This document shows positions 1 through 40,265 of a stretch of DNA of 40,265 nucleotides, piece by piece. Location: the NCBI GenBank assembly GCA_016931895.1, contig JAFGDY010000156.1, positions 1 through 40,265 on the forward strand, in the 5' to 3' direction. Each line of letters starts with the position of its first letter. Positions within the stretch are counted from its first letter, which is position 1. A program made the translations under genes and the position numbers. Source of the stretch: Anaerolineae bacterium (GTDB lineage: Bacteria > Chloroflexota > Anaerolineae > 4572-78 > J111). The notes under the pieces were generated by a model. It had not been told where the DNA came from. It did not search any database and saw nothing but the letters and a program-made list of their open reading frames with translations.

Positions 1-36
1 TTGATGTGCGTCGTTTTTGATAAAATTAAATCACAG

Positions 37-140
37 TTGCTCTGAGCGAGGAACGAGCGAAGAATCTCCATGCAGTATACCAAAAACTAAGCAAAGCAGG
101 GCCGCATAGAGATTCTTCGGCCTATGGCTTCAGAATGACA
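37..140. repeat. Imperfect inverted repeat upstream of the pst operon
   Basis: CGAAGAATCTC at 58-68 faces GAGATTCTTCG at 109-119, and pairing continues weakly outward (TCTGAG near 41-46, CAGAATGAC at 131-139). The sequence has the look of an intergenic dispersed repeat, and a similar but distinct one lies at the far end of the window (40149-40230). No coding capacity is evident. A role as terminator of a gene left of the window is possible but not shown. Confidence 0.55.
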
Positions 141-157
141 TGGCAAGGTGAATAGTT

Positions 158-200
158 ACCAATAATTAATGCTTGAGCTAACCAATAATATGCAACCATT
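158..200 (+). promoter_or_regulatory. Repeated ACCAATAAT motif upstream of pstC
   Basis: ACCAATAAT occurs at 158-166 and again at 181-189, a 23-base period of about two helical turns. A shorter AACCATT follows at 194-200. Regularly spaced direct repeats are typical of PhoP-type response-regulator sites, and the motif sits 30-75 bases before the first gene of a phosphate-type uptake operon. That it binds a regulator is an inference. I could not identify a convincing -35/-10 pair nearby. Confidence 0.3.
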
Positions 201-232
201 TAGGTGAGGTCAACACGCTTTAGAGCAAAAGG

Positions 233-1228
233 ATGGTAGATACGATGCAAAAAACTATGGCAACCCCCTGGTATCGGCAACGCGCCGAAACGTGGCAGTT
301 TCCCCTGGGGTTAAATCGCCGTCTTCAAGATAGGCTGGGCAAATGGGTGATGGCCTGGCTAACTCTGCTGACCGGCCTGCTGGTGCCGGTGATAGCCCTG
401 GCGCTCTACCTGCGCGTCCAACCCATCCTGGCCAGCAAACCCCTGGCGGAGTTATTGTTTTCAACCACCTGGCACCCCCTCAAAGGCGCTTTTGGCTTCT
501 ATCCCTTCATTATAGGCACCTTGTGGGTGACGGGCCTGGCCATGTTTATCGCCGTGCCGCCCTCCCTCTTAACAGCCATTTACCTGGCCGAATATGCTTC
601 GGAGCGAGTGCGCGGCCTGGTTAAGCCATTCATTGACCTGCTGGCCGGAATTCCGTCGGTGGTGTTTGGCATCTGGGGCATCCTCACCGTGGTGCCTTTT
701 GTGGAGCACGTGGCTATGCCGGGGTTAGGGGGTTGGTTGGGTTTCATTCCCCTTTTCCGCAGCGACAACCCCACCGGCTACGGGGTTCTGGCCGGGAGCC
801 TGGTGCTGGCCGTGATGGTCTTTCCCATCATCATCGCCGTGGCCGAGGAAGTTATCCGGGCCGCTCCCCAGGGTTTGCGGGAAGCCTCGCTGGCGCTGGG
901 GGCCACCCGCTGGCAAACCGTCAAGCACGTGGTGCTCAAACACTCGCTGGCCGGGGTAATGGCCGCCGTGGTGTTAGGCTTTTCCCGGGCTTTTGGCGAA
1001 ACAATGGCCGTGCTAATGGTGGTGGGCAATATGCCCAAAGTGCCCCACTCCATCTTTGACGCCGCTTACCCCCTGACCGCCCTCATCGCTAATAACTACG
1101 GTGAGATGATGTCCATTCCCCTGTACGATGCGGCTTTGTTAGGCGCGGCCCTAATTTTATTGCTGGTGGTGCTGGTGTTCAACCTGGCTTCGCGGCTGGT
1201 GCTGGTGCGCTTGGTCCGGCAAGCATAG
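233..1228 (+). CDS. pstC: Phosphate-type ABC transporter permease PstC
   Basis: This is an inner-membrane permease that, with PstA, forms the channel of the high-affinity phosphate importer. The 331-residue protein has an N-terminal cytoplasmic stretch, a first membrane helix near residues 38-60, and a long series of hydrophobic helices. The cytoplasmic coupling loop that contacts the ATPase is visible as [20 protein letters not shown], followed by the family segment FSRAFGETMAV. The length and the gene order pstC-pstA-pstB are those of the family. The ATG at 233 follows AAAAGG with almost no spacing, so the ATG at 245 (same frame, AGGA 11 bases upstream) is a possible real start. The 124-base gap to pstA is longer than the other gaps in the operon and holds a 12-base direct repeat. 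Confidence 0.92.
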   Translation: MVDTMQKTMATPWYRQRAETWQFPLGLNRRLQDRLGKWVMAWLTLLTGLLVPVIALALYLRVQPILASKPLAELLFSTTWHPLKGAFGFYPFIIGTLWVTGLAMFIAVPPSLLTAIYLAEYASERVRGLVKPFIDLLAGIPSVVFGIWGILTVVPFVEHVAMPGLGGWLGFIPLFRSDNPTGYGVLAGSLVLAVMVFPIIIAVAEEVIRAAPQGLREASLALGATRWQTVKHVVLKHSLAGVMAAVVLGFSRAFGETMAVLMVVGNMPKVPHSIFDAAYPLTALIANNYGEMMSIPLYDAALLGAALILLLVVLVFNLASRLVLVRLVRQA

Positions 1229-1243
1229 GCGTGGGGAATTGGG

Positions 1244-1276
1244 AATTAGAGATTAGAAGTCAGAAATTAGAGATTA
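1244..1276. repeat. Direct repeat of AATTAGAGATTA between pstC and pstA
   Basis: AATTAGAGATTA occurs at 1244-1255 and at 1265-1276, 21 bases apart. It lies in an otherwise featureless AT-rich gap between two operon genes. It may be a remnant of a short tandem repeat. No regulatory function is shown. Confidence 0.5.
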
Positions 1277-1352
1277 AAAGTTTATGGGTTATTGCCGTTG
1301 ATGTTTGGGTTTTGTTTCTAACGGCGGTTTTTCCGGCTGAGGAGAGGCTGAT

Positions 1353-2201
1353 ATGAAAAGGCGCAAAGCAGAAGAGTGTTTTTTTAAGCTCATGATGGCC
1401 GGCTCTATGGTTATTGTTTTGGGCAGTCTGGCCCTCATCCTGGCTACCATTCTCTGGCGAGGGCTGCCGGCCCTGAACCTGGCCATGCTCACCCAAACTC
1501 CCAAGGGCGGTTATTACCTGGGCAAAGAGGGCGGCATCTTAAACGCTATTGTCGGCTCGCTTTACCTGGCCGGGGGAGCCACCCTCCTGTCCCTGGTGGC
1601 CAGTTTGCCCATTGCCCTCTATTTGCAAATTTATGCGACTCGTTCCCAGATGGGCGAACTGGCTCGCCTGGCCCTGGATGTATTGTGGGGCATTCCCAGC
1701 ATTGTTTACGGCGCATTTGGCTTTACCTTGATGGTCTGGCTGGGCATGCGCGCCTCGCTGCTGGGCGGAATTATCGCCCTGGCCCTGCTGGAATTGCCGA
1801 TTATGGCCCGGGGCATGGACGAGGCCATTGCCGTAGTTCCTTCAGCCCTGAAAGAAGCTTCGTTGGCCCTGGGGGCCACCCGCCTGGAGACGGCCGGCAA
1901 GGTAATTATCCGGCAAACAGCGCCCGGCCTGCTTACCGCCATTTTGCTGGCTTTTGGCCGGGGCATTGGCGACGCCGCCTCGGTGCTTTTTACCGCCGGT
2001 TATACCGATCGCCTGCCGGATTCCCTTTTCAGTCCGGCGGCTTCATTGCCCCTGGCCATTTTTTTCCAACTGGGCACGCCCTTTCCGGCCGTCCAGGAGC
2101 GAGCTTACGCCTCGGCCCTGGTGCTAACCGTGATTGTATTGACCCTCAGTTTGCTCGCCCGTAAATTGGCCGGGCGATTGAACACCCATATTGTCCGGTA
2201 G
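1353..2201 (+). CDS. pstA: Phosphate-type ABC transporter permease PstA
   Basis: This is the second permease of the Pst-type importer (282 residues, hydrophobic throughout). The EAA-type loop [20 protein letters not shown] near residues 165-184 is nearly identical to that of the upstream PstC, as expected for the paired subunits that dock on the PstB dimer. It is followed by [19 protein letters not shown], the usual PstA segment. The ATG at 1353 has GAGGAGAGG about 6 bases upstream, which fixes the start. It ends 37 bases before pstB. The assignment is firm at family level. The transported ion is not proven, because the binding protein of this operon is of the sulfate-binding type. Confidence 0.92.
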
Positions 2202-2238
2202 CCAAGCGGACCGGCTTTTAACAGTCAGGAGTGATAAA

Positions 2239-2994
2239 ATGTTAAACCCACACCTTCAAATCCAAAATCTCAATATTTGGTATGGGGCGCATCATGCCCT
2301 AAAGGATGTAACCGCAGAAATTCCGGGCAGGGGCATCACGGCCATTATTGGCCCTTCGGGCTGCGGCAAAACCACGCTGCTCAAAAGCCTGAACCGGCTG
2401 CTGGAAGAAACAAACGGCACGCGGGTAACGGGACAGGTTTTGCTCAACGGCCGCAACATCTACGAGGCCGGAGTAGACGTGACCGAAGTGCGGACCCGCG
2501 TTGGTTTGCTGGCCTCAAAACCTTTCCCCCTGCCTATGTCTATCTACGATAACGTGGCTTATGGCCCACGCATCCATAATCAGCGCAACGGCGGGCTGGA
2601 TCAAACCGTTGAACGCAATCTGCGGGCCGCCGGTTTATGGGACGAGGTGAACGACCGGCTGCGCAAACCGGCCACCGGGCTTTCTACCGGCCAGCAACAG
2701 CGGCTCTGCCTGGCCCGCGCCTTGGCCGTGCAGCCGGAGGTATTATTGGGCGATGAACCGACCTCGGCGCTGGATCCTATCTCGGCCCAACGTATCGAGA
2801 AACAACTACTGGAACTCAAAGAAAAGATGACCATTGTGGTGGTTACACACCTACTGCGGCAGGCTCGCCGCCTGGCCGACCACGTTATCTTTTTGTGGCT
2901 GGGCGAACTGGTCGAGTCTGGCCCGGCCGAACAAGTTTTTACCAAGCCCAAAGATGAACGCACCCGGGCTTATCTGCAAGGCGACATTGGCTAG
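2239..2994 (+). CDS. pstB: Phosphate-type ABC transporter ATPase PstB
   Basis: This is the cytoplasmic ATPase of the importer (251 residues). Walker [10 protein letters not shown] is at 38-46, the signature LSTGQQQR at 148-155, the Walker B aspartate and catalytic glutamate in [10 protein letters not shown] at 171-180, and the switch histidine at 204. The family segment [11 protein letters not shown] follows the Q-loop. The Q-loop itself is odd: where PstB normally has the pattern VGMVFQKPNPFP, this protein has [12 protein letters not shown], so Ser93 (codon 2515-2517) stands in for the glutamine. I chose the ATG at 2239, not the in-frame TTG at 2191 that would overlap pstA, because AGGAG lies 7 bases upstream of it. 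The next gene begins about two bases after the stop. Confidence 0.93.
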
Positions 2995-2995
2995 A

Positions 2996-4084
2996 GTGGT
3001 TAAACTATTCGCGTTCCCAAAAATCAAACAAGCCCAGTGGCGTAAACTGGCCGGTTGGCTGTTAGGCGCAAGCCTGGTAGCCGTTATTGCCTTTTATGGC
3101 GGGCAAACCCTCTTGAGCAATGCCCGCGGCCCGGTCAGGTTGGTGGTGTACGCTTTCAGCACGCAAGAAGAGGTCCTCACCCAGAAAATCTTTCCCGCCT
3201 TTGAACAGGCCTGGGAAGCCGATACGGGCCGCGATTTGACCATCGAGGCCGTGTTTGGCCCGTCGGGGACGCTGGCCGGGCAAATCAACCTGGGCGCCCC
3301 GGCAGACGTGGCCCTGTTCAGCAACGAGCAGCATGTAAATTGGCTTAAAGTGGGGCGGCGCGTAAAATGGGAGACTCAACCGGTCACGGTCAGTTATACC
3401 CCCATGATCATTGTCACCCGTCCCGGCAACCCGGCCGGGATTGCCGATTTTAATGACCTGGCCCAGCCCGGCTTGCGCTTACTGCACGCCAACCCGCGCA
3501 GTTCCGGGGCCGGGGATTGGGCCGTGCTGGCCGAGTATGGCAGCGCCCTGCTGGAATCCGACGACCCGGCAGCCGCCCAGACGCAACTTAAAAACATCTG
3601 GCGCAACGTGCGGCTGTTGGGGCCATCGGCCCGGGCCACGTTGATCCTGTTTGAATTGGGCGCGGGTGACGCCCTGGTCACGTACGAACAAGATGCGCGC
3701 CTGGCCTTGCAGCGAGGCGCGTTGCTGCAAATTGTGATCCCGCCCCGCACCATTGTGGCGCAGCACGTGGCGGTGGTAGTTGACGCTAACGTTACGACGA
3801 CGGAACGGCCGGCAGCCCAGGCCCTGGTCAACTATCTCTTGAGCGAGGCCGGCCAGCAAGCCTTCATTCGTTACCACCAACGCCCGGCCAGTTTGGCCGG
3901 GGAAAGCCCGGTCAGTTTGGCCGGGGAAACTTTTACCCCGCTGGCTCAAACTTTTACCGTGGAAGATTTAGGAGGCTGGTCCCGGGCCTACCACGAATTA
4001 ATCGAAACTATTTGGCAGGTCGAAATTGAACCGGGCCTGAACCTGGAGCCGGCGGATGGGCTGCCCCAAACGAAAGGAGATTGA
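2996..4084 (+). CDS. Sulfate-binding-protein-family (Sbp/CysP-type) periplasmic binding protein
   Basis: This is the extracytoplasmic solute-binding protein of the operon, anchored by one N-terminal helix (about residues 20-36). It does not resemble PstS. It follows the sulfate-binding family (Sbp/CysP) along its length: FGPSGTLAGQI and ADVALFSNEQHV near the start, NPRSSGAGDWAVLAEYG in the middle, then GAGDALVTYEQDA, and the C-terminal FTVEDLGGWSRA, which matches the family's FTIDEVFGGW. A 24-base in-frame tandem duplication (3883-3906 and 3907-3930) repeats the SLAGE segment before that end. The start is uncertain; the GTG at 2996 directly after pstB is the most likely. Phosphate, sulfate or another oxyanion is possible. 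It probably feeds the Pst permeases encoded just upstream. Confidence 0.8.
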   Translation: MVKLFAFPKIKQAQWRKLAGWLLGASLVAVIAFYGGQTLLSNARGPVRLVVYAFSTQEEVLTQKIFPAFEQAWEADTGRDLTIEAVFGPSGTLAGQINLGAPADVALFSNEQHVNWLKVGRRVKWETQPVTVSYTPMIIVTRPGNPAGIADFNDLAQPGLRLLHANPRSSGAGDWAVLAEYGSALLESDDPAAAQTQLKNIWRNVRLLGPSARATLILFELGAGDALVTYEQDARLALQRGALLQIVIPPRTIVAQHVAVVVDANVTTTERPAAQALVNYLLSEAGQQAFIRYHQRPASLAGESPVSLAGETFTPLAQTFTVEDLGGWSRAYHELIETIWQVEIEPGLNLEPADGLPQTKGD

Positions 4085-4085
4085 G

Positions 4086-5240
4086 ATGAGTCGAGGTTCG
4101 TTGGATTTAGAACCCGTTGTCTCAGGTCCAAACAGGGCTGAACTGGCCGGGCCGACCTTAAAAATGTTTAATTATCCAGGAACAATGAAAAAAATCTGGG
4201 CGCAGGTTCAGTTGGGTAAAATTGCCCTATTTATGGCCAGCCTGTTTTTGTTTATTTTGGCCATCAACTTGATGAAAGAAGGAGCGCGGGGAATTGCGCC
4301 CCTGGTGCGCGACGGGTTTGCCGTAACAAATGCCGCCAACAGCCTGGGCTTTGGCTGGCTGTTGGCCTACGTGATTATGAGCGGCTCACCCGTGGCGGCG
4401 GCGGCGCTTACATTTTTTGACGCCGGGGTGATTGACAAACTGGGCGCGTTTGCTATGATTACAGGCAGCCGGCTGGGCGCCAGTTTTATTGTGCTTTTCA
4501 TTGGCTTTATCTACGTTTTGCGCGGGCGCGACCGGTCAACCAGTTTGAGTATGGGGCTGTTATCGCTGATTGTGACCGGCACTACCTATCTGGTGGGGCT
4601 GGCCGTAGGCGCGGCCATTTTATATACCAGGGCGCTTGATCCGGTGCAGCTTGACTCTGGCATGCTGCTCAATTCGGTGATTGACCTGATTTTTGAACCT
4701 ATTGTGAGGCTCCTGACCGATTTTCTGCCCAACTGGTCGCTTTTTCTGGTAGGCGTTGGCATCATCATTGTCAGCTTCAATCTTTTTGATCGCTGCCTGC
4801 CCCAGATGACCATCAAAGAGAGCCAGGTGGGGCGGATGTCGCGCCTGGTATACCGGCCGTGGATTATGTTTGCCCTGGGCGCAACCATAACTTTGATTTC
4901 TATGTCGGTCAGCGTATCGCTCAGTATCCTGGTGCCGCTGAGCAATCGTGGCTTTGTGCGGCGGGAAAACATTATCCCCTACATTATGGGGGCTAACATT
5001 ACCACCTTTATTGACACCCTGCTGGCCGCGGTGCTGCTAAACAACCCGCTGGCCTTCACCATTGTTTTTGTGGAGATGTGCAGCATTACCCTGGTTTCTG
5101 TATTGATCCTGATCTTCATCTACCGCCGCTACGAGCGGCTGATGCTGGAAACAGTAAGCTGGATCACCCTCCGCAATCGCAACCTGGCCGTGTTTATGAC
5201 CACCATTTTTGTGATACCCTTGCTCTTGATGCTGGTTTAA
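4086..5240 (+). CDS. Na+/phosphate-cotransporter-like membrane protein (NptA/Na_Pi_cotrans type)
   Basis: This is a polytopic membrane protein of 384 residues with two related halves. The first contains GSPVAAAALTFFDAGVI followed by ITGSRLGASFIVL. The second contains MSVSVSLSILVPLSNRG followed by IPYIMGANITTFIDTLLAAV. The order (substrate loop, then MGANIGT-like motif) is that of Na/Pi cotransporters. The usual QSSS substrate motif is not seen: the second repeat has SVSVS and the first GSPVA, so the substrate or coupling may differ. The ATG at 4086 lies one base after the upstream stop (TGA 4082-4084), with AAGGAG about 6 bases before it. Grouping it with Pst genes suggests a role in phosphate or related anion movement. 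Confidence 0.75.
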   Translation: MSRGSLDLEPVVSGPNRAELAGPTLKMFNYPGTMKKIWAQVQLGKIALFMASLFLFILAINLMKEGARGIAPLVRDGFAVTNAANSLGFGWLLAYVIMSGSPVAAAALTFFDAGVIDKLGAFAMITGSRLGASFIVLFIGFIYVLRGRDRSTSLSMGLLSLIVTGTTYLVGLAVGAAILYTRALDPVQLDSGMLLNSVIDLIFEPIVRLLTDFLPNWSLFLVGVGIIIVSFNLFDRCLPQMTIKESQVGRMSRLVYRPWIMFALGATITLISMSVSVSLSILVPLSNRGFVRRENIIPYIMGANITTFIDTLLAAVLLNNPLAFTIVFVEMCSITLVSVLILIFIYRRYERLMLETVSWITLRNRNLAVFMTTIFVIPLLLMLV

Positions 5241-5251
5241 AGGAGTCCACT

Positions 5252-6082
5252 GTGCGTATCTTAATGGCCACCGGCGGCGCCCCCCACTCGGAAGCGGCCC
5301 TGCGTTTTGGCGCACATCTTTTGCAAGCGGGTCGGGCCAGCCGGGTGCCAACCATTATCACCGTCATCAGGCGCGACACCGAACGCTTGAAAGCCGAGGC
5401 CATTCAGTCTCGCGCCTGCCGGATTCTGGATTTGCAGCCGCCCCAGGTACAGCCCGTGATTCGCACGGGCCACCCGGCGGAGGAGATTGTGCGCGAAGCC
5501 GAGGAGGGGGCTTACGACGCAGTGCTGGTGGGCGAGCGGCAACAGCACGACCTGGCCACCCGCTTTTTACTTGGTTCAACCGCCGAACGGGTGGTGGAAC
5601 ATGCGCCCTGCCCCGTGATTATTGCCAAGGGCAAAATCAGCCCTTTGCAACGCATTTTACTGTGCGATAGCGGGGCCGAACCTTCGACCCTGCTTCAGCG
5701 TTTTACCACCCAGTTGTTCAAGCTGGTCAAACCGGAAGATACCATTACCATTTTGCACGTTATGTCGCAACTGAGCGCCGGCCCCGGGGTAAGGGGCCAA
5801 CAATTGCGGGCCGGGGCCAGGGAACTGATTGAGGAGCAAGCCCCTGAAGGGCAACTGCTCCAACGCGACATCCAACTCCTGCGGCCATTGAACATACAGC
5901 CCCAGCCCAAGGTGCGCCACGGCCTGGTAGTGGACGAGATTTTGCAGGAAGCCCAAGAAGAGGATTATCACCTGGTGGTGATTGGCGCCTACCAGGGCCA
6001 GGGCTGGCGACGCATTCTACTGGACGACCTGACTCACCAGATTATCACCAAAGTGGACCGGCCTGTGCTGATTGTGCGCTAA
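5252..6082 (+). CDS. Tandem-domain universal stress protein (UspA family)
   Basis: This is a cytoplasmic protein of 276 residues made of two UspA domains. The first ends with VGERQQHDLATRFLLGST and then CPVIIAKG, fitting the ATP-binding G-x2-G-x9-G(S/T) pattern loosely, with GS kept. The second ends with VVIGAYQGQGWRRILLDD and RPVLIV and lacks the final Gly-Ser, so only one nucleotide site may be intact. The GTG at 5252 is chosen because AAAGGAG sits 7 bases upstream, overlapping the stop of the preceding gene. An upstream in-frame ATG at 5078 would lie deep inside that gene. UspA proteins next to anion transporters are common and are assumed to tie transport to energy status; the specific role is not known. 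Confidence 0.85.
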   Translation: MRILMATGGAPHSEAALRFGAHLLQAGRASRVPTIITVIRRDTERLKAEAIQSRACRILDLQPPQVQPVIRTGHPAEEIVREAEEGAYDAVLVGERQQHDLATRFLLGSTAERVVEHAPCPVIIAKGKISPLQRILLCDSGAEPSTLLQRFTTQLFKLVKPEDTITILHVMSQLSAGPGVRGQQLRAGARELIEEQAPEGQLLQRDIQLLRPLNIQPQPKVRHGLVVDEILQEAQEEDYHLVVIGAYQGQGWRRILLDDLTHQIITKVDRPVLIVR

Positions 6083-6090
6083 CATGTTTC

Positions 6091-6177
6091 CCCCTTTACG
6101 CACGTTCCTCCAGAGGTGACAGTCACTTACAAAGTGACTGTCACCTCTGGAATGCAGCAACGATGTGCGTAAGTCCT
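6091..6177 (-). mobile_element. MITE-like hairpin element, copy 1
   Basis: A perfect 19-base arm, CCAGAGGTGACAGTCACTT (6110-6128), is separated by ACA from its complement (6132-6150). The outer right end TGCGTAAGTCCT (6166-6177) matches, in reverse orientation, the AGGACTTACGCA ends of copies at 25179 and 32194. The left end keeps only TTACGCAC and has three extra bases. No target duplication is visible. It lies directly after the stop of the pst operon and could also act as a transcript-end hairpin. Confidence 0.8.
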
Positions 6178-6197
6178 ACCTATTTTAATCAAACAGG

Positions 6198-6226
6198 TTG
6201 CAATTTTATCATACTGAGCATACAAT
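6198..6226 (+). promoter_or_regulatory. Sigma-70-type promoter for the GNAT gene
   Basis: TTGCAA (6198-6203) and TACAAT (6221-6226) are separated by exactly 17 bases. Predicted transcription would start near 6233, about 24 bases before the ATG at 6257. The promoter begins 20 bases after the end of the hairpin element. Confidence 0.6.
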
Positions 6227-6256
6227 ACCTTAAATACGCTACGGGTAAACGCACGC

Positions 6257-6853
6257 ATGAAAAAACTTGGCACTTATACCACTCACTCAGGCCAAAAAAT
6301 AAATATTCGCCTGCTAGAAAAAGATGACTCGGCGCTATTAGTAGATATGTTCAACCGGCTTTCGCCGGAAAGCAAACGCTTACGCTTTCACCTCTATACC
6401 ACCAGAATACCGGAAGAGCGCATGTGGAAAGAGGCCAAAGCATTAACCGATAACAACCCCCAGTGTAAGGTGGCCGTAGTGGCCACAGTGGCCGGGGATG
6501 GGGGGGCGGAGCAAGCCGTGGGCGTGGCGCATTTTATCAGGGCCGCCCCCACCGATACCGAAGCCGAAGTAGCCATTGTGGTCCGCGATGATTTTCAACG
6601 CAAGGGATTGGGCAAGTACCTTTTGAGAACGCTGGCCAATAGAGCACGCAAGCTTGGCGTTACGCATTTTACCGCCTGGATCATGGCCGAAAATATCCGC
6701 TTGATGAAATTAGTAAAAGGCATGGAATTAAAAAATGTAGAATCTGAAACCCGGCATGGGGAGCAAAAAATCCGGGTTCCGCTTGAAGAACAACGGCCGG
6801 GCTGTTGGCCCACCTTTTTAACCCGGTTGCCTGCTTGGGGAAGGCGTCAATAA
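6257..6853 (+). CDS. GNAT-family N-acetyltransferase
   Basis: This is a 198-residue acyl-CoA-dependent acetyltransferase. The acetyl-CoA pyrophosphate loop is seen as VVRDDFQRKGLGKYLL (about residues 108-123), matching the Q/R-x-x-G-x-G/A motif A of the superfamily. The N-terminal part, with LRFHLY at residues 42-47, resembles the GNAT domain found at the end of Pat-type protein lysine acetyltransferases, but no nucleotide-binding domain is attached. It has its own promoter at 6198-6226 and no clear Shine-Dalgarno. The gene converges on the next one with only 15 bases between stop codons. Substrate unknown. Confidence 0.8.
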   Translation: MKKLGTYTTHSGQKINIRLLEKDDSALLVDMFNRLSPESKRLRFHLYTTRIPEERMWKEAKALTDNNPQCKVAVVATVAGDGGAEQAVGVAHFIRAAPTDTEAEVAIVVRDDFQRKGLGKYLLRTLANRARKLGVTHFTAWIMAENIRLMKLVKGMELKNVESETRHGEQKIRVPLEEQRPGCWPTFLTRLPAWGRRQ

Positions 6854-6868
6854 AAAGGGGGGCCGCGC

Positions 6869-7765
6869 CTATTTTAAGGGCAGGACCATCTCCACCCGGC
6901 GGAAGGAGACCAGGTAGCCTAACTCCTTAAAGGCCGGCCAGTGAGGGTCGTTGGCCGGAAGATTCTCGGTTTTGGTATCCTGAACGGGATGGACCGTATG
7001 GAGATAGTGCAGCAAAGCCCGGCCAATATTCAGTTGGCTGCCCACTTCAGTTTGCATAACCAGGCGGCTTAGTTGAAAAACTGTATTTTGATAAACCAGC
7101 CAGCCTTCGCTGCCGTCTGTTAAAGTGGCCCGGAAGGCGCTGAGATTACCGGCGTTCAGCAAAGACTCGTATTCATCAATCCAGGAAGCTTTGGCCGCTC
7201 TCTTCTGCAATAATTGCACGGCTTCAGCATAAGAGAGGGTTTCAATTTTGGCGGCGGGGGGAGTGATTTTTACATTGGCGGGGGGACGGCGCAAGACCAA
7301 CAACTCTCGCACCGGCTTGAATCCCTTTTTGCTAAAAAGGCTATAGGCCGGTAGATTATCATCAATCACTTCTATCACAATATAAGCCGCTTTTTTTTGG
7401 CAAGCCTGTTCAACCAGATGGGTCACCAAAGTCCAGCCCACTCCCTGGCGACGATTGCTACGAACAACACCCAAACGAGTGATCCAGGCTCGCCCTTCGC
7501 GCACGCCCAACATCCCCAGGGCTAACATGTGGTCATCCTCAACAGCCACCGCCGAAGCATCCATATCAACGTCATACGTTTCAACATATTCACGCAGCCT
7601 GGCTGCGTTCATCGGCATAGGCACAATGTAATCAACCCGGGTTTGGTTATAGGCCTCGGTCAACTCTTCGTAGGTAAAGGCGCTGGCAGGAATAAGATGG
7701 AAGCTGGGGTTGGTTGAGAGGCTAAGGTGCGCTGTGCGCACTCTGTCGGGAATAAGAATAGTCAT
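6869..7765 (-). CDS. GNAT-family N-acetyltransferase with a C-terminal extension
   Basis: A protein of 298 residues. The N-terminal half is a GNAT domain: RLGVVRSNRRQGVGWTLVTH (about 97-116) is motif A with the RRQGVG acyl-CoA loop, followed by AAYIVIEVIDDNLPAYSLFSKKGF, the usual motif B with the final Phe. Residues from about 165 to the end are a second alpha/beta region that looks like a degenerate second GNAT repeat (it has WLVYQN and a terminal strand ELGYLVSFRRVEMVLPL), as in mycothiol-synthase-like double GNATs. That resemblance is an inference. The response-regulator gene lies 22 bases upstream in the same direction, so the two may be co-transcribed. Confidence 0.75.
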   Translation of the reverse strand: MTILIPDRVRTAHLSLSTNPSFHLIPASAFTYEELTEAYNQTRVDYIVPMPMNAARLREYVETYDVDMDASAVAVEDDHMLALGMLGVREGRAWITRLGVVRSNRRQGVGWTLVTHLVEQACQKKAAYIVIEVIDDNLPAYSLFSKKGFKPVRELLVLRRPPANVKITPPAAKIETLSYAEAVQLLQKRAAKASWIDEYESLLNAGNLSAFRATLTDGSEGWLVYQNTVFQLSRLVMQTEVGSQLNIGRALLHYLHTVHPVQDTKTENLPANDPHWPAFKELGYLVSFRRVEMVLPLK

Positions 7766-7787
7766 GCAGAATTGAGGGTAATAAAGT

Positions 7788-8225
7788 TCAGTTTTTAACT
7801 AAAAATTCGGCGATTTGATCAGGGAAAGTACGGGTGTTGATTGGTTTGGAGATAAAACCATCACAGCCATAAGCCATGGCCATTTCTCTGGCCGTATCCT
7901 CGGGCCAGGCCGTGACCGCCACCACCGGAATGTCCTTCAATTCGGGAGTACGTTTGATGAGCGTGACCAACGTTTGGCCGTCAATATCGGGCAGGCCCAG
8001 GTCAACCAGAATCAAATCGTGCGCTCCTTCAAAGGCTTTGGTCAGGCCGGCTTCTCCCTCGCTCACATGAATAACCTCGTGATGGCGAGCTTCCAAGATA
8101 CGCCTCATTAAGAGGGCATTTTGGGGGTTATCTTCGATAAGCAATATTTTGCTAATGATTGCACCCTTATTTCCAGTTTGAGCTATGATTACCCAGAACC
8201 TGATTTGTTGAGATGCTATATTCAA
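7788..8225 (-). CDS. Single-domain response regulator (receiver domain only)
   Basis: This is a receiver domain without an output domain. KILLIEDNPQNALLM carries the acidic pair, LILVDLGLPDIDG the phospho-accepting aspartate, AVTAW the conserved Thr, and FISKPIN the conserved Lys. The ORF can be opened at a TTG at 8225, giving 22 extra residues that look like no known N-terminus. No ATG, GTG or TTG lies between that TTG and the first strand. AAGGG is present 7 bases before an in-frame ATT (8156-8154), which would give a normal-length domain starting just before SKILLIEDN. Initiation at ATT is therefore plausible. No partner histidine kinase is in the window. Confidence 0.85.
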   Translation of the reverse strand: MNIASQQIRFWVIIAQTGNKGAIISKILLIEDNPQNALLMRRILEARHHEVIHVSEGEAGLTKAFEGAHDLILVDLGLPDIDGQTLVTLIKRTPELKDIPVVAVTAWPEDTAREMAMAYGCDGFISKPINTRTFPDQIAEFLVKN

Positions 8226-8286
8226 GCCAAGTATAACACGTCCAGGTTAAACAAGGAAATTTTGCAGCCAACAGCATGCTTTTTTG

Positions 8287-8327
8287 AAAGCCAAATACCC
8301 TATCCAAAAGATAGGGTATTTGGCTTT
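8287..8327 (-). terminator. Strong hairpin terminator after the four-repeat protein
   Basis: AAAGCCAAATACCCTATC (8287-8304) pairs perfectly with GATAGGGTATTTGGCTTT (8310-8327) across a 5-base loop. It lies 39 bases past the stop of the minus-strand gene ending at 8366. The 3' run on that strand is TTT then CAAAAAAG, so the uridine tract is short and efficiency is uncertain. Confidence 0.7.
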
Positions 8328-8365
8328 AGACTTTTCAACAAAATCCAGGGTAAAGCATTAAATCA

Positions 8366-10276
8366 TTACTGGAGATTGGCGTTGATCACATCCTCGGGGA
8401 AAATCCAGTAATCAATCACGGCGTCACTGCGATTATCAACCCGCATATAGTAAACATTATTGCGATACACGCTGCCCCGCCAGAGCATTTCGCCGGTTTC
8501 GGGGTTGTCATCCCGGTTGACCACCCCGGCCTTGCCAAAACTGATAGCCCCGGCGCGATTATCGGGCGCCCAATCTCGTAGCCCCCGATCTTCATATAAT
8601 TCAAGGCTCACGTTGTACTTCCGGTTGCCGTCGTCGGGGGTAAAGACCAGGGTAAAGGTGGTGTCAATGCTGCCCGAGGCATTCACGTCGGCCCGGCTGA
8701 AACTATACCAACGCTCCTCGCCGGGGTTCAGTTGGCCCTGATTGATGCCCACTTCTAACGGCAGAGCGGCAAAAGGAGCCTTGCCGGGATCGGCAGTGCG
8801 CGCCACCAGCTTGGTTGGTTCGCCCAGTTCGGGGCGGTACACATCGCCGGTGTAGAGCCAATAGTCCATGGGAATATCATTATGGTTGCGCAGTTGAACA
8901 TAATATAAATCGTTATCCACCACCCAACCACTCCAGAATTTTTCGCCGGTGTCGGGATTGTCGTCCCGGAACACCACACTGCCGGCGCCGATGTTGGTAA
9001 TCTGGGAGTTGTCGCCGGGCGACCAGCCGTTAACGCCATTGGCGGTGAAAATGTCCATGTTCATGTGGTAAATCCGGTTGCCGTCATCCGGGGTGGTAAT
9101 CATGGTCAAGGCCATCGGTTCAAAACTCTGGTCGTCAAAATCGGTAATCTGGAATTTGTACCAGACCTCTCCATGCGCGGGCACGGTGCCCTTATTCAGG
9201 CCAAATTGCAAGGCTGTGGCTGCTTCCGGGGCTTCGCCTTGGGCAAAAACCCGTTTGGCCGGCGGCGGCGATTTGGGGCCAAGCTCGGGGTTCATTTCCA
9301 CTTTGTCAAATATATAATAATCAATGGGCATGTCCGAGCCATTTTCTACCGCCACTAAATAGGTGAGACCATTGACCAATGAGCCGCGCCAGATACGCTC
9401 GCCGGTATTGGGATCCCCGTCCCAGGAAACCAACGCTCCGGCCCCAAAGTTGGTCATTTTGCCGGTATCGCCACGTGTCCACACCCCCAGTTCACTCATA
9501 GGGAAGAGTTCAAAGTTGATATAATGCCGGCGATTGCCGTCGTCGGGGGTAAAGAACATGGTATAGGCCTGGTCTTTGAATTGATTCTTATTGGTGTAAT
9601 CAACGTAGGTGACGGCATACCAATAATTTGTATGCGGCTCCAGCGAGCCTTTGGTTACGCCAGGCATCAGGGCTGCGGGATTGACGGGGCTGGTGCCTAC
9701 ATCAGGAATGACCTCCGGTTTAGGCGGCTCCGGTTCACCCATGGCATAACGCACCACATCTTCGGTGAAAAGCCAATAATCAATGGCAATATCGTTGCCG
9801 TTTTCAATCATTACATAATAGGTTTTATTGCCGTCAAGCCAGCCGTGCCAAAATAATTCGCCGGTTTCGGGGTTGCCATCGCGGTCAACCACCGCTGCCG
9901 CGCCAAAATTATTCATCCGGCTGGTGTCGCCCTGAAAGAAGTTTTGTAATTGCCCTTCTTCAAATAATTCCAGGGAAACATGGTAGCGGCGATTACCATC
10001 ATCGGGGGTGAACATTAAAGTGAGGGATTTTTCCAGGCTGATTGAACGCCCATAGGGGTCCGGGTTGTACTTGAACCAGCGTTGTTCGCCTGGAGCCAAA
10101 ACGCCGGTATTGGCCCCTTCGGCCAAAGTAACCGCGGAAAAGGGCGTGCCGCCGGTGACCGTAGCCGCCGAGGTAAAGAGGATGACCAATAATACCGCGG
10201 CCACCGCAAAAACACCGGCCATCAGAAACAAAAAACTTTTGAGCGAAATAAATGAAGCTGTATGTTGTTGTAACAT
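8366..10276 (-). CDS. Membrane-anchored protein with four PPC-like repeats
   Basis: A protein of 636 residues. A hydrophobic segment at about residues 14-36 acts as signal anchor or signal peptide, so the remainder is extracytoplasmic. Four repeats of about 130 residues follow. Each opens with a GxLxPGExxWY-like strand (GVLAPGEQRWFKYN, GSLEPHTNYWYAV, GTVPAHGEVWYKF, GQLNPGEERWYSF). Each contains an almost invariant TPDDGNRxY, then NPxTGExxWxG, and closes with YYVxxxNxxDxxIDYWxF. The opening strand resembles PPC beta-sandwich domains often attached to secreted peptidases. No catalytic domain is present. The start is well supported: AAGGAGG (complement of 10287-10293) lies 10 bases before the ATG. 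Function unknown; a cell-surface or matrix role is an inference. Confidence 0.85.
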   Translation of the reverse strand: MLQQHTASFISLKSFLFLMAGVFAVAAVLLVILFTSAATVTGGTPFSAVTLAEGANTGVLAPGEQRWFKYNPDPYGRSISLEKSLTLMFTPDDGNRRYHVSLELFEEGQLQNFFQGDTSRMNNFGAAAVVDRDGNPETGELFWHGWLDGNKTYYVMIENGNDIAIDYWLFTEDVVRYAMGEPEPPKPEVIPDVGTSPVNPAALMPGVTKGSLEPHTNYWYAVTYVDYTNKNQFKDQAYTMFFTPDDGNRRHYINFELFPMSELGVWTRGDTGKMTNFGAGALVSWDGDPNTGERIWRGSLVNGLTYLVAVENGSDMPIDYYIFDKVEMNPELGPKSPPPAKRVFAQGEAPEAATALQFGLNKGTVPAHGEVWYKFQITDFDDQSFEPMALTMITTPDDGNRIYHMNMDIFTANGVNGWSPGDNSQITNIGAGSVVFRDDNPDTGEKFWSGWVVDNDLYYVQLRNHNDIPMDYWLYTGDVYRPELGEPTKLVARTADPGKAPFAALPLEVGINQGQLNPGEERWYSFSRADVNASGSIDTTFTLVFTPDDGNRKYNVSLELYEDRGLRDWAPDNRAGAISFGKAGVVNRDDNPETGEMLWRGSVYRNNVYYMRVDNRSDAVIDYWIFPEDVINANLQ

Positions 10277-10479
10277 GATAGTTGAACCTCCTTACAACTA
10301 TGTACGATGACGAGCTATCACAAATTAAAGCCCACACCAGGATTGAGATATAGAAGTATAGGGGGTCCCATCGCTCACTGCTTTTTGATCTGATTGTTAA
10401 GGAACAGGTTGCTTTGGGGTGCTAACCTGACTTGTAGTTAAGAGCAAGCCAACGAGAGTGCCCCCAACGTTATGCCTTG

Positions 10480-10509
10480 AGTATACCGCATTAATGAGCT
10501 TAACGTCAA
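10480..10509 (-). promoter_or_regulatory. Sigma-70-type promoter for the four-repeat protein
   Basis: On the minus strand TTGACG (complement of 10504-10509) and TATACT (complement of 10480-10485) are 18 bases apart. Transcription would begin near 10473, giving a leader of roughly 200 bases before the ATG at 10276. I saw no recognisable riboswitch in that leader. Confidence 0.5.
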
Positions 10510-10565
10510 TGGGAACGTTGCCCTACTCCTGATTACGTTTTAATTACAATATAATCCTCAAGGGA

Positions 10566-11285
10566 TTAACTTGGCTGGAAGCGGAAAAAGTACCACACCC
10601 TGTTTTCGGCGTCCATATTCACCGGGTAGGTATCCGATACCTGTTTGCCGTCGGGCGTTTCCAGGTGAAACAGCCAGGTGCCGGTCACGTAGCCGCTCAA
10701 CGGTTCAAGCTTGGTGTTGCCGCTTTTGATAACATCACTGGGAGGGGTGTAGCCTGTTTGTTCCTTCGCGGAGAGTTCGGACTTGGTGACCACGCCCAGG
10801 GGGTCTATGCCCACTACGCGCAAGCCGGGTATCCAGTTGCCGTTGTGGTCTTGAATGGCCACCATGATTGACAAAAGCGTAGACTCGGTTGGTTGGCTGT
10901 AATTTTCAGCTAATTGATACTCCCACTTGGGCGCAGGCGGTTCTGCCGGAGGGGGAGTGTTGGTGGGGGGCTGAGGGGGAGCCGGGGTATTGGTAGGGGC
11001 AGGGGTCGGCGTATCGGTTGCGGCAGGCGTGGGGGTGGCGGTGGGCGCAGGCGGCGTGGCGGTGTTGGTGGGGATAGGGGTGAAGGTAGGGGTGGCGGTA
11101 TGGATTGGCGTGGGGGTGACCGGCAGGGTAAGCGTAAACGTGGGCTGAAGGGTACGGGTAATTTCTGGGGTAGACTCAATCGCATCTGCCAATAACCGAT
11201 CAAAGGGGGAGGCCAGGGTACAGGCCAAAGTGGGAACAATAATAAATAAGATTATCAGCGTGTTTTTTAAACGATGTTGCTTCAA
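10566..11285 (-). CDS. Thr-Pro-rich membrane-anchored or lipid-linked envelope protein
   Basis: A protein of 239 residues if it starts at the TTG at 11285, which is preceded by AGAGGAA and lies 10 bases after the stop of the upstream permease gene. A longer frame opening at 11345 would overlap that permease. The N-terminus is a signal peptide ending VPTLAC, a weak lipobox. It is followed by about 75 residues of Thr-Pro-Ala linker of the type common in Chloroflexota secreted proteins. The C-terminal 110 residues form a compact domain (from KWEYQLAENYS to WYFFRFQ) that I do not recognise. Its place at the end of the nucleoside transporter operon may be incidental. Confidence 0.75.
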   Translation of the reverse strand: MKQHRLKNTLIILFIIVPTLACTLASPFDRLLADAIESTPEITRTLQPTFTLTLPVTPTPIHTATPTFTPIPTNTATPPAPTATPTPAATDTPTPAPTNTPAPPQPPTNTPPPAEPPAPKWEYQLAENYSQPTESTLLSIMVAIQDHNGNWIPGLRVVGIDPLGVVTKSELSAKEQTGYTPPSDVIKSGNTKLEPLSGYVTGTWLFHLETPDGKQVSDTYPVNMDAENRVWYFFRFQPS

Positions 11286-11295
11286 GAATATTCCT

Positions 11296-12570
11296 CTATT
11301 TCTCGTAGGGGATGCCGTCTGCGGCCGGAGGAGTGGCCCGGCCAATCACGCCGGCCACGGCAATAATGGTGGCCAGATAGGGGGCCATCAACAAAAATTC
11401 AGAGGGGATAGGCACATTCAAAATTTGCAGCTTGGTTTGCAAGGAGTCGGCAAAGCCAAAAATCAGCGACGCGCCAAACGCGCCAAAGGGCGTCCACTTG
11501 CCAAAAATCATGGCGGCCAAACCAATGTAACCCTTACCCGCGGTCATCACTTCGTCAAAACGCCCCACCGAACCAATGGTAAAGTACGCGCCGCCCACCC
11601 CGGCCACCGCCCCGCTCAGGAGCACATTAATATAGCGCATATTAAATACGTTAATGCCCAGCGTGTCGGCGGCTTTGGGATGCTCGCCCACGGCCCGGGT
11701 GCGCAAGCCCCACCGGGTATAAAACAGCATAAAGTGAATGGCAAACATTAACCCAAACAACAGGTAAACAATCAGGTTGTTTTCAAACAAAACCGGGCCA
11801 ATGATGGGTATTCGGGATAACAGCGGGATAGCAATCGGCTGGAAGGTGCCGGGGTTGTTCAACTCCTGGTACTTTTCTAAAAAGCGGCTGGCCAGGTAAC
11901 TGGTTAAACCCACGGCCAGGATATTGATCACCACCCCGCTGATAATTTGATCAACCTTGTATTTAACCGAAAGCAGGCCGTGCAGGGCGGCCATTAACAC
12001 GCCAATGGATATTCCCCCCAACAAACCAAGATACAAATTGCCGGTGACACTGCCCACCAGGGTAGACATGAACGCCGAAGAGAGCATCATGCCTTCAATG
12101 GCAATATTCACCACCCCGGCTCGCTCAGACAATACGCCGCTAAACCCGCCCAAAGCAATGGGCGTGGCCAGCAGCAAGGTGGTTTTGAGAATGCCGGTCA
12201 GGTTGAAGGCATTGTCTCGCGCGGCCCAGGTGAGAAAAGCGATCACAAACATCAACACCACCAAGCCCAGCATAACCTCGGTGGCCCGGCCAAAACCGCG
12301 CACCAGTTGGTATGCGCCCAAGCCCAGGCAAATCAGCCCGGCGGCAATGATGGCCATTTGCGTGGGTAAAATCAACGGCGGCAGTGAAATCACCTCAACC
12401 CTGGTAAAGGTGTTCAAGCCAAACTCTGTTTTTTGGGCAACGGTTGTGCCGGGCAAGAAAAAGGCAAAAATCAAGAGGCCCAAAATCACAAAGGTTACGC
12501 CCATGCCTATCATCCGCCCTTTAGAAACAACCCTGGTTCTGTTACCTGTGGTCATGGTCATAACACTCAT
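11296..12570 (-). CDS. Nucleoside-type ABC transporter permease (NupQ/YufQ-like)
   Basis: A permease of 424 residues in the BPD_transp_2 family, the second transmembrane subunit of a BMP-type nucleoside importer. The family core begins at LLLATPIALGGFSGVLSERAG, and VVNIAIEGMML is diagnostic; VKYKVDQIISGVVINI and RAVGEHPKAADTLGI follow. The first 110 residues add extra helices. The ATG at 12570 was chosen over a TTG at 12585 because GGGGAGGTT precedes it by 4-5 bases and it starts two bases after the stop of the other permease, as in a coupled operon. It transports with the upstream permease, the double ATPase and the BMP lipoprotein. Confidence 0.9.
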   Translation of the reverse strand: MSVMTMTTGNRTRVVSKGRMIGMGVTFVILGLLIFAFFLPGTTVAQKTEFGLNTFTRVEVISLPPLILPTQMAIIAAGLICLGLGAYQLVRGFGRATEVMLGLVVLMFVIAFLTWAARDNAFNLTGILKTTLLLATPIALGGFSGVLSERAGVVNIAIEGMMLSSAFMSTLVGSVTGNLYLGLLGGISIGVLMAALHGLLSVKYKVDQIISGVVINILAVGLTSYLASRFLEKYQELNNPGTFQPIAIPLLSRIPIIGPVLFENNLIVYLLFGLMFAIHFMLFYTRWGLRTRAVGEHPKAADTLGINVFNMRYINVLLSGAVAGVGGAYFTIGSVGRFDEVMTAGKGYIGLAAMIFGKWTPFGAFGASLIFGFADSLQTKLQILNVPIPSEFLLMAPYLATIIAVAGVIGRATPPAADGIPYEK

Positions 12571-12572
12571 TT

Positions 12573-13823
12573 TTAACCTCCCCAACCCCGGGTAAACACT
12601 TCACCGCCTGCTTCGCGCCTGATCCGGATGCGGTATATGGAACGCACGATGGCCGGCGCAGCCACAAAAATAATGACCAATGCTTGAATAATGGAGATGA
12701 TGTCAATAGGGATGCCGGCGTAAGATTGCATGCCGGTGGCTCCGCTGCGCAAAAACCCAAACAGCAGCGCCGCCAGCACCACCCCCGCCGGATGGCTTTT
12801 GCCCAACAGGGCCAAAGCAATGCTGTCAAAGCCGTAACCCGAAGAAAAGGCTGAAGCCAGGTTATGATTCAAGCCCAACACCTCGTTGGCCCCGGCCATT
12901 CCGGCCAGCGCGCCGGAGATGCCCATGGCCAGCACAAAGTTTTTGGTGATGTTCATCCCCGCGTATTTGGCCGCGCTGGGGTTAGCTCCCACCGTCCGAA
13001 TTTCAAAACCCAGGGTGGATTTGAACAGCAGCCAATACACCACCCAGGCCATGAACAGGGCCAGGAAAAAACCGGCGTGAAAACGGATCGGGTCGGCAAA
13101 AAATTTGGGCAGATAAGCCGAAGGCAAAATATCGGGGCTGATGGGGTTATAACCAGGCCGCATCATGGGGCCATGTAACAGCCAATCGGCCAGGCGGTAA
13201 GCCATATAGTTCATCATGATGGTGGTAATCACCTCGTGCGCGCCGGTTTTGGCTTTGAGAAAACCGGGCACCGCCCCCCACAAGCCTGCCCCCACCATAG
13301 CCCCCAATAAAGCCAGGGGCAGGTGAAAAATCCAGGGCAATCCAATGGAATAACCAATCCACACCGCGCAAATGGCGCCAATGAATAATTGGCCCTCGGC
13401 CCCAATGTTAAACAACCCACAGCGGAAACCAAACGCCACGGCCAATCCCGCAAAGATATAGGGCGTAGAGGCCACCAAACTCTCCGATAACGGCCAAAAA
13501 GCCAGCCGCAGTCTATTCGGGTCGCCGCTGACCAGGGCGTTGACCATCCTGACCGGGTCGCCAAAACTGCTTCTAAACAACGACACGTAAGCCGTGACCA
13601 CGCTGTTACCTATGGCCGCCACAGCCGCCAGGGGCGCGTTAAAAAAATTGCCCAACGCGGCCAACACCACCGGGTCGGTGAGGGCAATAAAAATAGCGCC
13701 CACAATCAGGGCGGTGATAATGGCCAACAGGGGCAACAGCAACGCTTCACCCAGGGAACCGGCCACAAATGGGTTGAGCGCCCGTTTAAAAATGTCACCG
13801 TAGCTACGTTTTTTCTCGGTCAA
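12573..13823 (-). CDS. Nucleoside-type ABC transporter permease (NupP/YufP-like)
   Basis: A permease of 416 residues in the BPD_transp_2 family. Characteristic segments are FRCGLFNIGAEGQLFIGAI, KTGAHEVITTIMMNYMAY and RTVGANPSAAKYAGMNI, as in YufP/NupP-type subunits of purine-nucleoside importers. The start is TTG at 13823, with AAAGGGAG about 9 bases upstream. That Shine-Dalgarno overlaps the left copy (13835-13844) of a 10-base direct repeat bordering a small inserted element. The element separates this gene from the ATPase gene, which lies 135 bases upstream; without it the two would be 15-16 bases apart. Confidence 0.9.
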   Translation of the reverse strand: MTEKKRSYGDIFKRALNPFVAGSLGEALLLPLLAIITALIVGAIFIALTDPVVLAALGNFFNAPLAAVAAIGNSVVTAYVSLFRSSFGDPVRMVNALVSGDPNRLRLAFWPLSESLVASTPYIFAGLAVAFGFRCGLFNIGAEGQLFIGAICAVWIGYSIGLPWIFHLPLALLGAMVGAGLWGAVPGFLKAKTGAHEVITTIMMNYMAYRLADWLLHGPMMRPGYNPISPDILPSAYLPKFFADPIRFHAGFFLALFMAWVVYWLLFKSTLGFEIRTVGANPSAAKYAGMNITKNFVLAMGISGALAGMAGANEVLGLNHNLASAFSSGYGFDSIALALLGKSHPAGVVLAALLFGFLRSGATGMQSYAGIPIDIISIIQALVIIFVAAPAIVRSIYRIRIRREAGGEVFTRGWGG

Positions 13824-13834
13824 GGTGGGTTACT

Positions 13835-13963
13835 CCCTTTCATAAGGGTGTGTTTCATTTGAGTTGAGACTACCCCTGGAGTGCGGAATTTATTCCGCTT
13901 TTTGGCAGAGGCAAAATGAATTTCTGCACTCCTTCAACTGATTTGAAGCACACCCCTTTCATA
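13835..13963. mobile_element. MITE-like element in the nucleoside transporter operon, with direct-repeat borders
   Basis: CCCTTTCATA occurs at 13835-13844 and again at 13954-13963. Between them lies an imperfect inverted repeat of about 22 bases: GGGTGTGTTTCATTTGAGTTGA at the left (13846-13867) against the complement of the stretch at 13934-13955. A second inverted pair (GGAGTGC at 13878-13884, GCACTCC at 13926-13932) and a short hairpin GCGGAAT/ATTCCGC (13883-13898) are nested inside. The structure is that of a small non-autonomous transposon with a 10-base target duplication. Confidence 0.7.
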
Positions 13964-15530
13964 GAGCCGGGTTGAACTCCTCGTCCTCTGCGGCCGCCTC
14001 GCGGGCCAGGTCTTCGGCCGTTGGTTTAATGCCGGCCATTAACAGGCCCAGATGATTTTTGCTGGTGCCGTGCGCGAGAACGGTGTCAATGATCCGGCCT
14101 TTGTACATCACGGCAATCCGGTCGGCCAGGGCCATGATTTCATTTAATTCCGATGAAACAAGCAGCACGGCGCAGCCATCGTCGCGCTTTTCAATCACCC
14201 GGCGGTGAATATATTCAATTGAGCCAACATCCAGGCCTCGCGTGGGCTGGCTGGCGATCAATAATTTGATGGGCCGGCTAAACTCGCGGGCCACAATCAC
14301 TTTTTGCTGGTTGCCGCCGGAAAGGTTAGAGGTCGGCACCTCGATACTTGGCGTGCGCACGTCAAACTGCTTCACCCGTTCCTGCGCCGCCCGGTAAATT
14401 GGCTCGCGTTGCAGCACAATGCCTTTGGCAAACGGCGGCAAGTAGTAGGTATTTAACACCAGGTTATCGGCCACCGGATAGGACATCACCAGCCCATCCC
14501 GCTGGCGGTCTTCGGGCACGTGGGCCGAGCCCAACTCGGTAATGTGACGTGGTGAAGCATTGGTGCAATCCTGGCCATTAATGCTAATCTGGCCGCTAAC
14601 TACTTTACGCAAGCCGGTCAACGCTTCAACCAGTTGCGTTTGGCCGTTGCCCTGCACCCCGGCAATACCCAGCACCTCACCGGCTTTCACCGCAAAAGTA
14701 ACGCCGTCAACCACCTTGTTCATCTGGTCGTCGGCCACGGCCAGGTCTTTAACATCCAGCACCACCTCGCCGGGCCGGGCCGGTTCTTTATGCACAATTA
14801 ATTCCACCGGGCGGCCCACCATCATTTCGGCCAATTTCACTTCGTTGGCTTCTTGAGGGGTTGTGCTCCCCACAACCTGGCCCTGGCGCAACACGGTTAT
14901 GCGGTCGGCAATTTCCAAAACTTCCCGCAGCTTATGGGTAATAAAAATAATTGACTTGCCTTGAGCTACCAGGGAATGTAGCACCTCAAATAAATCGTCG
15001 GCCTCCTGGGGAGTCAACACAGCGGTGGGTTCGTCAAGAATCAAAATGTCGGCGCTGCGATACAAGAGTTTGATAATTTCAACGCGCTGTTGCACCCCAA
15101 CCGGAATATCCTCAACCGTGGCATTGGGGTCAACGGCCAGGCCATACTGTTGAGAAATGGTGTTTATTTTTTCCGCCGCAATTTTACGGTCAAGCACGAG
15201 CCCGTTTTTGAGGGACTCCACGCCTAACATCACATTTTCCGTAACCGTTAAAACGGGCACCAACATAAAGTGCTGATGCACCATCCCAATTCCCAACGCA
15301 ATCGCATCATTTGGCTCTTTGATGTTGGCCTTTTGACCACGCACGATGATTTCACCCTCGTCGGGATCGTACAAGCCGTACAAGATATTCATGAGCGTGG
15401 TTTTGCCCGCGCCGTTTTCACCCAACAACACGTGAATTTCACCCTGTTCCAGGGTCAAATCAATCCGGTCGTTGGCCAAAACGCCGGGGAAACGTTTGGT
15501 GATATTATGCAATTCCAGAATAGGCGGCAT
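13959..15530 (-). CDS. Nucleoside/simple-sugar-type ABC transporter ATPase with two ATPase domains (NupO/YufO-like)
   Basis: A 523-residue ATPase with two fused ABC domains. Domain 1 has Walker A GENGAGKTT (37-45), a signature region IPVGVQQRVEI and Walker B ILILDEPTAVLTPQE. Domain 2 has the shortened P-loop GVQGNGQTQL typical of the degenerate half of RbsA-like ATPases, signature LSGGNQQKV and LLIASQPTRGLD in place of a normal Walker B with DEP. Such proteins energise BMP-type nucleoside importers. The ATG at 15530 is preceded by GGAGTAACCT. Between this gene and the binding-protein gene upstream lies a strong hairpin with a T-run, likely reducing expression of the ATPase relative to the binding protein. 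Confidence 0.9.
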   Translation of the reverse strand: MPPILELHNITKRFPGVLANDRIDLTLEQGEIHVLLGENGAGKTTLMNILYGLYDPDEGEIIVRGQKANIKEPNDAIALGIGMVHQHFMLVPVLTVTENVMLGVESLKNGLVLDRKIAAEKINTISQQYGLAVDPNATVEDIPVGVQQRVEIIKLLYRSADILILDEPTAVLTPQEADDLFEVLHSLVAQGKSIIFITHKLREVLEIADRITVLRQGQVVGSTTPQEANEVKLAEMMVGRPVELIVHKEPARPGEVVLDVKDLAVADDQMNKVVDGVTFAVKAGEVLGIAGVQGNGQTQLVEALTGLRKVVSGQISINGQDCTNASPRHITELGSAHVPEDRQRDGLVMSYPVADNLVLNTYYLPPFAKGIVLQREPIYRAAQERVKQFDVRTPSIEVPTSNLSGGNQQKVIVAREFSRPIKLLIASQPTRGLDVGSIEYIHRRVIEKRDDGCAVLLVSSELNEIMALADRIAVMYKGRIIDTVLAHGTSKNHLGLLMAGIKPTAEDLAREAAAEDEEFNPAL

Positions 15531-15574
15531 AGGTTACTCCAAAACTTGGGCCAAACTGGTTGATAATTTGCCCT

Positions 15575-15619
15575 ATAAAAAACTTGGGCGGTATTATTGG
15601 CCAATAATACCGCCCAAGT
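15575..15619 (-). terminator. Perfect 38-base palindrome with T-run between binding-protein and ATPase genes
   Basis: ACTTGGGCGGTATTATTGG (15582-15600) is followed with no spacer by its exact complement (15601-15619). On the minus strand the stem is followed by TTTTTTATAGGG, a proper intrinsic-terminator tract. It sits 12 bases after the stop of the BMP lipoprotein gene and 50 bases before the ATPase gene. An intercistronic terminator or attenuator that favours the binding protein is the likely role. Confidence 0.8.
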
Positions 15620-15630
15620 GAAAAACCTGC

Positions 15631-16659
15631 TTATTTCAGATAATCTGCCACTTTAATGTTGCCGGCGGCAATTTCCTTGCTCAAAGTTTCCAACTCAGCC
15701 TTAACCTCGGCCGAAACTTTGTCTTCAAAGTTATGGAGGGGGGCCAGGCCCACGCCGCCGTTTTCGAGCGTGCCCACAATAACGCCGCCTTCAAAATTGC
15801 CGTCTATGGCTTGTTTGATGGCATCTTTGGTGGTCACGTTCATGTTCTTCAATACGCTGGAGAGGATGTAATCTTGATACTCAGGCGCGGTATCGTACCA
15901 GTCGGCGTCCACGCCAATAACCTTAAGGCCACGCTCTTTGGCTACCGCCGCCGCGCCCAGGCCGGCCGGGCCGGCTACAGGCAGCAAAATGTCGGCGCCT
16001 TCGTCGGCCAGGGACTCGGAGGCTTTTTTGCCATCTTCGGCGCTTTCAAAGTTGTTGATGAAAAGGCCCTCGGCGCCATCCCAGCCCAACACTTCAACGC
16101 TGGCCCCTTTTTGCTGATTGTAATAGTTCGCCCCGGCCAGGAAACCGTCCATAAAAACCGTTACCGGCGGGATAGCGATACCGCCCCAGGTGCCAATTTT
16201 TCCCGTTTCGGTTTGTGAAGCGGCCAGGTAACCGGCCAGAAAAGCGGCCTCATCGGTATTGAACACCTGCCCCAGCACGTTGGAGATGGTCGGGTCATAG
16301 GCAAAGTCTACAATGGTAAAGGGCACTTCAGGATTTTGCTCGGCATACTTTTGGGTGGCGTCGCCCAGCAGGAAGCCAACGGTGATGATGATGCCACAAT
16401 CTTCCTGAATAAATTGGGTGATGTTTTTGTCGTAGTCGGTTTGTTGTTGCGACTCTAAATATTTGCCCTCGATGTCAAACTCGGCCACCGCCTCTTCCAC
16501 CCCTTTCCAGGCGGTGGCGTTAAAGGATTTGTCATCAATCCCACCGGTGTCGGTGACCTGGCAGGCTTTGAACTTGCCGCCGCCGGCCTGGCCGCAAGCC
16601 GTCAAGACCAGGGTCAGGATAACGATCAAACTTACCAAAATAAATATTGACTTTCTCAT
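15631..16659 (-). CDS. BMP-family nucleoside-binding lipoprotein (PnrA/BmpA type)
   Basis: This is the extracytoplasmic binding lipoprotein of the importer, 342 residues. The signal peptide ends in LVLTAC with lipidated Cys22. The Bmp domain opens with CQVTDTGGIDDKSFNATAWKG and contains FLAGYLAA, GTWGGIAIPPVTVFMDGFLAG and VIGVDADWYDTAP, all characteristic of PnrA-like purine-nucleoside receptors. The ATG at 16659 has GGAGGAAG about 6 bases upstream; an in-frame ATG at 16674 lies before that site and is unlikely. A near-consensus promoter at 17010-17038 predicts a leader of over 340 bases. That leader contains two hairpins and an inserted 85-base element. Nucleoside is the expected ligand; simple sugars or autoinducers are less likely. 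Confidence 0.9.
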   Translation of the reverse strand: MRKSIFILVSLIVILTLVLTACGQAGGGKFKACQVTDTGGIDDKSFNATAWKGVEEAVAEFDIEGKYLESQQQTDYDKNITQFIQEDCGIIITVGFLLGDATQKYAEQNPEVPFTIVDFAYDPTISNVLGQVFNTDEAAFLAGYLAASQTETGKIGTWGGIAIPPVTVFMDGFLAGANYYNQQKGASVEVLGWDGAEGLFINNFESAEDGKKASESLADEGADILLPVAGPAGLGAAAVAKERGLKVIGVDADWYDTAPEYQDYILSSVLKNMNVTTKDAIKQAIDGNFEGGVIVGTLENGGVGLAPLHNFEDKVSAEVKAELETLSKEIAAGNIKVADYLK

Positions 16660-17009
16660 TCTTTCTTCCTCCACAAAGATAGGTTTTATAGGTTAACAAA
16701 CTGCCTGAGTACAGCTTTACTAAGTCACCTTACGCAGGAGTCCAGACTTCAGTCTGGTAAAACCCGAATGAATTCGGGATTCCTACCGAAGAAGCTGCGT
16801 AACATGAGTTACTAACACAAACTTTTCTTAACACTTTTTTCAGCAACACCTCCCTTTCATCAGGAAATAAAAAGCACGACCATTTTTCGATAACAAAGAT
16901 TGAGCTTTGCTCAATCCCCATCCCAACTACAGCCGCGCTCTTTCAACCGAATGTTTCAGCCATTGAAACATACCCAAACAACAAAATATTTAGCCTGCTA
17001 ATGAAGGCC
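16660..17009 (-). promoter_or_regulatory. Long 5' leader of the BMP lipoprotein gene
   Basis: Downstream of the predicted start near 17003 the minus-strand leader can form TGTTTCA/TGAAACA (16952-16970) and GATTGAGC/GCTCAATC (16898-16916). GGGAGG (complement of 16849-16854) follows but has no well-placed start codon: a TTG only two bases later opens a 38-codon frame that reads into the inserted element. No known riboswitch consensus was recognised. Regulation through the leader is an inference. Confidence 0.35.
16717..16815. mobile_element. 85-bp MITE-like element with 7-bp target duplication
   Basis: TTACTAA is duplicated at 16717-16723 and 16809-16815. The 85 bases between them begin GTCACCTTACGCAG and end with the complement of CTCATGTTACGCAG, a 14-base terminal inverted repeat with three mismatches. 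Inside are two short hairpins: CCAGACT/AGTCTGG (16742-16757) and CCCGAAT/ATTCGGG (16763-16778). The element lies in the leader of the BMP lipoprotein gene. Its terminal CTTACGCA is shared with the 84-bp element family in this window. Confidence 0.75.
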
Positions 17010-17038
17010 ATTATAACGCATTTGTTGACAGGGGGCAA
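17010..17038 (-). promoter_or_regulatory. Sigma-70-type promoter for the nucleoside importer operon
   Basis: On the minus strand TTGCCC (complement of 17033-17038) and a perfect TATAAT (complement of 17010-17015) are 17 bases apart. No better pair was seen between here and the BMP gene. Confidence 0.6.
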
Positions 17039-17123
17039 GAGTTGATGGTGATATAGAGGGGGGCTTTTGTTAAAATTTTGTTAAGAAATAATTCAAACTA
17101 TAGTTGTTCAGATAATGTTTTTG

Positions 17124-17154
17124 GGTAGAGACAGGGCATTGTTCTGTCTCTACC
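17124..17154. repeat. Dispersed hairpin repeat GGTAGAGACAG
   Basis: GGTAGAGACAG (17124-17134) pairs with CTGTCTCTACC (17144-17154) over a 9-base loop. The sequence resembles GTAGAGAC-type hairpins scattered in other bacterial genomes with many repeats. Only one copy was found in this window. Confidence 0.5.
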
Positions 17155-17198
17155 GGCAAAAATTCAAAATCTTTTTCTGAATATCTATACCTCCCTGA

Positions 17199-17232
17199 AA
17201 TAAAAAAGTCCCCGTGGTCATCGCGGGGACTT
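17199..17232 (-). terminator. Intrinsic terminator of the SUMF1-like lipoprotein gene
   Basis: On the minus strand AAGTCCCCG (complement of 17224-17232) pairs with CGGGGACTT (complement of 17206-17214) over a 9-base loop and is followed by TTTTATTTC. It is about 20 bases beyond the stop at 17252. The GC-rich stem plus T-run is a standard rho-independent terminator. Confidence 0.8.
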
Positions 17233-17251
17233 AAAGATTTTTGAAAAGCCA

Positions 17252-18628
17252 TTATCCGCCGGAGCCTAGCTCGGCAGTTGCTTCAACCGCCGGTTCGGTG
17301 GTCGGTTCAGTGGTAGGTTCAACCGTGGTTTCGGTAGTGGGTTCGATGGTGGGTTCAGTCGTTGGCTCGATGGTGGGTTCAGTCGTTGGCTCGATGGTGG
17401 GTTCAGTCGTTGGCTCAACGGTTGGCTCGGCTACTACCTGGGCCGGTTCAAACACATCGGCGGAAACGGCGCAACGAAAGCCCGTGCCGTCGCTGCGCAC
17501 GTGCGGTTCGTTATTTTGGCGGAAGGTGGCGCGGATATGCTGCCCGGCATTATCCCAGGAACCGCCGCGCACCACGCGGAAATATTCGTCAAAATCCCCG
17601 GCCTGCTCGTAACTATTGCCGGGATAACCCAGATAAGAACTTTCGGTCCACTCCCAAACGTTACCGGCCATGTCAAAAGCGCCGTAGGGGCTGGCCCCGG
17701 CCGGGAAACTGCCTACCGGGGCGGTGTAGGGAAAACCATCGTCAACATTGGGATCGCGGCCTGCCTCAAAGGGGCAACTGGCGCTGCAATAGTTGGCCGC
17801 GGTAGACAGGTCAAACTCCGGCAATTGAAAGGCATTGCCCCAGGGGAAAACCCGGTCGTTGGCTGCGCCTTTGGCCGCTTTTTCCCATTCGGCTTCGGTG
17901 GGCAGCCTGGCCCCGGCCCACTCGCAGTAAGTTTTGGCATCCTGCCAGGTGACTTGCACCACGGGGTGATTCATTTTGTCATCAATGCCGGTTTCCGGCC
18001 CGCGAGGGTGATAAAAGGTGGCCCCTTCCACCCGTTCGCCGCCGCTGGCGCCGTAACCTTCTATTTCGGCAGTGGTTTTGTAGCCGGTGAGATTGGCAAA
18101 CTTACCGAACTGCGCATTGGTCACCTCGGTTTGGTCAAGCCAAAAAGCAGCCACGCTCACCGGATGTTGGGGCTGTTCATCGCCGCCGGCCAATTTGGGC
18201 GGGCCTCCCGCGCCTACCGCGCCCAGGTCGGCCTCACTTGCGCCCAGCATAAATTCACCGGCGGGCACAAACACCATCACCGCTCCATCCTGGGAACGCA
18301 CCGCCGTTTGTTGAGCCTGCGCCGGAACCGGCGTAGGGGTGGGTGGCGGCGGGGGTGGGGTTGGCTCAACCGTCGGCTCCTGGGTCGCCGCTTCGGCCAC
18401 TTCCTGAACCGGAGGCGGGTAAGGCGTATAAGTGGGATAGGGGGTGTAGGTGGGATAAGGGGTGGCAGTGGGCTGCTCAACCGGCGGGGGTGGCAGTTGG
18501 GCCGCTACCGTGCCATTCACCGCCGCGGCCACCGTTTCTTCCACGTTAGGCGGCGGGGTGGTGCTGCCGCAAGCAACCACACTCAAGCTCAGAATCAAGA
18601 CGATTAGAATAGCCAGAATAGATCTCAT
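17252..18628 (-). CDS. Lipoprotein with a formylglycine-generating-enzyme-like (SUMF1) domain
   Basis: A secreted lipoprotein of 458 residues. The signal peptide ends LSVVAC (Cys20). A Thr/Pro/Tyr-rich linker covers residues 50-105, and a SUMF1/FGE-type domain about 115-390: FVPAGEFMLGA, FWLDQTEVTNAQF, HPVVQVTWQDAKTYCEWAG, RLPTEAEWEKAAKG, FPWGN, DMAGNVWEWT, RVVRGGSWDN and GFRCAV. The stretch that carries the two active-site cysteines in true FGE reads SWDNAGQHIRATFR here, with no cysteine, so sulfatase activation is unlikely. Binding or carbohydrate recognition is more plausible. The tail (from about 400) is an 8-residue Thr-Glu-Pro repeat encoded by 24-base units. The ATG at 18628 has AAGGAG about 7 bases upstream. 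Confidence 0.85.
   Translation of the reverse strand: MRSILAILIVLILSLSVVACGSTTPPPNVEETVAAAVNGTVAAQLPPPPVEQPTATPYPTYTPYPTYTPYPPPVQEVAEAATQEPTVEPTPPPPPPTPTPVPAQAQQTAVRSQDGAVMVFVPAGEFMLGASEADLGAVGAGGPPKLAGGDEQPQHPVSVAAFWLDQTEVTNAQFGKFANLTGYKTTAEIEGYGASGGERVEGATFYHPRGPETGIDDKMNHPVVQVTWQDAKTYCEWAGARLPTEAEWEKAAKGAANDRVFPWGNAFQLPEFDLSTAANYCSASCPFEAGRDPNVDDGFPYTAPVGSFPAGASPYGAFDMAGNVWEWTESSYLGYPGNSYEQAGDFDEYFRVVRGGSWDNAGQHIRATFRQNNEPHVRSDGTGFRCAVSADVFEPAQVVAEPTVEPTTEPTIEPTTEPTIEPTTEPTIEPTTETTVEPTTEPTTEPAVEATAELGSGG
17327..17425. repeat. 24-bp tandem repeat coding the Thr-Glu-Pro tail
   Basis: Near-identical 24-base units begin at 17351, 17375 and 17399, flanked by diverged copies on both sides. Because 24 is a multiple of three, copy-number changes would keep the frame. 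The array encodes the TEPTIEPT repeat at the lipoprotein C-terminus. Confidence 0.8.
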
Positions 18629-18730
18629 TGCATCTCCTTCCAAAGAGTAAAAATGTTTTTAGGCCCCGGATATCATCCTCGTTTCCCTATCTGGGGACGC
18701 TATGGTTTATAGTTTTGCGCAAGACACCGC

Positions 18731-18759
18731 ATTGTAAGCGGGGGTAGGAAGATTGTCAA
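18731..18759 (-). promoter_or_regulatory. Near-consensus sigma-70 promoter for the SUMF1-like lipoprotein
   Basis: On the minus strand a perfect TTGACA (complement of 18754-18759) lies 17 bases from TACAAT (complement of 18731-18736). Transcription would start near 18724, about 96 bases before the ATG at 18628. Confidence 0.7.
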
Positions 18760-18836
18760 TTTTGCATGGGTGGGAAATGCCTTATGTTGAAGAATGAAGT
18801 GGCTTTAACTGAGGAGACTGAAAAGCAAATAAATAC

Positions 18837-18866
18837 TTTAGAGCCAGGCCCAATCCTGGCTCTAAA
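18837..18866 (-). terminator. Hairpin terminator of the 79-residue membrane protein gene
   Basis: TTTAGAGCCAGG (18837-18848) pairs perfectly with CCTGGCTCTAAA (18855-18866) over a 6-base loop. It is 40 bases past the stop of the minus-strand gene ending at 18906. The following T-run is poor (AGTATTTATTT), so the strength is uncertain. Confidence 0.65.
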
Positions 18867-18905
18867 TTTCTTTGAAGGAAGTTGAGTAATCCTTTGAAGG
18901 AAATT

Positions 18906-19145
18906 TTACCCCAACACCTCAAACAGTTTTGCGCCCACAATAACGGCAAAAACAACAAACATGGGCACGATGCCAATGTTCAAAATGCGTCGCAAAAATT
19001 CCGTGCGCGGATTGGGGCTGGTGACCGCAATTTCTTTTTGCACCAGTAACATCAGCAAGATGATCACGGCAATCAGGCCCAGAGAGGCCGTAGAAGCCCA
19101 GGCTGCGGCTGTAGCTTCGGTAGTAATACTGATGGTTGAACTCAT
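18906..19145 (-). CDS. Small two-helix membrane protein (79 residues)
   Basis: A hypothetical protein with a Ser/Thr/Ala-rich N-terminus and two hydrophobic segments at about residues 21-37 and 56-76. They are joined by a polar loop with PNPRTEFLRR, so it probably forms a membrane hairpin. The reading frame is well supported: AGGAG lies 7 bases before the ATG, and a hairpin terminator follows. It lies 62 bases downstream of the receiver-protease gene in the same direction and may be co-transcribed with it. I do not recognise a family, although small proteins of similar design occur beside secretion or protease genes. Confidence 0.7.
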   Translation of the reverse strand: MSSTISITTEATAAAWASTASLGLIAVIILLMLLVQKEIAVTSPNPRTEFLRRILNIGIVPMFVVFAVIVGAKLFEVLG

Positions 19146-19172
19146 GATTTACTCCTATTGCAATGTAAAGGG

Positions 19173-19201
19173 TCACGTGTCGGGTGTCAGGTGTCACGTG
19201 T
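19173..19201. repeat. Short direct repeat TCACGTGT
   Basis: TCACGTGT occurs at 19173-19180 and 19194-19201, with GGGTGTCAGG between. It resembles degenerate CACGTGTC-type intergenic repeats and lies in the gap between two co-directional genes. No function is evident. Confidence 0.4.
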
Positions 19202-19207
19202 TAAGGC

Positions 19208-20503
19208 TTAAGGCATTAAAAACGGCATGATCAAGAACAACATAATGTTGGTGAAGCCGTGACAAAGCGTAACGCCAAACAAACTGCGAGTTTTGGAGAC
19301 CACCCAGCCCAGAAACAGCGATAGCCCAAAAGCGCAAACCGGGTTCAAGGGCGAGCGGTGGCCGATGTGCAGGTTAGTGTACAACACGGCCACGTATACC
19401 AGGCCAGAAGGTCCCATCACTTCTATAGCGGCGCGTTGCAGAATACCGCGAAAGATAAGTTCTTCGGAAAAGCCGGTGCTGACGAGCACAATGAGCGCCG
19501 GAACCAGCACCTCGGGCCAGGCCAGGTGCGTGATGAGGGGAATTGGCTTTAAGAGCAAATAAAAACCATAACCAAAAATCAGGCCGGTGGGCGCCACCAG
19601 CAGTTGCAGGGGCCACTGCTGTAAGTTAAGCCCCACTTCCGACCAGGTGAATTTGAGCATCCGCACCATCATGGCCGCCACCACTAATAAGGGAATGGTG
19701 ATAACCAAATACCAGTAAATCCGGGGCAGATTTATCACGGGCAAAGACAGGCTGAGAATACGGATCAAAGGAACAAAGGTTAATCCCAGCAGCAGGTGAT
19801 GAATCCGCTCCTGCCATCTGAAGGCGGCGTTGGTGAGCAGCAGCAGCAACACCAGGCCGTGCAGGGCTAACCCCACTTGCGGTTTAACAATAAAGGTACA
19901 TATCTCAGCAATAACGAGCAGCCCCAGATAAATCCAGGCGGTCAGGGCCGGATGAAGATTGATCAGCCCGGCCAGGATGGAGGGCGGGGAGGGGAGGGCC
20001 ATGACCCCACTCGCGGCCAGCGCCGGTTGTTCGCTTGGCTTAACCTGGGCCGCCGGTTTTCTGGCCGGCCCGGTAAAGGCGCGGTTCAATTCCTGCACCC
20101 AGCGGGCCGAACTGCGGCTCACAGTTTCGGCCAGGGAGGGCTGCTTAAAAATGGGCTTCAGGTGTTGGCGTTCTTGTAAGGCGGCGCGCACCCGTTTGAG
20201 CAGTTCGTTCTCTTGCAGGGCGGTCACCAGGCGGGGGTCCACTAACTCAAGGGTATGAGCCGCAGCTACCGGCAGCCGGATGATACCGACATTACAATTG
20301 TGTTCCAGGCGGCGGTTGATGGCATAACCATCCCGGTCGGCTGTGGCCGAATCAAGCAGCACCAGGTCAATGGGATTGGCCTTGCTCAGGCGCAGGGCAT
20401 CCTGCCCGCTTTGGGCTGTTAAAACCCTGTAGCCTTCCCGTTTCAGGAGGCTGGCGATGTTGTGGCTATTAAAGGTATTGTTGCTGACAACCAAAATGCT
20501 CAT
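19208..20503 (-). CDS. Receiver-domain / CPBP (CAAX-like) intramembrane protease fusion
   Basis: A protein of 431 residues in two parts. Residues 1-112 have a response-regulator receiver fold: ILVVSNN as first strand, DLVLLD with Asp51 in the phospho-site position, and DRDGY after it. The usual acidic pair after strand 1 is replaced by Ser-Asn-Asn, so normal Mg-dependent phosphorylation is doubtful. A proline-rich linker (about 145-175) leads to a membrane domain. Its end carries the CPBP protease motifs: EELIFR (Glu347, Glu348, Arg352), NLHIGH (His379, His382) and HGFTN (His415, Asn419). All proposed catalytic residues are present. Signal-controlled intramembrane cleavage is an inference; no substrate is known. 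Confidence 0.85.
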   Translation of the reverse strand: MSILVVSNNTFNSHNIASLLKREGYRVLTAQSGQDALRLSKANPIDLVLLDSATADRDGYAINRRLEHNCNVGIIRLPVAAAHTLELVDPRLVTALQENELLKRVRAALQERQHLKPIFKQPSLAETVSRSSARWVQELNRAFTGPARKPAAQVKPSEQPALAASGVMALPSPPSILAGLINLHPALTAWIYLGLLVIAEICTFIVKPQVGLALHGLVLLLLLTNAAFRWQERIHHLLLGLTFVPLIRILSLSLPVINLPRIYWYLVITIPLLVVAAMMVRMLKFTWSEVGLNLQQWPLQLLVAPTGLIFGYGFYLLLKPIPLITHLAWPEVLVPALIVLVSTGFSEELIFRGILQRAAIEVMGPSGLVYVAVLYTNLHIGHRSPLNPVCAFGLSLFLGWVVSKTRSLFGVTLCHGFTNIMLFLIMPFLMP

Positions 20504-20583
20504 AATTGTTTTGGCGTTATCGGTTTGTTAAAGAGCAGGGTGTTGGCGTAGTTTTTTATTCTATAAAGAGTCTATCACGAAAA

Positions 20584-21687
20584 CTATGTTTTGCTGGTTA
20601 CGGTGTTGTTACAGCTTTGCAGGGCTTCTCTAAGAGGATTGCATCTTGAACCGAATTTTTTTGAGATTTGTTTTATTTTCCACCAGATATTTAGCCCCAA
20701 AATTCCCAAACGCTTCGGTAAGAGTAAAAGAATTTGCCAAATGATTTTTCTTGGGCCAACTATTTTTTCTAATACTTGTTTTCTTGAAATTGCAGGAAGA
20801 TCGTTAACTCCAATTTGTGTGTCAAAAAAGGACAACACTAGAATTGATTCCCAATAACCAGGACGATTCTCTATTTTGAGTGGTTCACATTCTTTATCTA
20901 GTTCATAATACCTGTGTAAAAAAATATTCAATTCTCGAAGCAACGCGACATAATCAGCGTGAGTTTTGCGAATTATCTGGGGATTCATATCTTTTGATGC
21001 TGAAATGTTTGAGCCATGGAGTCTATATTTTGCTAATGTTTCTTGAACTACACACGTGAGAGTCATAAAATTTGCACCTTCCGACAAATATCCATCTGCA
21101 AGAGCTTTTAGTGGAGGTATTGGAAATAATAAATCGGCGATTTCTCTTCTAAAAGAAAGTCCTGAGTTTGGCGGTTGTAGAGTGCGCCCTCCTTGATTAA
21201 GGGCCAACTGTGCATTCCAACCTTCATCTAATCGTCTTGGGTAAGATGGATCTAGTATTTTCCCATCTGCCGAAATTTTCCGAACGGGATGGGCACATAA
21301 TCCACAATCCGGATTCTGAAAAAACTCAGAAACAACCTTTTCGACTTTGGATTCTTCAAACAAATCATCAGAATCAAGTAAACAAATAATTTCCCCGCGA
21401 CAATTTTTGTATGCTGTATTTACCGCAGATGCTACGCCTCCATTTTTTTGAGTAATTAATTTCACTCGCTTATCATGCTCAACATAAGTTTGAATAATTT
21501 CTACTGAGCGATCTATAGAACCATCATCACATATTACTATCTCAAAATTTTGATATGTTTGATTTAACACACTTTCTATCGCCGCTGCGATATAGTCTTC
21601 ATAGTTGTAATTTGGCATAAGAACAGAAACAAGCGGATCTTGCCTTAATTTATTTAAAGGAATTGGTTCAAGTTTATTTTTTAACAT
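20584..21687 (-). CDS. Family 2 glycosyltransferase
   Basis: A GT-A type transferase of 367 residues, last gene of the polysaccharide operon. VSVLMPNYNYEDYI (20-33) is the first strand, CDDGS (53-57) binds the nucleotide, and LLDSDDLFEE (104-113) contains the metal-binding DxD. The C-terminal third is less conserved and ends basic. The ATG at 21687 has GAGGA 8 bases upstream. An alternative GTG at 21702 overlaps the stop of the upstream gene as GTGA. The gene is AT-rich like its neighbours. Donor and acceptor sugars are unknown; it probably adds one residue to the lipid-linked repeat unit on the cytoplasmic side. Confidence 0.88.
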   Translation of the reverse strand: MLKNKLEPIPLNKLRQDPLVSVLMPNYNYEDYIAAAIESVLNQTYQNFEIVICDDGSIDRSVEIIQTYVEHDKRVKLITQKNGGVASAVNTAYKNCRGEIICLLDSDDLFEESKVEKVVSEFFQNPDCGLCAHPVRKISADGKILDPSYPRRLDEGWNAQLALNQGGRTLQPPNSGLSFRREIADLLFPIPPLKALADGYLSEGANFMTLTCVVQETLAKYRLHGSNISASKDMNPQIIRKTHADYVALLRELNIFLHRYYELDKECEPLKIENRPGYWESILVLSFFDTQIGVNDLPAISRKQVLEKIVGPRKIIWQILLLLPKRLGILGLNIWWKIKQISKKFGSRCNPLREALQSCNNTVTSKT

Positions 21688-21698
21688 AGCATCAGTCC

Positions 21699-23009
21699 TC
21701 ACTTGCTAAATTTCATCGTTCCACCAACAAATAAACCATCCCGTATTGAATCTGCAATACCTTGAAAACTCCAGCGAGCATAACGTCCAACTTGGATAAT
21801 ATCATGTTCATCCAACACCCCCATAGCTTTATCTTTCCAGTTAGAATTAGGGTAGCGCCAGGTATAAGCAGTTTCAATCCAGGTGGGGTCAACTACTTCA
21901 GCCTCTTTTATCCAATCCCAAGTTTGTAATTCTACCACAATCTGCTGCGACTGAGCTTTTAGCTGCTTTTGGTCAGGCTTGGCATTTTCAGGGGCAGCTT
22001 TTTCTACATAAATGCTTACTCGGTCATTATTCTGTCTGGAAGACGCCGGTAAAAATGAATTATCCACATTGCTATAGAAACCGACCCGGTGAAAACCGGC
22101 CTTGCTCTGAGGAATATACAGCCAGTGGTCATTCGGACATTTGTCCCCTTTTACCGCACCAATATTTATTACCAGCACAGAAGTTGCCGGAGCAGATTCT
22201 TCATCTGTCTCCAGATCAGCCAATTGCAGCATTTGGTTCAAGGGTAAGGTAGAAATTAATTGGTTATAAACAACTTCTGTCCCATCATCAAAATAGACCA
22301 CTTTGTCTGCTATATCAATTTTTACAGCCTTTTTTCCATATCGAACGTCACATTGTTCTGACAACCGCCGAGATAAAGCATCTAGACCATCTTCAGGGTA
22401 CACAAAATTCACATTGTAACCCACAGCCGAAGCCTGTTCAAATGCACCTTGCAACGCCAATAACAAATCTACCGGAGATTTATAGGCATCCTGCGGAGCA
22501 ATTGTTCGCCACAAACCAGCCGTATATAGTTCATGAAACGGATGGAAGAAAAGTTTGCCTAGTGTAACGCCAAAACTTTTATCTAACCACTCGGCCATTG
22601 TATTTACAGATTGTTTGGAATATGCACCGTCAACCATTTCTTTAAGCGCTAAAGAGACTGTTTTCGCTTCCAGAAATCGAAGGTGGTTTTGCAATGGATA
22701 GGGTACGAATAACTGTTTTTCTGGGAAAAATACACTCGATTTGCGTGCATAAGTTTTAACCGGAGATAAATTACGAATCAAGCGAAGAATCGATGGATTA
22801 CCCCCAAAAATCCAATGTCCGCCGCCTATCTCAAAACGGTATGCTTCGCTGTCATTTGGCGCAATGTGTAATCTTTCACGATTGTTTGGGCGCACATAAT
22901 ACGACGAACAAATTCCACCAGGGATACCTTTTGCTTCATAAACTGGCAGTCCAGAAGCCCACCCGGCAGCTAACCCTGTCATACCTGAACCAAGAATAAT
23001 AGACTGCAT
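21699..23009 (-). CDS. FAD-dependent amine-oxidase / UDP-galactopyranose-mutase-like protein
   Basis: A flavoprotein of 436 residues. The N-terminal dinucleotide-binding motif is IILGSGMTGLAAGW, followed by VYEAKGIPGG, the second part of the Rossmann FAD motif. GGHWIFGGN, with its GGH-type segment, fits UDP-galactopyranose-mutase-like and protoporphyrinogen-oxidase-like proteins of sugar loci, as do PLNQML and the C-terminal flavin contact GLFVGGTM. In polysaccharide clusters such enzymes convert pyranose to furanose nucleotide sugars or oxidise sugars. Which applies cannot be read from the sequence. It lies four bases from the preceding methyltransferase gene and overlaps the alternative GTG start of the next gene by 3 bases. 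Confidence 0.75.
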   Translation of the reverse strand: MQSIILGSGMTGLAAGWASGLPVYEAKGIPGGICSSYYVRPNNRERLHIAPNDSEAYRFEIGGGHWIFGGNPSILRLIRNLSPVKTYARKSSVFFPEKQLFVPYPLQNHLRFLEAKTVSLALKEMVDGAYSKQSVNTMAEWLDKSFGVTLGKLFFHPFHELYTAGLWRTIAPQDAYKSPVDLLLALQGAFEQASAVGYNVNFVYPEDGLDALSRRLSEQCDVRYGKKAVKIDIADKVVYFDDGTEVVYNQLISTLPLNQMLQLADLETDEESAPATSVLVINIGAVKGDKCPNDHWLYIPQSKAGFHRVGFYSNVDNSFLPASSRQNNDRVSIYVEKAAPENAKPDQKQLKAQSQQIVVELQTWDWIKEAEVVDPTWIETAYTWRYPNSNWKDKAMGVLDEHDIIQVGRYARWSFQGIADSIRDGLFVGGTMKFSK

Positions 23010-23013
23010 TTGT

Positions 23014-23718
23014 TTATGATCCTTTTTTTTGAATAAATAGAATTCTCCCTAACTGCCAAGTTGCCTTGATTCGAGACTGATGCTTATCTACCAAATCATT
23101 CAGCATATTTGTCACTTGAGGGAGGTCATGACCATAGTCATCAAAAGCTACAACTCCTCCAGCCGATAATTTATTCCAAACTAGATAGAAATCATTTTTT
23201 ACATATAATGGGTCATGATTACCATCAATAAAACCAAAACTTATAAATTCTGCCGGAATTCTAACGTCCATTGTGTCAGCAATTATCAATTCGATATTGT
23301 TGCAATCTTGCGTTACCTTCTTGAAAATATCTAATTGAGAGGTTTTTTCTCCAAAATTCTTAACCACATGTCCTTGATATATTTTTGCCATAGTGGTACC
23401 TGTAGTGCATAGTGTCTGATCAAAATTCATTTCAAATATGTCTATTGCATAGACTTTTTTATTACTGTTGTTAACCTCAAGGAATTTTGCTAATTTATAA
23501 GTTCCACCTCCAAGGAAGGTGCCTATTTCCACAAAATCACCGTCAATCTCAAGAAGTTCATAATTGTTGATAACCCGCAACAACTTGTCATATCCGGCAA
23601 GATCAGTCCCTACCGGAGGAGCCGGATATCCGAACTCTAAAAAGAACTTTATCAAATACAAAATTCGATTCAGAAACGGCAACCAAGGCCTTAAAATTCT
23701 CACGAATATTTCTCTCAT
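23014..23718 (-). CDS. Class I SAM-dependent methyltransferase (Methyltransf_24 type)
   Basis: A protein of 234 residues. An N-terminal amphipathic or hydrophobic stretch (about 8-30) could lie on the membrane. The SAM-binding motif I is FVEIGTFLGGGTYKLAKFL, then VYAIDIFE with the acidic residue that holds the ribose, and FGFIDGNHDPLYVKNDFYLVW followed by SAGGVVAFDDYGHD. This series is typical of Methyltransf_24 proteins in sugar and antibiotic loci, which methylate sugar hydroxyls. The acceptor is unknown. It lies between the flippase and flavoprotein genes with gaps of four bases, so it belongs to the same transcript. Confidence 0.82.
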   Translation of the reverse strand: MREIFVRILRPWLPFLNRILYLIKFFLEFGYPAPPVGTDLAGYDKLLRVINNYELLEIDGDFVEIGTFLGGGTYKLAKFLEVNNSNKKVYAIDIFEMNFDQTLCTTGTTMAKIYQGHVVKNFGEKTSQLDIFKKVTQDCNNIELIIADTMDVRIPAEFISFGFIDGNHDPLYVKNDFYLVWNKLSAGGVVAFDDYGHDLPQVTNMLNDLVDKHQSRIKATWQLGRILFIQKKGS

Positions 23719-23722
23719 AGTC

Positions 23723-25102
23723 TTAATACTCTCTTGTGCACTTAAAGCCGTCTGTTTGATTTACAAGAGGATTCAATCCACTAAGGTGGCAATAAATAAC
23801 GAAGAATACGGTAACAAAAAGCTCTGATATAGTTACCGCGAAGGCCATTCCAATACCATACATCAGTGGGACAAGTAACATTGCCAGTAATAGGTTCACC
23901 AAACCACCAGAAAATGTCAGTATCAAGACGGGTCTATCGTGATGAAAGGGTATCATTATCTGCACCCCGTATACATTGCTGATAGCTACCAGAAAGGGGA
24001 TAATCGCTAGAATTCTTATGATAGGTATAGATGCCCAGAATTCTGGACCAAATATGAACATTACTATATATGGGGCTAATAAAAACAGGCCAATTGAAGC
24101 TACTAGCCCCATACTTCCTAATGCAAATAATGTCCTACGCGCCCAAATCATAAATACATCTTTTCTTTCCGATGCCATCTTGCTAAATCTTGGATAAATT
24201 GCTTGAGAAGCTGTGCCTATTAAAACCTGGATTATTCTGACTAACTTCTCCGCAGCACTATAATACCCAACCACTGTATTATTGGTCAACAACCCCAATA
24301 TCAACGCGTTCCCTGCTGTATAAAAACCTGTAGCACCTGTGGTAAGAAATAAGGGCCATCCATCTGAGAGTTCTTTTCTTATATCAGCCCAACGAGGAAT
24401 AATAAAATGGAAATCAAGTTTTCGATAAACAATCAAAATTGATATTATTCCCGCCCCTACCCACTGCATTGATATTAACCCTGCATAAATAAAATAATCA
24501 TTCGGTTGTCGAATTAACAGAAAAATGCCTGCAGTGATGATAATTCGAACCAAAGAGTTAATTGTGGATATTGTTGTCATCTGCTCCAGACCAAGAAATA
24601 GCCATGTAGGAAATAACAGGTCGCCAACCACGATTCCGAACAAAATAAGAAGTAGAACAGCAGATTCATTAAGTTTTGGAATGAATACTATCAACAGTAC
24701 CAATATACAAAAGCCGATAATTGTTAGCAGAGATTTTGCAATCCAAACATTACTTACAATTGTGTTAATCTCTTGTGGATTGTCACGTGAAGCTGATATT
24801 TTTCGTGTTGCAGAAAGGTTGAACCCATAGCCGACAAATATAGTAAGATAGGCTATCAAGCTTTGACTAAAGGCAATTTTTCCAAAATTCTGTGGTTCAA
24901 GAATCCGAACCAGATACGGTATTGTTATTAAAGGGAGTAAATAATTAACAAACTGGAGCGAATATAAAGACAAAATATTTTTCCCTACAGTAGAACAAAA
25001 ACCTTTTCGGGTTAATTCGATTATCCTTGCAACCCGTGTGACCAATGACCTTCTCGTACCATAAGGAATCAGGTTACCGCATAAATTCCAACTGCTCCCC
25101 AT
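23723..25102 (-). CDS. wzx: Wzx-type oligosaccharide flippase
   Basis: A polytopic membrane protein of 459 residues in the RfbX/MOP superfamily. After about 35 polar residues come some twelve to fourteen hydrophobic helices. The first, NILSLYSLQFVNYLLPLITIPYLVRIL, is typical of Wzx, followed by NFGKIAFSQSLIAYL, and LSDGWPLFLTT at the start of the second half. It would flip undecaprenyl-linked repeat units to the outside. No Wzz chain-length gene is present in the window, and the only polymerase candidate is the GT-C protein upstream. A hairpin element (25179-25262) separates it from the preceding methyltransferase gene. The first 35 residues may be over-annotated; GGAGG lies too far (about 14 bases) from the ATG. 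Confidence 0.87.
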   Translation of the reverse strand: MGSSWNLCGNLIPYGTRRSLVTRVARIIELTRKGFCSTVGKNILSLYSLQFVNYLLPLITIPYLVRILEPQNFGKIAFSQSLIAYLTIFVGYGFNLSATRKISASRDNPQEINTIVSNVWIAKSLLTIIGFCILVLLIVFIPKLNESAVLLLILFGIVVGDLLFPTWLFLGLEQMTTISTINSLVRIIITAGIFLLIRQPNDYFIYAGLISMQWVGAGIISILIVYRKLDFHFIIPRWADIRKELSDGWPLFLTTGATGFYTAGNALILGLLTNNTVVGYYSAAEKLVRIIQVLIGTASQAIYPRFSKMASERKDVFMIWARRTLFALGSMGLVASIGLFLLAPYIVMFIFGPEFWASIPIIRILAIIPFLVAISNVYGVQIMIPFHHDRPVLILTFSGGLVNLLLAMLLVPLMYGIGMAFAVTISELFVTVFFVIYCHLSGLNPLVNQTDGFKCTREY

Positions 25103-25171
25103 TATCTAAGCACTAACCTCCAAACCAAGAATAACAGCTATCTCTGCGGATAGTGGGTTGTGACACTGATG

Positions 25172-25268
25172 TATCCTTAGGACTTACGCAAATCGTTGAT
25201 ACGTTCCAGAGGTGACAGTCACTTCGCAAGTGACTGTCACCTCTGGAATGTGCGTAAGTCCTATCCTT
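25172..25268 (+). mobile_element. MITE-like hairpin element, copy 2, with 7-bp target duplication
   Basis: The 84-base element (25179-25262) starts AGGACTTACGCA and ends TGCGTAAGTCCT. Its centre is the 19-base arm CCAGAGGTGACAGTCACTT (25206-25224), loop CGC, and the complementary arm (25228-25246). TATCCTT is duplicated on both sides (25172-25178 and 25262-25268). It lies between two co-directional polysaccharide genes. Confidence 0.88.
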
Positions 25269-26006
25269 TTACTTTCGTTTAAGTACGTAGTACTGATATA
25301 GACCTTTTGAGTTAAGCCAGCCTTTTCGCCGTATATCTTCTGAAACTTTATATAGAAGGGGAAGTTTAGATGCGAAACCGGACAAAGGCGGGAACAAGTA
25401 AAAACTTCCTAAACGCCGTTTGATTAAAAAATGATTCTCAAACAAACCTTGTAGTATCTTGGGCGAAATATAACTTTCCAGTAATTGCCCGGTTCGGTTG
25501 GTATTCCGGCGCAAAATAACCGCTTCTGTTTTGCGTACTACCTCAAAAATGCTTTGCGGATTCGGCGTGGAAATGATGCTCCATCCTCCTGGGGTAATCA
25601 TTCGTGCTATTTCAATAACAGAGAAGGGTTGTAATTCTTGCTCAATATGTTCCAGTACTTCAGAACAGACGACCAGATCAAACTTTTGATCAGGAAATGG
25701 AAAACCAGGTAATGCTGCGGTAGAAAATTTTATCTGCGGGTAATTTGGAAGAATATTTTTCATGAGTGGAGTTGCGGTAATATCAACTGAAATAACCTTA
25801 TCGAATCTTTCGGCCAGAAACCTGGAAATTTTTCCAGCTCCCGCGCCTATATCTAAAACCGTAGCGGATGAGGGTAAAGCGAGCGAGTTTATCAACTCGA
25901 ATACAACCTGATACCTCTCGTAATCATCGTATGACAGTTTTCGACTGGTTCCAAAAAACTGTTGATAAAATTCTTGTGATTGATGTAGCTGGTCGCTTTT
26001 GCTCAA
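25269..26006 (-). CDS. Class I SAM-dependent methyltransferase (Methyltransf_11 type)
   Basis: A protein of 245 residues. SAM-binding motif I is VLDIGAGAGKISRFL (50-64), followed by VISVDITATPLM with the ribose-binding aspartate. FDLVVCSEVLEHI is motif II and ITPGGWSIISTPNP motif III, so it is a complete small-molecule methyltransferase. The TTG at 26006 is preferred because AGGAG is 7 bases upstream. An ATG at 26030 directly abuts the stop of the previous gene but has no ribosome-binding site. The last codons reach the 7-base duplication flanking the hairpin element. It likely methylates a sugar of the surface polymer, perhaps capping the chain. Confidence 0.83.
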   Translation of the reverse strand: MSKSDQLHQSQEFYQQFFGTSRKLSYDDYERYQVVFELINSLALPSSATVLDIGAGAGKISRFLAERFDKVISVDITATPLMKNILPNYPQIKFSTAALPGFPFPDQKFDLVVCSEVLEHIEQELQPFSVIEIARMITPGGWSIISTPNPQSIFEVVRKTEAVILRRNTNRTGQLLESYISPKILQGLFENHFLIKRRLGSFYLFPPLSGFASKLPLLYKVSEDIRRKGWLNSKGLYQYYVLKRK

Positions 26007-26030
26007 AGCTATTCTCCTAACAGCGATCAT

Positions 26031-27164
26031 TTAAGAATTGAGGATTTTTTGATAGGCAGGCAACAGGTGAGTATCCACTATTTTTTGCCAGCTATGTTCA
26101 AGCACTGACGAACGCGCATGGTTCTGTATTTGGTTAAGTAAAGTTTGATCTCGCGCAATGCGGATAAAGGCATCATTAGCCAGTGCTTCCGGCGTATCGT
26201 CTATCAGTAACCCGTTAAAACAATCTTGGATAAAATATTGGTGACCTTCGGTATTTGTAGCAATTACCGGCAACCCACAGCCAAGATATTCGGCTACTTT
26301 GAGTGGTGGTTGAATGTAGTAACCGCTCTCTATGGGGAGGTAGGAAACACCCATATCAGCAGCAGACAAATAAGCCGGAACTGATTGATAGGGGACATAT
26401 CCCTCAAAAACCACACGATCAACAATACTTAAATCTTTGGCCAGGTTAATCAGGTTTAGTTTATCGGGGCCATTACCAATCAAAACCAACTTCAGTTGAG
26501 GGCATTTCACCTGGGCCTGTTTTAGCGCGTAGAGAAGCGTATCAAGTCGCCGTCGTTTATCCAATACACCAGAATAGATAAAAATAAAATCGTTGTTAGA
26601 GTACCCCAATCGCTCTCGAATTTTTGAATTGCCGACGGGGTTAAATTTTTCAAGATTGACTCCTAACGGAGCAATATAAAAATTAGGTTTCATTGTGCCA
26701 AATATAGATCGAGCAACACTTTCTGATATTATAAAAACAGCATCGAAAAACAAGACTTGCCGCAATATGGGAGAGAGGTTTTCGAGTCTTCTTTTTATTC
26801 CGGAACTGATTGGTCCACTGCGTATATTATAAATCCATTTAGCTTTAGATATTCGTCGTCCTAACAATGGCAACAAAAATGCGCCGGAGAAGGGATAAAC
26901 ATGAACTAAATCAAAATACTCTGTTTTTACATAGTCCAGTACGCTTTGGATAAAAGAGGTAATGCCTGTTAGTGTTCGGCCAGAATTGACTGGTATACGA
27001 GTTACTTTTACACCATTCACACTTTGTGATGATGGCTCGTCAGGCCGTCCTAGAACGATGGCGTATACATCAGTCCCAGACCTGGCTTCATTCATTGTAT
27101 TTTCATACAAATCGGTAAGTCCTTGATCTGGGTAAAAGTTAAATGCTACGTGACAAACGCGCAC
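26031..27164 (-). CDS. Family 4 glycosyltransferase (GT-B)
   Basis: A retaining glycosyltransferase of 377 residues. The N-terminal Rossmann domain begins MRVCHVAFNFYPDQGLTDL, and the C-terminal domain with FIFIYSGVLDKRRRLDTLL and LVLIGNGPD. The nucleotide-sugar site is seen in YIQPPLKVAEYLGCGLPVIA, which fits the E-x7-E type motif of the family. No membrane helix is present, so it acts at the inner face. The start is GTG at 27164, with GGAG 10 bases upstream; it lies one base after the stop of the GT-C gene. The specific sugar is unknown. Confidence 0.88.
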   Translation of the reverse strand: MRVCHVAFNFYPDQGLTDLYENTMNEARSGTDVYAIVLGRPDEPSSQSVNGVKVTRIPVNSGRTLTGITSFIQSVLDYVKTEYFDLVHVYPFSGAFLLPLLGRRISKAKWIYNIRSGPISSGIKRRLENLSPILRQVLFFDAVFIISESVARSIFGTMKPNFYIAPLGVNLEKFNPVGNSKIRERLGYSNNDFIFIYSGVLDKRRRLDTLLYALKQAQVKCPQLKLVLIGNGPDKLNLINLAKDLSIVDRVVFEGYVPYQSVPAYLSAADMGVSYLPIESGYYIQPPLKVAEYLGCGLPVIATNTEGHQYFIQDCFNGLLIDDTPEALANDAFIRIARDQTLLNQIQNHARSSVLEHSWQKIVDTHLLPAYQKILNS

Positions 27165-27165
27165 C

Positions 27166-29109
27166 TTAATCTTGCTCCGTTAAATTCTCATCTTCAGTAT
27201 TTGGCGTAAAAAAGTCTAATGACAGGAACGATTGTACGATACCGTTATCATAAACTCGCAAACGTGATGGTCCACTGAGATAATCGGCAAAACTTTCAGA
27301 CGGCGGAACAAGCTCAATAACCTGTTCCTTTGGGAAGGGAATAGAGAAACCCTTAATCATATCATATTCACGATGAACGATTAAACTTGCCGGTTCATAC
27401 GTAGTTGGATTCCGGGGATCAATAATTTCTGCTTTATCCAGATATAAACTAGATTTAGCACTGGCAGCTAGAGTATTGTTGCCATACACATTTTTAACAT
27501 AATTAAACCCCTCAATTTCAGAAATATAGAAACCAGGCCGAACACTCAGGTTGCTTACATATAATGGGCTATCTGGAATAGATCTGGTAGGCGAGGTTAT
27601 CATTAGAGCTAGGATGAGAAAAAGAATTAACGGCGTTGTTAAAGATGCCATTATTTTCAGCTTACCCTGAATGTAAAGTAGCCTTGACAAAACAGTGGCT
27701 ACTAACAAAGAAGCTGGTACATAGAGAAAAACAATCCAGCGAGCGGGTAAAATTGCGGCTGCGCCAATAACACTTGCGCCGTAGGTAACACCTAGAAATG
27801 CTCCAAGCAAGGAGGTTAACACTACACTATCATTCTCTTGAGTTTGATTGTTAAACGAAGCTAATGCCCCCACCAGGGAAAATATTAATAAGACTGTCCA
27901 TCCGGCTTCTCCTAGGAATACGGACCATTTGTTTAATGAACCTGCAATGGACACAGATTCAACATTACCCAGTTCCACAGTGGATAAAGCTGATTTAACA
28001 GATAGTGTCGCCAGACTGAAAAAATCAAGGTTGGGTCTTAAATAACTTACCATCCAATAGGACAGCATACCAACACCTACTATAATCGAGAGGGTCGTAC
28101 TCACCAAAATAGACGACCTGCTCATGCGATCATTGATGAATCTCATCAACCCTGGCAGTGCCATCATAACCAGTAGAGCGAAAAATAAAATGAGTGTTGC
28201 CAGTGAGTGAGTCAGCACCATAATGCTACTAAAAAGTATGATGATTATAGTCCAGCTAATCTTTTCCCCAGGTTTTTGTGATTCCTTCCGTTCAAAGAGA
28301 CTCAAAAGTATCAGAATAAAAAAAACAATAGCCAGAGTCATTGGTATTATTTGCACACCCCACTGAATTTGGTAGTCACTTAAGCTTATCAGTAGGGCTG
28401 CAAATAGCCCCGTCCTGGCCTCAAAAAGCATTTTACCAATAGGAAAAACACCCAATAGAGCAATAGACTGAAGAATACTCACCAAAAATATACCCATTTT
28501 GGAGGTTAAGCCGGATACCAAGCAAAAAACTGCGGCTAGCAAATGCATAACCGGGAAAGGGCTATAAGAACTTTCTGGAACTTCACCAGTGACCATCAAT
28601 TCCTCAATAAGTCTTTGATGGTAAAAAGGATCATTTCCCGACACGCTGGGGTAAAGAAAAAAGGCTCCAGCTCTAAAGCTTATGCTTAACAAAAGAATCT
28701 GGCCTAGCAATACTGCCTGCTTCCAGGTAGGGGCGCAATCAAGTATGGTAATCTGTAAAACCACTATGGCTACAGCACTCAAGAAAAATCCAAAATAGGC
28801 TGGATTTCTGTAATAAAGCGACTCTCTAAGTACAAAAATACTGGTTAGTAAAAAGATAAGAAATACAAATACTACTATCACAAAAGGTTCGGTAGCGGTT
28901 TGCCAAAATGATGAGGGATTACTCGATTTCCTCTCGCTCAAAAAATTTCTTATAGAAAGGTAAATCAGGCAAGCAATAGATATTGCATATCCCAAGTGAG
29001 TTCGATTTAAATTGTAGTATTCACTGGCAAAAATTGCCGCTATTCCAATTCCAAGTCCTACTATGGCCAAAAAAACATCAGTACGGCTAGTTATTGTGTT
29101 AATATTCAA
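27166..29109 (-). CDS. GT-C membrane glycosyltransferase, STT3/AglB-like
   Basis: An integral membrane protein of 647 residues with many hydrophobic helices and a C-terminal extracytoplasmic domain of about 130 residues. The first external loop contains SGNDPFYHQRLIEEL (about residues 157-171), closely resembling the catalytic DP(W/Y)YH loop of STT3/AglB oligosaccharyltransferases and related GT-C enzymes that use polyprenyl-linked donors. It could polymerise or ligate lipid-linked repeat units, filling the missing Wzy or ligase role. That is an inference. The TTG at 29109 is chosen: GGAGG lies 8 bases upstream, and it overlaps the upstream stop as TTGA. An earlier TTG at 29130 lies ahead of this site. 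Confidence 0.75.
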   Translation of the reverse strand: MNINTITSRTDVFLAIVGLGIGIAAIFASEYYNLNRTHLGYAISIACLIYLSIRNFLSERKSSNPSSFWQTATEPFVIVVFVFLIFLLTSIFVLRESLYYRNPAYFGFFLSAVAIVVLQITILDCAPTWKQAVLLGQILLLSISFRAGAFFLYPSVSGNDPFYHQRLIEELMVTGEVPESSYSPFPVMHLLAAVFCLVSGLTSKMGIFLVSILQSIALLGVFPIGKMLFEARTGLFAALLISLSDYQIQWGVQIIPMTLAIVFFILILLSLFERKESQKPGEKISWTIIIILFSSIMVLTHSLATLILFFALLVMMALPGLMRFINDRMSRSSILVSTTLSIIVGVGMLSYWMVSYLRPNLDFFSLATLSVKSALSTVELGNVESVSIAGSLNKWSVFLGEAGWTVLLIFSLVGALASFNNQTQENDSVVLTSLLGAFLGVTYGASVIGAAAILPARWIVFLYVPASLLVATVLSRLLYIQGKLKIMASLTTPLILFLILALMITSPTRSIPDSPLYVSNLSVRPGFYISEIEGFNYVKNVYGNNTLAASAKSSLYLDKAEIIDPRNPTTYEPASLIVHREYDMIKGFSIPFPKEQVIELVPPSESFADYLSGPSRLRVYDNGIVQSFLSLDFFTPNTEDENLTEQD

Positions 29110-30032
29110 GATGGAAGCCTCCGAACCCAACGTCTAGACCCTTTCCACAAAATCTGAGGAATTTGTGGAAATATTTCACGCAAACGCCGAAAGCGAAAGT
29201 AAAATAATACTTCTTCATCTTCAATTTTGGGTTTGCGTTGAATTAAACTTTTTAAGTATCCCCAGCCGTAAGCTAGAAATAAATATTTGGGATGATTGAA
29301 TAAAGCGGTATGGGCACAATGTCCAAGAACAATAAGGGGATGATAACCAAGATAATACGACTCTGCCCCCCTCATAACCCATCTTGCCCATAGTGAGGTT
29401 GACTCATGTGTTTTTCGTAACATATTGGCTTGAATGTGTTCAAACCGACAAAGTTTCCACCCCTTTGTCACTGCCCTGGCTTCAGCTACTGTTTCGGGGG
29501 CGCGTACAATTTGTATTCCGCCAATTTGCTCGAAGCATTGACGCCGATATAGACGTATACCATCTGTGGGGTGATCCCCCAGAACTATCTCAATTTCTTT
29601 GTTAACTTTCCCTTTGTTTCCTTCGTAGATAACCATGCTAGGACTGGCTATACCCAATGACGCACTTTTATCAAACTCCTGAACTAACAATTCAAAACAA
29701 GAAGAATCGAACAAAACATCTGCATCAATCTTCCCCATTAATTCATAGGTAATACCTGCTTTCTCGGCTGCCAGTTGGAGTTGTGTAAAACCATAATCAA
29801 CTACTTCGGCAAAATGTTTTCCCAATCCTCCAGGACCCGGCGGCAGTGAACGACTAATAATCCAGGAATTATTTGCCGTAAGCTCATCTATGATCTCCTG
29901 AGTTCTATCAGTGCTACCATCGTTTACAATAAGCCATAAGGCAGGGCGATGGCTTTGTTTCAGAATTGATTGAGCCGCAGTTGGCAGATTGTTTTCTTCA
30001 TTCCTTACCGGAGTCATCAGGAGATAGTTCAT
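29106..30032 (-). CDS. Family 2 glycosyltransferase
   Basis: A GT-A enzyme of 308 residues. MNYLLMTPVRNEENNL opens the fold, LIVNDGSTDRT (35-45) is the nucleotide-binding segment and MGKIDADVLFD (99-109) holds the DxD metal site. The C-terminal part has GADSYY-like and YLFLAYGWGYLKSL segments that may touch the membrane. The ATG at 30032 is chosen because the protein then starts at its first strand. A GTG at 30041, overlapping the upstream stop as GTGA, is possible, but its GAGAGG is too close. The stop overlaps the GT-C gene start. The sugar is unknown. Confidence 0.87.
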   Translation of the reverse strand: MNYLLMTPVRNEENNLPTAAQSILKQSHRPALWLIVNDGSTDRTQEIIDELTANNSWIISRSLPPGPGGLGKHFAEVVDYGFTQLQLAAEKAGITYELMGKIDADVLFDSSCFELLVQEFDKSASLGIASPSMVIYEGNKGKVNKEIEIVLGDHPTDGIRLYRRQCFEQIGGIQIVRAPETVAEARAVTKGWKLCRFEHIQANMLRKTHESTSLWARWVMRGAESYYLGYHPLIVLGHCAHTALFNHPKYLFLAYGWGYLKSLIQRKPKIEDEEVLFYFRFRRLREIFPQIPQILWKGSRRWVRRLPS

Positions 30033-30037
30033 TGCTA

Positions 30038-31099
30038 TCACTGCCTCTCAAACTTATTATTCAATACTTCTACAGCATTTGAGAAATGATAAGGTTTAGC
30101 CAAGTTTGGCAAGTTCAAGACAAAAGACCGAACATTTTTAACTTGATTTAATTGAGCCTGTGCATCTTTCCACCGTTTGCTCAATGAATTATCAGGGAAA
30201 ACGTAAGTGTAAGCTTCCACATATCGCGGATATACGCCAATATGACCAATATTATAGTTTGAATGGTCTTCCGCAGCAGAAACAGCGACCAATTGAGAAA
30301 GATTGTTACCAATCTCTAATTCATTCAGGCTAATTTTGTGGTCTGAGCTGACTTTACATTGAATAATACTGGTCAGGCAGCTTTGATTTATTGTTGGCAG
30401 ATCTTTTGATTTGAAACGCATTAGAAATAAAAGAAGTCGAAACCTATCAAAAGTTGAAAGGGTTTCGGTTGGCAAATATTTATATCTAAAAGCAAAAATA
30501 CCGGCGAGGGCAGGAAAACTGAATACCTGACCATCGCCTACAATCACGGTATCATCACCCATTATCCGCCACCCATTACTTTGACGGAGCAGGGTCATAA
30601 GTAAGGTTGTTTTATAAGTTCCACCTCGTCCAAACAAAATAACGGCCCGTCCATCTTTTGAGGCGGCAGCACCGTGCACCAAAAAGTATTCCTTTTGGGA
30701 TAGGCGGTAAGCTACAATTTGTTTCAACAACAGTGATTCCCAAAACATACCTGGAGCCAAAATCTGTTTCAAGCTCTTATAGGTACCGGAGATACGAATA
30801 CAGGTTTTACCGTATTCAAAGCCCTTGATTTCAACTTGCCAATGGGCAGTGCGGTAAGCATCTTTACAGTAAAAATAATTTTCGCGCACAAAGAATTGGT
30901 GATCAACCAAATAACATCCCTGCTTATCAGGTTCAAAGTCTCCGATTTCTAGAACAATATCCGGCTTACGGTCCAGATTGGTCACCTGGAAATATCGAAA
31001 TGGTTGGCTAATTTCTTTTATAGGATCAAAGGCGGCAGACCTTTGAACGCCAATAGAAACCAGGCCGTGGATATCATAGTACTCTGTTACGGTCGTCAA
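30038..31099 (-). CDS. HPr-kinase-like P-loop protein, copy B
   Basis: A protein of 353 residues. Residues 1-130 form an unknown N-terminal domain with PDIVLEIGDF. The second half looks like the HPrK/PEP-carboxykinase-type P-loop fold: YFLVHGAAAS with His142, P-loop GRGGTYKTT (157-165), GWRIMGDDTVIV with the Asp pair 182-183, and FSFPALAG. This is not a true HPr kinase, since the C-terminal signature region and regulatory domain are missing. The protein upstream is a clear paralog. The start is TTG at 31099, overlapping the upstream stop as TTGA with GGGGAA before it. The phosphorylated substrate is unknown; a sugar, lipid carrier or glycosyltransferase is conceivable. Confidence 0.7.
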   Translation of the reverse strand: MTTVTEYYDIHGLVSIGVQRSAAFDPIKEISQPFRYFQVTNLDRKPDIVLEIGDFEPDKQGCYLVDHQFFVRENYFYCKDAYRTAHWQVEIKGFEYGKTCIRISGTYKSLKQILAPGMFWESLLLKQIVAYRLSQKEYFLVHGAAASKDGRAVILFGRGGTYKTTLLMTLLRQSNGWRIMGDDTVIVGDGQVFSFPALAGIFAFRYKYLPTETLSTFDRFRLLLFLMRFKSKDLPTINQSCLTSIIQCKVSSDHKISLNELEIGNNLSQLVAVSAAEDHSNYNIGHIGVYPRYVEAYTYVFPDNSLSKRWKDAQAQLNQVKNVRSFVLNLPNLAKPYHFSNAVEVLNNKFERQ

Positions 31100-32181
31100 G
31101 CGATCACGTTCCCCGTATTGATAGTTTCATCTTTAGTACCATACAAATCTAAAACACACTTAAGTACATTGGAAGTGATTTTTTCAGGCATAGTAATTTG
31201 GCGATAAGGGATATTGACGGGTAAATTCCTATATAATAAAGCTTCATATATTTCCCAATGTCGGGCGAAATCTGATTCAGGAAATAGGCAACCGTAGAGT
31301 GCTGTATGACGAACGAAAGGAAAGAATTCAAGTTTTTGATTGCTCACTGTCCGTTTAACGATCTTGGCTCGATCAACCGGCTGGTAAAAAAATTCCTGCC
31401 CGCTGAGCAATGAATTAAATTCGGCAATATCTGCCGAGGCTTGTAAAGCATTTGGGAATACTTTTACCGAACTAATAGGGGTAAACACTTTTACATATCC
31501 CCCACTAAAACGATAGACCAGATTCCATACTTTGAAGCGCAATTTTTTCGTCTTTGATAAGGTTCTCCATACACTAGGTCGTAGATTGTAACCAAACATA
31601 TTTAGAGGTGAAAAAAAACTAGAAACTTGCCCATCTTTGCAAATAACAAAATTATCTCCTAAATAGTTGAAGCCTTTTTGGTCAACTGCTTCTAAGGCAA
31701 TGGTTGTTTTGCCGCCTCCCCCACGTCCTGAATATATAGCTGCCTTGTTTCCCAATGAAATTGCCGAGGCATGGATGAAGGAATACCCCTGCTTGGTTAG
31801 CATATATTGTATAAAAAAGTCAATCACCCGGCCCGGAATAAATGGTAGGCCAGATAAATTAGCATTTACTCTTACTTTACATTGAGCCGCATCAAGTCCC
31901 GTAACATCAAACTGCCAGTTCCCTCCCAACTTTTCCGATATTCCAGTATGATACATATAACCTGGTTTGCCATAGTATTCGTCATCAAGAATATTACAGC
32001 CTGTTAAGGATGGCGTAAATGATCCGACTTCAATTGTTAGATCAGGGGGAACATCTAACGCCAATGGTACACGAAAAGCTTGATACCGCTGGTTGATATC
32101 TAACAATTTGCGTAAACTACCCACATTGTGGTCAACAATATCGAAATTAAAAATATGGTGTACAGTGTAATGGTAAATCAT
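31096..32181 (-). CDS. HPr-kinase-like P-loop protein, copy A
   Basis: A protein of 361 residues when started at ATG 32181. PDLTIEVGSF (46-55) parallels PDIVLEIGDF of the neighbour. YSFIHASAIS has His137, the P-loop is GRGGGGKTT (152-160), and NYLGDNFVICKDG follows with Asp-Asn where copy B has Asp-Asp. The two genes are therefore tandem, diverged duplicates. The frame stays open upstream to 32307, but those 42 codons run through a hairpin element (32194-32277) and are unlikely to be native. No good Shine-Dalgarno precedes the ATG. HPrK-like proteins near PqqD-type peptides are known in other clusters; I saw no such peptide here. Confidence 0.7.
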   Translation of the reverse strand: MIYHYTVHHIFNFDIVDHNVGSLRKLLDINQRYQAFRVPLALDVPPDLTIEVGSFTPSLTGCNILDDEYYGKPGYMYHTGISEKLGGNWQFDVTGLDAAQCKVRVNANLSGLPFIPGRVIDFFIQYMLTKQGYSFIHASAISLGNKAAIYSGRGGGGKTTIALEAVDQKGFNYLGDNFVICKDGQVSSFFSPLNMFGYNLRPSVWRTLSKTKKLRFKVWNLVYRFSGGYVKVFTPISSVKVFPNALQASADIAEFNSLLSGQEFFYQPVDRAKIVKRTVSNQKLEFFPFVRHTALYGCLFPESDFARHWEIYEALLYRNLPVNIPYRQITMPEKITSNVLKCVLDLYGTKDETINTGNVIA

Positions 32182-32193
32182 TATTTCAATAAT

Positions 32194-32277
32194 AGGACTT
32201 ACGCAAATCGTTGATGCGTTCCAGAGGTGACAGTCACTTGCGAAGTGACTGTCACCTCTGGAATGTGCGCAAGTCCT
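32194..32277 (+). mobile_element. MITE-like hairpin element, copy 3
   Basis: This 84-base copy starts AGGACTTACGCA and ends TGCGCAAGTCCT. The centre is CCAGAGGTGACAGTCACTT (32221-32239), loop GCG, and the complementary arm (32243-32261). The sequence is almost identical to copy 2, but no clear target duplication flanks it. It lies between the genes for the small membrane protein and the first HPrK-like protein, 12 bases before the latter's ATG. Confidence 0.87.
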
Positions 32278-32299
32278 AAATAAACAAACATCCGAGTAT

Positions 32300-33055
32300 T
32301 TATTCAACCGGAAGCTGATTACAGCTTGTTCCGATTACCTCTAACCAGTGGTAAGGTACTGTAACTTCATCAAGATAAAGGTTCAGCCTCATCTTATTTG
32401 CCAAATCAGATTGAAGTAACGATGAGTCCATATCCAAACGTTGTCTTGATCCTGGCTCCAAGAGAAATATCGCTAATAACACCTCTGGGGCAGTATTGTC
32501 TTTACAAGTCAGAATGTATGTATGAGGATTTTGTTCGTGGTTTACAATAAAAACTTCCATCTGTCCAGATAATCGAGGAATGACATAAAACTCGGTATAA
32601 TTTTCCTGTGCTATGGGTTGGTGTAGCGAAATGAATAGAATTAAGATAACGGCAGTAATGATGGCAACGGATATAGTAAGAACACTTTTTTTTATTGAAT
32701 TATCGAGATCGTCAGAGGTCATCTGTTGGCGAAAAACAAGTGTTGCCAATAAAAACCAGGAAACAATCAGGCTGGCTAAGGTAATAAATTCACGGGTTAT
32801 ATTGATATTGAGGATCACCAAACTAAAAGCCTCTAGTGTTACTAATACTGCTCCCAAGGTGAAGATGAGAATAAAACGTGTAACATCTGGTTTATCATTA
32901 TCCTCAACAAGAATCTGGGTTAGCAGCCAACCCGGAATAATGAATATTCCAATTATGCTGAGTAAATCCCCAATCCAGGCCAGTTCAAAAAACAATGAGG
33001 CTAGCGTAAAAATACTAAAAAATAATACGATAAAAAATTCCAGGAAATATTTCAT
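32300..33055 (-). CDS. Small polytopic membrane protein, possibly DUF1616-like
   Basis: A protein of 251 residues with about five hydrophobic helices in the first 150 residues. An extracytoplasmic domain of about 100 residues follows (from about HQPIAQENYTEFYV to the end). The segment IIPGWLLTQIL near residues 38-48, followed by a stretch of hydrophobic helices, resembles DUF1616 proteins. That comparison is from memory and weak. The ATG at 33055 has no clear ribosome-binding site. It is the first wholly AT-rich gene after the compositional boundary. Its role in the pathway is unknown; the external domain could bind polymer or partners. Confidence 0.6.
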   Translation of the reverse strand: MKYFLEFFIVLFFSIFTLASLFFELAWIGDLLSIIGIFIIPGWLLTQILVEDNDKPDVTRFILIFTLGAVLVTLEAFSLVILNINITREFITLASLIVSWFLLATLVFRQQMTSDDLDNSIKKSVLTISVAIITAVILILFISLHQPIAQENYTEFYVIPRLSGQMEVFIVNHEQNPHTYILTCKDNTAPEVLLAIFLLEPGSRQRLDMDSSLLQSDLANKMRLNLYLDEVTVPYHWLEVIGTSCNQLPVE

Positions 33056-33122
33056 TAGCTACAATCAGAGATACAACCACGGATACAGCCGATTTTTGCA
33101 CTCAAGGCGCTGAGAATTTATG

Positions 33123-33626
33123 TTAAGATTTGCTCATTATTGACATTGCAGACACATTCCACGCATTTAATTGTCCACGTAAAGCATTGATTAGCATGGT
33201 AGACGTGCTCGCTTTATATTCATAAGTTGACTGAACTAACACCGAAAATAATGTGCTTATTGATGGTTCCGTCACCACCACCGCCTGACCCCTGGCTTGT
33301 AAAGCTGTTGCCAATTGTTGTTGGTGGTCATCCACCACCTCACCAAATTGCTTCAACCGGGGTACCACCACCAAAGGTTTACCCTGGCGCAAGGCCGTAA
33401 TAATGGCGCCGGCGGCGGCGTGCATTACAATGATCCGGGCGGCCTGGGTCAACTCAACCATCCGTTGGCTGGTGGCAAAATCAAAATACTCGGCGTGTTT
33501 CGGCCGGTAGGTTGAACTGCCCCGCTGGATGATGACACGCTCGTCGAGTTCGGCGGCCAATTCGTCCGCCGCCTGCACCAGCCGGTCAAAACCCTGATTG
33601 TGCGTGCCCACCGTTACCAAAATCAT
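33123..33626 (-). CDS. Alg13/EpsF-like glycosyltransferase subunit
   Basis: This is the catalytic subunit of a two-part GT-B enzyme (167 residues), corresponding to the C-terminal half of MurG-like transferases. MILVTVGTHNQGFDRLVQAAD is the opening, and VMHAAAGAIITALRQGKPLVVVPR followed by DDHQQQLATAL is the nucleotide-sugar site. It pairs with the Alg14-like membrane subunit encoded just upstream; the ATG overlaps that gene's stop (ATGA at 33623-33626). A longer frame to 33755 would overlap the Alg14 gene. The last 45-50 codons are more AT-rich than the rest and read differently from typical family ends, which marks a composition boundary. Confidence 0.85.
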   Translation of the reverse strand: MILVTVGTHNQGFDRLVQAADELAAELDERVIIQRGSSTYRPKHAEYFDFATSQRMVELTQAARIIVMHAAAGAIITALRQGKPLVVVPRLKQFGEVVDDHQQQLATALQARGQAVVVTEPSISTLFSVLVQSTYEYKASTSTMLINALRGQLNAWNVSAMSIMSKS

Positions 33627-34072
33627 ATCACCGCCCCTTTGTATTGGGCCTTGGGGCCGCAAACCTTTAACAATTGGGGCCACTGCACCCAAAAAACATC
33701 CACCACCGGATAAACCAGCTTGCCGGTCAACGACAGGTCCTCCACCCGGCACCAACTTTCAATAAAAATGGTTTTGCAGCCCAACAGTTTGCCTAAATAA
33801 AAAAAGGGCAGCGCAATTTCGGCGCCCAGGCTCACTATCACCTGGGGACGTTCCCGCCGCAAAATTGACCAGGCCCAAAACGTGGCCCGGAGCATGCGCC
33901 AAACACTGGTCCCAACGTTGTCGGTAAAGTAGGCCGGGGCAATGGCCCGCACCTCCCCCTCCCGGGCGCTGTGATAGGTGGCAAAAAAAATGTCGTGCCC
34001 CTTAAAAGCGTCGAGAATTTGTAAGGTTTCGGTGAGATGACCGCCGTGCGAACAGGCCAAGCAGATTTTCAT
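33623..34072 (-). CDS. Alg14-like membrane-anchoring glycosyltransferase subunit
   Basis: A protein of 149 residues. ACSHGGHLTETLQIL (5-19) is the typical GGHLTE motif of Alg14 and bacterial PssD/EpsE-like subunits. VIVSLGAEIALPFFYLGKLLGCKTIFIESWCRV carries the conserved G-x-E region, and PQLLKVCGPKAQYKGAVI ends the domain. Alg14-type proteins bring the Alg13 partner to the membrane to add a second sugar to a lipid-linked first sugar. The ATG at 34072 has GGAGGAG 8 bases upstream. It is GC-rich, like the genes upstream. Confidence 0.87.
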   Translation of the reverse strand: MKICLACSHGGHLTETLQILDAFKGHDIFFATYHSAREGEVRAIAPAYFTDNVGTSVWRMLRATFWAWSILRRERPQVIVSLGAEIALPFFYLGKLLGCKTIFIESWCRVEDLSLTGKLVYPVVDVFWVQWPQLLKVCGPKAQYKGAVI

Positions 34073-34086
34073 TACCGCTTCTCCTC

Positions 34087-35190
34087 CTAAACCAAGATCA
34101 AAGCCACCCGCTGCAACCAGTAAAAAACCGGATCAAAAACCAGATGCGCTGCTTGGGCTATCGGTCCTCCCCCGGTTTGCTCATACGCCAGCCGGTAGGC
34201 ACACCGGGCAATCAACTCGCGGTCTGATATTTGTTTCAAGGCCTGCACCTGTTGCCGGCTACGCCTGATTTGCGGCCAATGGGTGGCAATCCACAGATAA
34301 GCCCGTAGTTTGTTAGCTAAATTTCTGCGCTCGCGCACCAGCACAAAACCCCAGGTGATAATTTCGGCCAGCAGCAGGGCCGGTAAAAGGGCCAGCAACG
34401 TGCGCCAGTTTAAACTTTTGAGCAGTTTAAGGTAACGATTGCGCTCCTGGTAAAATGTTTTTTGCGGGCCAAACCGCAGCGTGTAATCGTGATACACTAC
34501 CGCCTCGGGCACGTACCAACAGCGATACCCGGCCAGCCGCGCCCGCCAGGAAAGGTCGGTGTCTTCCATATACATAAAGAAGGTGTGGTCAAAACCGCCG
34601 AGCCTGGTGAACAACTCCCGCAAAATCACAAACGCCGCGCCCGAAACCGCATCCACTTCATTCTGGCTCGACAGGGCATTTCGCTGCTGACCCACCCCCC
34701 GGCAGAGAGTCAGGCCGGTGTAGTGGATGTCGTTGCCACAGGTGTTGATGATTTCTTTATCCTTGAGCAGCAAAATTTTGGGCGTAACCAGCCCCACTTG
34801 AGGGTCAGCCACCAGCGCCTCCAGCAGGGCATCCAGCCAGCCGGGCACCACCACGGTATCGGGGTTGAGAAAGGCCAGGTAACGGCCCGTGGCGGCCTGC
34901 GCGCCCAGGTTGCAACCCCGACTAAAACCTAAATTGCTTTCACTGCGAATAAGTTGTACGGTAGGGAAATGCTGGGCCACGTAATCGGCGCTGCCGTCGG
35001 TAGAGGCGTTGTCAAACACAATGATTTCGTCGTTTGGATTAAAATTGGATAGAAGCGAGTTAAGACAAGGCGGCAAGTAGCGCCAGCCATTATAGTTGAC
35101 AATGACCACACTGCACCGGGCCGTTTCCCGCCAGGCCATCGGCGCAAAACGGAGGGGGGGGTATAGTTGAGTGATTATCTCGGTTGGCAT
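34087..35190 (-). CDS. Family 2 glycosyltransferase, rhamnosyltransferase-like
   Basis: A protein of 367 residues. CSVVIVNYNGWRYL opens the GT-A fold, IIVFDNASTDGSADYV binds nucleotide, and YLAFLNPDTVV carries the metal site. GFDHTFFMYMEDTDLSWRARLAGY is the acceptor region of WbbL/RfbN-like rhamnosyltransferases. A hydrophobic segment (LLALLPALLLAEIITWGFVLV) and a basic tail follow. The ATG at 35190 has GGAGG 5 bases upstream; a GTG two codons earlier is less likely. It lies 18 bases from the upstream gene and 14 from the Alg14 gene. Rhamnose transfer is likely at subfamily level only. Confidence 0.87.
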   Translation of the reverse strand: MPTEIITQLYPPLRFAPMAWRETARCSVVIVNYNGWRYLPPCLNSLLSNFNPNDEIIVFDNASTDGSADYVAQHFPTVQLIRSESNLGFSRGCNLGAQAATGRYLAFLNPDTVVVPGWLDALLEALVADPQVGLVTPKILLLKDKEIINTCGNDIHYTGLTLCRGVGQQRNALSSQNEVDAVSGAAFVILRELFTRLGGFDHTFFMYMEDTDLSWRARLAGYRCWYVPEAVVYHDYTLRFGPQKTFYQERNRYLKLLKSLNWRTLLALLPALLLAEIITWGFVLVRERRNLANKLRAYLWIATHWPQIRRSRQQVQALKQISDRELIARCAYRLAYEQTGGGPIAQAAHLVFDPVFYWLQRVALILV

Positions 35191-35208
35191 CTCCACCTCC
35201 TGCCGGGT

Positions 35209-36186
35209 TCAGGCTTCCGGTTCGCTGGAACGCAGCATGCGCATCAGCGGTTGACCGGCATGAACGACAAAGCCGGCCAGCAAAATCACCAGGCCAACTA
35301 TGGTAAACGGAAAGGTGGCGGTCAAGTAAACCGGATCAGGGGGAGGATGGGGTTGGTAAAAATCCGGGGGCCATATTCCCCAGAGCAGGCCAAACAACAG
35401 GCAAAGCACGCTCAAACTACTACAGCAAAGCGCCGGCCGGTGGCAGGCCGTCAACCTTAAAATTCCGGCCAGCACCAGCAAGCCCTGCACCAGCACCGAA
35501 CGTTTGACCTTACCCTCATACCGAACCGTAACCGGCACTTCGGCCACTCTCAGCCCAAACTTGCGGGCCAAAAACTGCATTTCGGATTCTACGGCAAAGC
35601 CGTTGGATTGAAACGAGATGGCCCGCAAGGCCCCGGCGGAGAAGGCTCTAAAACCGCATTGGGTGTCGGTGAGGGAGATGCCGGAGATTTGGTTGATGAT
35701 GAAATTAAAAACGCGGTGTCCCCAGATACGGTGGCGGGGCGTGTTGCTGGTATTTTGCAGGTAGCGAGAGCCAACCACCAGGTCCGCCTGACCGGTCAAA
35801 ATGGGGGCGATCAGCCTGGTCGTTTCTTGAGGCAAATGTTGTCCATCGGCGTCAATCGTGATCACCAGATCAGGGTTCAATTTGTAAGCCGCCCGGAAGC
35901 CGGTGTCCAAGGCGGCGCCCTTACCTTGGTTTTGCGCGTGGCTTACTACGGTTGCGCCGGCGGCCCGGGCTACCTCGGCAGTGCCGTCGGTGGAGCCGTC
36001 GTCTACCACCAGCACCACGGCCGCATACCGGCGCATCTCCAGCGCAATCTGGCCAATCGTTCGGGCCTCATTGTAAGCCGGAATGATGGCGACTACGGTT
36101 TGGTCGCCAGGATGATAAGGATGTTGCCTTTTGGGAAGGGTAGGTCTGATATTTATCAAGTTGACGTCGTAATAAGCCAGGGCCAT
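35209..36186 (-). CDS. Dolichyl-phosphate-mannose-synthase-like glycosyltransferase with two membrane helices
   Basis: A 325-residue GT2 protein. VVAIIPAYNEARTI is the start, VVDDGSTDGT (60-69) the nucleotide loop and ITIDADGQHLP (109-119) the catalytic metal site. TDTQCGFRAF is diagnostic of DPM-type enzymes that load a sugar onto a polyprenyl phosphate. Two helices after residue 230 (LCCSSLSVLCLLFGLLWGI and FTIVGLVILLAGFVV) anchor it. The ATG at 36186 has GGAG 7 bases upstream. As the first intact gene it may supply the polyprenyl-phosphate sugar donor used by the GT-C enzyme downstream. Confidence 0.88.
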   Translation of the reverse strand: MALAYYDVNLINIRPTLPKRQHPYHPGDQTVVAIIPAYNEARTIGQIALEMRRYAAVVLVVDDGSTDGTAEVARAAGATVVSHAQNQGKGAALDTGFRAAYKLNPDLVITIDADGQHLPQETTRLIAPILTGQADLVVGSRYLQNTSNTPRHRIWGHRVFNFIINQISGISLTDTQCGFRAFSAGALRAISFQSNGFAVESEMQFLARKFGLRVAEVPVTVRYEGKVKRSVLVQGLLVLAGILRLTACHRPALCCSSLSVLCLLFGLLWGIWPPDFYQPHPPPDPVYLTATFPFTIVGLVILLAGFVVHAGQPLMRMLRSSEPEA

Positions 36187-36198
36187 TTTTCTTCTCCG

Positions 36199-36675
36199 TT
36201 AGGGTAGGGTCTGGGTGACGCTCGCTGCGGGGTTATCAGTTTTTAAGCCATTATGATCAACGATCTCTAATAAAGCGGGATGTTCTTGCAACACCTGCGC
36301 CACAGTTTTGCCTTCGCCGCGTTTGGGCGGTCTGGACCAGCGGCCATTGGCCAGTGCAGATAGGGCAGGCAAAATATCGCGGGTGTTCCGGCTGACGGTT
36401 GATTTATCAACCTCAAACAAAAACCCCAGGGCCTCCGTATTCAAATACAGGTGGAGCAACATCAGGGTCATCAACAACCGGTCCTTCAGCTTTAATTTAT
36501 AATCCGGCCCGCCGCCGACACAGCGCCGGCGATCGGGGCGATCAAGCCGCTGGTAATGTTTACGTAACCAGTAGGGTTCCAATTTTTGCAACAATTCATT
36601 GAATTTGACCACGCTCACCCCGCTAAGCTCCTGAAAGAGGATGGGTTTTTGTTTTAATTGTTCATAAGTAATCAT
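36199..36675 (-). pseudogene. Truncated IS5-type transposase (N-terminal helix-turn-helix domain only)
   Basis: A 158-residue frame matching the N-terminal part of IS5-family DDE transposases. YKLKLKDRLLMTLMLLHLYLNTEALGFLFEVDKSTVSRN is the HTH region, followed by KTVAQVLQEHPALLEIVDHNG. Intact relatives continue at that point with the first catalytic aspartate in a DATE-type motif and then the DDE domain. Here the protein diverges (VDHNGLKTDNP) and stops 21 residues later, so no catalytic domain exists. The remaining space to the next gene is 12 bases, showing deletion instead of frameshift. It lies at the upstream edge of the polysaccharide locus. Confidence 0.8.
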
Positions 36676-37067
36676 CAGCCCTCACCTTGTTTTACCTGAT
36701 GATGGACTACACCGCTTTGTTAACATTTTGTAATTATCGTGCAACAACTACAAGTTATAGTACAACAACCTAGTCTTCCTTCAAACCCCAAAAGTTAGGG
36801 GTTGTGCTTAGCCAAAGGTACTACTTGCTATTTTTGACGAACGACGAACGACCAACGCCGAACGACCAACGACAAAGTTTGGTCGTTCGGCGGCGCCAAC
36901 AGAGCTATTAAGGCTGAAGGCAACTTATTTTGGTGAATTCCTGAAAATTGATGACCCGGATTACCTATTGGTGGTGGTAACTTATTATGATACCATGGTA
37001 ATTGGTTTACCGGGCCAAAGGACGCGAGGAGGAGGCAGGGGTTTAACTAAGTTAAGGAGGCCAACCT
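36676..37067. other. Intergenic region between transposase remnant and envelope operon
   Basis: This is 392 bases without a gene. It contains AACCCC/GGGGTT (36784-36803) and a stem CCGAACGACCAA (36858-36869) / TTGGTCGTTCGG (36879-36890), within a CGAACGACCAACG-type repeat (36838-36872). I saw no convincing promoter, although a TATGAT lies at 36986-36991. AAGGAGG at about 37055 is the ribosome-binding site of the next gene. Confidence 0.5.
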
Positions 37068-38444
37068 ATGCAACGATCCATCCCATTCCTCTGGATTCTG
37101 GTGATCTTGCTCTTGATTTTCAACTTGGGCCTGGCATACAGCCTCAACCGGGCCAGGCTTGCGGCCATTACCACCCTGACCAAAGTTGAAACAATGCTGG
37201 ATCACCTGGCCAACGACGAACTGGCATTCAACGTTGAAGTGAACCAGCCCGTGCCGATAAAGGCAGAAATCCCCTTTAATCAAACCGTAGCCGTTCCCCT
37301 TGATACGGTGGTGCCTATTGACCAGGCCCTGACCCTGCCCTTTCCGCTGCCCAATACTGACCCGCTCGAGGTTCCGCTCAAACTGGAGGTGCCTCTCAAA
37401 ATGGTGGTGCCGGTTACTTTCAACCAGACCATTCCGCTGGATACGGTCGTGCAGTTGCGCGCCACCGTTCCGGTCAAGGTCAGGCTGGGGCAAACTTCGC
37501 TGGCCGGTTACCTGGGGCAGGCCAAACTGTACACGGCCCACCTGAAAAGCCGGTTGATGCTCCTGCCGGGAGCGCCAGCAGGATTAGCCCTGGTAGCCCC
37601 CGCTCGCCGGGCCGATCTGGATATTGAGCCGGTCCAGGCGAATGAACCCTCTCCGAGCACCCAACCGCCGGAACCTGCTCAATCCGCTGAACCTTCCCTG
37701 GTTGAGTCTCAACTTGTTGAACCACAACCTCCTGAACCGCAATCTGTTGAGCCTGTTCCACAAATTGAACCGCAGCCCGCCGCTCCACTCGCCGGCCAAC
37801 AACCTACCCCCATTGTTGAACCGGGAAACGCGCCGGAAGGCAATGCGTCGGGAGTGACTCCCGATCCGCCCCCTGCTGTTATTCCCCCACCGGCAACGCA
37901 GCCGGCAGCGGAGACAACGCCGGCGCCATCGCCGGAAAATAACCCTCCGCCGGCCACCCCAACGCCAACCCTTCAGCCTTCTCCCCGGCCAACCAATAGC
38001 CAGGCTGTGCCAAACCCCACCGCCATTGTCACCCCGCCTGTTGCCAATAACAACCAGCAGGCGGCCCTGTTGAGCTACGCCGAAACCGTGTCTGAACTGG
38101 GGGGACAGATTACCATCGCCGGGGAAGACTTTAAACAAAGCACGCTGGCCTACGCAGGCGGCGGTTTAACCCTGGCCGAATTTCAAACCGAGTTTTTAAT
38201 ATTTGAGCCAAAAGTGCGCGGCCCCATGCAACAGATCAACCGGCTCACTCCTCCCCCGGCCGCAGAGGGGGTCCATCAAAAATTGACCGCCGGCCTGAAC
38301 CAGTGCGACCAGGCCATGGATTTGATGACCCAATGGTTTGAAACGCAGCAGAGCGACGCCAAAGAAACGACGGCGATTTTGATCTTTACTTGTTTGAGTC
38401 AGGTTGAGGAAGCAAAAGCCGACCTGCGCGACCTGGTAAATTGA
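37068..38444 (+). CDS. Membrane-anchored proline-rich envelope protein
   Basis: A hypothetical protein of 458 residues. One membrane helix near residues 8-25 leads to an extracytoplasmic part. Residues 50-140 contain two copies of a hydrophobic beta-rich motif (PFNQTVAVPLDTVVPI and PVTFNQTIPLDTVVQL). A long Pro/Glu/Gln/Thr linker follows (about 185-330) with degenerate E-P-Q repeats. The last 125 residues, from about SYAETVSELGGQI, look alpha-helical with two cysteines (CDQAMD, CLSQ) and are unrecognised. AAGGAGG 7-8 bases before the ATG supports the start. It lies 18 bases from the peptidase gene in the same direction, so the pair is likely co-transcribed. Confidence 0.75.
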   Translation: MQRSIPFLWILVILLLIFNLGLAYSLNRARLAAITTLTKVETMLDHLANDELAFNVEVNQPVPIKAEIPFNQTVAVPLDTVVPIDQALTLPFPLPNTDPLEVPLKLEVPLKMVVPVTFNQTIPLDTVVQLRATVPVKVRLGQTSLAGYLGQAKLYTAHLKSRLMLLPGAPAGLALVAPARRADLDIEPVQANEPSPSTQPPEPAQSAEPSLVESQLVEPQPPEPQSVEPVPQIEPQPAAPLAGQQPTPIVEPGNAPEGNASGVTPDPPPAVIPPPATQPAAETTPAPSPENNPPPATPTPTLQPSPRPTNSQAVPNPTAIVTPPVANNNQQAALLSYAETVSELGGQITIAGEDFKQSTLAYAGGGLTLAEFQTEFLIFEPKVRGPMQQINRLTPPPAAEGVHQKLTAGLNQCDQAMDLMTQWFETQQSDAKETTAILIFTCLSQVEEAKADLRDLVN

Positions 38445-38462
38445 GTTGAACAGGAATATCCC

Positions 38463-39980
38463 ATGAGATTTTTGTTGACCAACGTCATCTTCATCATGGG
38501 CCTCGTCTCGCTCCTGGCCTGTCAATCAATAGGGGCCGGCGGGAATGAGCCGCCTGTTGCCACATTACCCTCCGACCCTTTTGCAGCCGATTGGCATGAC
38601 CGGGCCATCTTTCGGTCGGGCCTGGTCAAGGCGGAGCAGGATATTTTGGACGAGCTGCCGGGAGCCAGTACGTACCGGATAAAGTTACAGATTTCCGACG
38701 ACCTGCTCGCCTTCACCGGGCAGGAGGAAGTGCTTTACACCAATCGAGAAACCGTAACCCTTAATGAAATTTATTTTCGCCTGTTCGCCAATACCATGGG
38801 TGGTCAAGGCGCGGTGGCGGACGTCAAGGTCAACGGGCAGGTCGTGTCACCTGAGTACGAATTCCAGAACAGCGCTATTCGAGTGCCCCTGCCGGCGCCG
38901 CTGGCCCCGGGCGAGCAGGCCCATCTTCAGCTAAACTTTGTTGTTCAAGCCGGCCAAACCTCGGCGGGCAATTACGGCTTGTTTGGCTACATTGATGAGT
39001 TTTTGATGTTAGACGGATTCTACCCGGTGATTCCGGTTTACACCGAAAAAGGTTGGTATCTCCAGGTGCCGCCGCCCAACGCCGACACCTCTTACTCCGA
39101 CGTCAGTTTTTATCTGGTGCAGGTGACCGCGCCGGCCCGGTTAACGGTGGCGGCGAGCGGCGTTGAGGTTGAACGCCGGGTTGAGGCGGACCGCCAGATT
39201 CTAACGTTTGCCGCCGGCCCGGCCCGTGATTTTTACCTGGCGGCCAGCGAAAACTTTGCCGTGGTCAGCGCCACCATCGGCGAAACCACCGTCAACAGTT
39301 ACGCCCCATCAGACCAAATGGGCCAGGCCGAACTGGCGCTGGAATTTACCGCCAACGCCCTGCGCACCTTCAACCAACAATTCATCCCCTACCCTTATAC
39401 CGAGTTTGACGTGTTGGGCCTGCCCATTGAGGCCCTGGGCATAGAGTATCCCGGCATTGTGGGCATCTCTCTGCTGCTCTACGACCCCGACCAAAAAATA
39501 GGCGCGGTCTCCTCGCGGATTCTACTGGAAAGTACGGTGGTGCACGAAGTAGGGCACCAGTGGTTTTATAACCTGGTGGGCAACGACCAGATAGACGAAC
39601 CCTGGCTCGATGAGTCGCTGGTGCAATACACCACTATAATTTACTTCACCAACGTCTATGGGCAGGCCACCGGCTGGACGGTTCGCGCCTCTTGGGAGAA
39701 TCAGTGGCAGGCCATTGGCCGGCCGGACATGCCCATTGGCTTACCGGCCGCCGCCTACACCCGCGACGAATACACCGCCGTTGTGTATGGTCGCGGCCCC
39801 CTTTTTATCACCGCCCTGGCCGAAACAATGGGGCAGCGCTCATTTAATGAATTTTTCCGCGATTACCAGCAAACGCACAAATGGCGCCACAGCAGCACCG
39901 CCTCCTTCAAACAACTGGCCGAACAACACTGCCAATGCGACCTGACCGGCCTGTTTGAAACCTGGGTTTATGAGAAATAA
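38463..39980 (+). CDS. M1-family-like metallopeptidase lipoprotein
   Basis: A protein of 505 residues. The signal peptide ends VSLLAC (Cys20), giving a lipoprotein. Residues 60-270 form the N-terminal beta-domain typical of M1 aminopeptidases. The catalytic part holds HEVGH (361-365), and Glu384 in DEPWLDE lies 18 residues after the second histidine, giving the HExxH-x18-E zinc site. The exopeptidase motif GAMEN is absent; GIEYPG stands at that place, as in other aminopeptidase-like secreted members. It acts outside the cytoplasm. Substrate unknown; it may process the partner protein encoded upstream. No separate promoter is visible in the 18-base gap. Confidence 0.85.
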   Translation: MRFLLTNVIFIMGLVSLLACQSIGAGGNEPPVATLPSDPFAADWHDRAIFRSGLVKAEQDILDELPGASTYRIKLQISDDLLAFTGQEEVLYTNRETVTLNEIYFRLFANTMGGQGAVADVKVNGQVVSPEYEFQNSAIRVPLPAPLAPGEQAHLQLNFVVQAGQTSAGNYGLFGYIDEFLMLDGFYPVIPVYTEKGWYLQVPPPNADTSYSDVSFYLVQVTAPARLTVAASGVEVERRVEADRQILTFAAGPARDFYLAASENFAVVSATIGETTVNSYAPSDQMGQAELALEFTANALRTFNQQFIPYPYTEFDVLGLPIEALGIEYPGIVGISLLLYDPDQKIGAVSSRILLESTVVHEVGHQWFYNLVGNDQIDEPWLDESLVQYTTIIYFTNVYGQATGWTVRASWENQWQAIGRPDMPIGLPAAAYTRDEYTAVVYGRGPLFITALAETMGQRSFNEFFRDYQQTHKWRHSSTASFKQLAEQHCQCDLTGLFETWVYEK

Positions 39981-40008
39981 AATAGGAGTTACGCAGTTGG
40001 ATAAAATA

Positions 40009-40087
40009 GGACGCAGATGAACGCAGATTTTCGCTGATTAGGTCAAAAAATATTTAAATTCTGCGTTTTCAGCGTGAATCTGCGTCC
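40009..40087. repeat. Inverted-repeat element downstream of the peptidase gene
   Basis: GGACGCAGAT (40009-40018) faces ATCTGCGTCC (40078-40087), and the pairing continues with mismatches for about 30 bases on each side around an AT-rich centre. GGAGTTACGCAG at 39985-39996 lies just before it and matches the ends of the 85-bp element at 16724. Together they look like remnants of small mobile elements. Confidence 0.6.
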
Positions 40088-40148
40088 AAAATTCCTTCTA
40101 TACTAAAAACAGAATGGAACCAATACTTTTGTTAAGCGACAAGCTGAA

Positions 40149-40230
40149 TGTCATTTCGAGGCCATAAGCCGAGAAATTTCCTTCTAAAGGTACGGTTTCG
40201 AGGAGATTTCTCCCTTCGGTCGAAATGACA
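40149..40230. repeat. Inverted repeat TGTCATTTCGA near the window end
   Basis: TGTCATTTCGA (40149-40159) is the complement of TCGAAATGACA (40220-40230), with GAGAAATTTCC and GGAGATTTCTC pairing inside. It is a typical dispersed intergenic hairpin and resembles in style the repeat at 37-140. Confidence 0.6.
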
Positions 40231-40265
40231 TATCCGCCATTGTTACTGAAAGTAATGGTTTCAAA

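Follow-up and report, generated by a model that had tools for sequence, protein, structure and literature searches.

A diverged tandem pair of HprK-like proteins in glycan loci of an Anaerolineae bacterium and of archaea

Introduction

HPr kinase (HprK; TIGR00679, PF07475; structures 1jb1, 2qmh and 1knx) has a core made up of a histidine, a P-loop and an Asp-Asp pair. The same core is found in ATP-dependent PEP carboxykinase (PF01293), a far larger metabolic enzyme. Other described families are the HprK-related kinases A and B (TIGR04352 and TIGR04355) and ScmC (TIGR04249). The lasso-peptide kinases PadeK, ThcoK and PsmK are homologs of HPr kinase (PMC8498205) and share a His-Lys-Asp-Asp set (PMC9266682, PMC8498205). 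Mutation has established that these residues are needed, and in the PsmK pathway a hexose is added to the phosphoserine after phosphorylation (review PMC9266682). Each of the three is encoded by a single gene in a RiPP cluster and has a peptide substrate.

A stretch of 40,265 nucleotides from an Anaerolineae bacterium of the phylum Chloroflexota, referred to as the window, carries two adjacent genes with this core, hkA and hkB. They are located among genes for glycan synthesis. Glycosylation with polyprenyl-phosphate sugars, which involves a synthase, a GtrA flippase and a GT-C transferase, occurs in all domains of life. We know of no phosphotransferase step in its accepted scheme and, to our knowledge, a DPM1-type synthase with GtrA has no published description with an HprK-like domain.

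Results

Gene pair and sequence motifs

The original prediction comprised two adjacent genes for diverged paralogs, each with a set of recognisable motifs, between a membrane protein and glycosyltransferases. Both genes were present with these motifs:

31096-32181, minus strand: hkB, putative HprK/PEPCK-superfamily protein, B type; ATG start, 361 aa; H8, H137, canonical P-loop GRGGGGK158TT, D176-N177
30038-31099, minus strand: hkA, putative HprK/PEPCK-superfamily protein, A type; TTG start, 353 aa; H11, H142, P-loop GRGGTY162K163TT (Gly to Tyr), D182-D183

The gene hkB is transcribed first and overlaps hkA by 4 bp. A second 4-bp overlap joins hkA to a GT2 gene (29106-30041). The motifs are PDIVLEIG, VHGAA, GRGGTYKTT and GDD in hkA and PDLTIEVG, IHASA, GRGGGGKTT and GDN in hkB. 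The proteins hkA and hkB share 25% identity across about 313 aa (E 2.9e-24), more than expected by chance, and are paralogs as predicted. The same P-loop had been read for both, which was not correct: the residue preceding the Lys is Tyr in hkA, in place of the usual Gly of hkB.

Superfamily assignment

The pair had been described as HPr-kinase-like, with the regulatory and C-terminal signature regions of HprK missing. Neither hkA nor hkB matched the Pfam HprK model PF07475 or TIGR00679, which confirmed the missing regions, and no assigned Pfam or NCBIfam family was found for either protein. Single-protein searches of Pfam and NCBIfam with hkA and hkB gave only weak, sub-threshold matches to PEPCK and HprK-related models. 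The NCBIfam HprK-related models covered only about 55-65 residues around the P-loop and stayed far under cut-off. With TIGR04352 and TIGR04355, hkA and hkB reached about 30 bits at most, compared with a curated cut-off of 200 bits. Across the A/B proteins, the local P-loop matches to TIGR04352, TIGR04355 and TIGR04249 amounted to about 12-44 bits, far under the curated cut-offs of 200 and 125 bits.

A profile of 11 close relatives matched PEPCK structures with an E-value of 3e-4 and HPr kinase structures with 0.08. When the profile was widened to 32 relatives, HPr kinase structures ranked first among the solved structures with 8e-5, and eight of these 32 relatives matched PF07475, the HPr kinase C-terminal domain. 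Profile matches to HPr kinase and PEPCK spanned the His, P-loop and Asp-Asp core. This core is accompanied in the branch of hkA and hkB by an almost invariant Tyr-x-x-His (mostly YxIH) near the N-terminus. AlphaFold models from three-sequence alignments, comprising the window and one locus only, had pLDDT values of 32.0 and 35.7 and were unusable. Altogether, membership of hkA and hkB in the HprK/PEPCK superfamily is supported at profile level, and to this extent the predicted identity stands.

No HPr gene had been seen near the pair. This observation extends to the whole genome, which is 97% complete and had no match to PF00381, whereas 7 of 14 control genomes matched in the same search. HPr as a substrate is therefore excluded for practical purposes. 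A conventional HPr kinase/phosphorylase for carbon regulation would explain the superfamily relationship only. The proteins lack the N-terminal domain as well as the C-terminal signature of HprK, and the family is found in glycan loci as two diverged tandem genes, which makes this role hardly credible.

Active-site residues

Residues were compared in 13 A/B proteins (eight A including hkA, five B including hkB) and 20 others. The His (142 in hkA, 137 in hkB), the Lys (163, 158) and the first Asp (182, 176) were invariant in all 13 A/B proteins. At the position of the second Asp, 8/13 had Asp, three A proteins had Glu, and hkB and its sister L094_B had Asn. The P-loop Lys was preceded by Tyr, Phe or Ser in 8/8 A proteins and by Gly in 5/5 B proteins and 20/20 others. 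Accordingly, hkB conforms to the Walker A motif GxxxxGK[ST], while the last Gly of this motif is replaced by Tyr in hkA and by Phe or Ser in the rest of the A clade. Since the Gly is lost in all A proteins and the Asp pair varies, the strict difference between A and B sits in the P-loop and not in the Asp pair. The idea that the Asp-Asn copy is a regulatory subunit is weakened by this comparison and is not general. Asp-Asp was retained in three of the five B proteins, and the D-to-N exchange of hkB was common to only one of four archaeal B partners.

All four residues of the lasso-peptide kinase set are present in hkA (His142-Lys163-Asp182-Asp183), together with an altered P-loop. In hkB, the P-loop is standard and the last Asp is replaced by Asn. 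Judged from these residues, hkA and hkB could act jointly, one contributing a full catalytic set and the other a standard P-loop.

Genomic context

The membrane protein upstream of hkB and the GT2 downstream of hkA agree with the predicted glycan setting. The neighbouring genes were the following:

23723-25102, minus strand: Wzx-type polysaccharide flippase (Pfam Polysacc_synt 7.1e-57)
25269-26030, minus strand: SAM-dependent methyltransferase, last gene of the cassette (Pfam Methyltransf_23 1.2e-15)
26031-27164, minus strand: GT4 glycosyltransferase (Pfam Glycos_transf_1 5.5e-24)
27166-29130, minus strand: PMT-like multipass membrane protein, probable GT-C glycosyltransferase (PMT_2 2.8e-4, below cut-off)
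29106-30041, minus strand: GT2 glycosyltransferase (Pfam Glycos_transf_2 4.5e-13)
32300-33055, minus strand: membrane protein upstream of hkB, no assigned family
33123-33755, minus strand: GT28 C-terminal-domain protein, PssE/Alg13-like (Pfam 2.1e-15; counterpart L092 11749-12228, 4e-30)
33623-34072, minus strand: Alg14/PssD-like protein (Pfam 1.3e-20; counterpart L092 12225-12701, 7e-37)
35209-36186, minus strand: GT2 of the polyprenyl-phosphate-sugar synthase (DPM1) kind (Pfam Glycos_transf_2 6.7e-28)

The DPM1 label of the last gene comes from reading the sequence, which includes C-terminal hydrophobic segments. The archaeal locus L092 has the gene order of the window: PssD-like, PssE-like, hkB, hkA, GT2, PMT-like and GT4. 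In place of the membrane protein of the window, a methyltransferase separates PssE from hkB in L092. The PMT-like protein matched its syntenic counterpart (L092 5989-7893) with 3e-32. The GT2 next to hkA was related to GT2s beside archaeal A-type genes in L010 (2e-50) and L122 (1e-54), and the GT2 of L092 was not its closest relative.

Linkage of homologs to glycan loci had been set beforehand as a refutation test, and all analysed loci of the branch of hkA and hkB adjoined glycosyltransferases. Among 72 neighbour proteins from nine A/B-type and close-relative loci, 15 matched GT4 and 12 matched GT2 families; these family matches are the independent check of glycan linkage for the A/B group. 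A glycosyltransferase was located within 6 kb in 19/19 analysed loci of this branch, compared with 6/18 other Chloroflexota HprK-like loci and 0/3 archaeal HprK-like loci, with profiles built from A/B neighbours and thus independent for the other groups only.

This context bears on a lasso-peptide-type peptide or protein-Ser kinase, comparable to PadeK or PsmK, that would phosphorylate a small precursor peptide. Such an enzyme would share the catalytic quartet and the NCBIfam HprK-related matches, and the order of steps in the PsmK pathway is a precedent for coupling an HprK-like kinase to sugar transfer. However, a RiPP cluster contains a precursor, a protease and a cyclase, whereas the neighbours in the window are glycosyltransferases, a flippase and methyltransferases. 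Neither in the window nor in the loci of relatives did the neighbours include genes for PqqD, an asparagine-synthase-like cyclase or a protease. Peptide phosphorylation is quite unlikely because RiPP genes are absent from these loci. The predicted lack of a PqqD-like gene holds for the window and not for the genome. On another contig (C182, locus L017, 3306-10770), a PqqD-domain protein and a probable radical SAM protein are encoded together with two short HprK-like genes. This locus is a candidate RiPP cluster of the same genome.

Several further elements were observed around the pair. Two near-identical palindromic elements of about 86 bp (TAGGACTTACGCA...TGCGTAAGTCCTA) lie in the same orientation at 25178-25263 and 32188-32285 of the window. 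They exactly flank six genes, from the methyltransferase to hkB, and the second element stops about 11 bp ahead of the hkB start codon. Across the genome there were 64 matches to the element, many of which count both strands of a single palindrome; a third copy is at 6109-6178. The palindromes are a possible boundary of a mobile cassette. Adjoining the glycan island, a short ORF with a transposase helix-turn-helix (HTH_Tnp_4, 36199-36675) looks like a truncated insertion sequence. A related family recurs next to the archaeal A/B pairs (L092 14607-16055, L094 6792-8234, L095 11058-12503 and L123 6025-7476). Its L095 member is a B12-binding radical SAM protein by Pfam, and the family had no match in the window.

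Fusions in other Chloroflexota

A more distant group of HprK-like domains related to hkA and hkB was fused behind GT2 and GtrA in six Chloroflexota genomes (L051, L052, L141, L142, L143 and L145). The fusion partner is the same kind of protein as a DPM1-type synthase with GtrA (PF00535 and PF04138). The GT2 part was of the polyprenyl-phosphate-sugar-synthase type, was confirmed as GT2 by Pfam in 4/4 tested proteins and had an intact metal-binding DxD in 5/5 inspected. GtrA scored above the Pfam cut-off in L141, L142 and L145 and was weak in L051. In L141, L142 and L143, the fusion is followed by genes for a PMT-type glycosyltransferase and for a PF04185-type phosphoesterase that apparently has a signal sequence. 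Both families were tested with Pfam in L141 and L142, and in L143 they were assigned by reading the sequence. Locus L015 encodes the same set of GT2, GtrA, HprK-like protein, PMT and phosphoesterase in unfused form, plus a PHP-domain gene. The catalytic His was kept in the fused domains of L141-L143 and was replaced by Tyr in L051, L052 and L145, which are of the Anaerolineae type. A literature search of open-licence papers combining GtrA, HPr kinase and dolichyl-phosphate mannose synthase returned nothing.

Polysaccharide loci of other Chloroflexota contained another kind of tandem HprK-like pair, in which q is followed by p (L138 9126-11308, L139 8088-10267 and L140 8101-10315). The residues are Asp-Lys in q and Asp-Asn in p of L138 and L140, with Asp-Asp in neither partner.

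The main rival to a kinase is a non-kinase nucleotide-binding switch. Its ATP-binding core would gate or scaffold a polyprenyl-phosphate-sugar synthase, a flippase or a PMT-like enzyme, so that glycan export tracks the energy state. Consistent with a switch, the P-loop Lys never varies and the first Asp hardly does, and other catalytic residues were lost in scattered lineages: Tyr replaces His in three fusions, Asn replaces the second Asp in hkB and the p proteins, Lys replaces it in the q proteins, and the P-loop Gly has given way to Phe, Tyr or Ser in all A proteins. However, His and Lys are both invariant throughout the A/B proteins and most of these have Asp-Asp or Asp-Glu, a constraint that exceeds the need of ATP binding alone. 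A switch is possible, if doubtful.

Distribution and descent

Full-length relatives are rare in the phylum. With the hkA sequence at E 1e-6, 4 of 400 genomes matched, the genome of the window included. The family profile at E 1e-20 found this genome alone in a search of 61 genomes of relatives. Plasmid and viral collections yielded no relative of hkA or hkB. Archaeal relatives were present in L010, recorded as 'uncultured archaeon', and in genomes of its phylum. Tandem A/B pairs occurred in the archaeal loci L092, L094, L095 and L123. The order of transcription was B then A in 5/5 known pairs, and the genes overlapped in three of the five. Three archaea of a single clade (L010, L121 and L122) had the A gene alone with no B gene found, and no lone B gene was seen among the analysed loci. 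One archaeal genome also carried three tandem HprK-like genes of another subgroup (L096 8697-11762), which adjoin a DUF362-like gene and glycosyltransferases.

In the tree, hkA grouped with the archaeal A proteins (support 99/98) and hkB with the archaeal B proteins (100/97). Forcing hkA and hkB together as sisters was 42 log-likelihood units worse (p-AU 0.0003), and a recent or independent duplication within the window was rejected by this test. Since the A and B clades each join the window with archaea and the sister constraint is rejected, the duplication predates the transfer between domains. By this phylogeny, the hkA/hkB pair is old, and its two genes crossed between archaea and bacteria together. 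The glycan island of the window (about 20500-33000) had a GC content of 37-43%, compared with 50-59% on both flanks, with a sharp change that coincides with the glycan genes. The direction of transfer is not proven; the low-GC island fits acquisition by the genome of the window.

The low GC content, the few genomes, the changed active-site residues and the repeat element near the start of hkB would also be compatible with functionless genes that decay as passengers of a transferred glycan island. However, both reading frames are intact, and the active-site Lys and His are conserved across domains of life. Purifying selection is evident in one close pair (dN/dS 0.15), and the gene order is conserved in five genomes. 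Decay is thus very unlikely.

Discussion

The core superfamily is already known. Searches of open-licence papers yielded nothing relevant on HprK-like proteins linked to polysaccharides or GtrA. Nor was a description found in such papers of the paired subgroup, of the residues in which its members differ, of its joint inheritance across domains or of the fusions to GT2-GtrA.

The proteins hkA and hkB very probably serve surface glycan assembly; that they do so as an active kinase appears only somewhat better than an even chance. The best explanation, held with modest confidence, would be a hetero-oligomeric, ATP-dependent HprK-like phosphotransferase in a polyprenyl-phosphate-sugar-dependent glycan pathway. 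In this model, hkA and hkB would be two unequal subunits of one phosphotransferase at the cytoplasmic face. A physical complex is suggested because the genes overlap and their order is fixed, and kinase activity because of the His-Lys-Asp-Asp residues. The site of action is suggested by the GT2-GtrA fusions, which would place the module at the stage in which sugars are attached to polyprenyl phosphate, flipped and then transferred. GT2 would make the lipid-linked sugar, GtrA- or Wzx-type proteins would move it and PMT-like GT-C enzymes would use it. The module would most likely phosphorylate a component of this pathway, which could be a lipid-linked intermediate, a glycan intermediate or a glycosyltransferase. 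Several points count against an active kinase, namely the missing second Asp in hkB and the missing P-loop Gly in hkA. An active paired kinase is further opposed by the p/q pairs devoid of Asp-Asp, the Anaerolineae-type fusions with Tyr for the catalytic His and the three archaea with A only. More tentatively, a two-subunit HprK-like kinase may perform a new phosphorylation in polyprenyl-phosphate-sugar surface glycosylation, with an exported PF04185 phosphoesterase removing the phosphate after export in some loci.

In evolutionary terms, hkA and hkB are a clear example of two paired subunits that were handed between archaea and bacteria together. The conserved HprK-like pair and its fused cousins point to an extra ATP-dependent step or control in glycan assembly, and hkA, hkB and the fusions name concrete genes for testing such a step.
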